A stretch of 64,000 nucleotides of DNA, from the NCBI GenBank assembly GCA_025024175.1, contig QCXZ01000047.1, positions 806,001 to 870,000 of the forward strand. The letters run 5' to 3'. The position numbers and the translations under genes were made by a program. The first letter of the stretch is position 1. Each line of letters starts with the position of its first letter. Source of the stretch: Rhyzopertha dominica (lineage: Eukaryota; Arthropoda; Insecta; Coleoptera; Bostrichidae). Positions 1 through 64,000 of this stretch are shown piece after piece. Under the pieces are notes generated by a model, which was not told the DNA's origin, did not search any database, and worked only from the letters and a program-made list of their open reading frames with translations.

Positions 1-2642
1 GTAGCCATATCACTAATAAGTTCCATATTTGATTTACTGAATGCCACTGGAAGTTTCTAATATTAAAATTAATTACTTTTAAGTACACCTCAGTAATTAA
101 TGCCCATTATCCTGTTATTATTTGCTCTATTTGGACCATAAGACTTGCATATGTTGTCATAACTCTTATTTTATGTAATGTTTGAAATTTCATCTGCACT
201 TTATCAGTGGTAGGTACAACACGGCTTCAACAAACCCACCAAAATAAAGTGCTAGGGTCAACTTAAGTATAAAACGATGTGATTGTGATCATTTTAGTAC
301 AGTAATGTTTGATCTATTATTTATTTTTATTGTCAAAATCAAGGCACACATAAAATTGATTTCGTGATTACAGGTTAGTTGGCTGTGGTCATGGTGACTT
401 CTTCGCTGACATTTAACCTACTGCTGATGACTATGAACTCAACTCTGATGGTGCTTAGGTACCACAGTAGTGGACTAAATGGCAGCGCAAAAGAAATCGC
501 AATGACCATGACCAATTAAACGGGAAACAACTGGCTATGTAAAAAATATTGGCAAGTATATATTTCATTGTGATGGCCACCTACATTGTTTTCATTAAAA
601 AAGGACAATTTTGATTAGTAAATAAAAATGAATACTTATTTTAAAATTAGTATTATGTAGCTATTTATTCTTCTTGGTATTCCTCCAATTTTTGAATATG
701 TTTATATTAAACTTGTTAGCGATGTTTCCTTGGTCTCAGGCTTTATTGTTCTATTTGTGTCGAAAACTAAAATACAAAATACATAGATTTGATGATCACA
801 CATTAAAATTTAAAACAATTTAGTTTACCTGCATTACTATGTATAACATTTTCACATTTATTACTTTTTTGCCGTTTTATTTTTATTTCCTATATATTTT
901 GGATTTTTAATCTCTGCACTCAAACGTTGGTTTGTCAATATTATGTCATTGTCATCTGTCGATCTATGGGTTGTAGTGATATTTCTGCACTGTTGCCAGA
1001 TTTCGAATTTGTTTGTTTATTTGGTGGGTTTTCTTTGTTTTTGTGTTGGTTATTGTTCTTTGTTTGATGATACCTTGTATATATTATTAAGTTGCTCTGC
1101 ATCAGTTCTGTCATTTACTCTTTTGTCTATGGTTTTGTTGTTATGTGTAACATTTCAAGGATTAAATGTTCTGTTGTTATTATTTTACTATGGTCATAGT
1201 TGAGTGGATGATGGTTTTCAATTTTGTGTTTTCTTAATGCGTTTGTTGATTATTGTTGTTTGTAGTAAAATCAAAATTGTAGCTCCTATAGATGGCAACA
1301 GAAATAAAAGTGTATCTATGTTAGTTTGATTTTCTTCAATTTAACATCACACAGTGCACAAATTGATCTAGGTTTACACACCTTCGAACATTGTTTTGTA
1401 TATGAAGTAAGATTGGGGTAAAATAGACTGTGCTGCTGCACAGCTGATGTGTACATATATAAGTTCTACACTTTCTACATTATTAGAACAAAGAATTTTT
1501 CACAAATTAGATTTATATTTGTTCCATAAAAAGTTTACTAAGTTCAGTCGTTTTTTCTAAATCTTTAGGTGTTAATTTATCATTGCGCTTTTTGATATAC
1601 AGTGAACATGTTTCCCCTTGTTTTCAGTGGTGGAGCCTTATCTTGCATCCCAGTTTTGACTGAAAATTGGCATTATCCACTAATTGTTCCTGACCGAAAG
1701 ATGTTTTCTACTGCTGACGATAATCTCAATATACTGTACTGATCCCAGTCTGGGACTTAGAGAAGCATGCCATACATTTTAGGTAAGCTTTTGTTCTTCA
1801 GAGTTCCGTAACACTCCAGTGGGTCCTAGAATCTCACATAATGGGATGTGCACAGACATATTTGATCAAAATGAAATGTTCTGTTTACAGACAGGCTAAC
1901 ATTAAAGATAAAACATGTTTCTAAAAAAAAATATTACAATGAAATAAAAGCCCCTTCATAACTTTTTAGGTATCTACATCAATGATATTAAAAGTGCAAA
2001 ATACTAATATTTGCTTGTATATTTTATTATATTAATCCTTTACATTTTATTAATCACTAGGAACATGCCAGTCTCAGAAATTTATATTCATATAAGTAGG
2101 TCTGCCGAAAATTATAATTAACTTGTCGAAATTAGATGGCAAACCCATAAAATTTAACAAGATCATCGATTTAATAAAAGTTTTAAAGCGTCATTAGATT
2201 GAAGATCAATTACATTACTTGGTACATCCTCAATATCACATGTAAAAGGGATTAGAAACATATTTATTTGGTCGGAAACCTTCTCAAAGTCAGGAAATAA
2301 ATCAGTCATAGATGTTTATTTGCAAAACCGTCACGGCACCCGCAAAAAACAAAAATACTTTGGGGTACTACCTTCTTGCAGTCACAGTAGAAATACCTGT
2401 CTTCTCTACAGGTTCTTCACTATTGTTTATACAAATTACAAGATTAGGAAATTTACACATGTCTCAGTGTGAGTTTCATTCTTCATGGATCTGTTGAATT
2501 TTTCATGCAGATTGCCGAAGAAACCAAAGTCTTGTAAGAATATTTCGTTATTGTTCACATTTTAAAAAACTTAAGAATTTATTTCAGCAATATTCAGACA
2601 TGGGTTTGGTTATAAGTATTTAGTAGTATTCCAGCCTTAGAC
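1..2642. other. AT-rich non-coding DNA, no gene recognised
   Basis: No coding region can be supported. The longest open frame (943-1203, plus) is a T-rich hydrophobic translation with no recognisable domain and is probably chance. No terminal repeats or RNA genes were seen. Confidence 0.6.
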
Positions 2643-2708
2643 ATATTTTTCTTTTCTGGATTAGTGACATTGTTATATTTTTCTTTTCTGGATTAGTGAC
2701 ATTGTTAT
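2643..2708. repeat. Two-copy tandem repeat, period 32 bp
   Basis: A 32-bp unit containing 'ttttctggattagtgacatt' is present twice in perfect tandem, beginning at 2643 and 2675. It looks like a recent slippage duplication in non-coding DNA. Confidence 0.9.
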
Positions 2709-3821
2709 ACACACTTGGTGCTATCAGAACAATCTTTTTCAGGTAATGCAATAGAAGTGTTATACTTATCTTTCAAGGTAAACATGAGTAGGTTCTTACC
2801 ACTGCTCATGTATATTTTTTTCTGTAAATAATTACCTAAGCGAAGCCAGTTTCGTCTGCAATTTTTTATAGATTGAACTAATTGCTCGACAGTTGTGCCT
2901 AACGACTTAAATAGAAGAACCTCATTCTCTCGTATGCCTCTAAACGTCGTCAGCTTTTCACCAATATATACCATTGCTATTTGATTTCCTTTGTCATGAA
3001 ATTGAAAAGAAACTTGTAAGATTTTATTCACATTAGTTGAAATATCTCAAGACTGGAATAGTTAGCAGTTCAATAAATTAATTTCCTGCTGGTCTCCACT
3101 ACTACAAAGAACAAAACCATTTTTTGCATCGTGCTACAATTGCATACTGGGGTGAGCATGTGGAAGCTACTGAGTGCAACAAGTTGCTGCTTGTAAATTT
3201 GACAATATTTGCAAAATTACAGGTAGATAAGTCCACAGTCTGTGTGCATCCCTAAAGGGTTAGAAAGTTTAAAGTCTGTGATTTAATGTGTTATTTAATA
3301 ACACAAAATTTTATAGTTAATCTTTTTTCAGGTGGCCGAGGCTTCAACATCACAGTCATGCATGTATTACTGAAAATTCTACTACATTATCTGACAACTA
3401 ATACACAAGAATCATGTTATTATATTGGAAGGTCAGCAGTTATTATTATGGTAAGTACATTTACATCACCTAAAAATTTTAAAGCATTGTGTGAGCCATT
3501 TGCATTCTGAAATAGGTGCTAAGCCAGGAACATATCTGATGAATGCTCTAACTAAATTGCCGCTTGATCGCAGATGTTCTCAATGCATTTTTAGGGAGCC
3601 AGGGCACGTCTGACAAACACTTGCAATATTTACATTTTCTAGCATTCCCGGTCATTTGTAGCTCAGTTGTTCTCAAGTGACGATCCCATTAAAATGTCTG
3701 CGAAGTTAAATATTAATGTATATACAATTTCTCCAAATGTTACGAGGGTTGTTTGGTAAAAGCTTGCTAATAATGCTAATGAGAAAAGTTATAGTTTGGT
3801 ATAATTTGTGGAACTCTTCTT
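2709..3821. other. Unassigned DNA with one 108-codon open frame
   Basis: A minus-strand open frame at 2705-3031 has ordinary composition but matches no family I recognise. It could be a relic exon. The rest holds nothing that I can name. Confidence 0.4.
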
Positions 3822-4632
3822 TAATATGTTATGGATTTTATTTTTGTAGGTACTGGTTCATGGATTAAATAATTAGTGCAAATGCTCATTTGAGACGTTT
3901 CGACCTCTTTTTCGGTCTTTCTCAATCTTTATTACAATATTATTTTGACAATTTCAAAATATGACATTAATTATAAAATTACATTTTGTTTCAATGTACC
4001 TTAGAATTTTTCCATTGCAACTAAACAATTAATATCAATAAGAAAATGTGGTTTTTTTGTGTTTATGTAATGTTGTGTATTGTGATGATGTGTATGTGTT
4101 GGATTTACAGCGTGTATGTATCAAGAAGAAACATCACATTTTTGACTTTGAANACACCAAAATTATTGCTACAGAACAACATAAACGAAAAAGAGAAATT
4201 CTGGGAATGATACATGTTCAAAAAAACATAAATAATTGTGTAAATTTTAGAACAGATATGCAAGGTTTTATCAACACCTACAACACTCTTATTTAAACCA
4301 TACACGCTGTAAATCCAACACATACACATACTCATCATCACAATACACATTACATACGACAAAACTCAAACAACCACATTTTCTTCATATTATTATTATT
4401 TGTTTATTACTTATTAGATATTAATTGTTTAGTTGTGATGGAAAAATTCTAAGGTATATTGAAACAAAATGTAATTTTATAATTAATGTCATATTTTTAA
4501 ATTTTTCAAAATAATATTGTAATAAAGATTGAGAATGACCGAAAAAGAGGTGAAACGTCTCAAATAAGCATTTGCACTAATTATTTAATCCAGGAACCAG
4601 TACCTACAAAAATAAAAAACCATAACATAATG
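3822..4632. mobile_element. Fold-back (palindromic) element of about 810 bp
   Basis: The sequence from 3822 to about 4120 returns as its reverse complement from about 4296 to 4632. Both ends carry 'atgttatgg' followed by a T-rich stretch and 'ttttgtaggtac'. The arms also share the stretch around 'ctctttttcggtctttctcaa' and, nearer the centre, 'ttggatttacagcgtgtatg'. The arms differ by scattered substitutions and small indels, so the insertion is not very young. The spacer (about 4121-4295) holds an N at 4153 and no transposase. It is a non-autonomous fold-back or long-TIR MITE of unknown superfamily. Confidence 0.85.
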
Positions 4633-6132
4633 AGAAAAGAAAATAAAATTTACATGTTATTTTGCTGGATTCTGAATAATAAGGATATCAACGGTTGCTT
4701 TGCATGTAATGAATCAGAATGATCACTTATTATTTTGAATACTCGAAACAAATTATTGACTACTGATTGTTTTTTGTGTAATGGAAATATTCAATTATTT
4801 TTTCCACAAACAAAAATCAGCACTACTGAATACATGAAAGAGCTTTATTTAGTACTGATTAACTTATAAATAATTATCTGTAATATGATTTTTTTTCTGA
4901 CAGAGATTGAAGCAACCAAATTTTATTGGCATTATTTTGACTAGGGGCATTCAGTGCACCAATCAGAGGCTAAACACTTTTACCATAACTTCTTTTATGA
5001 AAAATGATTAAGAATATTATACCTAGAATGTTAATAAATAAAATATGTGAAATGGATAATTACTACAAATTGCTGTTTTGTTTATCTTTTGCGAATAGTA
5101 ATAGTGCTGTCTATGATTCAGTGATGCATGTGTCTAAAAACTATTTTTCGATTGTAATTGTACAAAATAAGCAATTACAATTTTACTGATCGATGAAATC
5201 AGTTTCTTTTCCTTGAACACTGCCAGTTGAAAATCACTCAAATCGTTTACAGTTGATTGGTATAATGAATACTTTTTTTGGATGAATGAATTTTAAAAAA
5301 TTCTGCATATATTTTTAATAATGGAGCTAAAATAGTGTGTTTTAATATTTTCGTCTTAGTTTTAGGAGCTTTTAAGTAGTCCTTCTCTATTGATTCAATT
5401 CATTTATTATTGTTTAGTAAAAATATTGTTTTTTTTTCAGAGTTGAAATCTCAACTGCTCAACACGAGCCAATACTGAGTAATCAACTTCAGTGAAATAC
5501 AGTGGCAGCTGTATAATTAGTTACATGAATACTGGACCGGACAGCTGCCTTTTTAATGGTAGGTATTTTTAATAGTGCTTTCTAAAAGCTACCAACCATC
5601 GTACTGGTTTCGTATACATAAATTGATATTATCTTTTTTGGCCTAAAAATCAGGTTTTATGTTTTAGTCTTGCCTAAAAATTTTTAAGAAAAATTGTAAA
5701 ATTTTGTCAGAATATTTTCTTATTTTTACGATTGTTTGTCAGATAGCCTCCTAGTGGTGGAAGGCGCAATGTTGTTTATCCGCTCTGTAACGAATTGGTT
5801 TCCGCCATCTACGGTAACCCATCTCTTATACCAAAGCTAGCCGTTTCTTCACTAAAATCTTAAGATGTACCGAATTTCATCCCAATATTGAGATTATAGC
5901 AAAACATTTCAATTTTATTGGGGTCAGACCAGATTTTACTCTAGATTTAGAGAGTGACCTTGCGAGCTTATCTGCATGTCTTTTCTACTATTAAATCAAG
6001 AATTTTCTCAGAAACAAAAAATAATCAGATGGGTGGCTAATTTTGGAAATGTCAAAATTTAGTTTTCTACTGCCAATTACAAAATTGAAATTAATTTCAT
6101 AGTGTAAGAGTTATTCACTGGGGAAAATGTGA
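4633..6132. other. Non-coding DNA, nothing recognised
   Basis: AT-rich sequence without a supported open frame, repeat boundary or RNA gene. Confidence 0.5.
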
Positions 6133-6336
6133 TATGCAGGGTGATCAGTTAAAGCTGTACAGTGGCTGCATCTTGGAAATTAATCGTGCTTGAATGTCGC
6201 GGTAATTTTTTTTAAACAAATTTGGCCACCCAGATTTCATTTAAAATATTATGGAGTGCATAACTTTGCCGCTAGTTCTAGTACAATTAATTCCCGAGAT
6301 ACAGTGGCTGTCCGGCCTTAATTGATCACCCTGTAT
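6133..6336. mobile_element. MITE of about 200 bp with terminal inverted repeats
   Basis: The element begins 'tatgcagggtgatcagttaa' and ends with 'ttaattgatcaccctgtata', which is almost its reverse complement. The inverted repeats extend inward about 48 bp and include 'acagtggctg' read in both directions. There is no coding capacity. TA at each end suggests mobilisation by a Tc1/mariner-type transposase, but this is inference. Confidence 0.8.
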
Positions 6337-9300
6337 AGAGAGACCCCTACTGCTGTGAAAGTGTTAATTGATTCGATTGGCAAAAATAAGAAATAAACTG
6401 AAACTGATAAACTTGCAAGTCCAATTCCACTCGATTTGCTCTGCTTTGCTGAATGCTTTATATATTAAATTGAGTAGAATTGGACTTGGAGTTTGTTTTA
6501 CCTTACACCCCTTTCTTTTGAAAAAAATAAAATATGAATCCTATATTTTTGATACTTCATCTGATTTACAATTTTGGGTTAAGTTAAAAGAACTTATTCA
6601 CTAATGCGCCTTATTATATATTTTGTGCTGTAAACAAATGAACTGTACATTAATTATTTTCTCTTTTGTTTCAGGTTTGACGGTTCCACGCTCCCATTAT
6701 TTGAAAGTCTTCGACCCTGTTTGGTGGATAAATGGGACGTTTAGGAATTCCTCTTGCTTTTCACACTTGGCTGAAGTGGACCTTTTTGGTCTTCTTTCAG
6801 TTATGTTGGAAATATTTATTCTGTCTCAGTTTCTTTAATTTTGTCAGATTCCGCACAACATATTTCTCTTGTCTATGGAAGTTGGCATGATTTATTTTAT
6901 TTTATTCTTTTGGTATTATATTTTTAAGTGTTGATGCATTTATAAAGTGGGGAGTTTACTGCTCATCTTCAAGGTGATTTAGCAACTTATCATGTGGTGC
7001 TATGCTACAATATGTTATGATTATTTTACATTTCTCGGTGATGCCATTCTATTCTTTTGTATTTGGTACAAATTTTATATATAGTACATTTTATCTAGGT
7101 ACATAACCTAGACAAATTGAATTTTCTTGCAGGGTGTTGTTAAGTACTGCATCTACAATGTGCAGTTATCTGTACAAAATATCGACAAACTTTAACTGAA
7201 ATTGGTCTGGCTATTTTGATAGTAGATCATTCACAGTACAGTATTGGAAATGGAAACTTTTATGTGTGTAACTCTAGATAAATAAACCTTGGCACATTTA
7301 GAGATAGTTTTCAGTTTTCCCAATGCTTTTCGTATCATTGGGAATCTGGTTATACCAGTGCAATTATTGATAGTTGATTCCCTTTCTGCTAAAGTTTCTA
7401 GTAACAATATGTGGAAATGTTGGTTATGATCTGCTGTTTTCTGTTTTACATATGTTTACCTACCTGTCACAGTTTTGAATAAGATCTACAGATGGTTCAG
7501 GCACTTTGCACATTTACAGATATAGGATGTACATTGTACGAATATTAAGCAGGAAAACGATCTTGAATCAATGTACGATGTTCTAGTTGGCAGGTTTATG
7601 TTTAATTCGCAAGTTTTCACCTGGAGACATAGTTCAAACTTCTTTTAAGGTTTACACATCCGTTAGATATAAGTATTGTTCGTACACATTGTAGCTTTTA
7701 GCATTGAATGATGTTAGGTCAATTAATGTCATGCACTGAATGTGAAACCCATTCATTGAAGTTCATGGTTTCAATGCAAGGCTGTATTCGTTTGGTATTC
7801 TTGTTGAATCAGGTAAAAGGGTTCAGAGCAACAAAATCATTAAATGCCAAAAGTTATTGAAAGTAGATCTTTTCTCTTTGCTTGTTTCAGTATAATATTT
7901 TTTCAGCAATTCCAATCTCTGCATTTTTGCTGTCGAGGTTTGTTTATTTACCTCCGATACGAACCAAAAGCACTCGTTTGGTATAATTATTTTTTAATGA
8001 AACAATTATCTAACACACCTGACGAACTGGAAGGTTGTTAATTTCACTTACACTTGATGACAGTGCTCCATTTTTTATAATATTTTATTCTTAATTCATT
8101 GCCCTGTTTTTTTCCAATTGCAATTGCTTGTGTGGTATTCTAACCTCAAAATCACGAAGTTGACAGATTAACGCCAAAAATGGTGTAAATCCGGACATAC
8201 CCCATGATATTTTTTTTAATAAAGAAATAAAATTGTTCGAGTATGTATTTTTGTGGTGCTATATTTCAGCTTATTGGTAAGGTCGATAAACCCTACATAG
8301 ATTACAAGATAAAACTTATATTTTAGCAACAGGTTGCGCATTCTAGTGGCGGTTTTTTTTTCAAGAAATGGATTTAGGGGAGAGTAAACTAAGGCAGGAC
8401 GATTTTAAAAGTTTTTTTTTTTAATTGCCAGTAAATTAAAGTCATATAACCAAATCTTTAATCAACCTATAAACATAATATGTGACAAAAATGAATGCAA
8501 TAAATAAAACGCCTTTTCTTTTTTCTCGCACATGTACCTTATGAATTTTAGTTTCTTCTGTGTAGATTATGTTCCATCCTTGTTGACAATATTCGGTATA
8601 CTGTCGCATATAGACACTTTTTGCGTTTGAGGCGTATATCATGGGATTTTACAAGGTATTTCCGATTATTTTGATAGCGTTTCCATTATTGTGTACAAAC
8701 ATCAGAGTAGAACTTGAAGTATGAAGTTTGCAGTTGTGCGATCCTTTTTCTCTGTGTTTCAGTTAAACCCACATAATAGCTTTATCTAAAAAAAAATAAA
8801 TTGCGTCTCACAGGTTTCGTAAAATACCTGTAGATATGTAAATGTAGACAACTACAAAAGTTACACTATAACAATTTACATTTTAGAGTTCGTCTTTGCT
8901 ATTCCATTATATAGAAATTGGCACTAGTCAGCCATTTTCGTAACCCAACTTATTTGTCTTTCGGGCACGTTTGTATGCGGGGTTGAAAAATATGCTGTTG
9001 CACTTTTGGCAATTAATTGTATCTCCTTAGCTTTCCAAGGGTAACAACTGTAATTCCGGTATTTTCAAGCACTCGTTCCTAAGCGTTGGAATTTGAACGC
9101 CTTGTTGAGATTTCTTTTTTTATAAAATTAATTACGTTGGCCTTAATGCTGATTTCTTCAGTCTTTGGTTCAGAAGGTGATAAAGGCTATTGTTCTATTG
9201 CTACCTAGAAATTAGTTATCAACCATCTTGTCGAGTTTATCTTGTAGTCTATCTTCATAATTCTAATTATGTTATACGGGTGTATACAATAAAAATGACA

Positions 9301-9480
9301 TTTGTGCATTAATAATGCATATAATTAATTAATAACAAAAATGATAAGTACATTACCTACAGAATTTATTAACACTATCGTTACAAATACTTTAGTCTGT
9401 TGTCGAAATACGGCGTGAAGGATACACAAAAGCTTAAGAATAAGTTTGTCATATATTTTGGGCATTTAAAGATGTTTTAA
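6337..9480. other. Non-coding DNA, nothing recognised
   Basis: Only short, compositionally ordinary open frames, for example 65 codons at 7844-8041 and 66 codons at 8442-8642 (minus). None has a domain or motif I can identify. Confidence 0.5.
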
Positions 9481-10060
9481 TTCTCGACGGTGGGATTACA
9501 TTTCAGGCTTATCTAAGACTACCTTTGATGCGTGTGCTTTTAGTAGGTATATCGATAAGTGTCATTTCCAGGATTTTGATCAGATTGATGATATGTTGAC
9601 TGTTGAATTTGTAGCGTCGGTTGAGAACCAATCGCTTGTATGCAAGTAGCGCAGATTTTTCTTGGGTTCGGGTTTGTTGCCCAACAACACACCCAGAGCT
9701 ACATACCCATAAGCTATCCGTCAATCTATCAATTACAGTTCGTAGGTCCTCCATTATCCGTCTCATCGATCCAGTTTCTTTAATCATTTTGTCTTCAATG
9801 CAGCTAATGAGTATTGTTCGTCTTATAGCGCCAAATCGTCTTTGAATTTTCCTACTCAGATAGAGTTGATGTATCGATTAAGCTCGGTCTTTACCTGTCC
9901 ACTCCTTGTCAGTTTATCGAGCTTCTCGACTAAGTATCTGGCTTTCTGTGATGCTCAGTCATGCGTACCTATTGTTTTAGCCTTGTCGAAGAGTGGAATC
10001 TGGTGCTATAGAGAGCTTTATATCAGCGGTAGAGTCTGAACCTAATCCTTAACCTCATTT
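9481..10060 (-). pseudogene. Degenerate coding-like region, family unknown
   Basis: Base composition rises above the flanks. Minus-strand frames (9509-9787, and several interrupted frames through 10040) give charged, protein-like translations such as 'ARYLVEKLDKLTRSGQVKTE', broken by stops. This looks like an old coding relic, plausibly of a retroelement or transposon, but no catalytic motif is left. Confidence 0.3.
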
Positions 10061-10976
10061 GACTCAAGAATTTCATCCCGAAGCAAGTCGTTTGAAAAAT
10101 ACCTGTGTTCCACTGCTTACGGAGCTTTCAGTCACCTTTTCTAAGACGATCGAAGCCGAATGCACTTTTCACTTTGCATCTTTGATTTTCTATTATTTTC
10201 CTGTACCAGGGCAAGATAGATAACTGGGATATATGAATGTTCTTTAGTTCTGTTAACGGAAAGTTATCCTAGGGAACAGCTCATTTGAAGTTTCTTGACC
10301 TTGAAGTGTTTTTTTTGTTACGAAAATCTAGAAGGAGCGAATGCCGTTGGCAAAACTACACTGGAATCAAAATCATCTAACACATGACTCGTTGTATTCG
10401 GTAGTAGGCAGTACAGTGGAGTATCATATATTTAAGCCTCTTCAACAATAGACACATCCAAAACAGCGTTTTCGTGCAAGTCAAATCTAGAAACTTTTGA
10501 TTCGCTTTTAGCTCTACATGCGTAGATTTGGCGTGCTGCTCGTGCTTGTCATCGGGTTGGAGTTATTGGTCTGAAATAGAACTTTGTGGGAATAGTGGAA
10601 GATGCAGCGTCGTTGTATTACAGTTTTGATTTGGGCGTGTATGTGTTTGGGTCAAAATAAAGCACATAGAATATGTGTTGGTAATCTTATACTGTCGTAT
10701 TTTACTTCAATTCTTATGTGTCAGTTCGTTCCCTTGTTTGAAAATGTAGGTCGTCTACGAAAAAGCCGCCTGTTTGTCGGTCTTGAACCGTATTGGTAAT
10801 GGAGTGGTAAAATGTGCAAGTGCACACAAAACACAATCGTGTTTTGTCTGTTCCCGTTGGTCCTTTGAATATCTGTGATAACTTTTGAATATGGTGTGTG
10901 TATTATGGGGGTGTGTTGTGAATTGGTTTATTATGTATTTGGCTTTGTTACCTTGTTGGTATTTTTGTCGTGAAGT
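10061..10976. other. Non-coding DNA, nothing recognised
   Basis: No gene is supported. A plus-strand open frame of 65 codons at 10602-10799 has no family signature. Confidence 0.45.
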
Positions 10977-13450
10977 AGGGGAAAGTTACCTAAAACGGGA
11001 TACTTAAGGTTTAGACCTGGTTTAAAAAAAAAAAAAACTTCCAGTACGAAATCACGGACAACCCTGAAGATGGATATATCATAAAATTCAAATAATAAAA
11101 TTATTCATAAAATTCAAACAAAATATAAAACTTGTTAAATATAGGAAACAAACATCTTTTTTTTTGGATGAGTAAAACTTCTCATTTTAGGAACACATAG
11201 ATCTAAAACGGGATCGATGGTGTTCCTAAAATGGGATTAAATTTCCAAACACAAATCGCATACAAAATAGGTAGCTTGGTCGTCTGCGACACCACAAGCC
11301 TCGTGGATCCAAATCTGGCAGAAACCACATTGAATTCATGGGTCACCAGGCTTGCTGCTTCGAAAATCTGTTTCACAATAAAAACACAGGATTCTCTTCA
11401 ACGTCACAGTTTTCCTTGGTCTTTCCTATTTTTTTGGTGTTTTCATCTTTGTTTTTGTTTTTCCCATCTGCATCAGTCTTGTTTGTTGCTTTATCAGTCT
11501 TCTTGGTAGAACGATTATGCTGAGGTGTGAAGGTTTTCTTAACTGATTTCCCCTTGGATAGCCCCTTTCCTTTTAAAGATGACAGTTTACTGATTGACAC
11601 TTTACGTCGTTTCGCTTCTATATTGGCACACAATTCATCCTTATTAAGGTGTGCTGGTTAAGATCGCAGCTTTACCTCTATTCGCAGTTTTCGCAGGCCT
11701 TCTTGTTGTTGCTTTTGGGTACGGTTGAATAATTTGTGGAGAAACACTAGCTTGAAGAAAATCGGTCGAAGGTTCTTCACCATCACTGGAGATGTTGTAA
11801 TTTGATTCATAAGGACGAGTTGATTTTGATTGTGGCAGAGAATGTGAAGTCGAAGGAGGTGGCGTTTGATGTCTGATTGGAAGGATTGATTTTGATTCTG
11901 GCAGTAGCATTTTTGAAGCTGAAGTTAGCAAATGAGCCAGTGGTTTGTCATCATCACTAGAGAAGCCTATCATCTGTCTCATGAAGTTGAGTTGATTGTT
12001 CTAGTGTGGAAGTCGAGTATGAAGTAGATGGGGGTGGTGTTTGGAACCTAACTGGACTTTGTGGCTCTTTTTCCGGCGTGGCTTCTTCATCTAAAGATGA
12101 TTCACTTTCTGGTTGATCCTCTGGCTGATGGGTGGGATCGGCAGCTATAAACATATCTTCGGTAAAAACGTGACGATTTACAGGACATAATCCAGGTTTT
12201 TCAAAACCATGAATTGCATTATTTGGTGTTACTGCTCTTAAGTAAGCTTTTCCAAATAATCTGCCTATCTGATAAATTGTGACGACTCGACCTGGGTTAT
12301 TCCTTAGAAATATTTCGACTTCTTGATTGTAAAATGTCGATAAAGGTGCCATAAAAGAAACATCAAGCGGTTGCATACGATGACTGCAATGTGGTGGTAA
12401 GCACAATATTGTAACACCGCAATCCCTGGCTTTCTCTATGACCGGTATGTTTTGAGTATGAGTTTTATGACAGTCCATTATAAGCAACGACGGCTGTTCC
12501 TTTGACGCATTGGTAAANTTCAAAAAATGGTCGAACTACTTTTCGAACAGATGCAATTGCATTCAACCAGAAGGATAACAGGCAACTATGGATTCGGGGG
12601 GTAGTCCAATTGAAAACTCTTCCTTGACGCGAACTCGTGGAAAAATAACCATGGGTGGAACCTATGTTCCCGCAGCACTCATGCATATTACCGCAGTGCA
12701 TAGTGTTCCCTGTTCTGCTGAAGTTAATGTGCCTTATTGCTTCCTACCTTTCATTGCAATCACTTTGGATGGACGGCTCTGCACAGTTGTTAAGCCCGTC
12801 TCATTGACGTTGAATATTCTAGATGGTGGAAACGTGAATTTTTCTTGCAGAGGCTCTAGCAAATCAAAAAACAAGTGTACGGCAGGTTTATTGAAACCCC
12901 TAGCGCGAGCAGCCGATGTTGCTTCAGGTGTCCGCAGGGAAAGTTTATTTCTTTTCATAAATGACCGCAGCCAAACCCAACCAGCCATTTTCTTATTTCG
13001 ATTGAAATAGTGCTCCAAATTGTTCTTTTTCGCTAACTGAAACGCCAAATTACGCACATTTGTAGACGTTAATCCAAGAAGCATGCTCTCCATAGTTTTT
13101 ACGTAGTCAACTAGTTGCTTTTCCATTCGGCGCGAAAATGTTCGTCGCCTACTTTCTAAGCCCTGTTTATGCCCAGTAACATTTTTATTCAGGTTTTTCA
13201 CTCTCCGCTCGAGGGTGCTTTTTGGTACCGAAAAAACTTTTGCCGCTTTTAAATATCCATATTTGCCACTTGAAACCATCTAATTGCTTCGGCCATATTT
13301 TCCTTGGACTAGGACTGACGGGTTGTTTTTCGCGGTGCCGAGGATTATAAGTTTCTTTAGATAATGTGGATGTGTTCAAATTTCTCTCTTTCATATTGTA
13401 CGTATTTATCACGTTGTCATTTATTACACGCAATGGGACTCCGCTAATCA
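10977..13450 (-). mobile_element. Decayed pogo/Tigger-like DNA transposon
   Basis: The region encloses a broken pogo-type transposase on the minus strand. Its 3' non-coding end (10977-11240) carries the motif 'cctaaaa(c/t)gggat' or a close variant at 10989, 11212 and 11225, resembling subterminal repeats. A matching 5' terminus was not found beyond the start of the coding region, so the right boundary is approximate. Confidence 0.65.
11230..13340 (-). pseudogene. pogo/Tigger-like transposase (HTH-psq, DDE_1, C-terminal PHD-like finger), broken
   Basis: Read on the minus strand the fragments fall in the usual family order. At 12734-13279 there is a psq-type helix-turn-helix ('LKAAKVFSVPKSTLERRVK') followed by a CENP-B-like DNA-binding stretch and the start of the DDE domain. 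The first catalytic motif reads 'NVNETGL' where the family has 'NVDETG', so the first Asp is lost. At 11957-12523 the later DDE motifs 'LLIMDCHKTH' and 'HRMQPLDVSF' are seen. At 11373-11982 lies a Ser/Pro/Lys-rich linker, and around 11250-11350 a Cys/His-rich stretch with 'WIQCGFCQIWIHEAC' resembles the PHD-type finger that ends many insect family members. At least three frame changes (near 13270, 12720-12520 and 11640) and an N at 12517 break it. The element cannot be autonomous. Confidence 0.8.
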
Positions 13451-13470
13451 GACATTGTTCTTCTATAATG

Positions 13471-13870
13471 AGCGCTAGCACATCAGGCAGGAAGACTTGA
13501 TGAAGACATCAGGCTACATTGTATACACTTATCACAGATCTTACTGAATACAGAGGAGAGTTAGATACTGTAAGATACCTATCTATTTTATACGGCTAAT
13601 TGATGTCGGCCTAACTTAGTGTATACTATTTTGATCTACATAACAGTGATGTTATGGGGTCGTTCGCATGGCGGCTGCAGGATTCTTCTGTCGACGCATT
13701 CGTTGGCCGTAACCTAGAAAACTGTTGTCTCAGCAGTTTGAAAATCGCGGTCGTCGCAGTGTTGCTCGACGAACTCGTTATGAAATCTGTTGGTCGTCTC
13801 GGTTCTTCGCCGTAGATCATTTCAGCGGCTGCGGCTTTGGCACTGGATGCGCTAATCCTTGAATCGCTTC
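13471..13870 (-). pseudogene. Ty3/gypsy-type pol 3' end fragment, possibly with part of an LTR
   Basis: At 13626-13860 the minus strand translates to 'AAAAEMIYGEEPRRP' and later 'LLRQQFSRLRPT'. This is the arrangement found downstream of the integrase core in gypsy-like polyproteins ('A(E)MVYG..LRLPG' and 'LR..F..LRP'). A stretch lacking coding capacity at 13471-13625 could be LTR. No reverse transcriptase remains nearby. Confidence 0.5.
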
Positions 13871-14660
13871 AAAACTCAGACTTGTTAGTTGCCAGAGGAC
13901 GAACTGACGGACGTTGTGGGTTTAACGTCACAAAACGGCTACTTCCTTCCCGGAATCCGGATGTTCTTCAGCTGTAAGTTTTCTACCCCGGACTTATAAT
14001 TGGGGGCTTGACGTGTTAGCAGTTAATACAAAGGTTTAAGACTATTTGACAAAGATTCGGGCAGAGTTTCTGCTCAGACCGTGAATCGCATAATAGTTAT
14101 GTTTCACATATAAGGTAATGTGAGTATTGACGATTTGAATGAACATGTTCATTAGGCNTGTGCTTAATACTCATGTATAAAAACACTGAAAATCTTGATA
14201 CATCTATTACATAGGCCAAAAATATTTATTGTTTCATATGCCAAATATTTATATTTTGCTGTAAGGGCTAATTATTTAAGCAAACCACGTGATGGACTGT
14301 AACTAGATATTATCCACAGAGTGTGAGTAAATTATCCATGAATTGAACAGTAACCAGATTTATGTGCTTGACATGATATTCACCTTAAGTTTGCTTATGT
14401 TGGAGATGTTGCAATATCTCATAAAAATGCTCTCTCTACTGCAGACTTGTTGGTGATGTCCATGGGCGCTTAATGATACTCAAAACTTCTCAGACTTGTA
14501 AAGCGAAGGATACTATTTCCTCCCTTGCAGTTTTATCTTAAATACACAAAACGATATCCCTTCCTCCTCATCTAACCACACTCTTCATCGTTAACCAATN
14601 GCAAGCATAATATAAAACAGACTTGCAANTAGGAAAATAGACCTCCTTNCTCCAGCCAGT
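13871..14660. other. Non-coding DNA, partly related to the Polinton-like flanks
   Basis: No gene is supported. The motif 'cttaaatacacaaaacg' near 14536 recurs near 38494 beside Polinton-like genes, so the right part may belong to an old Polinton-like copy. Single Ns occur at 14158, 14600, 14629, 14649 and 14672. Confidence 0.4.
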
Positions 14661-14667
14661 TAGAAAC

Positions 14668-15060
14668 CTAGNAAGGGATGCTTATCAGCTGATGTCTAAT
14701 GATGTGCTCCCTGGTTGAATGGATCACCATTTGAGATAGATATTTTTCATTGCCTTCGTAGACCATAATTGTCAGAAAATGGTCTAGGTTACACTCGCCT
14801 TTCAGAAACTTTTCACACAGCCTCGATATCCGTTCATAGATTTCCGGCTGAATGTACAGAATATCTTCTTCATCCACCTCCAGCTCAGCTTCGATTTCAC
14901 CATGTAACTGATGTACATACACACGAAGTTTAAAAATTGCATGCTGAACGTCTTCAGTATGAAATAAACCTTGATCAGACTCTTGCGGTAGTCTCATCTT
15001 TACTTTAACTTTAACACTGAATCCGCATACACTTATACAGGCTATCCCCCCTTCACTCAA
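14668..15060 (-). CDS. Hypothetical protein of about 130 residues, likely from a mobile or viral element
   Basis: An open minus-strand frame with an acidic centre ('EIEAELEVDEEDILYIQPE') and a helical C-terminal half. It has no signal peptide, membrane segment or metal-binding motif. I do not recognise the family. It is the first of a run of minus-strand frames leading into the Polinton-like relics, and the non-coding DNA just beyond it (about 15080-15150) is a diverged repeat of 15845-15930. It is therefore probably a gene of the same element family. An N close to the downstream edge of the frame leaves the C-terminus uncertain. Confidence 0.4.
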   Translation of the reverse strand: MSEGGIACISVCGFSVKVKVKMRLPQESDQGLFHTEDVQHAIFKLRVYVHQLHGEIEAELEVDEEDILYIQPEIYERISRLCEKFLKGECNLDHFLTIMVYEGNEKYLSQMVIHSTREHIIRHQLISIPX

Positions 15061-15286
15061 TTCATTAAAAATATGTTCTATTAGTTTAATTTCCTAGTAG
15101 ATAACCTCAGCTGATAATCAACAGTTTACACGAGTTCAACGTTTGCTAATCATGAACTTTTATCATTTCCTTGTTTCATATACGTAACCTAAGAGACACT
15201 ATTCTAGAGAAGGTAACTAAACACAAAATTTACTTAACATATTTTTATTATTTAATTGTTAGTGTTCTAATTATATAGATATTTAA

Positions 15287-15287
<1 letters not shown>

Positions 15288-15351
<64 letters not shown>

Positions 15352-15377
15352 CTATAAACACACACACACACACACAC
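15288..15377. repeat. (TA)n microsatellite followed by (CA)n
   Basis: A pure TA run spans about 15288-15346, then a CA run about 15358-15377. The open frame crossing it owes its C-terminal IYIYIY stretch to this repeat, so that part is not coding. Confidence 0.95.
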
Positions 15378-15404
15378 TCCTTAGGAGTATGTACCAATAT
15401 ACTA

Positions 15405-15538
15405 ATACTATACCAAACGGCGGTACTATATGCTACGTCTTTAAATTCTACGTCGTCTGATGTTTCGCTCAACCTCTGGGCCGCCTTAATCAGCTTGAAT
15501 AATTTTTCTCTCGCCTCTTCTACGGGGTTGGGCAACAT
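15405..15538 (-). CDS. Possible short exon, hypothetical
   Basis: The frame starts with Met (15538) and gives about 45 residues with helical, charged character ('EEAREKLFKLIKAAQRLSE') before running into low-complexity DNA. It could be the N-terminal exon of an element gene. No family is recognised. Confidence 0.25.
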
Positions 15539-16074
15539 CTAAGAAAAAGAAACCATTGGTTTACTATTGTGTGCAGTGATGCAAGAATAAGCAGTTGTTA
15601 GTGTTTGTTTGTTAATAGTATTGTAGAAATGATCAAGCAACGACAACACCTATAAGTATTTAAAATAAAAAAAAAACATATCGTTTTGAGCACTTCAAAA
15701 TGCCGGCCATTATATTATTAATGAACTAAATTAAAATGAGAAACAAGTTCGTGTTTAAATTTAATTTCTAATGAAATTTGGTTTATATACTTATATTGTG
15801 GAGGCATGACAGGCTTTTCCCCCACTCTACTCGTTTAAAAAAGAGTATTCTGTTAGTTCAATTCCCCAGTAGATAACCTCCCCCCATACGGTATTCAACG
15901 GTACACGAGTTGAACATCTGCGAAGCATGAGTTAANATCCTGTCAAGGCTTTTCGGGCACCGGAACCCACACACACGGTATCTAATCTGATCATGTAACG
16001 CATTACCTGAAATAAATTTACACTTTAAACGAGAATCTGGTTTCCGTTCACCTTCACCCAGTGCGAGATACACT
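15539..16074. other. Degenerate Polinton-like flank
   Basis: The stretch 15845-15930 repeats, with divergence, the stretch 15080-15150 ('cagtagataacctc' followed by 'cacgagttgaac'). A 71-codon minus frame (15858-16073) contains an N at 15936 and has no recognisable family. Confidence 0.4.
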
Positions 16075-16359
16075 TTAGGTTAAAAACCCGATTTGAAACG
16101 GAGGCATCGGCATCGCGTGCTTCCTATATAATTGCATGTGTGCTTCGCACAAATAATTGAACTTCTTTTGCCGGGCGTGAACAGACAGCCTCATACTACT
16201 CAAATTTACCCGAACCGTCTCGTTAGTTAGCAAATTGACTAGGAACTTCATTCTGGCCAATTTGTTGCCATCCAAATTCACTGTTTGCATAAGCAGTGCA
16301 ACAAGCAGGGATCGTAAAACGTGAAGCATGAAAACGATGACTCGGTAAATGTTGCACAT
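16075..16359 (-). CDS. Polinton-like small membrane-associated protein, N-terminal part (copy 1)
   Basis: The frame opens with a hydrophobic signal-anchor-like segment ('VIVFMLHVLRSLLVALLMQ') followed by a conserved stretch containing 'NGNK' or 'DGNK' and 'MKFLVNLLTNETVRV'. The same sequence is found at 33582-33866 (identical) and, diverged, near 38,600-38,770 and 44,095-44,319. In the two diverged copies the protein continues into a Ser/Thr-rich segment ('EFNESLPL.NTTSTT'); here it changes after the 'NETVRVNL' motif. Similarity to SmD1 of 'MKFLV.L..ETV' is superficial. Function is unknown; a secreted or membrane structural role is inference only. Confidence 0.45.
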   Translation of the reverse strand: MCNIYRVIVFMLHVLRSLLVALLMQTVNLDGNKLARMKFLVNLLTNETVRVNLSSMRLSVHARQKKFNYLCEAHMQLYRKHAMPMPPFQIGFLT

Positions 16360-17104
16360 TGGAAAGAATGGTTTAGCGTTTGTAGCGCAAGGAAACGACT
16401 ATGAACTCGATTATGAAAATTCTAAACAGTTCAATAATACGTATCATTTTTAACGGTTTTCCCCAGCTCCCCATCGTGCAGGAAACGGCATTCTTCATTT
16501 ACTCTATTTGGACTAATTCACGCATCACCTTACTATCCCTGCGCTCATCGCGCAGTCTGCACTTATGTAGTTGACTGAAGTTACATCCTCGTCTGCCTAA
16601 AAAAGGCTTCCCGGGACGTAACTGATAGCTGAGCTTTGATCTAGAAGTTCTCATCTTACTTCATGTTTTTGGTAACGGGATTGGATTTACAAAGAAAGTG
16701 TCAGCCTATTTTACGGATTATTTCCACTTATGGATTTTTCAGTGTTACAATTTACGAATATACGCTGGAAGAAATTTTTATATTGTAAGGATACAGTAAT
16801 AGCCTATTCTAGTATGTATGACATTTTTCTACTATAAAAAAACACAAAGAATGAATTACACTATACAGATATGTGTTCATAGATAATACAAAAATTCAAA
16901 AGTATTGCTATTTATTTAATTATTATGAGCACGTTTACAATGTAAATACCAACATTTAAGATAATTCACATTTTCTTATGCGCCTGTCAATTTGTTGCTT
17001 AAATGCTGCTCGCAATGAAAAGATCTAAAAATATTCTTGTGAGTTCCTAAATTTAGAGAGCACTCATCAACCAGATTCATAATGGTGTTGTTTAAAAAAT
17101 TTGA
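16360..17104. other. Non-coding part of the duplicated block
   Basis: Present twice (also 33,867-34,611) and not in the inverted copy. The part near 16,440-16,520 ('cggttttccccagctccccatcgtgcaggaaac') recurs, diverged, near 38,855, 40,130 and 45,145, always next to the small genes of the Polinton-like family. No gene seen. Confidence 0.5.
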
Positions 17105-17512
17105 CAGCCACAGTTTCTTCCTGATTCCTGTTTTAAAAAGTCCTTGATTTCTTCATAGTATAAAAAGTAACCATTTTTTGAAGTTGCTTCCCAGTGTAAA
17201 CCATGTAGAGTTTCGGTTGTCCAATTTATATGTCTTTGGACTGTTGTAGCAAAAAGAAGTTTTGAGTAATTTTACCAAATGATGTGCCCAATAATGGCGA
17301 TTTATATGCATAAGAGCAATCTCTTTGCAGAGAAAAGGGTCCTCTTTGTATTGGAAACCCTGTACGTCGATAATTATCTGCCTGTAGATCACAACTGGGC
17401 TTAATTCTAATTGTACTTTGTGTCGTTTTAATAAATTTACCCAATAATCTAATCCGCTTATCAAAATCGTAGTTTTAACCAATCTACATACCTTTTCAAA
17501 TTTATCTAACAC
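17105..17512 (-). pseudogene. 'DVQGF' family protein, degenerate (copy 1)
   Basis: The minus strand carries 'IIIDVQGFQYKEDPFLCKEI', a hallmark N-terminal motif of a family common in insect Polinton-like DNA. In another frame downstream it carries the family's second block, 'TLHGLHWEA' and 'GYFLYYEEIKDFL' (normally '.YHGI.W.DG.VP'). The frame is broken near 17240-17330. The DxQ...KE pattern resembles an RNase H-like or exonuclease fold, but that assignment is inference. Identical copies lie at 33139-33546 (plus) and 34612-35019 (minus), and a better-preserved relative at 39,600-39,995. Confidence 0.5.
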
Positions 17513-17918
17513 TTACGTAAAAATCTAAATATTTATCTTGTGATGTCATGGTGTTGGTGGTGGTGTTAGCTTCTTCCTGAAGAACCAAAACTTCTAGAAG
17601 AACGTTCTGTGTTTATTATGGTCGATATTATTTTGTTAATAATATGGAAATATATGTAATATATTTATAATTTGACCTCTTCTGTTTCCACAACTTCTGG
17701 GTATAATAGCTGTTCGCAAATTATTTGAGCAATTTTATCCCTTTTTATATATATCGTTTATGACTGTTCGGAAAAATTGAACAACTTTTATTTCACCATT
17801 ATAGCTTTCGTCTATTATTCCAATTGAAATAATTGTTAACAGCTATATAACAAAATGTATTTAGTCAATAAAATGTTCTGAAGCTAATGCAGGACGTGCT
17901 GCAATTCGACCGTATATA

Positions 17919-19478
17919 CACTGCTCAAAAATTGAAGTGGATATTTGTATTGGTATTGCAATATTTCGTCATTGTAATGAATGTTATGCTTAATAAATGA
18001 ATTTTTATTCTTGTCACTAATAAACATACAGAAAATGAAAAAATTAAACAATAATAACTAAACAATGTCAAATAATAACTAAAAAATTTCAAAGTCTAAA
18101 AATTTGTAAATGTTGGGTTTCTTATGAATTTCTGTTCTTCTATAAATACACTATTAAAATAGGATACTGCCTACTTTAGTATCGTGTGGGGCCTCCCCTC
18201 GCTCTTCTTAGTGCCCTTACTCTATTTGGCATGGTAACAATTAAATTATTAATGAACTGCTGAGGGATGTTTTGCCAAATGTCTTCTAAAACAATTGCAA
18301 GCTGTTGTAACGTTTGGGGTGGCTGTTGAAGTTGGTTAAACCGTCTTGACATTTCGGACCAAACATGTTCGATACAATTCATATCTGGAGAACAAGCTGG
18401 CCCATCCATTCGCTCAATACCATGATGTTCAATGCGGTCGTTAACAATTCTGGCACGGTGCGGTCGAGCATTATCGTCGATTAAAATAAAGTTATCGCCT
18501 ATAGCTGCAGCAAATGGTACAATAATTGGCTCTATAACCATGTCACGATACCTTGCAGCTGTCATAGTGGCATTAATTAAAACAACCAACTCTGTGCGCC
18601 CGTTAAAACAAATGCCTCCCCAAACGCACACTGATCCACCCCCGAAAAGAGTTGTGGGCGACATGAAACGTTCATTGTATCGCATTCCTTGCTCTCTCCA
18701 TACCAAAACCCGACCATCGGAATGATAGAGACGAAACCGCGACTCATCAGTGAACATACAGGATCCCCACCTTTGCAGATTCCAATTACGGTGTTCAATA
18801 GCCCAACGATTTCTTTCTCCGCGCTGCTGCCTGCTTAACCGTGGATGAGTTACACGTCTTCTTGCCCTCAGATTGCGAGCATGCAACCTATTCCCTACTG
18901 TTTGACCACAAATAACTCTACCTGTAGCTTGCCGGAATAAGCTATTAATTCGTGATGCTGTGAAAGTAGGGTTTCTACGTGCAGTAAGGAGCATCAGGCG
19001 ATCTTCAGCTGCAGTTGTAGCTCTTTCTCTACCACCCCCATGGGTATATGCGGCATTACCTAAAGTTCTGTGTCGATTCCACGCTCTACTGATCACACTT
19101 TGAGAAACATTTAATCTGTTAGCAACTTCTGCTTGGGTTAAACCTTCATTTAACCAACGCACTAATTGTTCAAGTTGAACGGCTTCCAAACGCATGTTAA
19201 TGCAGTAAACTCTACACCACGTATGGTATTTAGCAATAAAACATATCCCATTCTTAAAAATATTGATAGCAAAAAATTGAACAAAAACGAAAAAGTTCAT
19301 ATCAGACTTGTTTTTATCATTTTTTTCTAGAGTTCCACGCATTCCTGACGAAAAGTTGATAAATATAGGATTGAAATATCGAAGTCCACTATTAAAACCA
19401 ATTTGAAACCTTAAACGTGAATTTAAATGATATAAATTTCTTTTTTTCACAAATATCCACTTCAATTTTTGACCAGTG
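17919..19478 (-). mobile_element. Tc1-like transposon, copy 1
   Basis: The element is bounded by 'cactgctcaaaaattgaag' and its inverted counterpart ending 'caatttttgaccagtg', flanked by TA on both sides (17917-17918 and 19479-19480). TIRs are about 29 bp, differing at one base. It is inserted in a Polinton-like relic. The other copies (31173-32732 and 35426-36985) are products of the segmental rearrangement, since their flanks are copied with them. Confidence 0.92.
18176..19195 (-). CDS. Tc1-like transposase, DD34E, copy 1
   Basis: Cut-and-paste transposase that binds the TIRs and inserts at TA. The open frame extends upstream to 19465, but the first 90 residues read through the 5' leader and TIR. 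The internal Met at 19195 gives a 339-residue protein, the usual size. The N-terminal half holds the paired helix-turn-helix ('GLTQAEVANRLNVSQSVISR') and an HTH_Tnp_Tc3-like second domain. The catalytic triad is intact: Asp in 'MFTDESRF', Asp in 'LIDDNARPHRA' and Glu in 'NCIEHVWS', with 34 residues between the last two. No stop or frameshift is present, so it may be functional. Confidence 0.93.
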   Translation of the reverse strand: MRLEAVQLEQLVRWLNEGLTQAEVANRLNVSQSVISRAWNRHRTLGNAAYTHGGGRERATTAAEDRLMLLTARRNPTFTASRINSLFRQATGRVICGQTVGNRLHARNLRARRRVTHPRLSRQQRGERNRWAIEHRNWNLQRWGSCMFTDESRFRLYHSDGRVLVWREQGMRYNERFMSPTTLFGGGSVCVWGGICFNGRTELVVLINATMTAARYRDMVIEPIIVPFAAAIGDNFILIDDNARPHRARIVNDRIEHHGIERMDGPACSPDMNCIEHVWSEMSRRFNQLQQPPQTLQQLAIVLEDIWQNIPQQFINNLIVTMPNRVRALRRARGGPTRY

Positions 19479-19719
19479 TATTTTCAGGCATAATGAACGT
19501 AAATCTACACGAGCAGACTTTTTGTATGCGCAGATCGTGGCGTAAGCTTCTGACAATACAATATGTTATGCGTTTGGTTATCAATTTGTACTACTCGGTA
19601 GTTGTTTACATTTACTTCGGCAGAGATAATTACTCATATGATTACATAAAATTATAAAACGGAAAAAACTAATTTTGTAATAAGTACATTTATTTATTAA
19701 AATCAAATGTTAGATACAT

Positions 19720-19835
19720 TTACAAGGAAGCGGCCGTTATTTTCCCTTCGGGAGAATTTTACACATAGATCATTGAACCTCCGTATCCAATGACCACCTT
19801 AACTGCCACGGAGTATAGACAAGCTAAATGGCTTC
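19720..19835 (+). pseudogene. 'DVQGF' family internal fragment (copy 1)
   Basis: The plus strand reads 'KEAAVIFPSGEFYT', stop, 'IIEPPYPMTTLTATEYRQ'. This matches the 'KEVAVVFPLGEFYPFIIKPP' region of the relative at 39,679-39,780. It is a short broken piece abutting the convergent gene at 19824-20060. Equivalent pieces lie at 30816-30931 (minus) and 37227-37342 (plus). Confidence 0.5.
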
Positions 19836-20060
19836 AATTTCATTCCTCACCTTACTCAGATAGACTTTGTTACGTACGATTTCGTTTATCTCTTCATCTC
19901 GAAGTATGTTATAGTTTTCTCTCAAGTACATTTGGTACATGTAATCAAGTTCTACCAAAATACATTCACTGTAGGTTACTTTGTGCCTTTTCCCTGCAGT
20001 TATTAGATGTTTTTTTTTGTGTGGTAACAAGTATTTAATGCTAAGCCAATTTTTAGACAT
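19824..20060 (-). CDS. 'KTWL' family small protein (copy 1)
   Basis: 78 residues, highly charged, with 'HLITAGKRHKVTYSE', 'LVELDYMYQMYL' and 'EINEIVRNKVYLSKVRNE'. Close relatives are at 38900-39136 and 45186-45527 (the longest, with an N-terminal extension), and a broken one at 40195-40425. Conservation of the frame across diverged copies indicates that it was a real gene of the Polinton-like element. Lys/Arg richness suggests nucleic-acid binding; no specific function is known. Copies by rearrangement are at 30591-30827 and 37331-37567. Confidence 0.55.
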   Translation of the reverse strand: MSKNWLSIKYLLPHKKKHLITAGKRHKVTYSECILVELDYMYQMYLRENYNILRDEEINEIVRNKVYLSKVRNEIEAI

Positions 20061-20119
20061 ATTTCCAATATTTAAACGTTTTACACGTTTTATTAGGTAT
20101 ATGCAAAATTAATACAATA

Positions 20120-20420
20120 CGTTTAATAAAGAGCTTGCGAGTAGAAGCCCATGCTGGATACATCGGGATCAAAATAGTCTACGTCCTGCTGTTCCTCTTG
20201 TTCGTAATGTGTATCATGAGGGACTCCAACAGTTTCGGCGATGCCTAATTACAGTTTGTAACTTTTACCGTATTTTCCTCTATTGGTAAGCTAGGTTTGC
20301 CACCTACAAGTTCAGTTAGTTGTTTCTCGGTGAAACCGTTATATCCTTGAGGGAGATTAATTTTAAAGCATCCATCCAGTTCAGCTACGTAATTTTTTGT
20401 TTGAAAAACGTTCTGAGTAT
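20120..20420 (-). pseudogene. 'TKFG' family protein, truncated (copy 1)
   Basis: The minus strand has 'YVAELDGCFKINLPQGYNGF' and 'EKQLTELVGGKPSLPIEEN', then, after a stop, an acidic tail ending 'DVSSMGFYSQALY'. The intact relative is the 132-residue protein at 46380-46778; here the N-terminus is missing and the middle is broken. Equivalent pieces: 30231-30531 (plus) and 37627-37927 (minus). Confidence 0.6.
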
Positions 20421-20567
20421 CTTAATTAGTCCCTAATATACGAATACGAGGAAAGGTTAAAGAAAACAAAATAACACCACGTATTCATTATATTGTTTTC
20501 TTTATTTGATATTCTAATGTCCTCAAGCATAGTTGGATATAAGATCTTCTCAAATGAAACTCTTATC

Positions 20568-20718
20568 ATGGTTTACCGTAAATAGAAAATTTACATGGTA
20601 ACCGGTTTCAAGGTCAAATTTATGTATATAACCGACCGCTCGTCGTCGCAGTCGTCAGTGATAAGCCAGAGGCTTATGGGCAAGCACCAAGTGGAGCTAA
20701 AAACACGGATATAAATAG
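20568..20718. repeat. Densovirus inverted terminal repeat, NS end, left copy
   Basis: About 150 bp shared by all four viral termini. It starts 'atggtttaccgtaaatag', whose first 36 bp form an imperfect hairpin, continues through 'ccgaccgctcgtcgtcgcag' and the small perfect stem 'ataagcc/ggcttat', and ends with the TATA box. The junction to host DNA is 'cttatcat|ggttt', with 'at' shared by both sides. Parvoviruses use such hairpins as replication origins. Confidence 0.9.
20710..20717 (+). promoter_or_regulatory. TATA box of the NS promoter, left copy
   Basis: 'tataaata' at the inner edge of the ITR, 67 nt upstream of the splice donor at 20778 and 74 nt upstream of the NS3 start codon. The same box is found in mirror at the VP end, so both viral promoters begin inside the ITR. 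Confidence 0.75.
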
Positions 20719-20777
20719 GAACAGCATGTAAGTACCCTTTAGTTATTCGTATATTGTTATTGTGTTAACTTGTATTG

Positions 20778-20783
20778 GTAAGT
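20778..20783 (+). promoter_or_regulatory. Splice donor upstream of NS3, left copy
   Basis: 'g|gtaagt' lies directly before the NS3 ATG (20784). With the acceptor ending at 21550 it would remove a 773-nt intron containing all of NS3. A second 'gtaagt' at 20728 could serve as an alternative donor. The same arrangement is known in ambisense densoviruses, where unspliced RNA makes NS3 and spliced RNA makes NS1 and NS2. Confidence 0.75.
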
Positions 20784-21515
20784 ATGCTTAGACATAAGAA
20801 ACTGGTTCAGCCGAAATCATTGAGGGACCTGGCCAAACGACGTATTCAAGAAGTGTACAAAAATAACTGGGACGAGACTACGGTGCTACCCACCGCATTG
20901 CAACATGAATTGCTACTAGCATGGTTACGTTGCGAGGAAGCTATTCCTGAAAGTGAGGAGGAAATAGAGGATATAGTTAAAAATATGGAGGATGGTTGGG
21001 AGTCCATGAAACCGATTACACCAACAAAGTTTTTGTATTTAATGCGCTTGCCTGAAGACGTCCCACCTTTTGCGTATGACAGGAACCACGTCATCTGGAG
21101 TTATTACGAATGGTATCAAGGTTCTCATATGAAGAAGTTGTGCTTCGCGTGCATGACTGTGAAGAGTAAATTTTACAAGTCGTATTCTGCAAATTTGTGG
21201 CTGGACAACAATTGGCAATTTATACTAATTGAAGACCACAGTGTATATGATGGAGACGAATTACTGGATAAGTTGATTTGGAACGAAGAGAATTGGTGCA
21301 GCAATTGTATAACGGAACCACTCTGGCAGCATATTCTTGATGATGAGGATTGTTTGTTGGAGTACAATTACCACTTGCGAAAGAAACGACCATGGGATGA
21401 TAGCAGCTCAGATGAAGAGCCGGACATTGAATGTCGTCGTACAACTCATGTTATTGGTAATCGAATGTGTCCATCGATGTATGCTGTATATAAGAAAAAT
21501 AAATGGTTCGATTAA
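20784..21515 (+). CDS. NS3: Densovirus non-structural protein NS3, left copy
   Basis: 243 residues. I take the ATG at 20784 rather than an in-frame upstream TTG, because the bases between are the splice donor. The C-terminal half carries two CxxC pairs ('LCFACMT' and 'WCSNCITE') of the kind conserved in densovirus NS3, consistent with a metal-binding site. An acidic stretch ('DDSSSDEE') follows. NS3 of ambisense densoviruses is required for viral DNA replication, though its biochemistry is poorly understood. The ORF is intact and identical to that at 29136-29867, and its 3' end lies 35 nt before the NS1 start. Confidence 0.85.
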   Translation: MLRHKKLVQPKSLRDLAKRRIQEVYKNNWDETTVLPTALQHELLLAWLRCEEAIPESEEEIEDIVKNMEDGWESMKPITPTKFLYLMRLPEDVPPFAYDRNHVIWSYYEWYQGSHMKKLCFACMTVKSKFYKSYSANLWLDNNWQFILIEDHSVYDGDELLDKLIWNEENWCSNCITEPLWQHILDDEDCLLEYNYHLRKKRPWDDSSSDEEPDIECRRTTHVIGNRMCPSMYAVYKKNKWFD

Positions 21516-21540
21516 ACGGTGTTATTATTGGTGTTCAAAT

Positions 21541-21550
21541 TCTTTTGCAG
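21541..21550 (+). promoter_or_regulatory. Splice acceptor flush with the NS1 start codon, left copy
   Basis: 'tcttttgcag' is a good pyrimidine-rich acceptor and is followed immediately by the NS1 ATG. Spliced transcripts therefore put NS1 first and NS2 seven bases further on, which suits leaky scanning. Confidence 0.75.
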
Positions 21551-23176
21551 ATGAGCTATGACGGTGACATTTGGCGTTATCTGGACATCCCTATGGGAGA
21601 TGTTGCCGGACGAATGGGCGAATCATCCAGGAGTTTGGTGGAAGATTATGGAGACAATCCCTCTGGATCAGGCGTGCAAGAGGCAGATGTTACAGATAAT
21701 TCAGCGATGGAGCAAAAATTACAAGCAATGGTCGACCGGTTCGTTACCATCCTTGAAGAAAAAGATTGGAAAGATGGCGGATACTATATCTCAGATGTGT
21801 TTGCCTGCGAGTCACTTGGACGAGCTGAGGGCTTGGCTAAACGAATGGCTGAGCGAGCAGCAAATTACCGACGGGGACTTATCCTTATATCTATCCACAG
21901 CACTGACGACGGTTCTGCCCACGTCCACTCCGTCCACAGCTGCCCTTACGCAAACAGGTCGTGCCGCTGTTACTTCAAAGCGTTCCCAGAAGCGCAAGAG
22001 GACGTTAGACGACTTCTTCGAAAGCCTCCACCCATCGAAACGTTCAAGCGACGAGATTGGGAAAATATCACAAAGTATTTTTGTACGAAAGGGAGACGAG
22101 CAACGTTCGCTAAAGTCAACGGTGCCCTACAAAGACTTCCTATTGAAATTACAAATTTATCCGACTCTATCATACCAAGCGAAACTGAAGGAAGACCATA
22201 CTCAGGCTTGGAGAACTGCCACGACCCGCTTGACAATTACGATGAACGAACACGAGGAATTGAATCGAAAGGTGATGGAAGTACTCGAAGTCGCAAAAGA
22301 AGAGGTGTTGGCAACGCAGGAGGAGATGGAGGGATCCGAGGAGACACAGGAGTAATTTTAGATTTAATAAAGAGGTATGCTATTTGTCCACTCTCAGAGA
22401 TAGTATATACTCGCGATTATTTGTTGCATAGAATTGCTGTTAAACGTTTAGATGATCGAGATGTTAAAAGCGCTATTGATTGTCATGCTGCGATTATTAA
22501 CACTTGGACTCGTGAAGATTATGTGAATTTTTATAATGATCCTAACACTATCAAAATTTGGTCTGCACGTAGTATTGACTTATTTGATCTATATTACCTA
22601 TCTGACGATGAATCAGTGGAGATAGTCAATAAATTGTTGGATTATCAATGTGGACTTGCTAAGAAACAGTTTGTTACAGATTTGCTTAACGTTACCGATA
22701 TGGTTATACCTAAATGTAACTGCTTTTTAGTTGTGTCTCCGCCGTCAGCTGGAAAGAATTTCTTTTTTGATGCTGTAAAAGATTACTATCTTAATGTTGG
22801 ACAAATGCAGAACCCCAATAAATATAATACCTTTGCATATCAGGATTGTCACAATAGACGTCTGTTAATTTGGAACGAACCAAATTATGAACCCCGCGAA
22901 ACTGAAAATCTTAAAATGTTGTTTGCGGGAGATAACTTTAGTGCTAATGTAAAATGTAAACCACAAGCAAATGTAAAACGCACACCTATTATTTGTATGT
23001 CTAATATTATGCCCCGCTTTGCTAATGATGAAGCTTTTGTTGATAGAATTATTACATATTACTGGAATTCTGCACCTTTTCTTAAGGATGTGTTAAAGAA
23101 ACCAAGACCAGATTCTGTTATGAATTTATTGTACTCAATATACTATACCGATTACATAAGTGCTTTATTTACGTAG
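21551..23176 (+). CDS. NS1: Densovirus replication initiator NS1, left copy
   Basis: 541 residues from the ATG just after the splice acceptor (the frame is open a further 16 codons upstream). NS1 nicks the viral origin, covalently binds the 5' end and unwinds DNA in the nucleus. Visible parts: an HUH nuclease metal motif 'HVH' near residues 124-126, a nicking Tyr in 'KYFCTKGRR' near 175, and a superfamily-3 helicase with Walker A 'PPSAGKN' near 397-403, Walker B 'RRLLIWNE' near 436-443 and motif C 'PIICMSN' near 479-485. No stop or frameshift interrupts it. It overlaps NS2 throughout its N-terminal half, and its 3' end overlaps the convergent capsid ORF by 8 nt. Same sequence as the right copy. 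Confidence 0.93.
   Translation: MSYDGDIWRYLDIPMGDVAGRMGESSRSLVEDYGDNPSGSGVQEADVTDNSAMEQKLQAMVDRFVTILEEKDWKDGGYYISDVFACESLGRAEGLAKRMAERAANYRRGLILISIHSTDDGSAHVHSVHSCPYANRSCRCYFKAFPEAQEDVRRLLRKPPPIETFKRRDWENITKYFCTKGRRATFAKVNGALQRLPIEITNLSDSIIPSETEGRPYSGLENCHDPLDNYDERTRGIESKGDGSTRSRKRRGVGNAGGDGGIRGDTGVILDLIKRYAICPLSEIVYTRDYLLHRIAVKRLDDRDVKSAIDCHAAIINTWTREDYVNFYNDPNTIKIWSARSIDLFDLYYLSDDESVEIVNKLLDYQCGLAKKQFVTDLLNVTDMVIPKCNCFLVVSPPSAGKNFFFDAVKDYYLNVGQMQNPNKYNTFAYQDCHNRRLLIWNEPNYEPRETENLKMLFAGDNFSANVKCKPQANVKRTPIICMSNIMPRFANDEAFVDRIITYYWNSAPFLKDVLKKPRPDSVMNLLYSIYYTDYISALFT
21558..22355 (+). CDS. NS2: Densovirus non-structural protein NS2, left copy (overlaps NS1)
   Basis: 265 residues in a frame different from NS1, starting 7 nt after the NS1 ATG. 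Such an overlapping NS2 is standard in ambisense densoviruses and is translated by leaky scanning from the spliced NS mRNA. The protein is hydrophilic, Glu/Lys/Gln-rich, with a basic patch ('KRSQKRKR') and no known domain. That a frame of this length stays open inside NS1 supports its being real. Same sequence as the right copy. Confidence 0.8.
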   Translation: MTVTFGVIWTSLWEMLPDEWANHPGVWWKIMETIPLDQACKRQMLQIIQRWSKNYKQWSTGSLPSLKKKIGKMADTISQMCLPASHLDELRAWLNEWLSEQQITDGDLSLYLSTALTTVLPTSTPSTAALTQTGRAAVTSKRSQKRKRTLDDFFESLHPSKRSSDEIGKISQSIFVRKGDEQRSLKSTVPYKDFLLKLQIYPTLSYQAKLKEDHTQAWRTATTRLTITMNEHEELNRKVMEVLEVAKEEVLATQEEMEGSEETQE

Positions 23177-24531
23177 AATTAACAGCCATCCTACCATACA
23201 CATTGGGATAGTCATAAGTTTTGGCCATAGGACGACCTTGCTCATCAGATGCCGTATACCATTGTAATTGTTGAGTAGTGTTGCTTGAAAAGCAGCCCTG
23301 TTTAATGTAGGTGTACGGATCTACTGACTCGGTGACAAGAGTACAATCTATTTCAAAGTACCCCTGGGCGTCTAACCAGGAATTTGCTTGTGTAGTATTG
23401 TCAGAAGTAGTTAATTTCGGTACAGCTCGAATGCCTACGTTTAATGAAGGCATTTGACTGTCACCGAAGAATTGGTCATTGATTTCCTCAAAGACTCCAC
23501 CTTGTTCCATTGGTCGCTTGTAATACATTTGATCTTCTTCAAAGTAGGTGCTCTTTTTATTTGGTCCTTGCTGAAATTTTCGCTCTATGTTCCACGTTTG
23601 ATGGGGCGCTGCTGACTGCGCTAGGGTGACGTTTTTATTGCCCCCTACCTCGGTACTGGTTCCCGTCGGTATATTTTGTCCTATAGTTGTTGTAATTTTA
23701 TTATTCGGAACTGCTGCGAAATTCTCGACAAGTGGAGCATATTGGAAATCATATGTCATATTAGCAACTACTCCGTTAACACAAGCACTGGCATCAAATT
23801 CTTCAATAAAATCTTTGTACGGAGGAAATCCTGGTAAATATGTAGTATCGTCCCCGGTACCACTAGCATCTAAAGTGTATATAGTAAGATAATCTTGTAA
23901 ATATATCTCTGCTCCAGTCGCATTTGCTGGAGGAGCTTGTGTGAAACTTGAGGAATTATTGTCGTAACCGTATATAGCAGTTTTAAGCCCTTCTCGATAT
24001 TGTTCTGATGTTTGCTGTTTGAATCCAGTAGGTAACATAGGTTCAGTTGCGGAATATTGATACCGTCTATTACTTGACGCAATAAAGGGAATAGAACGAA
24101 TGCCTTTGGCAACTTGTAAAAATTTATTTTGATTTAATGTGGCATTGGTTGTTTGAGTATCGCCTGTTTGAAAAGCAACACGAGTATTCCATGCTTTTAC
24201 AGTTACCGTTGCTGAGACAGCAAAGGTACCTGGATATTGCTTCATTCGATTAAATTCTGCTGGTGACATATACATAAATAGATACTCCCAAGGAATACTT
24301 GCCAAGCCAGTTGTTAGAGCAAATCGTTTGGGGGTGGTGCCCCATAGTGCCTCTTTCAATATGATATTGGCGTTAGCTGAAGTTAAGAAACGATGTTTCT
24401 TGTGGTAAGTCTTCACCAATTGCAATGTATCCACCCCTATATCTCACTTGCGTACTTGTGCTAGGCCTACGAAATACGCTTTCTTCACTGCTACTTGGAG
24501 TTATCGTTCCCAACTCGATGTACTCTGACAT
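23169..24531 (-). pseudogene. VP: Densovirus capsid gene with 1,270-bp internal deletion, left copy
   Basis: The minus strand starts as in the intact copy (ATG at 24531) and keeps about 38 codons. It then jumps at about 24417/24418 into the middle of the second capsid ORF. The lost segment corresponds to about 24,965-26,234 of the right copy and includes the phospholipase A2 region, the ORF1/ORF2 junction and the Gly/Ser-rich N-terminus of ORF2. The junction is out of frame, so the N-terminal frame ends shortly after. The remaining 3' part (the jelly-roll capsid region) is open to the normal stop. The deleted segment does not begin GT and end AG, so it is not a retro-copied intron. Confidence 0.9.
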
Positions 24532-24557
24532 ACTGGCTACATTTGTTTTTTACATAG

Positions 24558-24823
24558 CTATTTATATCCGTGTTTTTAGCTCCACTTGGTGCTTGCCCAT
24601 AAGCCTCTGGCTTATCACTGACGACTGCGACGACGAGCGGTCGGTTATATACATAAATTTGACCTTGAAACCATGGTTTACCGTAAATAGAAAATTTACA
24701 TGGTAACCGGTTTCAAGGTCAAATTTATGTATATAACCGACCGCTCGTCGTCGCAGTCGTCAGTGATAAGCCAGAGGCTTATGGGCAAGCACCAAGTGGA
24801 GCTAAAAACACGGATATAAATAG
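24558..24823. repeat. Head-to-head fused VP-end ITRs with a single shared hairpin
   Basis: Left-copy ITR (24558-24708) and right-copy ITR (24673-24823) share a central 36-bp hairpin segment at 24673-24708. On both sides it is bordered by 'gaccttgaaacc' and its complement 'ggtttcaaggtc'. This is the structure expected at the bridge of a parvoviral dimer replicative form, where two genomes share one terminal hairpin. A TATA box for the left VP gene is at 24559-24566 (minus). Confidence 0.92.
24815..24822 (+). promoter_or_regulatory. TATA box of the VP promoter, right copy
   Basis: 'tataaata' at the inner edge of the ITR, 28 nt before the first VP start codon at 24850. Confidence 0.75.
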
Positions 24824-24849
24824 CTATGTAAAAAACAAATGTAGCCAGT

Positions 24850-25737
24850 ATGTCAGAGTACATCGAGTTGGGAACGATAACTCCAAGTAGCAGTGAAGAA
24901 AGCGTATTTCGTAGGCCTAGCACAAGTACGCAAGTGAGATATAGGGGTGGATACATTGCAATTCCCATTAATTCAAGTAATTCTAGTCTATCTAGTGCGG
25001 GAAGTGGAAGTAAAACAAGAGTAGCACCAATACCAACAGTTGGAGCAGCAGTAGTAGGGGCAGGTGCACAATATCAACACATCTACGAAGAGCAGTTAGG
25101 TGCTGCAGCTGGAGATGCAAACAATCCCCTAAATCGAGCTATCGTTGGAAATAGAGACGATTACTACGCAGCGGTACCTTGGGAATTACGACGATTGGGA
25201 TTGCATGACAGACAGCGTCTTATTAAACCTTACGGAGTTCCGTGGAATACAGTCACACAGAGTGTATATCCAGAACACTGGAGCCTAGTCAATCAACAAG
25301 AAGGAGCAAGCAGAGTGCAGAAACAACAACAGACGAACGTACAAGTGGGAAAGGATTCGATCAATCAAGAAAGGAAACAACATCAGTCGCAAGGACTAAC
25401 ATTACCCTTTTCAAACAATATTGGACCTGGAAATCCAATACGTCCCGCGACAAACACAGCTGACCTTATTGCACAGGGTCACGACTTACATTATCAAGAA
25501 GCTAAGAACGATTCTGACGTGTTGTCAGCGGATAGAGAGGCAATCTCACAATTCACACACGAGGCAGTCCAAGGTCAGGATCCTGTATCTAGACTACACG
25601 CGGCAGTGGGAGGAGTCGGGTTGGGAATTAAGCACGCAGTCGAACGTTTAAGTGGGAAAGTACTGTACGGTAAGCAATGCCTAGAGATAGACCACTGGGT
25701 CCGAATCCCCAGGATCGCCCAAATTGGGCAACCATGA
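24850..25737 (+). CDS. VP: Densovirus capsid ORF1 (VP1-unique region with phospholipase A2), right copy
   Basis: 295 codons. The centre holds a parvoviral phospholipase A2 module: calcium loop 'GPGN' at residues 192-195 and the catalytic 'HDLHY' at 211-215, followed by the second helix with Asp. In parvoviruses this VP1-specific enzyme acts during particle trafficking out of endosomes. The ORF overlaps the second capsid ORF (25677-27482) in another frame and has a splice donor 'gtaagc' at 25670, so VP1 is most likely made by splicing ORF1 to ORF2 as in other split-VP densoviruses. Only the right copy retains it. Confidence 0.87.
   Translation: MSEYIELGTITPSSSEESVFRRPSTSTQVRYRGGYIAIPINSSNSSLSSAGSGSKTRVAPIPTVGAAVVGAGAQYQHIYEEQLGAAAGDANNPLNRAIVGNRDDYYAAVPWELRRLGLHDRQRLIKPYGVPWNTVTQSVYPEHWSLVNQQEGASRVQKQQQTNVQVGKDSINQERKQHQSQGLTLPFSNNIGPGNPIRPATNTADLIAQGHDLHYQEAKNDSDVLSADREAISQFTHEAVQGQDPVSRLHAAVGGVGLGIKHAVERLSGKVLYGKQCLEIDHWVRIPRIAQIGQP
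25670..25675 (+). promoter_or_regulatory. Candidate splice donor joining the two capsid ORFs
   Basis: 'g|gtaagc' near the end of ORF1. The acceptor is uncertain: the AG ending at 25845 has a fair pyrimidine stretch and keeps the frame, while the nearer one at 25712 does not. Confidence 0.5.
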
Positions 25738-27482
25738 ACGAGGGCCAACGCAGGTATGCCATGGAACAATGGCGCTTGGCTCGAGTAAGACGTGGCGAAA
25801 GGTTTGATCCTCCTGGGGATGACGATCACGGTGTAACTTTCCAAGAAGCAATTGATGATTTTAATTTGGATCTTCTAGGGTCACCCCAGGAGGGAAACCA
25901 GGCCACGCAGAATTCAGACGACGGTGTAGAAGACTTCTTGCAACAAATAAAAGACAGACAAGGACAAGCAGACACAGGTAGAAACGCGAACCAACAACCA
26001 GACATGTCAGACGTGAACATGTCGCAAGTATCAAGTAGTCAATCAGCAAGTGGGGGAAGTAAAGGAAATAAACGATCTGGAAGTTCATCCGGAGGAAAAG
26101 CTGCAAAAGTACCAAAGTCTGGAACGTCTTTACCAGGGACAGGTGGCAATTTGGATGGCATGACGAGTGGCGGTAATGCAGGAAATGGATCGCCTGCTAT
26201 ATTGCGTCCTATCGGTTTACATGTGGAGAAAATGGTGAAGACTTACCACAAGAAACATCGTTTCTTAACTTCAGCTAACGCCAATATCATATTGAAAGAG
26301 GCACTATGGGGCACCACCCCCAAACGATTTGCTCTAACAACTGGCTTGGCAAGTATTCCTTGGGAGTATCTATTTATGTATATGTCACCAGCAGAATTTA
26401 ATCGAATGAAGCAATATCCAGGTACCTTTGCTGTCTCAGCAACGGTAACTGTAAAAGCATGGAATACTCGTGTTGCTTTTCAAACAGGCGATACTCAAAC
26501 AACCAATGCCACATTAAATCAAAATAAATTTTTACAAGTTGCCAAAGGCATTCGTTCTATTCCCTTTATTGCGTCAAGTAATAGACGGTATCAATATTCC
26601 GCAACTGAACCTATGTTACCTACTGGATTCAAACAGCAAACATCAGAACAATATCGAGAAGGGCTTAAAACTGCTATATACGGTTACGACAATAATTCCT
26701 CAAGTTTCACACAAGCTCCTCCAGCAAATGCGACTGGAGCAGAGATATATTTACAAGATTATCTTACTATATACACTTTAGATGCTAGTGGTACCGGGGA
26801 CGATACTACATATTTACCAGGATTTCCTCCGTACAAAGATTTTATTGAAGAATTTGATGCCAGTGCTTGTGTTAACGGAGTAGTTGCTAATATGACATAT
26901 GATTTCCAATATGCTCCACTTGTCGAGAATTTCGCAGCAGTTCCGAATAATAAAATTACAACAACTATAGGACAAAATATACCGACGGGAACCAGTACCG
27001 AGGTAGGGGGCAATAAAAACGTCACCCTAGCGCAGTCAGCAGCGCCCCATCAAACGTGGAACATAGAGCGAAAATTTCAGCAAGGACCAAATAAAAAGAG
27101 CACCTACTTTGAAGAAGATCAAATGTATTACAAGCGACCAATGGAACAAGGTGGAGTCTTTGAGGAAATCAATGACCAATTCTTCGGTGACAGTCAAATG
27201 CCTTCATTAAACGTAGGCATTCGAGCTGTACCGAAATTAACTACTTCTGACAATACTACACAAGCAAATTCCTGGTTAGACGCCCAGGGGTACTTTGAAA
27301 TAGATTGTACTCTTGTCACCGAGTCAGTAGATCCGTACACCTACATTAAACAGGGCTGCTTTTCAAGCAACACTACTCAACAATTACAATGGTATACGGC
27401 ATCTGATGAGCAAGGTCGTCCTATGGCCAAAACTTATGACTATCCCAATGTGTATGGTAGGATGGCTGTTAATTCTACGTAA
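25677..27482 (+). CDS. VP: Densovirus major capsid ORF2, right copy
   Basis: Up to 601 codons. The N-terminal 200 residues are hydrophilic, with an acidic section and a long Gly/Ser-rich stretch typical of the region just before the parvoviral shell domain. From about residue 210 the densovirus capsid domain begins (Denso_VP4-like, jelly-roll), with 'ASIPWEYLFMYMSP' as a recognisable early motif. The true start depends on splicing and on internal initiation; several in-frame ATGs (25677, 25734, 26003, 26159) could give the smaller capsid proteins. The stop is followed at once by a polyadenylation signal. The ORF is intact. Confidence 0.9.
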   Translation: MPRDRPLGPNPQDRPNWATMNEGQRRYAMEQWRLARVRRGERFDPPGDDDHGVTFQEAIDDFNLDLLGSPQEGNQATQNSDDGVEDFLQQIKDRQGQADTGRNANQQPDMSDVNMSQVSSSQSASGGSKGNKRSGSSSGGKAAKVPKSGTSLPGTGGNLDGMTSGGNAGNGSPAILRPIGLHVEKMVKTYHKKHRFLTSANANIILKEALWGTTPKRFALTTGLASIPWEYLFMYMSPAEFNRMKQYPGTFAVSATVTVKAWNTRVAFQTGDTQTTNATLNQNKFLQVAKGIRSIPFIASSNRRYQYSATEPMLPTGFKQQTSEQYREGLKTAIYGYDNNSSSFTQAPPANATGAEIYLQDYLTIYTLDASGTGDDTTYLPGFPPYKDFIEEFDASACVNGVVANMTYDFQYAPLVENFAAVPNNKITTTIGQNIPTGTSTEVGGNKNVTLAQSAAPHQTWNIERKFQQGPNKKSTYFEEDQMYYKRPMEQGGVFEEINDQFFGDSQMPSLNVGIRAVPKLTTSDNTTQANSWLDAQGYFEIDCTLVTESVDPYTYIKQGCFSSNTTQQLQWYTASDEQGRPMAKTYDYPNVYGRMAVNST

Positions 27483-29100
27483 ATAAAGCACTTATGTAAT
27501 CGGTATAGTATATTGAGTACAATAAATTCATAACAGAATCTGGTCTTGGTTTCTTTAACACATCCTTAAGAAAAGGTGCAGAATTCCAGTAATATGTAAT
27601 AATTCTATCAACAAAAGCTTCATCATTAGCAAAGCGGGGCATAATATTAGACATACAAATAATAGGTGTGCGTTTTACATTTGCTTGTGGTTTACATTTT
27701 ACATTAGCACTAAAGTTATCTCCCGCAAACAACATTTTAAGATTTTCAGTTTCGCGGGGTTCATAATTTGGTTCGTTCCAAATTAACAGACGTCTATTGT
27801 GACAATCCTGATATGCAAAGGTATTATATTTATTGGGGTTCTGCATTTGTCCAACATTAAGATAGTAATCTTTTACAGCATCAAAAAAGAAATTCTTTCC
27901 AGCTGACGGCGGAGACACAACTAAAAAGCAGTTACATTTAGGTATAACCATATCGGTAACGTTAAGCAAATCTGTAACAAACTGTTTCTTAGCAAGTCCA
28001 CATTGATAATCCAACAATTTATTGACTATCTCCACTGATTCATCGTCAGATAGGTAATATAGATCAAATAAGTCAATACTACGTGCAGACCAAATTTTGA
28101 TAGTGTTAGGATCATTATAAAAATTCACATAATCTTCACGAGTCCAAGTGTTAATAATCGCAGCATGACAATCAATAGCGCTTTTAACATCTCGATCATC
28201 TAAACGTTTAACAGCAATTCTATGCAACAAATAATCGCGAGTATATACTATCTCTGAGAGTGGACAAATAGCATACCTCTTTATTAAATCTAAAATTACT
28301 CCTGTGTCTCCTCGGATCCCTCCATCTCCTCCTGCGTTGCCAACACCTCTTCTTTTGCGACTTCGAGTACTTCCATCACCTTTCGATTCAATTCCTCGTG
28401 TTCGTTCATCGTAATTGTCAAGCGGGTCGTGGCAGTTCTCCAAGCCTGAGTATGGTCTTCCTTCAGTTTCGCTTGGTATGATAGAGTCGGATAAATTTGT
28501 AATTTCAATAGGAAGTCTTTGTAGGGCACCGTTGACTTTAGCGAACGTTGCTCGTCTCCCTTTCGTACAAAAATACTTTGTGATATTTTCCCAATCTCGT
28601 CGCTTGAACGTTTCGATGGGTGGAGGCTTTCGAAGAAGTCGTCTAACGTCCTCTTGCGCTTCTGGGAACGCTTTGAAGTAACAGCGGCACGACCTGTTTG
28701 CGTAAGGGCAGCTGTGGACGGAGTGGACGTGGGCAGAACCGTCGTCAGTGCTGTGGATAGATATAAGGATAAGTCCCCGTCGGTAATTTGCTGCTCGCTC
28801 AGCCATTCGTTTAGCCAAGCCCTCAGCTCGTCCAAGTGACTCGCAGGCAAACACATCTGAGATATAGTATCCGCCATCTTTCCAATCTTTTTCTTCAAGG
28901 ATGGTAACGAACCGGTCGACCATTGCTTGTAATTTTTGCTCCATCGCTGAATTATCTGTAACATCTGCCTCTTGCACGCCTGATCCAGAGGGATTGTCTC
29001 CATAATCTTCCACCAAACTCCTGGATGATTCGCCCATTCGTCCGGCAACATCTCCCATAGGGATGTCCAGATAACGCCAAATGTCACCGTCATAGCTCAT
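27475..29100 (-). CDS. NS1: Densovirus replication initiator NS1, right copy
   Basis: Mirror of the left NS1, with the same HUH, nicking Tyr and superfamily-3 helicase motifs and no interruption. Its 3' end overlaps the end of the capsid ORF by 8 nt (tail-to-tail), which fixes the ambisense layout: VP rightward, NS leftward, promoters at opposite ends in the ITRs. The splice acceptor ending flush with the ATG is at 29101-29110. Confidence 0.93.
   Translation of the reverse strand: MSYDGDIWRYLDIPMGDVAGRMGESSRSLVEDYGDNPSGSGVQEADVTDNSAMEQKLQAMVDRFVTILEEKDWKDGGYYISDVFACESLGRAEGLAKRMAERAANYRRGLILISIHSTDDGSAHVHSVHSCPYANRSCRCYFKAFPEAQEDVRRLLRKPPPIETFKRRDWENITKYFCTKGRRATFAKVNGALQRLPIEITNLSDSIIPSETEGRPYSGLENCHDPLDNYDERTRGIESKGDGSTRSRKRRGVGNAGGDGGIRGDTGVILDLIKRYAICPLSEIVYTRDYLLHRIAVKRLDDRDVKSAIDCHAAIINTWTREDYVNFYNDPNTIKIWSARSIDLFDLYYLSDDESVEIVNKLLDYQCGLAKKQFVTDLLNVTDMVIPKCNCFLVVSPPSAGKNFFFDAVKDYYLNVGQMQNPNKYNTFAYQDCHNRRLLIWNEPNYEPRETENLKMLFAGDNFSANVKCKPQANVKRTPIICMSNIMPRFANDEAFVDRIITYYWNSAPFLKDVLKKPRPDSVMNLLYSIYYTDYISALFT
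27482..27487 (+). terminator. Polyadenylation signal of the VP transcript
   Basis: 'aataaa' overlaps the last base of the VP stop codon. Its mirror lies at 23164-23169 on the minus strand for the left copy. Confidence 0.7.
28296..29093 (-). CDS. NS2: Densovirus non-structural protein NS2, right copy (overlaps NS1)
   Basis: 265 residues in an alternative frame of NS1, starting 7 nt downstream of the NS1 ATG. Same sequence as the left copy, with the same hydrophilic character and basic patch. Expressed, by analogy with ambisense densoviruses, through leaky scanning on the spliced NS transcript. Confidence 0.8.
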   Translation of the reverse strand: MTVTFGVIWTSLWEMLPDEWANHPGVWWKIMETIPLDQACKRQMLQIIQRWSKNYKQWSTGSLPSLKKKIGKMADTISQMCLPASHLDELRAWLNEWLSEQQITDGDLSLYLSTALTTVLPTSTPSTAALTQTGRAAVTSKRSQKRKRTLDDFFESLHPSKRSSDEIGKISQSIFVRKGDEQRSLKSTVPYKDFLLKLQIYPTLSYQAKLKEDHTQAWRTATTRLTITMNEHEELNRKVMEVLEVAKEEVLATQEEMEGSEETQE

Positions 29101-29135
29101 CTGCAAAAGAATTTGAACACCAATAATAACACCGT

Positions 29136-29867
29136 TTAATCGAACCATTTATTTTTCTTATATACAGCATACATCGATGGACACATTCGATTACCAATAA
29201 CATGAGTTGTACGACGACATTCAATGTCCGGCTCTTCATCTGAGCTGCTATCATCCCATGGTCGTTTCTTTCGCAAGTGGTAATTGTACTCCAACAAACA
29301 ATCCTCATCATCAAGAATATGCTGCCAGAGTGGTTCCGTTATACAATTGCTGCACCAATTCTCTTCGTTCCAAATCAACTTATCCAGTAATTCGTCTCCA
29401 TCATATACACTGTGGTCTTCAATTAGTATAAATTGCCAATTGTTGTCCAGCCACAAATTTGCAGAATACGACTTGTAAAATTTACTCTTCACAGTCATGC
29501 ACGCGAAGCACAACTTCTTCATATGAGAACCTTGATACCATTCGTAATAACTCCAGATGACGTGGTTCCTGTCATACGCAAAAGGTGGGACGTCTTCAGG
29601 CAAGCGCATTAAATACAAAAACTTTGTTGGTGTAATCGGTTTCATGGACTCCCAACCATCCTCCATATTTTTAACTATATCCTCTATTTCCTCCTCACTT
29701 TCAGGAATAGCTTCCTCGCAACGTAACCATGCTAGTAGCAATTCATGTTGCAATGCGGTGGGTAGCACCGTAGTCTCGTCCCAGTTATTTTTGTACACTT
29801 CTTGAATACGTCGTTTGGCCAGGTCCCTCAATGATTTCGGCTGAACCAGTTTCTTATGTCTAAGCAT
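29136..29867 (-). CDS. NS3: Densovirus non-structural protein NS3, right copy
   Basis: Intact mirror of the left NS3 with both CxxC pairs. The splice donor 'gtaagt' (29868-29873) immediately precedes the ATG. NS3 is the promoter-proximal gene and is removed from the NS1/NS2 mRNA by splicing. Confidence 0.85.
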   Translation of the reverse strand: MLRHKKLVQPKSLRDLAKRRIQEVYKNNWDETTVLPTALQHELLLAWLRCEEAIPESEEEIEDIVKNMEDGWESMKPITPTKFLYLMRLPEDVPPFAYDRNHVIWSYYEWYQGSHMKKLCFACMTVKSKFYKSYSANLWLDNNWQFILIEDHSVYDGDELLDKLIWNEENWCSNCITEPLWQHILDDEDCLLEYNYHLRKKRPWDDSSSDEEPDIECRRTTHVIGNRMCPSMYAVYKKNKWFD

Positions 29868-29932
29868 ACTTACCAATACAAGTTAACACAATAACAATAT
29901 ACGAATAACTAAAGGGTACTTACATGCTGTTC

Positions 29933-30083
29933 CTATTTATATCCGTGTTTTTAGCTCCACTTGGTGCTTGCCCATAAGCCTCTGGCTTATCACTGACGAC
30001 TGCGACGACGAGCGGTCGGTTATATACATAAATTTGACCTTGAAACCGGTTACCATGTAAATTTTCTATTTACGGTAAACCAT
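29933..30083. repeat. Densovirus inverted terminal repeat, NS end, right copy
   Basis: Mirror of 20568-20718, including the TATA box (29934-29941, minus) and the terminal imperfect hairpin. The host side reads 'ccatgataagagtttcattt', the exact reverse complement of the left host flank. Confidence 0.9.
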
Positions 30084-30230
30084 GATAAGAGTTTCATTTG
30101 AGAAGATCTTATATCCAACTATGCTTGAGGACATTAGAATATCAAATAAAGAAAACAATATAATGAATACGTGGTGTTATTTTGTTTTCTTTAACCTTTC
30201 CTCGTATTCGTATATTAGGGACTAATTAAG

Positions 30231-30531
30231 ATACTCAGAACGTTTTTCAAACAAAAAATTACGTAGCTGAACTGGATGGATGCTTTAAAATTAATCTCCC
30301 TCAAGGATATAACGGTTTCACCGAGAAACAACTAACTGAACTTGTAGGTGGCAAACCTAGCTTACCAATAGAGGAAAATACGGTAAAAGTTACAAACTGT
30401 AATTAGGCATCGCCGAAACTGTTGGAGTCCCTCATGATACACATTACGAACAAGAGGAACAGCAGGACGTAGACTATTTTGATCCCGATGTATCCAGCAT
30501 GGGCTTCTACTCGCAAGCTCTTTATTAAACG
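30231..30531 (+). pseudogene. 'TKFG' family protein, truncated (inverted copy)
   Basis: Mirror of 20120-20420, in the inverted arm of the palindrome, with the same broken frame. Confidence 0.6.
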
Positions 30532-30590
30532 TATTGTATTAATTTTGCATATACCTAATAAAACGTGTAAAACGTTTAAATATTGGAAAT

Positions 30591-30827
30591 ATGTCTAAAA
30601 ATTGGCTTAGCATTAAATACTTGTTACCACACAAAAAAAAACATCTAATAACTGCAGGGAAAAGGCACAAAGTAACCTACAGTGAATGTATTTTGGTAGA
30701 ACTTGATTACATGTACCAAATGTACTTGAGAGAAAACTATAACATACTTCGAGATGAAGAGATAAACGAAATCGTACGTAACAAAGTCTATCTGAGTAAG
30801 GTGAGGAATGAAATTGAAGCCATTTAG
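30591..30827 (+). CDS. 'KTWL' family small protein (inverted copy)
   Basis: Same 78 residues as 19824-20060, carried by the inverted duplication. Confidence 0.55.
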   Translation: MSKNWLSIKYLLPHKKKHLITAGKRHKVTYSECILVELDYMYQMYLRENYNILRDEEINEIVRNKVYLSKVRNEIEAI

Positions 30828-31172
30828 CTTGTCTATACTCCGTGGCAGTTAAGGTGGTCATTGGATACGGAGGTTCAATGATCTATGTGTAAAATTCTCC
30901 CGAAGGGAAAATAACGGCCGCTTCCTTGTAAATGTATCTAACATTTGATTTTAATAAATAAATGTACTTATTACAAAATTAGTTTTTTCCGTTTTATAAT
31001 TTTATGTAATCATATGAGTAATTATCTCTGCCGAAGTAAATGTAAACAACTACCGAGTAGTACAAATTGATAACCAAACGCATAACATATTGTATTGTCA
31101 GAAGCTTACGCCACGATCTGCGCATACAAAAAGTCTGCTCGTGTAGATTTACGTTCATTATGCCTGAAAATA

Positions 31173-32732
31173 CACTGGTCAAAAATTGAAGTGGATATTT
31201 GTGAAAAAAAGAAATTTATATCATTTAAATTCACGTTTAAGGTTTCAAATTGGTTTTAATAGTGGACTTCGATATTTCAATCCTATATTTATCAACTTTT
31301 CGTCAGGAATGCGTGGAACTCTAGAAAAAAATGATAAAAACAAGTCTGATATGAACTTTTTCGTTTTTGTTCAATTTTTTGCTATCAATATTTTTAAGAA
31401 TGGGATATGTTTTATTGCTAAATACCATACGTGGTGTAGAGTTTACTGCATTAACATGCGTTTGGAAGCCGTTCAACTTGAACAATTAGTGCGTTGGTTA
31501 AATGAAGGTTTAACCCAAGCAGAAGTTGCTAACAGATTAAATGTTTCTCAAAGTGTGATCAGTAGTGCGTGGAATCGACACAGAACTTTAGGTAATGCCG
31601 CATATACCCATGGGGGTGGTAGAGAAAGAGCTACAACTGCAGCTGAAGATCGCCTGATGCTCCTTACTGCACGTAGAAACCCTACTTTCACAGCATCACG
31701 AATTAATAGCTTATTCCGGCAAGCTACAGGTAGAGTTATTTGTGGTCAAACAGTAGGGAATAGGTTGCATGCTCGCAATCTGAGGGCAAGAAGACGTGTA
31801 ACTCATCCACGGTTAAGCAGGCAGCAGCGCGGAGAAAGAAATCGTTGGGCTATTGAACACCGTAATTGGAATCTGCAAAGGTGGGGATCCTGTATGTTCA
31901 CTGATGAGTCGCGGTTTCGTCTCTATCATTCCGATGGTCGGGTTTTGGTATGGAGAGAGCAAGGAATGCGATACAATGAACGTTTCATGTCGCCCACAAC
32001 TCTTTTCGGGGGTGGATCAGTGTGCGTTTGGGGAGGCATTTGTTTTAACGGGCGCACAGAGTTGGTTGTTTTAATTAATGCCACTATGACAGCTGCAAGG
32101 TATCGTGACATGGTTATAGAGCCAATTATTGTACCATTTGCTGCAGCTATAGGCGATAACTTTATTTTAATCGACGATAATGCTCGACCGCACCGTGCCA
32201 GAATTGTTAACGACCGCATTGAACATCATGGTATTGAGCGAATGGATGGGCCAGCTTGTTCTCCAGATATGAATTGTATCGAACATGTTTGGTCCGAAAT
32301 GTCAAGACGGTTTAACCAACTTCAACAGCCACCCCAAACGTTACAACAGCTTGCAATTGTTTTAGAAGACATTTGGCAAAACATCCCTCAGCAGTTCATT
32401 AATAATTTAATTGTTACCATGCCAAATAGAGTAAGGGCACTAAGAAGAGCGAGGGGAGGCCCCACACGATACTAAAGTAGGCAGTATCCTATTTTAATAG
32501 TGTATTTATAGAAGAACAGAAATTCATAAGAAACCCAACATTTACAAATTTTTAGACTTTGAAATTTTTTAGTTATTATTTGACATTGTTTAGTTATTAT
32601 TGTTTAATTTTTTCATTTTCTGTATGTTTATTAGTGACAAGAATAAAAATTCATTTATTAAGCATAACATTCATTACAATGACGAAATATTGCAATACCA
32701 ATACAAATATCCACTTCAATTTTTGAGCAGTG
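31173..32732 (+). mobile_element. Tc1-like transposon, inverted copy
   Basis: Mirror of 17919-19478 with the same TIRs and TA sites. It was copied with its flank rather than by transposition. Confidence 0.92.
31456..32475 (+). CDS. Tc1-like transposase, DD34E, inverted copy
   Basis: Same 339-residue protein as 18176-19195 apart from one substitution in the first helix-turn-helix, 'VISSAW' instead of 'VISRAW' (T instead of A at 31566). The catalytic DDE residues are unchanged. This single difference is useful for telling the copies apart in reads. Confidence 0.93.
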   Translation: MRLEAVQLEQLVRWLNEGLTQAEVANRLNVSQSVISSAWNRHRTLGNAAYTHGGGRERATTAAEDRLMLLTARRNPTFTASRINSLFRQATGRVICGQTVGNRLHARNLRARRRVTHPRLSRQQRGERNRWAIEHRNWNLQRWGSCMFTDESRFRLYHSDGRVLVWREQGMRYNERFMSPTTLFGGGSVCVWGGICFNGRTELVVLINATMTAARYRDMVIEPIIVPFAAAIGDNFILIDDNARPHRARIVNDRIEHHGIERMDGPACSPDMNCIEHVWSEMSRRFNQLQQPPQTLQQLAIVLEDIWQNIPQQFINNLIVTMPNRVRALRRARGGPTRY

Positions 32733-33138
32733 TATATACGGTCGAATTGCAGCACGTCCTGCATTAGCTTCAGAACATTTTATTGACTAAATACATTTTG
32801 TTATATAGCTGTTAACAATTATTTCAATTGGAATAATAGACGAAAGCTATAATGGTGAAATAAAAGTTGTTCAATTTTTCCGAACAGTCATAAACGATAT
32901 ATATAAAAAGGGATAAAATTGCTCAAATAATTTGCGAACAGCTATTATACCCAGAAGTTGTGGAAACAGAAGAGGTCAAATTATAAATATATTACATATA
33001 TTTCCATATTATTAACAAAATAATATCGACCATAATAAACACAGAACGTTCTTCTAGAAGTTTTGGTTCTTCAGGAAGAAGCTAACACCACCACCAACAC
33101 CATGACATCACAAGATAAATATTTAGATTTTTACGTAA

Positions 33139-33546
33139 GTGTTAGATAAATTTGAAAAGGTATGTAGATTGGTTAAAACTACGATTTTGATAAGCGGATT
33201 AGATTATTGGGTAAATTTATTAAAACGACACAAAGTACAATTAGAATTAAGCCCAGTTGTGATCTACAGGCAGATAATTATCGACGTACAGGGTTTCCAA
33301 TACAAAGAGGACCCTTTTCTCTGCAAAGAGATTGCTCTTATGCATATAAATCGCCATTATTGGGCACATCATTTGGTAAAATTACTCAAAACTTCTTTTT
33401 GCTACAACAGTCCAAAGACATATAAATTGGACAACCGAAACTCTACATGGTTTACACTGGGAAGCAACTTCAAAAAATGGTTACTTTTTATACTATGAAG
33501 AAATCAAGGACTTTTTAAAACAGGAATCAGGAAGAAACTGTGGCTG
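33139..33546 (+). pseudogene. 'DVQGF' family protein, degenerate (inverted copy)
   Basis: Mirror of 17105-17512. The palindrome ends here at 'tggctg' and the direct repeat begins, with 'ctg' (33544-33546) shared by both. Confidence 0.5.
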
Positions 33547-33581
33547 GTTTCCGTTCACCTTCACCCAGTGCGAGATACACT

Positions 33582-33866
33582 TTAGGTTAAAAACCCGATT
33601 TGAAACGGAGGCATCGGCATCGCGTGCTTCCTATATAATTGCATGTGTGCTTCGCACAAATAATTGAACTTCTTTTGCCGGGCGTGAACAGACAGCCTCA
33701 TACTACTCAAATTTACCCGAACCGTCTCGTTAGTTAGCAAATTGACTAGGAACTTCATTCTGGCCAATTTGTTGCCATCCAAATTCACTGTTTGCATAAG
33801 CAGTGCAACAAGCAGGGATCGTAAAACGTGAAGCATGAAAACGATGACTCGGTAAATGTTGCACAT
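33582..33866 (-). CDS. Polinton-like small membrane-associated protein, N-terminal part (copy 2)
   Basis: Identical to 16075-16359, in the direct repeat. Confidence 0.45.
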   Translation of the reverse strand: MCNIYRVIVFMLHVLRSLLVALLMQTVNLDGNKLARMKFLVNLLTNETVRVNLSSMRLSVHARQKKFNYLCEAHMQLYRKHAMPMPPFQIGFLT

Positions 33867-34611
33867 TGGAAAGAATGGTTTAGCGTTTGTAGCGCAAGGA
33901 AACGACTATGAACTCGATTATGAAAATTCTAAACAGTTCAATAATACGTATCATTTTTAACGGTTTTCCCCAGCTCCCCATCGTGCAGGAAACGGCATTC
34001 TTCATTTACTCTATTTGGACTAATTCACGCATCACCTTACTATCCCTGCGCTCATCGCGCAGTCTGCACTTATGTAGTTGACTGAAGTTACATCCTCGTC
34101 TGCCTAAAAAAGGCTTCCCGGGACGTAACTGATAGCTGAGCTTTGATCTAGAAGTTCTCATCTTACTTCATGTTTTTGGTAACGGGATTGGATTTACAAA
34201 GAAAGTGTCAGCCTATTTTACGGATTATTTCCACTTATGGATTTTTCAGTGTTACAATTTACGAATATACGCTGGAAGAAATTTTTATATTGTAAGGATA
34301 CAGTAATAGCCTATTCTAGTATGTATGACATTTTTCTACTATAAAAAAACACAAAGAATGAATTACACTATACAGATATGTGTTCATAGATAATACAAAA
34401 ATTCAAAAGTATTGCTATTTATTTAATTATTATGAGCACGTTTACAATGTAAATACCAACATTTAAGATAATTCACATTTTCTTATGCGCCTGTCAATTT
34501 GTTGCTTAAATGCTGCTCGCAATGAAAAGATCTAAAAATATTCTTGTGAGTTCCTAAATTTAGAGAGCACTCATCAACCAGATTCATAATGGTGTTGTTT
34601 AAAAAATTTGA

Positions 34612-35019
34612 CAGCCACAGTTTCTTCCTGATTCCTGTTTTAAAAAGTCCTTGATTTCTTCATAGTATAAAAAGTAACCATTTTTTGAAGTTGCTTCCCA
34701 GTGTAAACCATGTAGAGTTTCGGTTGTCCAATTTATATGTCTTTGGACTGTTGTAGCAAAAAGAAGTTTTGAGTAATTTTACCAAATGATGTGCCCAATA
34801 ATGGCGATTTATATGCATAAGAGCAATCTCTTTGCAGAGAAAAGGGTCCTCTTTGTATTGGAAACCCTGTACGTCGATAATTATCTGCCTGTAGATCACA
34901 ACTGGGCTTAATTCTAATTGTACTTTGTGTCGTTTTAATAAATTTACCCAATAATCTAATCCGCTTATCAAAATCGTAGTTTTAACCAATCTACATACCT
35001 TTTCAAATTTATCTAACAC
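34612..35019 (-). pseudogene. 'DVQGF' family protein, degenerate (copy 3)
   Basis: Identical to 17105-17512, in the direct repeat. Confidence 0.5.
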
Positions 35020-35425
35020 TTACGTAAAAATCTAAATATTTATCTTGTGATGTCATGGTGTTGGTGGTGGTGTTAGCTTCTTCCTGAAGAACCAAAACTT
35101 CTAGAAGAACGTTCTGTGTTTATTATGGTCGATATTATTTTGTTAATAATATGGAAATATATGTAATATATTTATAATTTGACCTCTTCTGTTTCCACAA
35201 CTTCTGGGTATAATAGCTGTTCGCAAATTATTTGAGCAATTTTATCCCTTTTTATATATATCGTTTATGACTGTTCGGAAAAATTGAACAACTTTTATTT
35301 CACCATTATAGCTTTCGTCTATTATTCCAATTGAAATAATTGTTAACAGCTATATAACAAAATGTATTTAGTCAATAAAATGTTCTGAAGCTAATGCAGG
35401 ACGTGCTGCAATTCGACCGTATATA

Positions 35426-36985
35426 CACTGCTCAAAAATTGAAGTGGATATTTGTATTGGTATTGCAATATTTCGTCATTGTAATGAATGTTATGCTTAA
35501 TAAATGAATTTTTATTCTTGTCACTAATAAACATACAGAAAATGAAAAAATTAAACAATAATAACTAAACAATGTCAAATAATAACTAAAAAATTTCAAA
35601 GTCTAAAAATTTGTAAATGTTGGGTTTCTTATGAATTTCTGTTCTTCTATAAATACACTATTAAAATAGGATACTGCCTACTTTAGTATCGTGTGGGGCC
35701 TCCCCTCGCTCTTCTTAGTGCCCTTACTCTATTTGGCATGGTAACAATTAAATTATTAATGAACTGCTGAGGGATGTTTTGCCAAATGTCTTCTAAAACA
35801 ATTGCAAGCTGTTGTAACGTTTGGGGTGGCTGTTGAAGTTGGTTAAACCGTCTTGACATTTCGGACCAAACATGTTCGATACAATTCATATCTGGAGAAC
35901 AAGCTGGCCCATCCATTCGCTCAATACCATGATGTTCAATGCGGTCGTTAACAATTCTGGCACGGTGCGGTCGAGCATTATCGTCGATTAAAATAAAGTT
36001 ATCGCCTATAGCTGCAGCAAATGGTACAATAATTGGCTCTATAACCATGTCACGATACCTTGCAGCTGTCATAGTGGCATTAATTAAAACAACCAACTCT
36101 GTGCGCCCGTTAAAACAAATGCCTCCCCAAACGCACACTGATCCACCCCCGAAAAGAGTTGTGGGCGACATGAAACGTTCATTGTATCGCATTCCTTGCT
36201 CTCTCCATACCAAAACCCGACCATCGGAATGATAGAGACGAAACCGCGACTCATCAGTGAACATACAGGATCCCCACCTTTGCAGATTCCAATTACGGTG
36301 TTCAATAGCCCAACGATTTCTTTCTCCGCGCTGCTGCCTGCTTAACCGTGGATGAGTTACACGTCTTCTTGCCCTCAGATTGCGAGCATGCAACCTATTC
36401 CCTACTGTTTGACCACAAATAACTCTACCTGTAGCTTGCCGGAATAAGCTATTAATTCGTGATGCTGTGAAAGTAGGGTTTCTACGTGCAGTAAGGAGCA
36501 TCAGGCGATCTTCAGCTGCAGTTGTAGCTCTTTCTCTACCACCCCCATGGGTATATGCGGCATTACCTAAAGTTCTGTGTCGATTCCACGCTCTACTGAT
36601 CACACTTTGAGAAACATTTAATCTGTTAGCAACTTCTGCTTGGGTTAAACCTTCATTTAACCAACGCACTAATTGTTCAAGTTGAACGGCTTCCAAACGC
36701 ATGTTAATGCAGTAAACTCTACACCACGTATGGTATTTAGCAATAAAACATATCCCATTCTTAAAAATATTGATAGCAAAAAATTGAACAAAAACGAAAA
36801 AGTTCATATCAGACTTGTTTTTATCATTTTTTTCTAGAGTTCCACGCATTCCTGACGAAAAGTTGATAAATATAGGATTGAAATATCGAAGTCCACTATT
36901 AAAACCAATTTGAAACCTTAAACGTGAATTTAAATGATATAAATTTCTTTTTTTCACAAATATCCACTTCAATTTTTGACCAGTG
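35426..36985 (-). mobile_element. Tc1-like transposon, third copy
   Basis: Identical ends and flanks to 17919-19478, shifted by 17,507 bp. Confidence 0.92.
35683..36702 (-). CDS. Tc1-like transposase, DD34E, third copy
   Basis: 339 residues from the internal Met, identical to the left copy (Arg127 form), with the catalytic DDE triad intact. Confidence 0.93.
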   Translation of the reverse strand: MRLEAVQLEQLVRWLNEGLTQAEVANRLNVSQSVISRAWNRHRTLGNAAYTHGGGRERATTAAEDRLMLLTARRNPTFTASRINSLFRQATGRVICGQTVGNRLHARNLRARRRVTHPRLSRQQRGERNRWAIEHRNWNLQRWGSCMFTDESRFRLYHSDGRVLVWREQGMRYNERFMSPTTLFGGGSVCVWGGICFNGRTELVVLINATMTAARYRDMVIEPIIVPFAAAIGDNFILIDDNARPHRARIVNDRIEHHGIERMDGPACSPDMNCIEHVWSEMSRRFNQLQQPPQTLQQLAIVLEDIWQNIPQQFINNLIVTMPNRVRALRRARGGPTRY

Positions 36986-37226
36986 TATTTTCAGGCATAA
37001 TGAACGTAAATCTACACGAGCAGACTTTTTGTATGCGCAGATCGTGGCGTAAGCTTCTGACAATACAATATGTTATGCGTTTGGTTATCAATTTGTACTA
37101 CTCGGTAGTTGTTTACATTTACTTCGGCAGAGATAATTACTCATATGATTACATAAAATTATAAAACGGAAAAAACTAATTTTGTAATAAGTACATTTAT
37201 TTATTAAAATCAAATGTTAGATACAT

Positions 37227-37342
37227 TTACAAGGAAGCGGCCGTTATTTTCCCTTCGGGAGAATTTTACACATAGATCATTGAACCTCCGTATCCAATGA
37301 CCACCTTAACTGCCACGGAGTATAGACAAGCTAAATGGCTTC
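37227..37342 (+). pseudogene. 'DVQGF' family internal fragment (copy 3)
   Basis: Identical to 19720-19835, in the direct repeat. Confidence 0.5.
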
Positions 37343-37567
37343 AATTTCATTCCTCACCTTACTCAGATAGACTTTGTTACGTACGATTTCGTTTATCTCT
37401 TCATCTCGAAGTATGTTATAGTTTTCTCTCAAGTACATTTGGTACATGTAATCAAGTTCTACCAAAATACATTCACTGTAGGTTACTTTGTGCCTTTTCC
37501 CTGCAGTTATTAGATGTTTTTTTTTGTGTGGTAACAAGTATTTAATGCTAAGCCAATTTTTAGACAT
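37331..37567 (-). CDS. 'KTWL' family small protein (copy 3)
   Basis: Identical to 19824-20060, in the direct repeat. Confidence 0.55.
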   Translation of the reverse strand: MSKNWLSIKYLLPHKKKHLITAGKRHKVTYSECILVELDYMYQMYLRENYNILRDEEINEIVRNKVYLSKVRNEIEAI

Positions 37568-37626
37568 ATTTCCAATATTTAAACGTTTTACACGTTTTAT
37601 TAGGTATATGCAAAATTAATACAATA

Positions 37627-37927
37627 CGTTTAATAAAGAGCTTGCGAGTAGAAGCCCATGCTGGATACATCGGGATCAAAATAGTCTACGTCCTGCTGTT
37701 CCTCTTGTTCGTAATGTGTATCATGAGGGACTCCAACAGTTTCGGCGATGCCTAATTACAGTTTGTAACTTTTACCGTATTTTCCTCTATTGGTAAGCTA
37801 GGTTTGCCACCTACAAGTTCAGTTAGTTGTTTCTCGGTGAAACCGTTATATCCTTGAGGGAGATTAATTTTAAAGCATCCATCCAGTTCAGCTACGTAAT
37901 TTTTTGTTTGAAAAACGTTCTGAGTAT
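37627..37927 (-). pseudogene. 'TKFG' family protein, truncated (copy 3)
   Basis: Identical to 20120-20420, in the direct repeat. Confidence 0.6.
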
Positions 37928-38200
37928 CTTAATTAGTCCCTAATATACGAATACGAGGAAAGGTTAAAGAAAACAAAATAACACCACGTATTCATTATAT
38001 TGTTTTCTTTATTTGATATTCTAATGTCCTCAAGCATAGTTGGATATAAGATCTTCTCAAATGAAACTCTTATCATCGCTAAAGTTTAAAGATAGCTTAT
38101 TTATATACCGAGAATTAATTTTATGAATTTGAGATCTAAGCACTATCATGCTACTATAAAATAATTTTTGTTTATATAAACTGTCTCTTGTCAAGCTAAC

Positions 38201-38494
38201 TTATCTACCGACATTCGTTTGATTTATGGTAAAAATAAGTATATAAATAAGTATATTATTTTCTTTATTTGATATTATAATGTCCTCAAGCATAGGTGGA
38301 TCCGTACTTTGTTTAAGCTTAGTACCCATTGGTGATCCTGTATGTTTGGTGTTCTGTTTCTTGGACGAAGATGGTCCCTTGGCTATGGTAGCAGCAACAG
38401 CAGCAGCAGACTTCTTACGTCCATGATACACTTGATGATCATGATACACAGACTTGTAAACTCGAGAATACCATTTAGTTTTTAGAAATTTCAT
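38201..38494 (-). CDS. Small basic protein of a Polinton-like element
   Basis: 97 residues, very Lys/Ser-rich: 'MKFLKTKWYSRVYKS', then 'HGRKKSAAAVAATIAKG' and 'SSSKKQNTKHTG'. Small, basic, Ala/Lys-rich proteins of this kind are common nucleic-acid-packaging candidates in DNA viruses, but no homology is claimed. The last part runs into the AT-rich repeat shared with 40,960-41,200, so the natural C-terminus may be lost. Confidence 0.45.
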   Translation of the reverse strand: MKFLKTKWYSRVYKSVYHDHQVYHGRKKSAAAVAATIAKGPSSSKKQNTKHTGSPMGTKLKQSTDPPMLEDIIISNKENNILIYILIFTINQTNVGR

Positions 38495-38509
38495 CTTAAA
38501 TACACAAAA

Positions 38510-38775
38510 CGTGAGTGCGGTGCTGTCGTTGAGGTTGTGTTATCCAGAGGTAGCGATTCGTTAAACTCAGGCAAAGTTGGACCCAAGGTTAATAGTTTGA
38601 ACGCCAAACTTACCTGAACCGTCTCGTTAGTTGGCAACTTGACTAGGAACTTCATTCTGGCCAATTAATTGCCATCCAAAATCACTGTTTGCATAAGCGG
38701 TGGAGCAAACAGGGATCGTAAAACGAGAAGCATGAAAACGATGACTCGGTACATGTTGCACATTGGAAATGGTTT
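38510..38775 (-). pseudogene. Polinton-like small membrane-associated protein (diverged copy)
   Basis: The minus strand contains the hydrophobic N-terminal region and the 'MKFLVKLPTNETV' block, then, after a frame change, 'SLAFKLLTLGPTLPEFNESL' and 'NTTSTTAPH'. The same order occurs at 43,990-44,319, so the family protein is longer than the frame at 16075-16359 suggests. Confidence 0.45.
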
Positions 38776-38899
38776 AGCGTTTATAGCACAAGGAAACGAC
38801 TATGAACTCTACTATGAAAATTCTAAACAATTAAATAATACTTTTCATTTTTAACGGTTTCCCCCAGCTCCCCATCCTGCAGGAAACGGCGTTCTTCAT

Positions 38900-39136
38900 T
38901 TACTCTATTAGGACTAATTCACGCTTCATCTTACCAAGGTATACCTTGTTTTTTATGATTTCCTTTATCTCGTCGTCTCGAAGTACATTGTGTTTTTCGT
39001 TTAAGTAAATTTGATAGATGTAGTCAAGTTCCAATAAAATCCTCTCACCGTAGGTCACTTTATGTCGTTTCCCTCCGGTTATTAAATACTTCTTGTATGG
39101 TACCATATCTTCAAATGTTAGCCAAGTCTTCAACAT
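38900..39136 (-). CDS. 'KTWL' family small protein (diverged, intact)
   Basis: 78 residues beginning 'MLKTWLTFEDMVPYKKYL' with 'GKRHKVTYGERILLELDYIY' and 'EIKEIIKNKVYLGKMKRE'. It differs from 19824-20060 at many residues but keeps length and frame, implying selection on the protein while the elements were active. Relative 45186-45527 suggests an N-terminal extension that is out of frame here. Confidence 0.55.
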   Translation of the reverse strand: MLKTWLTFEDMVPYKKYLITGGKRHKVTYGERILLELDYIYQIYLNEKHNVLRDDEIKEIIKNKVYLGKMKRELVLIE

Positions 39137-39599
39137 CTTTCCGATGTTATTAAATTGTTGAAGTTTTTGTTGGTTCTTCTTTCAGACATCTTAAGGAAGC
39201 GAAGCAAACTGAGAGAAACCGTAAACTGTCTACTGAACTACTACGGATGGAAATACATCTCTGCGTTTATATATGTTTAACTTAGCTCAAAAAGTATCTT
39301 TCAAGGGTTATCTAAAGTTTTTCCTTCAATGAGTCCACGTTGACAGCTAACTACTTCCCACCGTACGAATGTGTATTATTTTTTTTACGTATAATAGTAT
39401 ACCGAATATCAATCAAAATAACAATTTGTTCATGTTGACAATCATATTGTAGTGTTGCCAGATAGAGCATATTCGATTATTCTCCTCTCACTAGTGATGT
39501 TAGAAGGTTAATATAAAAGGTTATCTGAAAACGAGGAGTCTTCAGTTCTATTTCCAACAATAGTCCCGCTCTCTTCGTTTTACATTGATATTTGCCTTG

Positions 39600-39995
39600 T
39601 ATTCATGGTCACCATCAATATTATCACTAAACTGGATCGTAATGGATGTTCAGGGGCTACGTGGGAAGGACAATGAGTTTATTTACAAGGAAGTGGCCGT
39701 TGTTTTCCCTTTAGGAGAATTTTACCCATTCATAATTAAACCTCCGTATCCGGTGACTAGCTTAACTGCCATGGAGTATTAGACAAGTTAAATGGCTTCA
39801 AAATAATTACCATGGAATTAATTGGTCCGACGGAATAGTACCTTTGGACGTAGTAAATCGTTTTCTTATAGAAATTTTATCCAGCAATTCTGTGGTGTAT
39901 GTCGAGGGAACATGGGTATCACACCTGCTTAACTACAACTTATCGGTGCGGAACGTTGAAGAATTCTGTAAATTCTGTATTGCGCTTTATAAAAT
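39600..39995 (+). pseudogene. 'DVQGF' family protein, nearly complete but broken
   Basis: The plus strand starts 'IVMDVQGLRGKDNEFIYKEV', continues through 'PPYPVTSLTAMEY' to a stop, changes frame around 'HGINWSDGIVP', and goes on as 'LDVVNRFLIEILSSNSVVYVEGTWV'. This gives the family order: D-x-Q-G and K-E near the start, PPYP, HGI.W.DG, and a V-Y-V-x-G block. The pattern of spaced acidic residues fits an RNase H-like nuclease, but I cannot confirm that. It is oriented opposite to the neighbouring minus-strand genes. Confidence 0.55.
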
Positions 39996-40194
39996 GTATT
40001 CCTTATTAAACACTTTGTATTTAAAACTCAATAAAACACATATAAAATTTATAATCTTTTTTATTTCTGTAATACAATTTATGTAAAAAAGAAAAAAAAC
40101 AATTAAATGATACATATCATTTTGAACGGTTTTCCTCAGCTCCCCATCGTGCAAGAAACGGTGTTCTTCATTTACTCTACGAAGAGTAATTCAA

Positions 40195-40425
40195 TTTCAT
40201 TCCTCACCTTACTCAGATAGACTTTGTTACGTACGATTTCCTTTATCTCTTCATCTCGAAGTATGTTATAGTTTTCTCTCAAGTACATTTGGTACATGTA
40301 ATCAAGTTCTACCAAAATCCATTCACTGTAGGTTACTTTGCGCCTTTTCCCTCCAGTTATTAGATGTGTTTTTGTGTGGTATCAAGTATTCAATGCTAAG
40401 CCAATTCTGAGACATATTTCCAATA
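40195..40425 (-). pseudogene. 'KTWL' family small protein, broken
   Basis: Very close in nucleotide sequence to 19824-20060, but with small deletions in the 'HLITAGKRHK' region and a changed start. The downstream order (KTWL, then TKFG, then the AT-rich terminal stretch) is the same as in the duplicated block. Confidence 0.55.
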
Positions 40426-40479
40426 TTGAAACGTTTTACACGTTTTATTAGGTACATGCAAGATTAATACAATACGTTT

Positions 40480-40791
40480 AATAAAGAGCTTGCGAGTAGA
40501 AGCCCATGCTGGATACATCGGGATCAAAATAGTCTTCATCCTACTGTTCCTCTTGTTCGTAATGTGTATCATGAGGGACTCCCAACATGCTTAATTCCAG
40601 TTTGTAACTTTTACCGTATTTTCCTCTATTGGTAAGCTAGGTTTGCCACCTCCAAGTTCAGTTAGTTGTTCCTCCGTGAAAGCGTTATATCTTCCAGGGA
40701 GATTAATTTTAAAACATCCATCCAATCCAGCAACGACTCGCTGGCCAAACTTGGTATCACTAATTACTTTGTACGGATGGTCCTTTTGCAT
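40480..40791 (-). pseudogene. 'TKFG' family protein, broken
   Basis: Starts 'MQKDHPYKVISDTKFGQRVV' and keeps 'LDGCFKINLPGRYNAFTEEQ', then hits a stop after 'NTVKVTN'. The acidic tail ending 'SSMGFYSQALY' is still visible in another frame at 40,480-40,560. Confidence 0.6.
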
Positions 40792-40929
40792 TGTTTCACT
40801 GTAAAATCAACCATTTATTCAAGTAAAAAAATGTATTAAAAACGTAATTTTTTGTTTGCGAAACGTTCTGAGTATCTTAATTAGTTCCTAATATACGAAT
40901 ACGAGGAAAGGTTAAAGAAAAAAAAATAA

Positions 40930-41205
40930 CCACGTATTCATTATATTGTTTTCTTTATTTGATATTCTAATGTCCTCAAGCATAGTTGGATATAAGATCT
41001 TCTCAAATGAAACTCTTATCATCGCTAAAGTTTAAAGATAGCTTATTTATATACCGAGAATTAATTTTATGAATTTGAGATCTAAGCACAATCATGCTAC
41101 TATAAAATAATTTTTGTTTATATAAACTGTCTCTTGTCATTATCTACAGCTAACTTATCTACCGACATTCGTTTGATTTATGGTAAAAATAAGTATTACC
41201 ATATT
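40930..41205. repeat. AT-rich repeat shared with 37,980-38,270
   Basis: Runs from 'attcattatattgttttctt' through 'cttatcatcgctaaagttta' to 'gacattcgtttgatttatgg' with few differences between copies. A shortened piece ('gtcctcaagcata') recurs at 38,282. It is the non-coding end of the Polinton-like copies and contains the site where the densovirus inserted in the other copy. Confidence 0.8.
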
Positions 41206-41386
41206 TTTGTGTTGGGCACCAGGTAGGGAGAACTGATTAAGACATAAGGTGATATGCAGTCGATTTATTGCAGTTACATGTTATACACTTATCACAGCTA
41301 TTACGTACTGATTAACGGGTACAGTTTTTACTCTACTCTAGGTCACCACAGATTCTTTTTGCTTTTTTAATACACTTCTCAACTAT
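41206..41386. other. Non-coding, possibly an LTR scrap
   Basis: 'tgttgggcaccaggtaggg' at about 41,211 resembles the beginning of some BEL/Pao LTRs, but no second LTR or retroelement coding sequence is next to it. No gene seen. Confidence 0.25.
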
Positions 41387-42140
41387 TTATATTTGAATAG
41401 GGCATAATCCAATAAACTCCTTCATCACTTTACCCTTGTTTTTATTTCTCATTTTCAAAAGTACTTTCTTATTCAATGCCGGTATATTATAAATATTATT
41501 AGGAGAATATTCAGATCTGTCATATCGACTGGCTATATAATCTCGTATGTTACTGTAGAAATCAGTAGTTTTTATTGTGTAAATAAGAGAATCTGTATAC
41601 ATATAGTTTAAAGCAACTCTTTTCTTAAATGTGGATTGCATATATTCTTAATGAAACTCATACATATGTACCATTTGGATAATTCTAAAATGACAAATCC
41701 TAAATATAAATAAATCGGTTTAATCATATACGGTATAGATACAATTTAACTGAATACAACCATGCATTCTGTAATGTGTTTGGCACTATGAAAATTAGGT
41801 TTTGCTATAAGACTAACGGCACCTACACTCTTGGTTTTACTATCAACACTTTGTAACAATTCTTAAATCTTTTCCCCTGTCAACATTTTCCATGGTTTTA
41901 CCGTACACAACATTATTCATTAGTTTGAAGAAATCTTTTTCAAAATCATTTTTAGCAAGCGTTCTATAATAAGTGTTTAAGCCTATATAGCGCTTTAATC
42001 AATATGATTGTTTGAATTGCAAGACTCTGAACTTTTAATAGTTTTAAACCAAGTTTCAGACACTGTTGAAGATTTCGATAATGTTTGACGTAATTTGTTT
42101 TATTTTCAAAATCTGCTATCAATTTAGGAAATTTGGAAAT
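41387..42140 (-). pseudogene. Polinton-type protein-primed DNA polymerase B, fragment
   Basis: On the minus strand around 41,860-41,975 the translation contains '[20 protein letters not shown]' followed by 'MENV'. This is the B-family motif (Kx3NSxYG-like) in the form typical of protein-primed polymerases. At 41,387-41,641 'YMYTDSLIYTI' is the motif C region (usually YxDTDS), then 'YNIPALNKKVLLKMRNKNKG' and 'KEFIGL', also characteristic of Polinton polymerases. Only the palm/thumb part remains, with several stops and frame changes between 41,642 and 41,860. With the integrase fragment at 44.6 kb this identifies the element as Polinton/Maverick-like. Confidence 0.8.
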
Positions 42141-42794
42141 AGGTCCTTGTTTGTTCCCGGGGCGAAAACGGTAAATCCGTTGTGTGTATCGTGTAGGAAC
42201 TGAGGATATTATAAATCGAATTGAAATATATATTCAGTTTCAGCGTTCTTCTGGAATATCCATGAGTAGTTATATTATATATGTTCTGTTTCAAATGAAT
42301 GATTGTTTGGGGTTCCAGTTCGCAAATATGTGCTAATTCACATATATGTGCTGCTTCAAATTACCGTTTGAGGGTCACGCAGTCGGCGATTGGATACCTG
42401 TTTCGTAGTAGTAAGCAAATTTATTCTAATTCGCATACCTGTATGTTGAAATTCAGATGGGGCCGCGAAATCGGAATTTGGATATCTAATTCGCGAAGCC
42501 AGTAGCTGAACCCCACGGTGACCGCGGTCTGGAGCGCGACCTTGCTCGGGCGTCGATCCGAGTGCGAGTTATTTTTAACTAGCTTAAAAGTAGGTATATT
42601 ATCGGACTATTCGTGTTTTGAGGAATAAAATANACTAAGATACTCCATTAATTTTTATTGGGTAACAGAATGGTTACATAAGTAATAATTGCTTAATCGA
42701 TGCAGTGTTTCAGCAGTGTTAGTAACCGTTCTAGAATGAAAAAAGATACAACTGTATTACTAATCCCGAATCACAGTTAGAGATTTCCGTAGGT
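42141..42794. other. Non-coding, nothing recognised
   Basis: A more GC-rich patch (42,300-42,560) has repeated 'gcaaat(a/c)' and 'tcacatat'-like words but no supported gene. N at 42633. Confidence 0.4.
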
Positions 42795-43019
42795 TCATAC
42801 GTGTCGTTTTTGAAGCAGTCGATCCATGTAATGCTTAAATATGGATCTCGTTAGATGTGATGCGAATGTTATTATGCATACGAAAACCATTAGAATAAAT
42901 AGACTCATCGAATCGACTTTTACCGAAACTTCAGTGAAAGCAACCGATTCTGCCGATGTGTTGAGTGTTTGACTAGTACTTTCACTAACAATAAAGGATT
43001 CGTTTAACACCATTCTCAC
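42795..43019 (-). CDS. Short protein with one transmembrane segment, possible C-terminus of a membrane glycoprotein
   Basis: 74 codons. A Ser/Thr/Val-rich part is followed by a 17-20-residue hydrophobic segment ('SLFILMVFVCIITFASHL') and a basic tail ('RSIFKHYMDRLLQKRH'). That is the arrangement of a type I membrane anchor with a short cytoplasmic tail. It follows the signal-peptide frame at 43087-43293 on the same strand, so the two may be ends of one internally deleted membrane protein. I do not recognise a family. Confidence 0.35.
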   Translation of the reverse strand: MRMVLNESFIVSESTSQTLNTSAESVAFTEVSVKVDSMSLFILMVFVCIITFASHLTRSIFKHYMDRLLQKRHV

Positions 43020-43086
43020 TGGCTGTCTCAGTAACTTTTGTTAGGAAACACTAGTCTAACTTTATATTGAACAATTTGGTTGTCAA

Positions 43087-43293
43087 TTACAGGTACGTTG
43101 GAAACTTTATAAACCCCAGACCATCTTGTGCTAATGATTTTAGTGGTATCCAGCTAGTTTCGAGTGGATCGTTGCCTTCGTTGAAACATATATAACTCTT
43201 GTCGACGTTATTAATGCCGTGATGTAGAATGAACGTATTATTTATTAAAGCAGCAAAAATTAGCAGACTTGTGCTTAAGAACGCCATTCTCAA
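43087..43293 (-). CDS. Short secreted or membrane protein N-terminus with signal peptide
   Basis: 68 codons starting 'MRMAFLSTSLLIFAALINNT', a convincing signal peptide, followed by a 45-residue luminal part with one Cys and ending 'GFIKFPTYL'. It lies between the polymerase and integrase relics on the same strand. Product unknown; see the neighbouring transmembrane frame at 42795-43019. Confidence 0.4.
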   Translation of the reverse strand: MRMAFLSTSLLIFAALINNTFILHHGINNVDKSYICFNEGNDPLETSWIPLKSLAQDGLGFIKFPTYL

Positions 43294-43404
43294 CAGACTG
43301 AAAGTTTAGAATGTGGGGGTGCCGGTTTTATTGATGAAAAACGAAATACTTTTACTTATGGTTTATTGGAAAATTAATATACATTTAAAATAAGGTTTAT
43401 ACTT

Positions 43405-43800
43405 TTATTTTGAAATAGACATTGAATAAGTCTGTTTAAGATTTCTTACATCCATATAAATTGGGAGATACTGCGGAAGAGGTTCACTTTCAAATTCTCC
43501 ATTACTTAATATTCTTCGTGTACCAAAGTCCCTGAATTCATAGCACGAAATTTTTAATTTACGCTCAGTAAAATGTGGATTATACGTGCATCGAATTGGT
43601 ATTGCAATTCCGTCGTCGTACTCCAGCCTAAAGTGCTTGTAAAACGGCTGCTGACTCTCGAAGATGCCTGCGATATGAAGTTCTTTCATGATGAGATTTT
43701 GCCGAAAGTCTTCTATGGCTTCTTCAACAGTGAGCAGCTTTGGTTCGTCGACGTCGACCTGCGGTTCAGCTTCCTTTAGCTGGGCTCCAAACCTCCGTTG
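43405..43800 (-). CDS. Polinton-like element protein of unknown function (N-terminally damaged)
   Basis: The frame is open from about 43,800 to 43,405 (about 130 residues): an acidic part ('EAEPQVDVDEPKLLTVEEAI') and then a compact, aromatic C-terminal domain with 'FRLEYDDGIAIPIRCTYN' and 'KISCYEFRDFGTR'. It looks like a folded β-rich domain. The upstream Ser/Thr-rich sequence continues in another frame, so the original protein was longer. No family recognised. Confidence 0.4.
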   Translation of the reverse strand, partial: QRRFGAQLKEAEPQVDVDEPKLLTVEEAIEDFRQNLIMKELHIAGIFESQQPFYKHFRLEYDDGIAIPIRCTYNPHFTERKLKISCYEFRDFGTRRILSNGEFESEPLPQYLPIYMDVRNLKQTYSMSISK

Positions 43801-43830
43801 GATGATTGCGATATTTAGCAGGCACTTGCA

Positions 43831-44319
43831 CCAATTCTGCCGTAGAAATTGGTGCGCTTATCGTGGGAATAGATGCTTCTGTCATGGGAATTGTTTCTAG
43901 GAAGGTTTCGGTTGTTGTGTTGTCATCGAAAAATCCATAATCGTACTCTGACTCGGAGAGTGGTGTTGACGACGTCGGAGTTCAGATTAAAATTTCAGCA
44001 TGGGGTGGTGTTGTTGATGTTGTGTTCCCCAGAGGTAGCGATTCATTAAACTCACGCAAAGCAGGACTCTCGATTAATAATTTGAAGGCCAAATTTACCT
44101 GAACCTCTCGTTAGATGGGAGCTTGACAAGGAATTTCATTCTGGTCGATTTGTTACCATTCAAATTCACTGTTTGCATAAGCGGTGCAGCAAACAGGGAT
44201 CGTAAAACTAGAAGCACGATAACCATGACTCGGTATATGTTGCACATTGTAGAGATTGGTTTAGCGTTTGTAGCACAAAGAAACTCGCTGAACTCGACTA
44301 TGAAAATTCTCATGCGCAC
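43831..44319 (-). pseudogene. Polinton-like small membrane-associated protein with Ser/Thr-rich tail, broken
   Basis: From 44,319 downwards: a hydrophobic N-terminal segment ('VMVIVLLVLRSLFAAPLMQ'), 'MKFLVKLPSNE', a frame change, 'VNLAFKLLIESPALREFNES', 'NTTSTTPPHA', a stop, then 'SESEYDYGFFDDNTTTETF' and 'STAELVQV'. Comparison with 16075 and 38,600 identifies the same family; this copy has the longest tail. Confidence 0.45.
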
Positions 44320-44556
44320 TGCAGTTTATATAACAGACACCTATGCACCCGGCACTACTGGACCCTCCGCACGTGTATAATTTGAATACAAAAATAAAAT
44401 TATTTTTTGCAGACGGCACACACAGGACGGTAAAAGCTACGCGTAGACATGATCCTTTTTCAAATATAGGCATTAAAACAGTTTTTTTACGCACGTCACA
44501 AATAGCTAAGCATCATAGGTTATTGACTTTACTAGCCTTGTTGCGCTTTTTGAAAT

Positions 44557-44919
44557 TTATTCCGAAACATCGGATTTATCAATCCACGAATTATGCTTAT
44601 TAGAGAACCCCAGCCATTTTACAAAAATCTTATTTCCTATTCTACGCAATATTTTTTGAATAAGGTACATTTCAGGATGTTTAGCTTTTAACAGTTCTTG
44701 TTCGTAAAAGCTACCGCGAATCGTATGCCCTTGATAATCCTTAAGGATGTAGGTAACCGGATCGGTAACTTTAACTTTATCAATTTCAAGAATCTCTGTG
44801 GTAAAGTTGGGCGTGTAACCTTTTTCAAAGACATGTTTGTATTTACTTATACGGACTTTGTCACCCACTTTGAACTTTGGCAAAGGAAAGGTTTTAATTT
44901 TCCTGTAAACGGTACTCAA
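44557..44919 (-). pseudogene. Polinton-type integrase C-terminus with chromodomain
   Basis: 120 codons. 'FKVGDKVRISKYKHVFEKGY' is the SH3-like C-terminal domain of retroviral-type integrases in the form used by Polintons. 'YLIQKILRRIGNKIFVKWLG' and 'HNSWI' form a chromodomain at the very end. The catalytic DDE core that should precede it is missing: upstream DNA (44,920-45,185) is already intergenic sequence of the small-gene family. Integrases of this kind insert Polintons, and the chromodomain may guide target choice. Confidence 0.8.
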
Positions 44920-44969
44920 CAGCTTCTTTTAGTTGGTTTTAAGGAATTCTGTAAATCCAAATAGTGTTA

Positions 44970-45185
44970 CAAGATGTACCTTACACTGGGGGTATTGCGC
45001 TTTAGAAAATGTATTTCTTATTAAACACTTTGTATTTAAAAGTGAATAAAACACATGTAAAATTTATAATCTTTTAATTTCAGTAGTACAGTTAATTTAA
45101 AGAAATAAAACATAAAAACAATTAAATAGTATGTACCATTTGTACGGTTTCCCTCAGGTCCCCAGCGTACCGGAAACGGTGATCT
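44970..45185. repeat. Diverged intergenic repeat of the Polinton-like family
   Basis: The stretch with 'ttattaaacactttgtattt' and 'aaaacacatgtaaaatttat' matches 39,970-40,160, and its end ('gtaccggaaacggtgatctt') also matches about 38,875 and 16,490. It always lies just downstream of a KTWL gene. Confidence 0.65.
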
Positions 45186-45527
45186 TCAGTTACATAAAAC
45201 TGATTCATGCTTAATCTTACTCAGATACATCTTGTTGTTTATAATCTGCTTAATTTCATCATCCCTGAGTATGTTGTATTTTTCGTCCAAATACATTTTG
45301 TAGATGTAGTCGAGTTCCACTAGGATTCTTTCGCCGTAGGTCACTTTATGTCGCCTCCCTCCGGTGATGAGGTACTTTTTGTGTGCTACCATGTCTTCAA
45401 ACGTCAGCCAAGTCTTCGACAACCTGCCGATATTATTGAATCGTTGTATGATCTCATTGAAGTTCTTGCTGATTCTTCTTCCAGACATTTTAAGGTGGCG
45501 AAGGAAACTGAGGGAAACCGTCTGCAC
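45186..45527 (-). CDS. 'KTWL' family protein, longest copy
   Basis: 113 codons; the Met at 45,491 ('MSGRRISKNFNEIIQRFNNI') is the likelier start and gives about 101 residues. The conserved core 'KTWLTFEDMVAHKKYL', 'RRHKVTYGERILVELDYIYK' and 'EIKQIINNKMYLSK' is complete. The basic N-terminal extension is absent from the shorter copies. Function unknown. Confidence 0.6.
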   Translation of the reverse strand: MQTVSLSFLRHLKMSGRRISKNFNEIIQRFNNIGRLSKTWLTFEDMVAHKKYLITGGRRHKVTYGERILVELDYIYKMYLDEKYNILRDDEIKQIINNKMYLSKIKHESVLCN

Positions 45528-45567
45528 TGGACTACTACTGATGGAAAGACATGTCTGCGTTTATATA

Positions 45568-46160
45568 TGTACAACTTAGCACAAAAAGCATCTTTCAAGG
45601 TTGCGTCCGGGTTGAAGACTTTTGACTAGAAAAGTAATGAGATAAGCAAGTTCAGGGTTGAATCTGTATAATATTAATAGTTATAAAAAAATCTGTGCCG
45701 ACATATGTTCGTTTCAGCTTAAGAATAAATCGTTAACATCTTCAAGGTTGCATTCGAGTCCATCGACTTATTATCAGGACAGGCTAATAGTTCATTATAT
45801 GTTTACTTAGCACAAAAAATATCTTTGAAGGTTGCGTCCGGGTTGAGGACATTTGACATTTGCGAAAAAAGTAATGAGATGAGCAAGTTCAGGGTTGGAT
45901 CTAGATAATATTACTAGGTACAAAAAATCTGCGGCGATATATGTTTGTTTTAATGTAAGACTAACACGTTAAACATCTTCAAGGTTGAATTCAAATCCAT
46001 TGACTTATTAGCAGAACAGGCTAATAGTTCATTAACTTTGGGCAACATAAAAAGACCATTTTTGCGTTAATGTATTAATGTTTCAGTTTAAAAACAACTT
46101 CAAGGTTGAATTCTAGTACACTGTCTGGCTAGCAAACCAGGCTAACGGTTCATTCACTTT
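45568..46160. repeat. Tandem repeat of about 235 bp, two and a half copies
   Basis: The unit starts 'cttagcacaaaaa(g/t)(c/a)atctt', includes 'aaggttgcgtccgggttga', 'gagcaagttcagggttg' (one variant base) and 'ggctaatagttcattat'. It occurs at about 45,577-45,805 and 45,806-46,040, with a partial third copy at about 46,085-46,160. The word 'cttcaaggttg' appears five times. It fills the gap between a KTWL and a TKFG gene. Confidence 0.75.
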
Positions 46161-46379
46161 GAGAAACATAAACTTTTCATTATTATTAATATCTTGAGAA
46201 CTGAGCGCTCGAAATGTAGTTATTTACTTATTCACATTTGCAAAAGCTATGATTTTCCAGGCGTCGCGTTGGTTAGATTCACTAGTGTGTGACTTTTATT
46301 TTGTTCAGTTAAAAATAAAACTGGCTAGTACATTTTTACACGTTTTATTCGGTACATACAAAATTGCTACTATATACAT

Positions 46380-46778
46380 TTAATAAAATGCTTGCGAGTA
46401 GAAGCCCATGCTTGTTTCGTCGGGATCAAAATTGTCTACTTCATCCACGCCCCGGGGTGGCTCTTCTTGTTCGTGATGTGTATCTTTAGGGACTCCAACT
46501 GTTTCAGCGGTACCTAGTTCGAGTTTGTAGCTCTTGCCGTGTTTCCCCTGTTGATAAGGTAAGTTTTGCCGCCTCCCAAGTTCTGTTAATTGCTTCTCCG
46601 TGAAAGTATTGTACCTTTCGGGAAGATTAATCTTAAAACACTCGTCCAGTTCGGCAACGACTCGTTGACCAAACTTGGTATCAGCCTTTGACAAGGTAAT
46701 TACCCTGTACGGATGATCCTTTAACATGCTTTCCAAATTCAGCCACTTACACGCGTTTAAGGAGTTGAATTTGTCCAA
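46380..46778 (-). CDS. 'TKFG' family protein, intact (possible OB-fold, ssDNA-binding)
   Basis: 132 residues: 'NACKWLNLESMLKDHPYRVI', 'TKFGQRVVAELDECFKINLP', 'RYNTFTEKQLTELG', a basic middle ('GKHGKSYKLELG') and an acidic aromatic tail ('DNFDPDETSMGFYSQAFY'). An alternating β-strand core plus an acidic C-terminal tail resembles small single-strand-binding proteins of DNA viruses; this is inference from pattern only. The other copies here (20,120 and duplicates; 40,480) are broken, so this is the reference copy. Confidence 0.6.
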   Translation of the reverse strand: MDKFNSLNACKWLNLESMLKDHPYRVITLSKADTKFGQRVVAELDECFKINLPERYNTFTEKQLTELGRRQNLPYQQGKHGKSYKLELGTAETVGVPKDTHHEQEEPPRGVDEVDNFDPDETSMGFYSQAFY

Positions 46779-46902
46779 GAGGTTGACGTTTTTTGTGTGT
46801 TTCGTTATCTTTACACATCTTACACAACAGAAAACAGGTTATGTTTGGCGTTTACTTGTGGTTGATGAGTTGATTGATATTAAGCAAATTTGATTAACAT
46901 TA

Positions 46903-47936
46903 ATGAAAATGGCAAGAAATTGGTCAAGTTCAAGTTCATCATCATCAGATGAAGAAGATTGTTTTTTCAGACGAGAAAAGGTTTATAAACCTAGAATTAA
47001 TCATTTCGTTGAGTATGATGATACTGAATTTTTTGAAAGGTTTCGATTGACAAAACCAACGTTTCTGCATTTGTTGCACACAATTGAGGATAACATACGA
47101 TTACCAACAAACAGGTAAGCATTTGACGGTACATAGAAATAGTAATATAATAACTAATAGGTAATTTTACAGAGGAGGTAGCATTCAACCCGTTATTCAA
47201 CTGCAACTTGCCCTCCGTTTTTTAGCAAGCGGTAGTATGCTACTAGCAGCAGGAGATTTTGTCGGTGTATCAAAGGCATCGGCAAGCCGTATAGTAAAGA
47301 AAGTGTGTGAAGCTATCGCAAGCCTAAGTAGGAGACACATCAAAATGTGCGAAACAAGAAATGAAATGCAAGAATCGGCTCTTGGTTTTTATCAAATTGC
47401 AAGGTTTCCGCACACAATAGGTGCAATTGATTGCACGTTAGTGGAAATCCAGTCACCAGCTGGGGATGATGCAGAAATTTTTCGCAGTCGAAAAGGATTT
47501 TTCGCCTTAAATGTGCAGACTGTATCAGATGCGCGACTGAAAATAAGAAATATAGTGGCTCGCTGGCCAGGATCAGTTCATGATCAAACCATTTTCAATA
47601 ATAGTAATTTAAAACGACAGTTAGAAGGTGGTAGATACGGAAAGTATATATTAGTTAGTGATAGTGGCTACCGTATCGAAAAATATTTGATGACAAAATT
47701 AGAAGCCACTAATACACCTGCAGAAAATTTATACAACGAATCCATAATACGAACTAGGAACGTTGTAGAGGCAGTACGGTGTGTGGAAACGGCGCTTTCC
47801 AATTCTTAGCCAAGGAATTCGACTTGAAGTGGAAACTGCGATGACGGTGATAGTGGCAACAGCAGTGCTGCACAATATTGCCATAGATATGAAAGAAGAC
47901 ATTCCGCAAAAAAAAACAAAATAAATTACTCAAAAG
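46903..47936 (+). pseudogene. PIF/Harbinger transposase, nearly intact with one frameshift
   Basis: Exon 1 (46903-47114) begins 'MKMARNWSSSSSSSSDEED' and is joined across a 58-nt intron (47115-47172, GT...AG) to the DDE_Tnp_4 nuclease. Motifs: 'IGAIDCTLVEI' (first Asp), 'WPGSVHDQTIF', 'LVSDSGY', and 'NESIIRTRNVVE' (Glu region). Around 47,765-47,780 the frame shifts by one base; after it the expected ending continues ('VWKRRFPILSQGIRL' ... 'AVLHNIAIDMKEDIPQ') to a stop near 47,924. The partner Myb/SANT-like gene lies convergently on the other strand. Except for the frameshift the protein appears complete. Confidence 0.88.
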
Positions 47937-48045
47937 AAAAACAACAATATAAGGAATTACAAATTTTTATTTATTAACTACATATAATTTAATAATAATT
48001 TTATATTACAATAATTCTTTCTTTTTTTTTTAATTTCCAAGTCTA

Positions 48046-49001
48046 TCAATAACATTTTTTTTCATGGNCTTNTCTTNCATGTTGTTGTCTTCTTTTGTGC
48101 TCCTCTCTTTTACGTTGATCCTTCTCCTCCAACAATTGCAATTCTTTTTCAATCAAAATTTTTTTTGCTATGTAATATGCCTCTTTGGCCGAAGCAATGG
48201 GGTTAGGGCGCAACTTAGGATTGACCCTCTTTTTTAATTTTAATGGCATGTAATCCGACCACTACATAGAATAAAATTTTAATCACACATAACATGAATA
48301 AATTAATTGGAATACGTACATTGTTAGCTGTATCGTTATCCGGTATCTTTACAGGTACGTTTGCAGCGGCAAGATTTGTGGTTTCCTCCGATGTCGAAGA
48401 TGTAGTAGGAACATCCATTTCCAAAATGAGAGTGGCTTCATTAATATTTTCCTGCAATTCGAATGTTTTATTATAACAACCTAAAATTTTCAATTAAAAA
48501 GAACTTACTAATGGTAGATCTTCGCTGTAACCACTTGGAGTATCGTCATAGGCATCACAGTCGCACTTCGACTGTATGCCTATGACCGTTTTTTCATGTA
48601 GCAGCTCCAGTGCAGCCTGAAAAACAGGATCGAATTTGACCTCCATGTGAGGGCCACCTCCAGTTCCACTGTACTGCAGTTTGTGGGCAGCCGCTGCTTT
48701 CCTTACTTCACTTTTTAAATTTTCAAATTTTCCCTGCAGCTGTTGCAAGGTCCTCTTGACAGTGGCCTGGGCATTGTACTCGTTTTGAATGCTTTGCCAA
48801 GCTTCTGCCTGAAATAAATTAACCATTAGTAATGAATAAAACAGTGGTAAGAAATGGTTACCTTTTCACGCCAACTTATCTTGTCACTGGTCTTGTTTTC
48901 CACAATTCCTTTGTGTTTTTTAATGATTTCTAATAAAATAAGTTGTTCTTCTTTAGTAAAATTTATACCCCGTGCTCTTTTTTTGTACAGAAGCCGCCAT
49001 C
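48046..49001 (-). pseudogene. PIF/Harbinger accessory Myb/SANT-like DNA-binding protein, four exons
   Basis: Minus-strand exons with good splice signals. Exon 1 (about 49,001-48,865) has 'NFTKEEQLILLEIIKKHKG' and 'SWREK', the start of a Myb/SANT-like fold. Exon 2 (about 48,808-48,513) contains 'AEAWQSIQNEYNAQATVKRT', 'LQQLQGKFENLKSEVRKAAA' and 'HMEVKFDPVFQAALELL'. Exon 3 (about 48,453-48,319) is Thr/Asn-rich, and exon 4 (about 48,268-48,046) has 'WSDYMPLKLKKRVNPKL' and a Glu/Lys coiled coil. Between the first ATG and the Myb part the frame shifts in an A-run near 48,975, which may be a real break or a homopolymer error. Ns lie at 48068, 48072 and 48077. Confidence 0.75.
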
Positions 49002-49056
49002 ATCTGAAATAGCAATACAAACAATGTATTTTCTAACCGCAAACACGTTTTTTATA

Positions 49057-51594
49057 CAGGGTGTCCCTGAACATGTGGGCAATATCTCGGGATCTGATAG
49101 CGAGCTAAAAACATCACTATTTTACAGTATAACGTTTTTTGATATATCGTTCGCCTACTGAGATATTCACCCCTAAAGCTCCTTTGGAAAAAGTGGTTTC
49201 TCCGAAATATCTTTTATACCGCTTTATATAATTTGATGAAATTTTCGCCATTAATATTTAAAATGGAGGCGGTTAGAATAGTGCAGACACAGTTTTTGTA
49301 ATTGCACGGGGAGGTTGAGGGTAAACTACCCTTCACCGTTTTTTTCTCTTAATTTTAAGGCGGGTAAGATTTTTTCCCCGAAATAGGCGTTTTTCAATTC
49401 TCCCAAACTTAAGAAGAAAAAAAGGTACTCTTTATTCATTACCCTAAAGTTAACCGTTTTCGAGAAAAATGTACTTGAATAACATGGTTCACATTTTCGC
49501 TTGCGCCCACACGAGCAATTTGATTTTTATAGTAGGCGTACTGAACAACACTTTTAGGCCGTTGTTGTAGGGAAAAAAACTAGAAATACTAAAATGGAAT
49601 ACATACTAGCTAAAATAGACTATTTTCAAAAAGAAATCAAGTTTTAAATGTTATTACAAGCATTATTGTAAATAGCGAATGGCATAGGTAAACTACTAAA
49701 GTATTTTATGACAGTCCAGGCACAATAATCTTTCAGACAATTAATTAGAACTTGTTTTCAAATATTACTTTGACCAACATTTAAGTGTAGTGCAGTGGAG
49801 ACAGAAAATCAATTGCATTGGGCTTTGCATTAATTATTGTATTTATTAAATAATTACATAAATATAACATTACGAAGAACACTTAAAAACTACATGGAGC
49901 TACAAAAAAAAAATTAAGAAGCTTCAACATGAGCTCCTCCAACTTCAATGCATTTTCGGGCCCGACGAATTAAAGACTGCCGGATTCTCCAAAACACGGC
50001 AGCGTTATTACGTATTTCATCACAGTAAAATACTATACGTTCTATTAGATTATCCCTCGTTTCTACGGGAGTAGAGTAAGCTAAGTTTTTCAGGTGCCCC
50101 CACAAATAGAAATCGAGAGGGTTAAAATCTGGCGATCGAGGAGGCCAAGCAACAGGTCCTCCTCGACCTATCCATCGATTTAGATACGCATTATTTAAAA
50201 ATTGTCGCACAGCAATACTAAAGTGGGGTGGTGCGCCATCATGCATGAACCACATGTTTCTTCTGGTTGCTAATGGAACGTCTTCTAAAAGCTGTTGTAA
50301 GTTATTTTGAAGGAACTGCAAATAGAGTTCCCCATTTAATCTTGGAGGTAGCACATATGGTCCTATTAAATGGTCCCCTATGATTCCCGCCCAAACATTA
50401 ACAGACTGAAACTGGAACTGGTGTCTTGCAACCTCTGTGGAATTAGGGTTTTCGTCCGCCCAAACATGTAAATTGTGTGAATTTATTACACCGTTTTTCG
50501 TGAAACCAGCCTCATCTGAATAAAGAATCGAACTAATAAAATCCCTGTTATTTGTGTGCTGTTCTAAGACCCAATTTGAAAATTCCACTCTAGCAGGAAA
50601 ATCTTCATGACTTAGAGCATGTACCTTTTGAACATGAAAAGGGTGCAGTAATTGTTCTTGAAAAATTCTGGAAATAGTGTTTTTGGACACATTGTGTTGC
50701 ACCGCAAGTTTTCTAATACTATTGGTAGGATCCGCAACCACGCTATCCAAAACGTTCTCCTCTAGGACCACTGTGCGTACTCTTCTTTGGACGCCACCGT
50801 TCAAGCTATCTTTTACAAATTTTCCTAATAATTACAAATTGATATAAACATGCCTTTATGGATAATTTTATGTCCCACCTGTCTCCCTTAAACGTCTATC
50901 AACCCGTTCAAAAGTTTTCCGATCAGGAATCCTACGGTCAGGAAATCGTTCTGCGTACAACCTCACAGCTTCTGTACTATTACCAAGGGCTAGACCATAC
51001 ACTAAATGCATGTCAGCATATTCAGGAAATGAATATTCCATTTTAAAATGATTGTTGGATAACAATCACACCAGGAAAATTAAATGGAGTGACAGCTAAT
51101 AATATTTTTAGCGCCTACTATAAAAATTAAATTGCTCGTGTGGACGCAAGTGAAAATGTGAACCATGTAATTCAACAGCATTTTTCTCGAAAACGGTTAA
51201 CATTAGGGTAATGAATAAAGAGTACCTTTTTTTCTTCTTAAGTTTGATAGAATTGAAGAACGCCTATTTCGGGGAAAAAATCTTACCCGCCTTAAAATTA
51301 AGAGAAAAAAACGGTGAAGGGTAGTTTACCCCCAACTTCCCCGTGCAGTTACAAAAACTGTGTCTGCACTATTCTAACCGCCTGCATTATAAATATTAAT
51401 GGCGAAAATTTCATCAAATTATATCAGGCGGTATAAAAGATATTTCGGAGAAACCAATTTTTTCAAAAGAGCTTTAGGGGTGAATATCTCAGTAGGCGGA
51501 CGTTATATCAAAAAAAGTTATACTGTAAAATAGTGATGTTTTTAGCTCAGCTATCAGATCCCGAGATATTGCCCACATGTTCAGGGACACCCTG
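49057..51594 (-). mobile_element. mariner-type DD41D transposon with TIRs of almost 500 bp
   Basis: Begins 'cagggtgtccctgaacatgt' and ends with its inverted counterpart, flanked by TA (49055-49056 and 51595-51596). The inverted repeats run to about 49,548 and from about 51,110: both contain 'ttttctcttaattttaaggc', 'tgtctgcactattctaaccg' and 'aattgctcgtgtggacgcaa' (with small differences). It interrupts the DNA just 5' of the Harbinger Myb-like gene. Confidence 0.93.
49914..51041 (-). CDS. mariner/Tc1-superfamily transposase, DD41D, with a 54-nt intron
   Basis: Exon 1 runs from the Met at 51041 ('MEYSFPEYADMHLVYGLALG') to 50879; an intron at 50825-50878 (GT...AG) separates it from exon 2 (50824-49914). 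Joining restores the family's 'R.RETG' linker between the two helix-turn-helix domains. Exon 2 carries the second HTH ('SIRKLAVQHNVSKNTISR') and the catalytic core: Asp in 'LYSDEAGF', Asp in 'MHDGAPPHF', and the third Asp in 'DFNPLDFYLWG' with 41 residues between the last two, the spacing of the rosa/Visitor (DD41D) group. No stop or frameshift, about 357 residues, so possibly functional. Confidence 0.9.
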
Positions 51595-51945
51595 TATACT
51601 GTAAAAGGAACTGAAATACTTACATGCGTTTTTTCACTTTCTCACAGACGAAATATTTAGTTTTAATCAAATAATTGCGGTTTATCAACCAACACACGAA
51701 ACAATGTCCCATACAATACACGGAAAATGCCGGTTGTAAAATGACAACTGACAGCAAACATCTGATGTCAACAAACATTCAGAATAGCCAACATAGTTTA
51801 TTTTCCTTAAAGTAGCTGTTAGTTAGAAAGACCTTGAAATGTGTTTATGAAACGGAGCTACTTTAAAGCTGCATTTAAAGTCACCTTTAAGGTAGAGTGG
51901 ACTTTAGTTAAAGTTGTCTTTAGGGAAGTATTATGAAACCGGCCC
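51595..51945. mobile_element. Right end of the PIF/Harbinger element
   Basis: After the mariner insertion the Harbinger non-coding end resumes and finishes in 'attatgaaaccggccc', read from outside as 'gggccggtttcataat', a typical Harbinger terminus, followed by 'tta', a normal TSD. The matching left terminus is not found between 46,779 and 46,903, where Polinton-like DNA ends, so the element is 5' truncated. Confidence 0.65.
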
Positions 51946-51949
51946 TTAG

Positions 51950-52025
51950 TCCTTCAACTTCAGGATATATCTTATCTGCGTTCAAGTTTGACCTCTCTTC
52001 TCCTCGTTGTAAAATAATGTGTTTT
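51950..52025. repeat. 70-bp repeat shared with 57,985-58,050
   Basis: 'tccttcaacttcaggatata' ... 'ctgcgttcaagtttgacctc' ... 'cgttgtaaa' occurs at both places with few differences. At 57,980 it is not preceded by the Harbinger end, so it may represent a related unoccupied site. Confidence 0.7.
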
Positions 52026-52069
52026 TCCATATAAGTTTATAACGTTATAACGAGCAATTCAAAGGAGTC

Positions 52070-52393
52070 TCACCGAGTGCACTGGTTTTCTAGTTCCTTG
52101 AGATAACTTGCTATTCTTTGAATGGTAATGAAAATCATCTTCAGTTCTAATTTTCCTTGTTGAGGAGCTTCTTTTATACAGCATAAAATCAGATTGTCCC
52201 AAAATTCTGATGTGATGTTAGAGTACCACCGTACAGTTTGTAAGAGTGTTTGTATTAAAGTGTATAATCTTGCAGACTGCTTCTTTGTGTTGGTCTTACT
52301 GATTTTTGCCTTTTTCTTTGAAGGTACTTCTATCAATATGACACCGTCGTCTAAATCTTGCGAAGAAGTTGCAGCTGGCTCTACAGACGACAT
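52070..52393 (-). CDS. Hypothetical protein fragment
   Basis: 107 codons: an acidic start ('MSSVEPAATSSQDLDDGVIL'), a Lys-rich patch ('SKKKAKISKTNTKK') resembling a nuclear localisation signal, and a helical C-terminal half. No family recognised; could be an exon of one of the adjacent transposons. Confidence 0.3.
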   Translation of the reverse strand: MSSVEPAATSSQDLDDGVILIEVPSKKKAKISKTNTKKQSARLYTLIQTLLQTVRWYSNITSEFWDNLILCCIKEAPQQGKLELKMIFITIQRIASYLKELENQCTR

Positions 52394-52439
52394 ATCTTTT
52401 ATAAAATCTAAATAATGAGGTATTATAATTTCACATTTT

Positions 52440-52790
52440 CAAAAAAAAAATACCAAAATTATTATCAACATAATAATTAGTCATGTACTGAATTTAAGAA
52501 TTTGACATACGTCTGGATCATGCTTTTCAGGGATCCGGGCAGTAACATAACCTTAAATAATTACTAAGCAAATGGTACGAGGTTCCTCTATATTTTCGTT
52601 GTTTTTGGGGTAGATTATTAGGCATTCCAAACCACGTGACCCCGGCTGAGGGATTTTCTGAGGCATGTTCTAAGAAACTTTACAATTCTTTCAAAATTGG
52701 TTTATCTTCACGTATATTTAATTTTAATCTTACACAACTATGTTTGCGATAATGTAATATATTAACCAATTGCACTATAACTTACTAAAC
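52440..52790. other. Non-coding, nothing recognised
   Basis: AT-rich sequence without a supported gene or repeat. Confidence 0.45.
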
Positions 52791-52804
52791 TTTGGTATTT
52801 TCCA

Positions 52805-53600
52805 TCAGCATCCGTCACAGCCCCATTTTATGACAAGTTCTAAGTTCTTGCATTCTTCTTCTGTGCAAGTCTCTATAACTTTTTCCAAATATCTACACAA
52901 CCGGGAAGAAGTATGGTCGAGCAAATCTTGCAACAGTATCCAGCACATGTTTCTGTGACTCTTATCGATTGCTCTCTCGGATAGCATTCTTTTTTTTTGC
53001 GTTCTTTATTAGTGAATAGCAAGGAAAAATACTGCTACTTGCACTATGTAGTATTTCCCATTGTCTCCGAGTAAAATTACCATCTACAAAGATAGCCAAG
53101 GCTTCAGATGGTGTGTACTTTTTGACTGGAGTTTTATTTGTCGATGAAATCGCCTTTCGCATCTTTGTTGCTCTTGTAGGTGATAGATTTATATCTTTTA
53201 TAATTTTACGCGTCTTTATTTCCTTTAGCACGTTGACTCATTTGAGCAGCATAAGTTAACTCTTCAGCAGGTATTTGCTCTCTCAAATTTTTCGTTTTCC
53301 TTCGCTTAGTTCTGTCACTTGATTCGCTGAATTCTGTTGTTGGTCGTGCTGGTTTCTGTGTAGTCCAAGTGGGAAAATTAATAGAATTTTTGAGACATTA
53401 TTAGTTTTTTTATACAAAACGTTCTTGTTTATAATTAGAAGCAGCCAATTTTTGTTTAAAATCAGACTTGAAATGACATATTAACGCAAGTTCACCTTCT
53501 GGGCATTTCGTCAGCTCAATAAGCCGTTTCTCCAAAAATAAAGTCTTTTCGTCAAACTTCTGACTTGGGCATTCTTGCATTATATTTTATAATGACTTTT
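52805..53600 (-). pseudogene. N-terminal part of an invertebrate transposase, broken
   Basis: Minus-strand fragments in order: 'MQECPSQKFDEKTLFLEKRL' (53,590), 'REQIPAEELTYAAQMSQRAK' (53,250), 'INLSPTRATKMRKAI', 'YTPSEALAIFVDGNFTRRQW' (52,962-53,231), and after a frame change 'LLQDLLDHTSSRLCRYLEKV' and 'LELVIKWGCDG' (52,805-52,987). The 'LLDHT' and 'KWG.DG' blocks recur in a widespread family of invertebrate transposase-like proteins, in which 'DG' is usually followed by 'SSGHS.YKQ'. The sequence stops there, so the catalytic half is missing. Relation to Transib/RAG1-like transposases is possible but unproven. Confidence 0.5.
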
Positions 53601-54205
53601 TAGTCATTTCCTTTAACACTCTAGGTGTTCCTGATAATAAAAAAGAACATGTTTAAAATCAATATAAAATTCAAAAATAAATACAGGGTTCCTATAAAAG
53701 TCGTGCAATGCAGGCACGTTGATTTTTGATTTTTTTTGTGCCGCTTTTTTTTTAATTGCTGCCAAGCTACAATATGGACGGTGATATGTACTGAAGGTTG
53801 CAAATTGATGTCACACCACACCTCCGAAATGTGAGCTTTCTGCAACTTAAAAGTATTACACAAAACACTACATAATATCGTCGCTACCAAAACGAACGGG
53901 CGTATCTCATAATTAGCATTTTTTCAGTACGGCGTTTTAAAGTTTTCTTGTCAATGTTATCGAAGATGCTAAAGCTGTTTAGTGAGTTGTTAATTTGCAA
54001 TTAACGCTATGCTGTAGATGACAAAACCGTGTATGGAGAGGGATATTTAATGTAGCAAAAATTCAATTACCTTGGATGAAATCAACCTTTGAAATAGTTA
54101 CGCCCGTTCGTCTTTTTGCACCATTCAACTTCTCGTGTCTACACATCTACTTCCGCCCGTAAAAAAGTTTAAATGTGATTCAAATTACCTAAAAATAATA
54201 GGTGA

Positions 54206-54330
54206 AATTTATTTATTTATTATTTACTTACTTATTTATTTATGTATTTATTCATTTATTTATTTACTTATTTATTTATTTATTTATGTATTTATGTATT
54301 TATGTATTTATTTATTTTTTTTTTATTTTT
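54206..54330. repeat. (TTTA)n microsatellite, imperfect
   Basis: About 125 bp of ATTT tetranucleotide repeat with scattered variants, inside the nested transposon downstream of its gene. Confidence 0.9.
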
Positions 54331-54562
54331 TTTATAGAAAATATAAAATAAAGCACATAATACATGAAATAAGCATTTAATATTACTCGAACAGTATAAA
54401 TATTCATATAAACTAAACAAGTTTTTAATTTTAGTCACCAAATAATAGCCAAAGCATGAAACTTAAACTTAGCTAAAACGAACGCTTTATCTTAAAAAAC
54501 TAAAAATATATTATTATGGAAACATGGTAACTATAGGTTTTAATATAGAAATAATGCGGTCA

Positions 54563-56841
54563 TCAATGCGGTAATGTTTTATAAAATTGTACATATTCTG
54601 CAAGCTGAATTACTGGAGTGACTCCTTCGCACAGTGTTACTAAGTCTTTAAACTTTTCAGCAGCAATAGATGGGCTTGTATTATTCAGGATAGGTGGTTC
54701 ACTCTCTGGGGTTGCAGAAGATCTAGTGTTCAAAGTGATACTACTACGATAGTCCTCAGTCAAATGGCTTTCTTTAAAGTATAATTTGTTTAAAGTGTTC
54801 CTGGTAACCATGATTTCCTTAACGTTTTTCCAGTTTATTCCGCTGCCTCCTGAATCATCTTTTCTTATCGCCAAAATTCTTATGTCACGCGCAAGAGACT
54901 TGAAATCTAAAAACTCCTGAGAGTTTAGAGTATTAACAACATAAGGATTTCTTCGTCTTGCTAAGCGGAAAATAGGAACTAACTGCGAAGGTACGAAAAT
55001 GTCTCCTGATTTTTCTATCGCAGCAGTGATTGTGCTATGGACAGAGTCCCCTTCATTTTGGCCATGATGAGACTCGAAAAATGACAAGATGATAGATTTA
55101 ATGTTTTGTGATGTTGACAATACATGCAGCAGCATGGTAGCAATGATGGAGTTCTTATTCTGTCCGCTGCACCCATCAGAAAACAAATGTACNGTCTCAA
55201 CCCCATCACCATCAAGTTTCCTCAGATACATGCTGACACAGGTTGAAATTTCGCAAGAACCCCGTTTGCTGATTCCCTCATGCCAAATATAACAATAACA
55301 TTGTTTAGATTGTAGATTATAAATTGTAAAATTATAGTTGGCTAGCCTTCTACTGTAGAAAATCTGACTATGATTACTTTTTGGCAACAGGATAACCTGC
55401 TGGAGATCGTAAACGGCACATGAATATTTAGAGTCTTCCTCATTCTTTCTTTTTGCTTCGGCCTTCTTAAGCCTAACAGCATTTTTCTCAGCTATGTGTT
55501 TTGTGTACTTTTCTTCAAGTTCAGCTTTCTTTTTACTGTCACCACTTCTGTACGTGAAACAGAGCCCACACATGTCTTTCTTGGGGTGGTGGAAAGACAA
55601 ATTCTGGTCTCTGAAAACGTTAACGTATGTTTGGTAGCTGACTGTTAAGTTTGTACTTTGTTGAAACATCTCAAACATTTTTTGTATCGTAAGATCACTG
55701 TGTAGGTATTCCCGTGTTGTGCTCTTCCGGCAGTAATGGGACTCCATTCTCGGAAACTTATTGATATGTTCCATTATTTTTTCACGTATATACGTATCCT
55801 TTGTTTTCAAATGACTTTGTCTTCCTCCCCTCCCTTCCTTTTCCAGAACCCCCGTATCCTTAACTTTCCCTAGAGCGGTACGTACCGTTTTTTCAGTAAC
55901 GCTGAGTGTGTTCAAGAACATAGTCTTGCAAACTGGTACTATGGCATCACCCTTCGGTAAAAAGTAGCGATTTGTCTTACTTCTGCGTGATAATTCCGCC
56001 TTTGTCGTTTTAGACTTTTTCTCCTCACATTAACAAATCGTACTAAATATTCTCTTTGCCTAAGAAGGCAACCCATGCCATAGAACCCGCTTAGAAGGTT
56101 TTCTCTTTCATCATCAATAATTGAAAAACACTGTTTCCCAGTTTTTTTACAAAAATCATCAGTGCATCTGGGTAGATGTTTCTTTCTCGCAGGCATAACT
56201 TTTCCTGTCTTGTGACTTACATACTCCTTTCCTTCATTTCGTAATTCCTGGGACTTCTTCTTCTTATTTTCACGAACCCGTTTTTCCACATGTTGTTCCT
56301 TTTCGCAACCATCAACTACAAATTCTTCTGGAATATTACTTGTTGTCGTTACTCTTTCAATATGATCATCTTCACATGGCCTCATCTGATCGAAATGTTC
56401 CCAACATAGCAAACATAGACAACGAAAGCAAGCACTAAACACCTCCCGCTTGCAATTACCAGCTTGACAATGATCGCCATAGGTTGGATCGTTGACATCA
56501 TCTACATCTGACTCCGACGAATAATGGTTGTCGTCTACGGTGTCGACCATTTCATTCAACTTTGGTTGGCCTTGAGAGCTATTATTTTGCAATTCTTTTT
56601 CGATTAACATTGCTTCCTTTACAGTTTGGAGGGACATACCGTCCTCACTGTCGGAGCTTAAATTTTCTTTTTCATTTTCGACCATTAGAACTGTCCCATA
56701 GTACCATTTTCGTTCTGGTCTCCAGTACATTTTAATTTTAACTCCCGCAGCAATGTTTTCAGATTTTTTTACGGCTTTTATGTCTGATAGTGAAACAACA
56801 TTCTGGCTCATATCATCCCAAAGTACGAGGACGTCAACCAT
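54563..56841 (-). pseudogene. Putative transposase with 'SDGCSGQN' motif and Cys-rich region, one frameshift
   Basis: Two frames, 55,939-56,841 (300 codons) and 54,563-55,921 (452 codons), read as one protein if a single base is restored near the T5 run at 56,015-56,019; beyond it the true frame continues 'SRRSKTNRYFLPKG' into the second ORF. N-terminus: a Tudor/SH3-like strand set ('VKIKMYWRPERKWYYGTV'), an acidic stretch, then a Cys-rich segment ('CFRCLCLLCWEHFDQMRPC'). C-terminal half: 'MCGLCFTYRSGDSKKK', 'YDLQQVILLPKSNHSQIFYS', 'YIWHEGISKRGSCEI', 'SDGCSGQNKNS' and 'ESHHGQNEGDSVHST'. These are hallmarks of a large insect protein family (DUF7869-type) with a probable RNase H-like fold. The TIRs suggest it is the transposase. 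An N at 55,192 leaves one residue unknown. Confidence 0.7.
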
Positions 56842-57351
56842 TTTACCAAACGTACTATGCGAAAAATTATTAAATTGTTAAAACAGTGATTGTAATAATT
56901 TAAAATCACTTACCAGTAATTATAGGTCAATCAAAGTATGCAGGCGTGCTGAAGGGTGATATGGGCGTATCTCACTGTAAGCACTGATAAAACGCGACGC
57001 ACGGGCGTAAATCGAGTTACGCCTGTACGTTCTTTATCAATTTGGCACTCCACTGATTTGCGCCAGCGGAGTGCCACGTATAAGGTGCACTTTCGGACGC
57101 AGTAGACTTACGCCGCTTCGTCTTATCGTAGATTACGCAAATCCGAATTGCTTGGCGGGCGTAACTCGAAAATGGCAATTTTCGAGTTACGCCCGTTCGT
57201 CTTGTTGGCGACGATATGTTAAAAACACACACTCCCAGGCGTTTTCTCATATTTAAATATATCAAATAATTCAAAAATCGACAAATGACAAGTATAAGTC
57301 ACTCACCTGAGCGCCCTGGATACATAAATCATTTATAGAAACCCTGTATCA

Positions 57352-58236
57352 TTAATTTTAAATAAGTGGTAAACAAAATGGATGAAGAAGGCGGAACTTT
57401 TTATTTTATTTACATTACAGGTCTTAAGAATTATTATTAGATCAGTGGACTGTAATGAAACACTAATTGATTTAACGAACATGCTTATATTTACAGCGGT
57501 TTTTACATATTTACAGCTAGCGCGAACAGCACCGGAAAACTTTTCCTTTATACACTCGAAGTGCTTAAACACATATTAAATTTATATGAAAGTACATTTG
57601 TTAATCACAAGCATGCAAAATGCTGCGATTGATGCACAAACTATAAAGACGCGTTCAAGAATAATTTTTCTCATGTACTAACAACTTGAAAACTGACCAT
57701 TTTTAAACCCACTTGCCCCAAAGGCAGAGGGAAACAAAACTTCCGCAATCTACCGCCAGATGACAGATAAATCACAAATTCAAATTTATGTTAGGTTGGT
57801 TTCTAACAACAGGGAAACGCTAAACTTTATTTTCATCGAGAAATTATAACTCGGAAGACCCCGGAACACGTACTAAAATACTGTCTAAAAGTTAATTCAC
57901 TCTTGAAAACTCCTTCTAAATTCTCAGTTGCCCTACAATCGAACAGTTTATTATAATCTATATTACTCGTACCTTCACTTGATGTTTGTCCTTCAACTTC
58001 AGGACTATCTTCCCTGCGTTCAAGTTTGACCTCTCTTCTCGTTGTAAATTAATATTCTAAGGAAAATCGATACCGGAAATCTCCAAGATAATTAGCAGCA
58101 TTGAAGAATGGCTTGGCGAAATAGGTAAAGATGCAGAATTTTTTCACGTTAAGAGACGTGTTTTTGAAAAGGTTTTGGAAGCTCACTAGGTGTTAGTCTT
58201 ACCGCCCACTCCATGAACTCTAGTGCGCTAAGATTG
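57352..58236. other. Non-coding host-like DNA
   Basis: Contains the 70-bp repeat noted at 51,950 (here 57,985-58,050) but no supported gene. A 79-codon minus frame (57,333-57,572) has no family signature. Confidence 0.5.
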
Positions 58237-58240
58237 TTAA

Positions 58241-60498
58241 CCCTTAAAATCCCATGCCAATAAAACCTGCGTAAATACCAGTGTGGGGTCCCTCAACGAC
58301 CCCAGTATAAAATCAAAAAAAATATCAGTTTTATTTTTTGAAATGGTTATGTATTGCAACAAAATTAAATATTTGTTTAAAAAAATATAAAAATTGAACA
58401 GAATTCTGTTAGTCAGTTGAGTAACAATCACTACAAACTAGAGTAACTAATTTTGTACGGTGCGGACTGCACACATATTTCGCACATTTATTGCATTTTA
58501 AGTTGACTTTTTTGTCAAGTTTGCTGGGACATTTGAAGCACCTCTTTCCATCCCTTGAAGTTGAAGGACCATCTGTATGTTCCTCATCTTCAGGAAAATT
58601 CGAAATTTCTATACCACAGACTTGCAAAGCTGCTTTCACATTCATATGGTGACGTCTGTATTTTGCAGTTTCTTCCTAATTTTTTCGCGTGAGACTGTCT
58701 GCAAATTCCAATAAAAACATTCTTCTGGGACAAGGACTTTGTATTTTCCACTCTGGATTTTTTGTTTATATATAACAAAGGAATTTAAGGCACAAATATC
58801 TAACATATTCATAAATAGTCGATAAGGCCAACGAGCAGTTTTTCTTGCACATGTTTATTCATTGATCAACTAACTTATCAGCATTGTCAACTCCACCTTT
58901 TGTGGCATTATAATCTAATATCATCAACGGCTTATTATTGTTCTCTCTGGATATTGCATCATCACGATGTTGAGTAGATAACATGTGTACCATTTTGTTT
59001 TTTTTTGGAATATAGGAAACCATTGTGAGGTGTTCTGTAAAAGCAAACATCGAGGACTCTACTGGTCTTGAAGTAAGACTCAACTCCTCTGGTGTATCTC
59101 TTTTGTTTTTTCTAACCGTTCCAAGCAGAGTGAGCTTCTTAGTCAGTAATGTAGTTGCTAAAGTTGCACTAGTAAAGAAGTTGTCTGTTGTAATACTGCG
59201 CCAACTTCCTTGATACTGCTCGACTAAATCATTTACGACACGAAACCCATGGTCTTTCTCTCTTTTTCCGTCAACGGCTTTTCCAGCGTAAACCTGTAAG
59301 TTACTAATGTACGAAGTCTTGACAGCAGCAGCGGCCCATATTTTGATGCCATAACGTGCAGGCTTTGATTTCATGTATTGTCTGAATGGACATTTGCCTC
59401 TAAAGGCAACTAGTTGTTCATCAACTGTTATGTGCTCATATGGCTCAAAAGACTTTTGACAGTTAGAAACAAATTTATCCCATATTTCTCTTATAGCTGC
59501 TAATTTATCATTTCGTTTTCTTTCGCCTCTCGTTGCTTTGTCATCAAAACGAATAAATACTGAAATTTGTTCAAATCTATTACGAAACATTGCTGCTGTA
59601 AAAAAGGAACGACGTATAGAAGTATTTGTGGTCCACATTTCTTTTGTCGACTCTCTCCGACACCTCAAAGCCCCAGCTTTTATCAGAATTCCCATAAAAC
59701 AATCCAATTCATCTCTTTCTAATAATTTCCTTGTTCTTTGACACGTTGGATGTTTTTTGTTCCAGGTTGAATATTTATTTGCTTCTGCGTTTGTGTACAA
59801 GCACATAAAATCTTTCATCTCAGGAGTAATAAATAAGTTGAAAACATCAGTAAATGATTCAGCATTTTGACTATACCGCGTTAGGCCAGGATGTGCATTT
59901 ACTATATTTCTTTGTAAACGTTTTGTTCTCGGACCTGAGCAACTTCTCCACTTCATGCCAGACGGGGCAATGTATTCACTGCCTCTAAGATCTGCTTCTT
60001 GTACCTCATCATTAGGCTTTCCATCTGAACTTTCCTCAGAATGAAATTCGAGATTGTCATCCTCCGATTCTGACACAATTTCTTGAAGAAACTCGACTCC
60101 AGTACCATCAGATATATCATCTTCGTCATCATATTTTTCTTCAGAATCTGAAGTGTCGCCGAATTTTTCTGCAACTGCGGCAAGCTTTTTCTCGCTAAGT
60201 GGACGTTTTCGATTCGTTTGCTTCATATTTTCGATAAACTGCACAAAAGAGGAAAAATATTAGCAAATATTCTAATAACACAAACACATATTCGGGGTCC
60301 CTTCACGACCCCACTCACCTTCTTGTACAGTATATTTGTTAAACAATACACAACAAAAACCAAACTACTGTAAACATAACCTCAAACTGTAACTGACACA
60401 TAGGTGGAAGCACAATCGCCAACACTCGAAAACAAAAAATTACTAAACTAAACTTCGAAGTTGGGGTCTTTGAACGACCCCGCTTGGGGTTTTAAGGG
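58241..60498 (-). mobile_element. piggyBac transposon, 2,258 bp, with TTAA target duplication
   Basis: Flanked by TTAA on both sides (58,237-58,240 and 60,499-60,502). Termini are 'cccttaaaatccc' and, inverted, 'cccttaaaacccc'. A 19-bp imperfect palindrome 'ggggtccctcaacgacccc' lies near the left end (58,285-58,303), with versions at 60,294-60,312 and 60,463-60,481 near the right end. Insertion boundaries are perfectly preserved, so the insertion is fairly recent. Confidence 0.95.
58409..60244 (-). pseudogene. piggyBac transposase, broken near the C-terminus
   Basis: The main frame (58,859-60,244) starts at 60,244 or, more likely, at the Met seven codons downstream. It contains an acidic N-terminus, 'ITVDEQLVAFRGKCPF' (first Asp), 'SITTDNFFTSATLA' (second Asp) and 'MILDYNATKGGVDNAD' (third Asp region), so the DDD triad is complete. 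At 58,855 it stops ('DKLVDQ' then TGA) where the family continues; the continuation ('TCARKTARWPYRLFMNML') is present in another frame. The Cys-rich C-terminal finger ('KRCFKCPSKLDKKVNLKCNK' ... 'CSPHRTKLVTLVCSDC') is at 58,409-58,560. At least two frame changes separate them, so the protein is not functional as written. Confidence 0.9.
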
Positions 60499-60502
60499 TT
60501 AA

Positions 60503-61400
60503 TGTGGTAGTTTTTGGATTATTATTATTATTATATCACCGAAAATAATTGTTTACTACGATTACTATTTTTATTTCTTTCTTATTTCTTGTTTTATATG
60601 TATATGTAACGCTTATATGTTTTAATAAATATGTAAATTCAAGGTATCGTTTATCAATTTATTTCAGGAACTAGCAAAAAAAAATAATTCAGGTAATGTG
60701 AAGTAGTAGTAGTGGAAATCGGCCTTTATTTGAAATATTTTTACATTACAAGGAAAATATAAATTAAAATCGCTTCACTTGTTTCTTCTTAAGTATTGTA
60801 CACAAACGTTTTCACACGAACCCAATCTTTTCCGATCAGAAGTGTCTAACTCTTTATTTTTGTGTGTTCGCCAATGACGTGTGACATATCCTTTTCTGCC
60901 CGCCTACTGAAATATGAACTTTCAAGCTTTGGGGAAAAGAAACATTTTTTCAGAAATAATTCTTAGATTGGTCGAGATCTAATGTCATCGAATAATATTG
61001 GCTGTTATTATTTGAAGTGGCAGCCGTTAATTAAAATAACATTGTATTGTTTTTGCACCAGTATTCAAATTCCGAGAAGTCGTGTCCACATAGTAGTGCG
61101 TGTAGTTTTTTTTCGTTTGAGCATGATGGATAAATAAAAAATACAAAGTAATCCGCACAAGAATTAATTATATTTTGATGTGAAAATGATAAAAAAAGTA
61201 TATTTAATTTCAGTAAAAACTGCAACTGTATATTTTAACTGTGACTACCTTCTTTTGTAGAATGCATTAAATCTTTACACAGATCGTGATACGTTCAATT
61301 TATTATCGTGGGGTGTTTCCTTTAAAAATTAATTATCTTTCGATATTTATATTATATATGATAATGTAAAATGACTTACGTTCCCTTTGTTCATCTATTT
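60503..61400. other. Non-coding, nothing recognised
   Basis: AT-rich sequence without a supported gene. Confidence 0.5.
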
Positions 61401-61404
61401 GCTC

Positions 61405-62017
61405 CTAAACATCAGGATCAGGAACAATACGTATTTCATCTGCATCTAATCTGTCATTTGCATGATGTATTGCAACATGCCGATCAACCTCCGTATGAAT
61501 TGGTGCGGGAACCGTGCCGTCATCATGCTGGTGTATCATCACAGCGACCATCTCTGGTTCAGGAGGACCGGCATCATCGTTCTGGCTGGAATTTGTCGAT
61601 CGCACTGTCGCAATTCGGATATCGGGGACCAATTCTGGTTGAACGTTTTCAACCTCCATCTCAATCGGTGCGGGAACCGTGCCGGTGTACCATCACAGCG
61701 ACCACCTCTGGTTCTGGAGGACCGACGACATCACTCTGACTGGAATTTGTTGATCGCACCGCCACAGCTTGAACATCGGGGACCAATTCTGGTTGAGCGT
61801 TATCAATCTCCATGTTAATCGGTGCGGAAACCGTGCTGCCGTCATCATGCTGGTGCACTGTTGCGGCAATCGCCTCTGCTTCACGGGGCGCAGTAACACT
61901 CTGGGTAGACGCACCATCATCTTCGCTCGTAGACGAACGTTTTCTTTTCCTTCCACTGCTGTCGATACCCTTTCTGGAGGTAAGATGTTTTTTTACCTTT
62001 GCGTGGCATCGTTTCAC
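61405..62017 (-). pseudogene. Protein with internal tandem repeats (about 50 residues each), frameshifted
   Basis: Starts 'MKRCHAKVKKHL' or nearby, with a basic nuclear-localisation-like patch ('SSGRKRKRSSTS'). It then repeats a unit of the type 'VHQHDDG(S)TV.APIN.E(I/V)(D/E)N.QPELVPD' followed by 'VRSTNSSQ.D..GPPEPE.VAVM'. The middle unit lacks about 11 bp (near 61,681) relative to its neighbours, so the frame breaks; the last unit continues in a new frame to a stop at 61,405. Family unknown; low-complexity acidic/Pro-rich repeats suggest a linker or regulatory protein, perhaps from a transposon. Confidence 0.45.
61511..61850. repeat. Tandem repeat of about 150 bp, two copies and a partial third
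   Basis: Units begin at about 61,511 and 61,669, with a partial third from about 61,825. They share 'catcacagcgacca', 'atcggggaccaattctggtt' and 'atcggtgcgg(g/a)aaccgtgc'. Confidence 0.8.
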
Positions 62018-63165
62018 CTAGAAAGTGGTTTCTTTTAAATGTCAACGAACGATATTTATTGAGACGGACGATTGTTTATTGTAATTACCGACAGGATTAC
62101 AACGTCATATTGGCCTTGAACGACCGATTTTTTTTGCATGCAGTAATGACGATAAGTATACTTCCGCAGTATTTGAAAACATAGCGTATTAAAATAAGCT
62201 CAACTCACCTCTATATTATACTGTATAAAAGATGAAAATAATCAATACTCTATCAAATAACTCGATGTTTTATATTTATAGAGAACAAAACGTGTGCACA
62301 GATAAAATGGCGTTGCTATCCCGTTAATCTGTCGCTAACGTCATTGACAACTGCAAGGCTTGTCTCTAAAGACACGACCGTACGCGTGCGATGTACATGT
62401 CATTTCGAATGACACTCGACCATGAAAATTCACTATGCAAAAATAAGACAAACTCTTGCACTTCATTATACGAGCTATTATGCCAGGACATTCGACCGAT
62501 TTTGTTACCACTTGACTCTGAAACTAATTTTATCATAATCACGTAGAAATTACAACACAGAAGCTTTGTACCCCCAATTTCCTCAGGTTGTTGAATTTCT
62601 TGTCCACTCTTGTTTTCTTCTGCAGCATCTTCATGAGTCCTGGCACGCTCTTCAATTTTCTCGGCTATATCTTTCTCCTTTTCAATTATTTGTTCTGCAT
62701 TAGCGAATGCAGGCCCAAGGTTTTCATTTTTTCTGGTACTGGATGCATATGCCTCATTGGACTATTTTTATAACGATTTAATATGCGTTCTGATAGTGGT
62801 TGGTCATCATCGCTAGCTTCATCTTTATCAGACTCTGAACTGTATTAAATTACATCATCCAATTCTATTGCATCCTCCTTAAGGTGTTTTCCTTTTCCAT
62901 TCTTTAGCAATAATAATACCTTTGCAACTTTTGCCGTTTGATACACATCCTGTTACAGCCTAGAAGTACAGCTTGTGACGTGATGATAGTATTCTATGAA
63001 TGAAAATAAAAATTACTAAATTGCTTCAAAGTACAATTAGAAATACATTTTAAACAATTAAAGTATTTTATTATTTAATGTGTAATTTATGTATAAACCT
63101 TTATTTAATGACCTTTCGGTGGTACTGAATTGCATAGTTATTAAACAAAGTGTCTACGAGCACAG
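62018..63165. other. Mostly non-coding; faint minus-strand coding relic at about 62,590-62,960
   Basis: The minus strand near 62,700-62,870 gives 'SSESDKDEASDDDQPLSERI' and 'PEKMKTLGLHSLMQ', broken by stops. This is consistent with an acidic domain of an old transposon protein. No family named. Confidence 0.3.
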
Positions 63166-63573
63166 TTGAAAGTTTCGATGAAGATAATGGGTGTAGTGGT
63201 CCAGTCAGATAATATTTCTAGTGAAAATGAATGCAACTTACAATACGGCAGGAAGGCCATATCTTTTTATTGCAGGGTTGCCGATATTGTAAAGGAATGC
63301 GAGAATATATCAAAATATCCAGAAGAAGAAGGCAGTAGAGGCAACCAGCAACTTTTACCTGAAATATTAAATTCTTTATTAAGCATTGCTGATATATATC
63401 CTTTTTGGTCGGCAACTATGTTGCCTTATTTTCCCCATGCGTCTTTAATTGGCTCTACGGCAAGTGTCGAAAGTAGCTTAAGCAACTTGAAGAATCGTGA
63501 TCTTGCACATAAAAAGTTTCCGCTGTATCTTAAGGATTTTGTAAAAACACATAAANTGTATAGAATAAATTAA
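63166..63573 (+). pseudogene. C-terminal fragment of a transposase-like protein
   Basis: 135 codons. 'DIYPFWSATMLPYFPHASLI' and 'GSTASVESSLSNLKNRDLAH' correspond to the C-terminal block '(P)LW..VM...F......SSA.VES.F..LK' found in a family of insect transposase-derived proteins. Since the catalytic part would lie upstream and is not seen, and an N (63,556) sits near the end, this is a truncated copy. Confidence 0.5.
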
Positions 63574-64000
63574 AATTGAAAATATGAAAAAGAAAGAATN
63601 GATTCTTATTTCAAAGAAAGGATGCTTAATGTTTGTACNTTCATTAAAAGTAAAANTGAAATTCTGTCATACAGAAATAAGATGTTACAGTCAGTGTTTA
63701 ATTTAAATGAAAGAGTATTTCTAGTGATGGGTTTAGACTTACAACATGAGTGCGCGAACCAATTTCAAAAATTATTTCTAATTCTGATTTATCAGTTAAA
63801 TATCCATTTCACACATTTGAAGGAATTAAAATTTTATGATTACCTTTTAACGTATTCTAAAAGTCTTAAAGAGTTTGAGGATAAGTTTTTTCGGATATTT
63901 GTAATAAAGTATTACCTTATTCTTATATTCAAGCGGTGTGTGAAATGTATAATTTTTATTCAGAATATTATATTAACAGTTTATAAATAATTATGTAAAA
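63574..64000. other. AT-rich sequence with several Ns, no supported gene
   Basis: A 122-codon plus frame (63,622-63,990) is AT-rich, Leu/Ile/Phe/Lys-dominated and includes two unknown residues. It could be the continuation of the preceding fragment but shows no motif. Confidence 0.35.

What the first reader, a model, noticed from the sequence alone, without database searches (positions are those of the whole stretch)
20568..30083. Head-to-head densovirus dimer fused through its terminal hairpin inside an insect chromosome
Two genomes face each other VP end to VP end, sharing one 36-bp hairpin between two ITRs. That is the molecular form of a parvoviral dimer replicative intermediate, rarely seen preserved in a genome. 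The right copy keeps both ITRs and all ORFs open, so either the integration is very recent or it can still produce virus. Most endogenous parvoviral sequences are degraded fragments.
Basis: partly seen in the sequence, partly recalled or inferred. Interest (0 to 1): 0.93.

Follow-up and report, generated by a model that had tools for sequence, protein, structure and literature searches.

The report
Mirrored densovirus insert with host DNA
In this probably insect genome a small DNA virus sits head to head with a shortened mirror copy of itself, and the mirror image runs on into the host DNA, which suggests that a broken chromosome folded back at the virus's hairpin end and was copied, unless the assembly is wrong.

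Summary
Two ambisense densovirus copies do face each other across a 36-nt hairpin between perfect 255-bp arms. Host block A (16037-20569) recurs directly at 33544-38076 (0 of 4533 differences); its inner 3465 bp (b) recur inverted at 30082-33546 (1 difference). The order is U-A-[V-hairpin-V']-b inverted-A-B, an inverted triplication, with A|B intact on the right. The two outer virus-host junctions are thus one junction and its mirror image, which insertion of a dimer alone does not explain. The left viral copy lacks 1270 bp at its VP end.

Best reading: one viral molecule joined a break at A|B by its NS end; its VP-end hairpin was the fold-back turn; copying ran back through the virus and 3.5 kb into host, then switched template to A and restored the chromosome; one viral arm later lost 1270 bp. 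The chief rival is an assembly or library artefact; no reads were available. Virus, fold-back and inverted triplication are known kinds; I found no report of the combination in limited searches. New variant of a known kind.

The parts
15800..16036 (+). U (part examined): native left flank; U|A order is ancestral
   Evidence: Of 40 listed matches to 15800-16300 in the own genome, one is the window itself and one the right copy of A; 19 of the other 38 cross the 16036/16037 boundary with at least 20 bases on each side, one more by 12
16037..20569 (+). A, left copy of host block (4533 bp; a = 16037-17104, b = 17105-20569)
   Evidence: 0 of 4533 differences to 33544-38076
17916..19481 (-). Tc1-type transposon nested in b, transposase frame 18176-19465; present in all three copies of b, so older than the event
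   Evidence: DDE_3 and HTH_Tnp_Tc3_2, 33-bp terminal inverted repeats, near-identical copies elsewhere
20567..20569 (+). J1: host-virus junction, 3-nt overlap CAT
   Evidence: compare intact A|B at 38076 and virus centre at 24672
20570..24418 (+). left viral copy, NS end outward, up to the deletion junction
   Evidence: 0 of 3849 differences to 26233-30081
21503..23176 (+). NS1, left copy (557 aa)
   Evidence: Parvo_NS1; full-length relatives
23169..24434 (-). shortened VP frame, left copy (421 aa)
   Evidence: Denso_VP4; matches VP residues 178-601 of the right copy
24418..24419 (.). J4: junction of the 1270-bp deletion in the left copy, 1-nt overlap
24418..24963 (.). central viral terminus: 255-bp perfect arms around a 36-nt hairpin (24673-24708)
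24709..30081 (.). right viral copy from the central hairpin to the mirrored host junction
24850..25737 (+). N-terminal VP frame with weak phospholipase A2-like match (18.8 bits, cut-off 23.9)
25677..27482 (+). main VP frame, 601 aa
   Evidence: Denso_VP4; the nine best relatives are 580-598 aa
27475..29148 (-). NS1, right copy, identical to left
30082..30084 (-). J2: mirror image of J1
   Evidence: the same 40-base junction is found twice in 284 kb, both strands counted
30082..33546 (-). b inverted
   Evidence: 1 of 3465 differences, at 31566, private to this copy
33544..33546 (+). J3: switch from inverted b to direct A, 3-nt overlap CTG
   Evidence: found once in 284 kb
33544..38076 (+). A, right copy
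38077..38242 (+). B (part examined): native right flank, uninterrupted from A = virus-free site
   Evidence: 80 of 80 bases across the site identical to a neighbouring paralogue at 40983-41062; 95.8% over 37894-38242

Best explanation
A recent inverted triplication of host DNA with a densovirus at its fold-back point. Proposed course, inferred from anatomy: (1) a break at A|B was joined to the NS end of one viral DNA molecule at its terminal hairpin, with 3 nt of overlap; (2) the other viral end, a closed or self-priming hairpin, capped the broken chromosome, and copying round the hairpin made a second, inverted viral copy and continued 3465 nt back into host DNA; (3) the new end switched template, with 3 nt of overlap, to position 16037 of an intact A and copied A and B, restoring the chromosome without loss; (4) a 1270-bp deletion later removed part of one viral arm, as is reported for long palindromes. 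Shown: order, orientation, identity and junctions in the assembly. Inferred: the hairpin as primer, the order of steps, and that it happened in a living germ line.
For: Mirror symmetry runs through the virus-host junction for 3465 bp with 1 difference, so J1 and J2 look like one junction copied. The turning point is the viral terminal hairpin. A|B is intact on the right and in a neighbouring paralogue; U|A order is seen in 19 other matches. Copy number steps are a = 2, b = 3 with the middle copy inverted, the shape of inverted triplications (PMC4352052 abstract; PMC4689423 abstract and section 9). No other recent viral copy was found in the genome: NS1 gave 3 matches, two here and an old 40% fragment; VP gave 2, both here; the central 601 bp gave 6, all here. 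Section 9 of PMC4689423 describes deletion of one palindrome arm at such junctions.
Against: No reads: the structure rests on one contig. The overlaps of 3, 3 and 1 nt are each compatible with chance: simulated probability of 3 or more is 0.058 for host-virus and 0.065 for host-inverted host; the third simulated figure (0.019) was for 4 nt, but the printed sequences show 1 nt at J4. In the cited yeast cases the arm was lost between short repeats, which J4 lacks. The unequal arms need an extra step. The flanking contig also holds other near-identical direct duplications (C47:763.5-778.9 kb), so recent duplication or misassembly is not confined to the virus. The block lies inside the longest N-free gap of 284 kb, which may mean unusual polishing there.
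Confidence: 0.52

Rival explanations
1. Assembly or library artefact: a fold-back or chimeric read at the viral hairpin, joined by the assembler to a virus-free haplotype. The true locus would be a simpler, perhaps heterozygous, insertion.
For: Copies are almost identical. The contig is 1.09 Mb in a genome with contigs to at least 70 Mb, with scattered single N letters and its longest N-free gap, of the 284 kb examined, just here; other near-perfect direct copies lie 27-42 kb away. Viral terminal hairpins favour snap-back in vitro (recalled). The span 17105-33546 is 16.4 kb, of the order of one long read.
Against: A read folding back on one molecule gives equal arms; here one arm lacks 1270 bp. 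J3 shares only 3 nt, too little for an overlap-based join (inference), so some molecule should contain it. The inverted copy has a private base, A where the left and right copies and 5 of 5 examined transposon relatives have T, although that may be a consensus error.
Confidence: 0.25
2. A ready-made dimer replicative form, already lacking 1270 bp in one arm, joined the break. Its free arm then used homology with the viral copy on the sister or homologous chromosome to copy out into b, followed by the switch at J3.
For: Explains the unequal arms without a later deletion; head-to-head dimers with shared termini are normal parvoviral intermediates (recalled). Identical viral arms would supply long homology.
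Against: Needs a defective dimer, a join, an invasion and a switch; the hairpin model starts from one viral monomer. No independent sign of defective dimers was seen.
Confidence: 0.18
3. The viral initiator NS1 nicked host DNA and drove target duplication, as proposed for AAV Rep at AAVS1.
For: Direct host copies on both sides of the virus with the site preserved recall the gene duplications reported in AAV-latent cell lines (PMC2900306 passages). The NS1 frame is open. An ITR piece (20570-20720) scored 25 against 400 bp around the target; 4 of 300 random 400-bp host stretches scored as high (mean 18.7).
Against: That similarity is weak and a single comparison; no nick or binding motif was identified. 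JcDV experiments report random integration and see NS proteins as not driving it (PMC5978394 passages from the abstract). Inverted b is not explained.
Confidence: 0.05

Closest known systems
Endogenous densoviral elements in insects (e.g. ant genomes, PMC6540820, passages seen)
   Same: Densoviral NS and VP genes in host DNA
   Different: Here open main frames, mirrored copies, a terminal hairpin kept at the centre, and host DNA mirrored with it
[quoted passage not shown] only its title seen, in the reference list of PMC2900306; the paper is not held)
   Same: Parvovirus flanked by direct copies of the target, original site preserved (passage of PMC2900306 and recall)
   Different: Here an inverted host segment lies between; no target motif identified
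[quoted passage not shown]
   Same: Step-wise copy number with the middle copy inverted, short overlaps
   Different: No distal duplication; the turn is a viral hairpin, not a host inverted repeat; kilobase scale
ODIRA and hairpin-capped DNA in yeast (PMC4689423, abstract and section 9; PMC10766183, abstract)
   Same: Hairpin-capped duplex gives an inverted dimer and an interstitial inverted triplication; one arm may then be lost
   Different: No replication origin shown; the second turn spans 1068 bp with 3 nt shared; viral DNA inside
Fold-back inverted duplications in human chromosomes (PMC3907307, abstract)
   Same: Broken end folds back, is copied and leaves a spacer
   Different: There next to terminal deletions, translocations or rings; here the turn is viral and the chromosome continues intact
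JcDV vector integrations in Sf9 cells (PMC5978394, passages incl. abstract)
   Same: Densoviral DNA joined to insect DNA with rearrangement
   Different: Those were scrambled, with no full construct recovered

Membership tests
Densovirinae (Parvoviridae) | NS1 with SF3 helicase and HUH motifs | tested here: met
   Parvo_NS1 35.2 bits over cut-off 20; H140, H142 and G417-K418-N419 invariant in 21 aligned sequences (motif names recalled)
Densovirinae (Parvoviridae) | Densoviral capsid protein | tested here: met
   Denso_VP4 180.1 bits over cut-off 27; 123 relatives at E<=0.001 among the 7994 candidates scored
Densovirinae (Parvoviridae) | Terminal hairpins, genome near 5 kb | tested here: met
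   36-nt hairpin and 115-nt ITR arm at both viral ends, the outer end lacking its second arm; 24709-30081 = 5.4 kb; the three best NS1 relatives lie on contigs of up to 5158-5217 bases
Scindoambidensovirus | Ambisense genome with split VP frame (recalled definition) | tested here: met
   NS and VP converge; VP in frames of 295 and 601 aa; the nine best VP relatives are 580-598 aa
Scindoambidensovirus | NS1 groups with named members of the genus | not tested
   No named member was aligned and no tree built; the genus exists, Bee densovirus 6 is filed under unclassified Densovirinae
Inverted triplication (DUP-TRP/INV-DUP kind) | Three copies of a segment, middle inverted, next to a segment with two copies | tested here: met
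   b three copies, a two copies
Inverted triplication (DUP-TRP/INV-DUP kind) | Duplicated segment on both sides | tested here: not met
   B has no second near-identical copy in the window, only a diverged paralogue. Hence 'like', not a full member
ODIRA product | Replication origin inside the inverted segment; turns at short interrupted inverted repeats | tested here: inconclusive
   First turn has a 36-nt spacer; second has 3 nt over 1068 bp; origin not testable
AAV-type Rep-targeted integration | Initiator binding and nick sites in the target | tested here: inconclusive
   Only weak ITR similarity
Germ-line endogenous virus | Present in all cells and inherited | not testable with these tools
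   Single assembly, no reads, no second individual

The most novel reading that the evidence does not exclude
A parvoviral terminal hairpin acted as a makeshift cap on a broken chromosome and primed copying back into host DNA, so viral telomeres can themselves create inverted triplications of host sequence. The mirrored arms, over 7 kb each, could also be transcribed as a long hairpin RNA against the virus.
Probability: 0.38. Interest if true: 0.8.

Novelty: new variant of a known kind. Interest (0 to 1): 0.62.

Why it matters
If the structure is real, it shows at base level that a virus's own terminal hairpin can be the turning point of a host rearrangement, linking parvoviral end structure to the origin of inverted triplications. 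It preserves U|A, A|B and all junctions, so the order of events can be tested in populations. The 4.5-kb direct repeats around it also predict that the whole block can be lost by recombination, restoring an unmarked site, which might help explain why such fresh insertions are seldom seen (inference). If it is an artefact, it is a warning that viral hairpins can produce convincing false integrations.

Tried and rejected
Whole-window palindrome from a folded contig: rejected, since the mirror ends at 17105 and 33546. Two independent insertions at one site: rejected, as it would need the same host base and the same ITR truncation twice, with host inverted as well. Host block as transposon ends: considered because A contains repeats, but 19 other matches cross 16037 and the paralogue crosses 38076; rejected. 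I first read J4 as a 4-nt overlap (note, from the repeat tool's extension); it is 1 nt. Viral relatives in IMG/VR: two pattern scans, 1 and 33 stretches matched a pattern, none confirmed. Rfam at gathering threshold: nothing. Mitochondrial COX1 for host identity: one 58-residue fragment with a stop. Histone H1 did not name the species. J3 elsewhere in the genome: not completed, so checked only in 284 kb, where it occurs once. Not in print: the listings (titles and abstract starts; several capped, e.g. 20 of 215) showed no such case; the one hit concerns Cas9-edited cells (passages). Most subscription papers are not held.

Dating: 1 change in 20,739 site-branches gives about 17,000 generations (436 to 95,948) at a recalled insect rate of 2.8e-9; younger if that base is an error.

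Full report
Observation. The window is C47:806001-870000 of a 479-Mb, 138-contig genome; C47 is 1,085,027 bp. Two viral copies face each other by their VP ends around 24690. The centre holds a 36-nt imperfect hairpin between two perfect 255-bp arms; a 122-nt piece folds at -58.1 kcal/mol against a shuffled mean of -12.0. The ITR common to both viral ends comprises the hairpin and a 115-nt arm.

What was missed. Self-comparison shows that the mirror goes past the virus. Host 17105-20569 (b) is repeated inverted at 30082-33546, and host 16037-20569 (A) directly at 33544-38076. Exact counts of differences are 0 of 3849 (viral arms), 1 of 3465 (b and inverted b), 0 of 4533 (A copies) and 0 of 255 (central arms). 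The order is U-A-V-hairpin-V'-b inverted-A-B. The 40-base host-virus junction occurs twice, once in each orientation; J3 and J4 occur once each in the 284 kb examined.

Ancestral order. A|B is continuous at 38076/38077 and in a neighbouring paralogue (80 of 80 bases across the site; 95.8% over about 350 bp). Of 40 listed matches to the U|A stretch, two are the window's own copies; 19 of the other 38 cross the boundary with at least 20 bases on each side. So the right A-B looks like the virus-free site, and J1 and J3 are rearrangement points, not borders of a repeat. A Tc1-type transposon nested in b is in all three copies and predates the event.

Junctions. J1 shares CAT between host and virus, J3 shares CTG, J4 shares one base. 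The simulated chance of 3 or more is 0.058 for host-virus and 0.065 for host-inverted host, so the overlaps are only weak support for microhomology-driven repair. J4 removes 1270 bp of the VP end from the left copy.

The virus. NS1 carries Parvo_NS1 and the main VP frame Denso_VP4, both over their cut-offs; the phospholipase match of the N-terminal VP frame is below its cut-off; the two small NS frames have no Pfam match. The two best NS1 relatives are 88% identical over 99% (108 proteins found); the six best VP relatives are 81-82% identical with lengths of 580-595 aa, so the split VP looks natural rather than broken. Those relatives lie on unnamed contigs; named ones include Coleura bat parvovirus, Bee densovirus 6, a record labelled canine parvovirus and a protein filed under Araneus ventricosus. 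None was found in IMG/VR. The own genome shows no other recent copy, only an old 40% NS1 fragment with a stop on C53.

Age. The one difference lies in inverted b at 31566; left and right copies and 5 of 5 examined transposon relatives share the other base. One change in 20,739 site-branches is about 17,000 generations at a recalled insect rate, range about 400 to 96,000.

Mechanism. The symmetry point is the viral terminus, and the symmetry includes host DNA with the same breakpoint. The simplest account is that a single virus joined to a broken chromosome end was copied around its hairpin, back through the virus and into b, before a template switch to A. Hairpin-capped DNA makes inverted triplications in yeast (PMC4689423, abstract and section 9; PMC10766183, abstract), and fold-back inverted duplications are known in human chromosomes (PMC3907307, abstract). 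PMC10766183 favours a replication error over a double-strand break as the start of such events, so the break in step 1 is my assumption. Section 9 of PMC4689423 also describes loss of one palindrome arm, matching J4 in kind; there short repeats were involved, here one base is shared.

Artefact. No reads were available. In 220 kb of flanking contig there was no inverted pair of this quality (the longest at 97% or more identity was 1.8 kb, 97.5%), but there was a cluster of 99.9-100% direct copies at C47:763.5-778.9 kb. The 26.7-kb gap without N letters that contains the block is the longest of 284 kb, next 18.9 kb. Unequal arms and the 3-nt J3 speak against a single fold-back read; they do not exclude chimeras from amplified DNA. 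I give artefact 0.25.

Host. A linker histone frame of the same genome has unnamed best hits; the first named are beetles (Diorhabda, Tenebrio), 61-78% identical over 33-55% of the query for the Diorhabda, Tenebrio and Leptinotarsa rows looked at; other insects, spiders and one plant-labelled record follow (best 120 of 2341 listed). Species is not identified.

Verdict.

Noticed in passing
C47:763491-778917 (about 27-42 kb before the window; L036-L038): Cluster of direct repeats of 0.7-2.1 kb at 99.9-100% identity, possibly another recent complex duplication or an assembly fault on the same contig.
   Followed up: no
L017 (C53:9362591-9363037): Old NS1-like fragment, 40% identical, one stop: an older endogenous densoviral element.
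   Followed up: no
window 15937-42632: Longest stretch without single N letters in 284 kb of the contig, enclosing the rearranged block; could reflect hemizygosity or polishing.
   Followed up: partly
window 37894-46683: Diverged tandem paralogues of parts of A and B (about 77-96%) follow the block.
   Followed up: partly
window 58859-60259: Open transposase frame, 466 aa, DDE_Tnp_1_7 (piggyBac type by recall).
   Followed up: no
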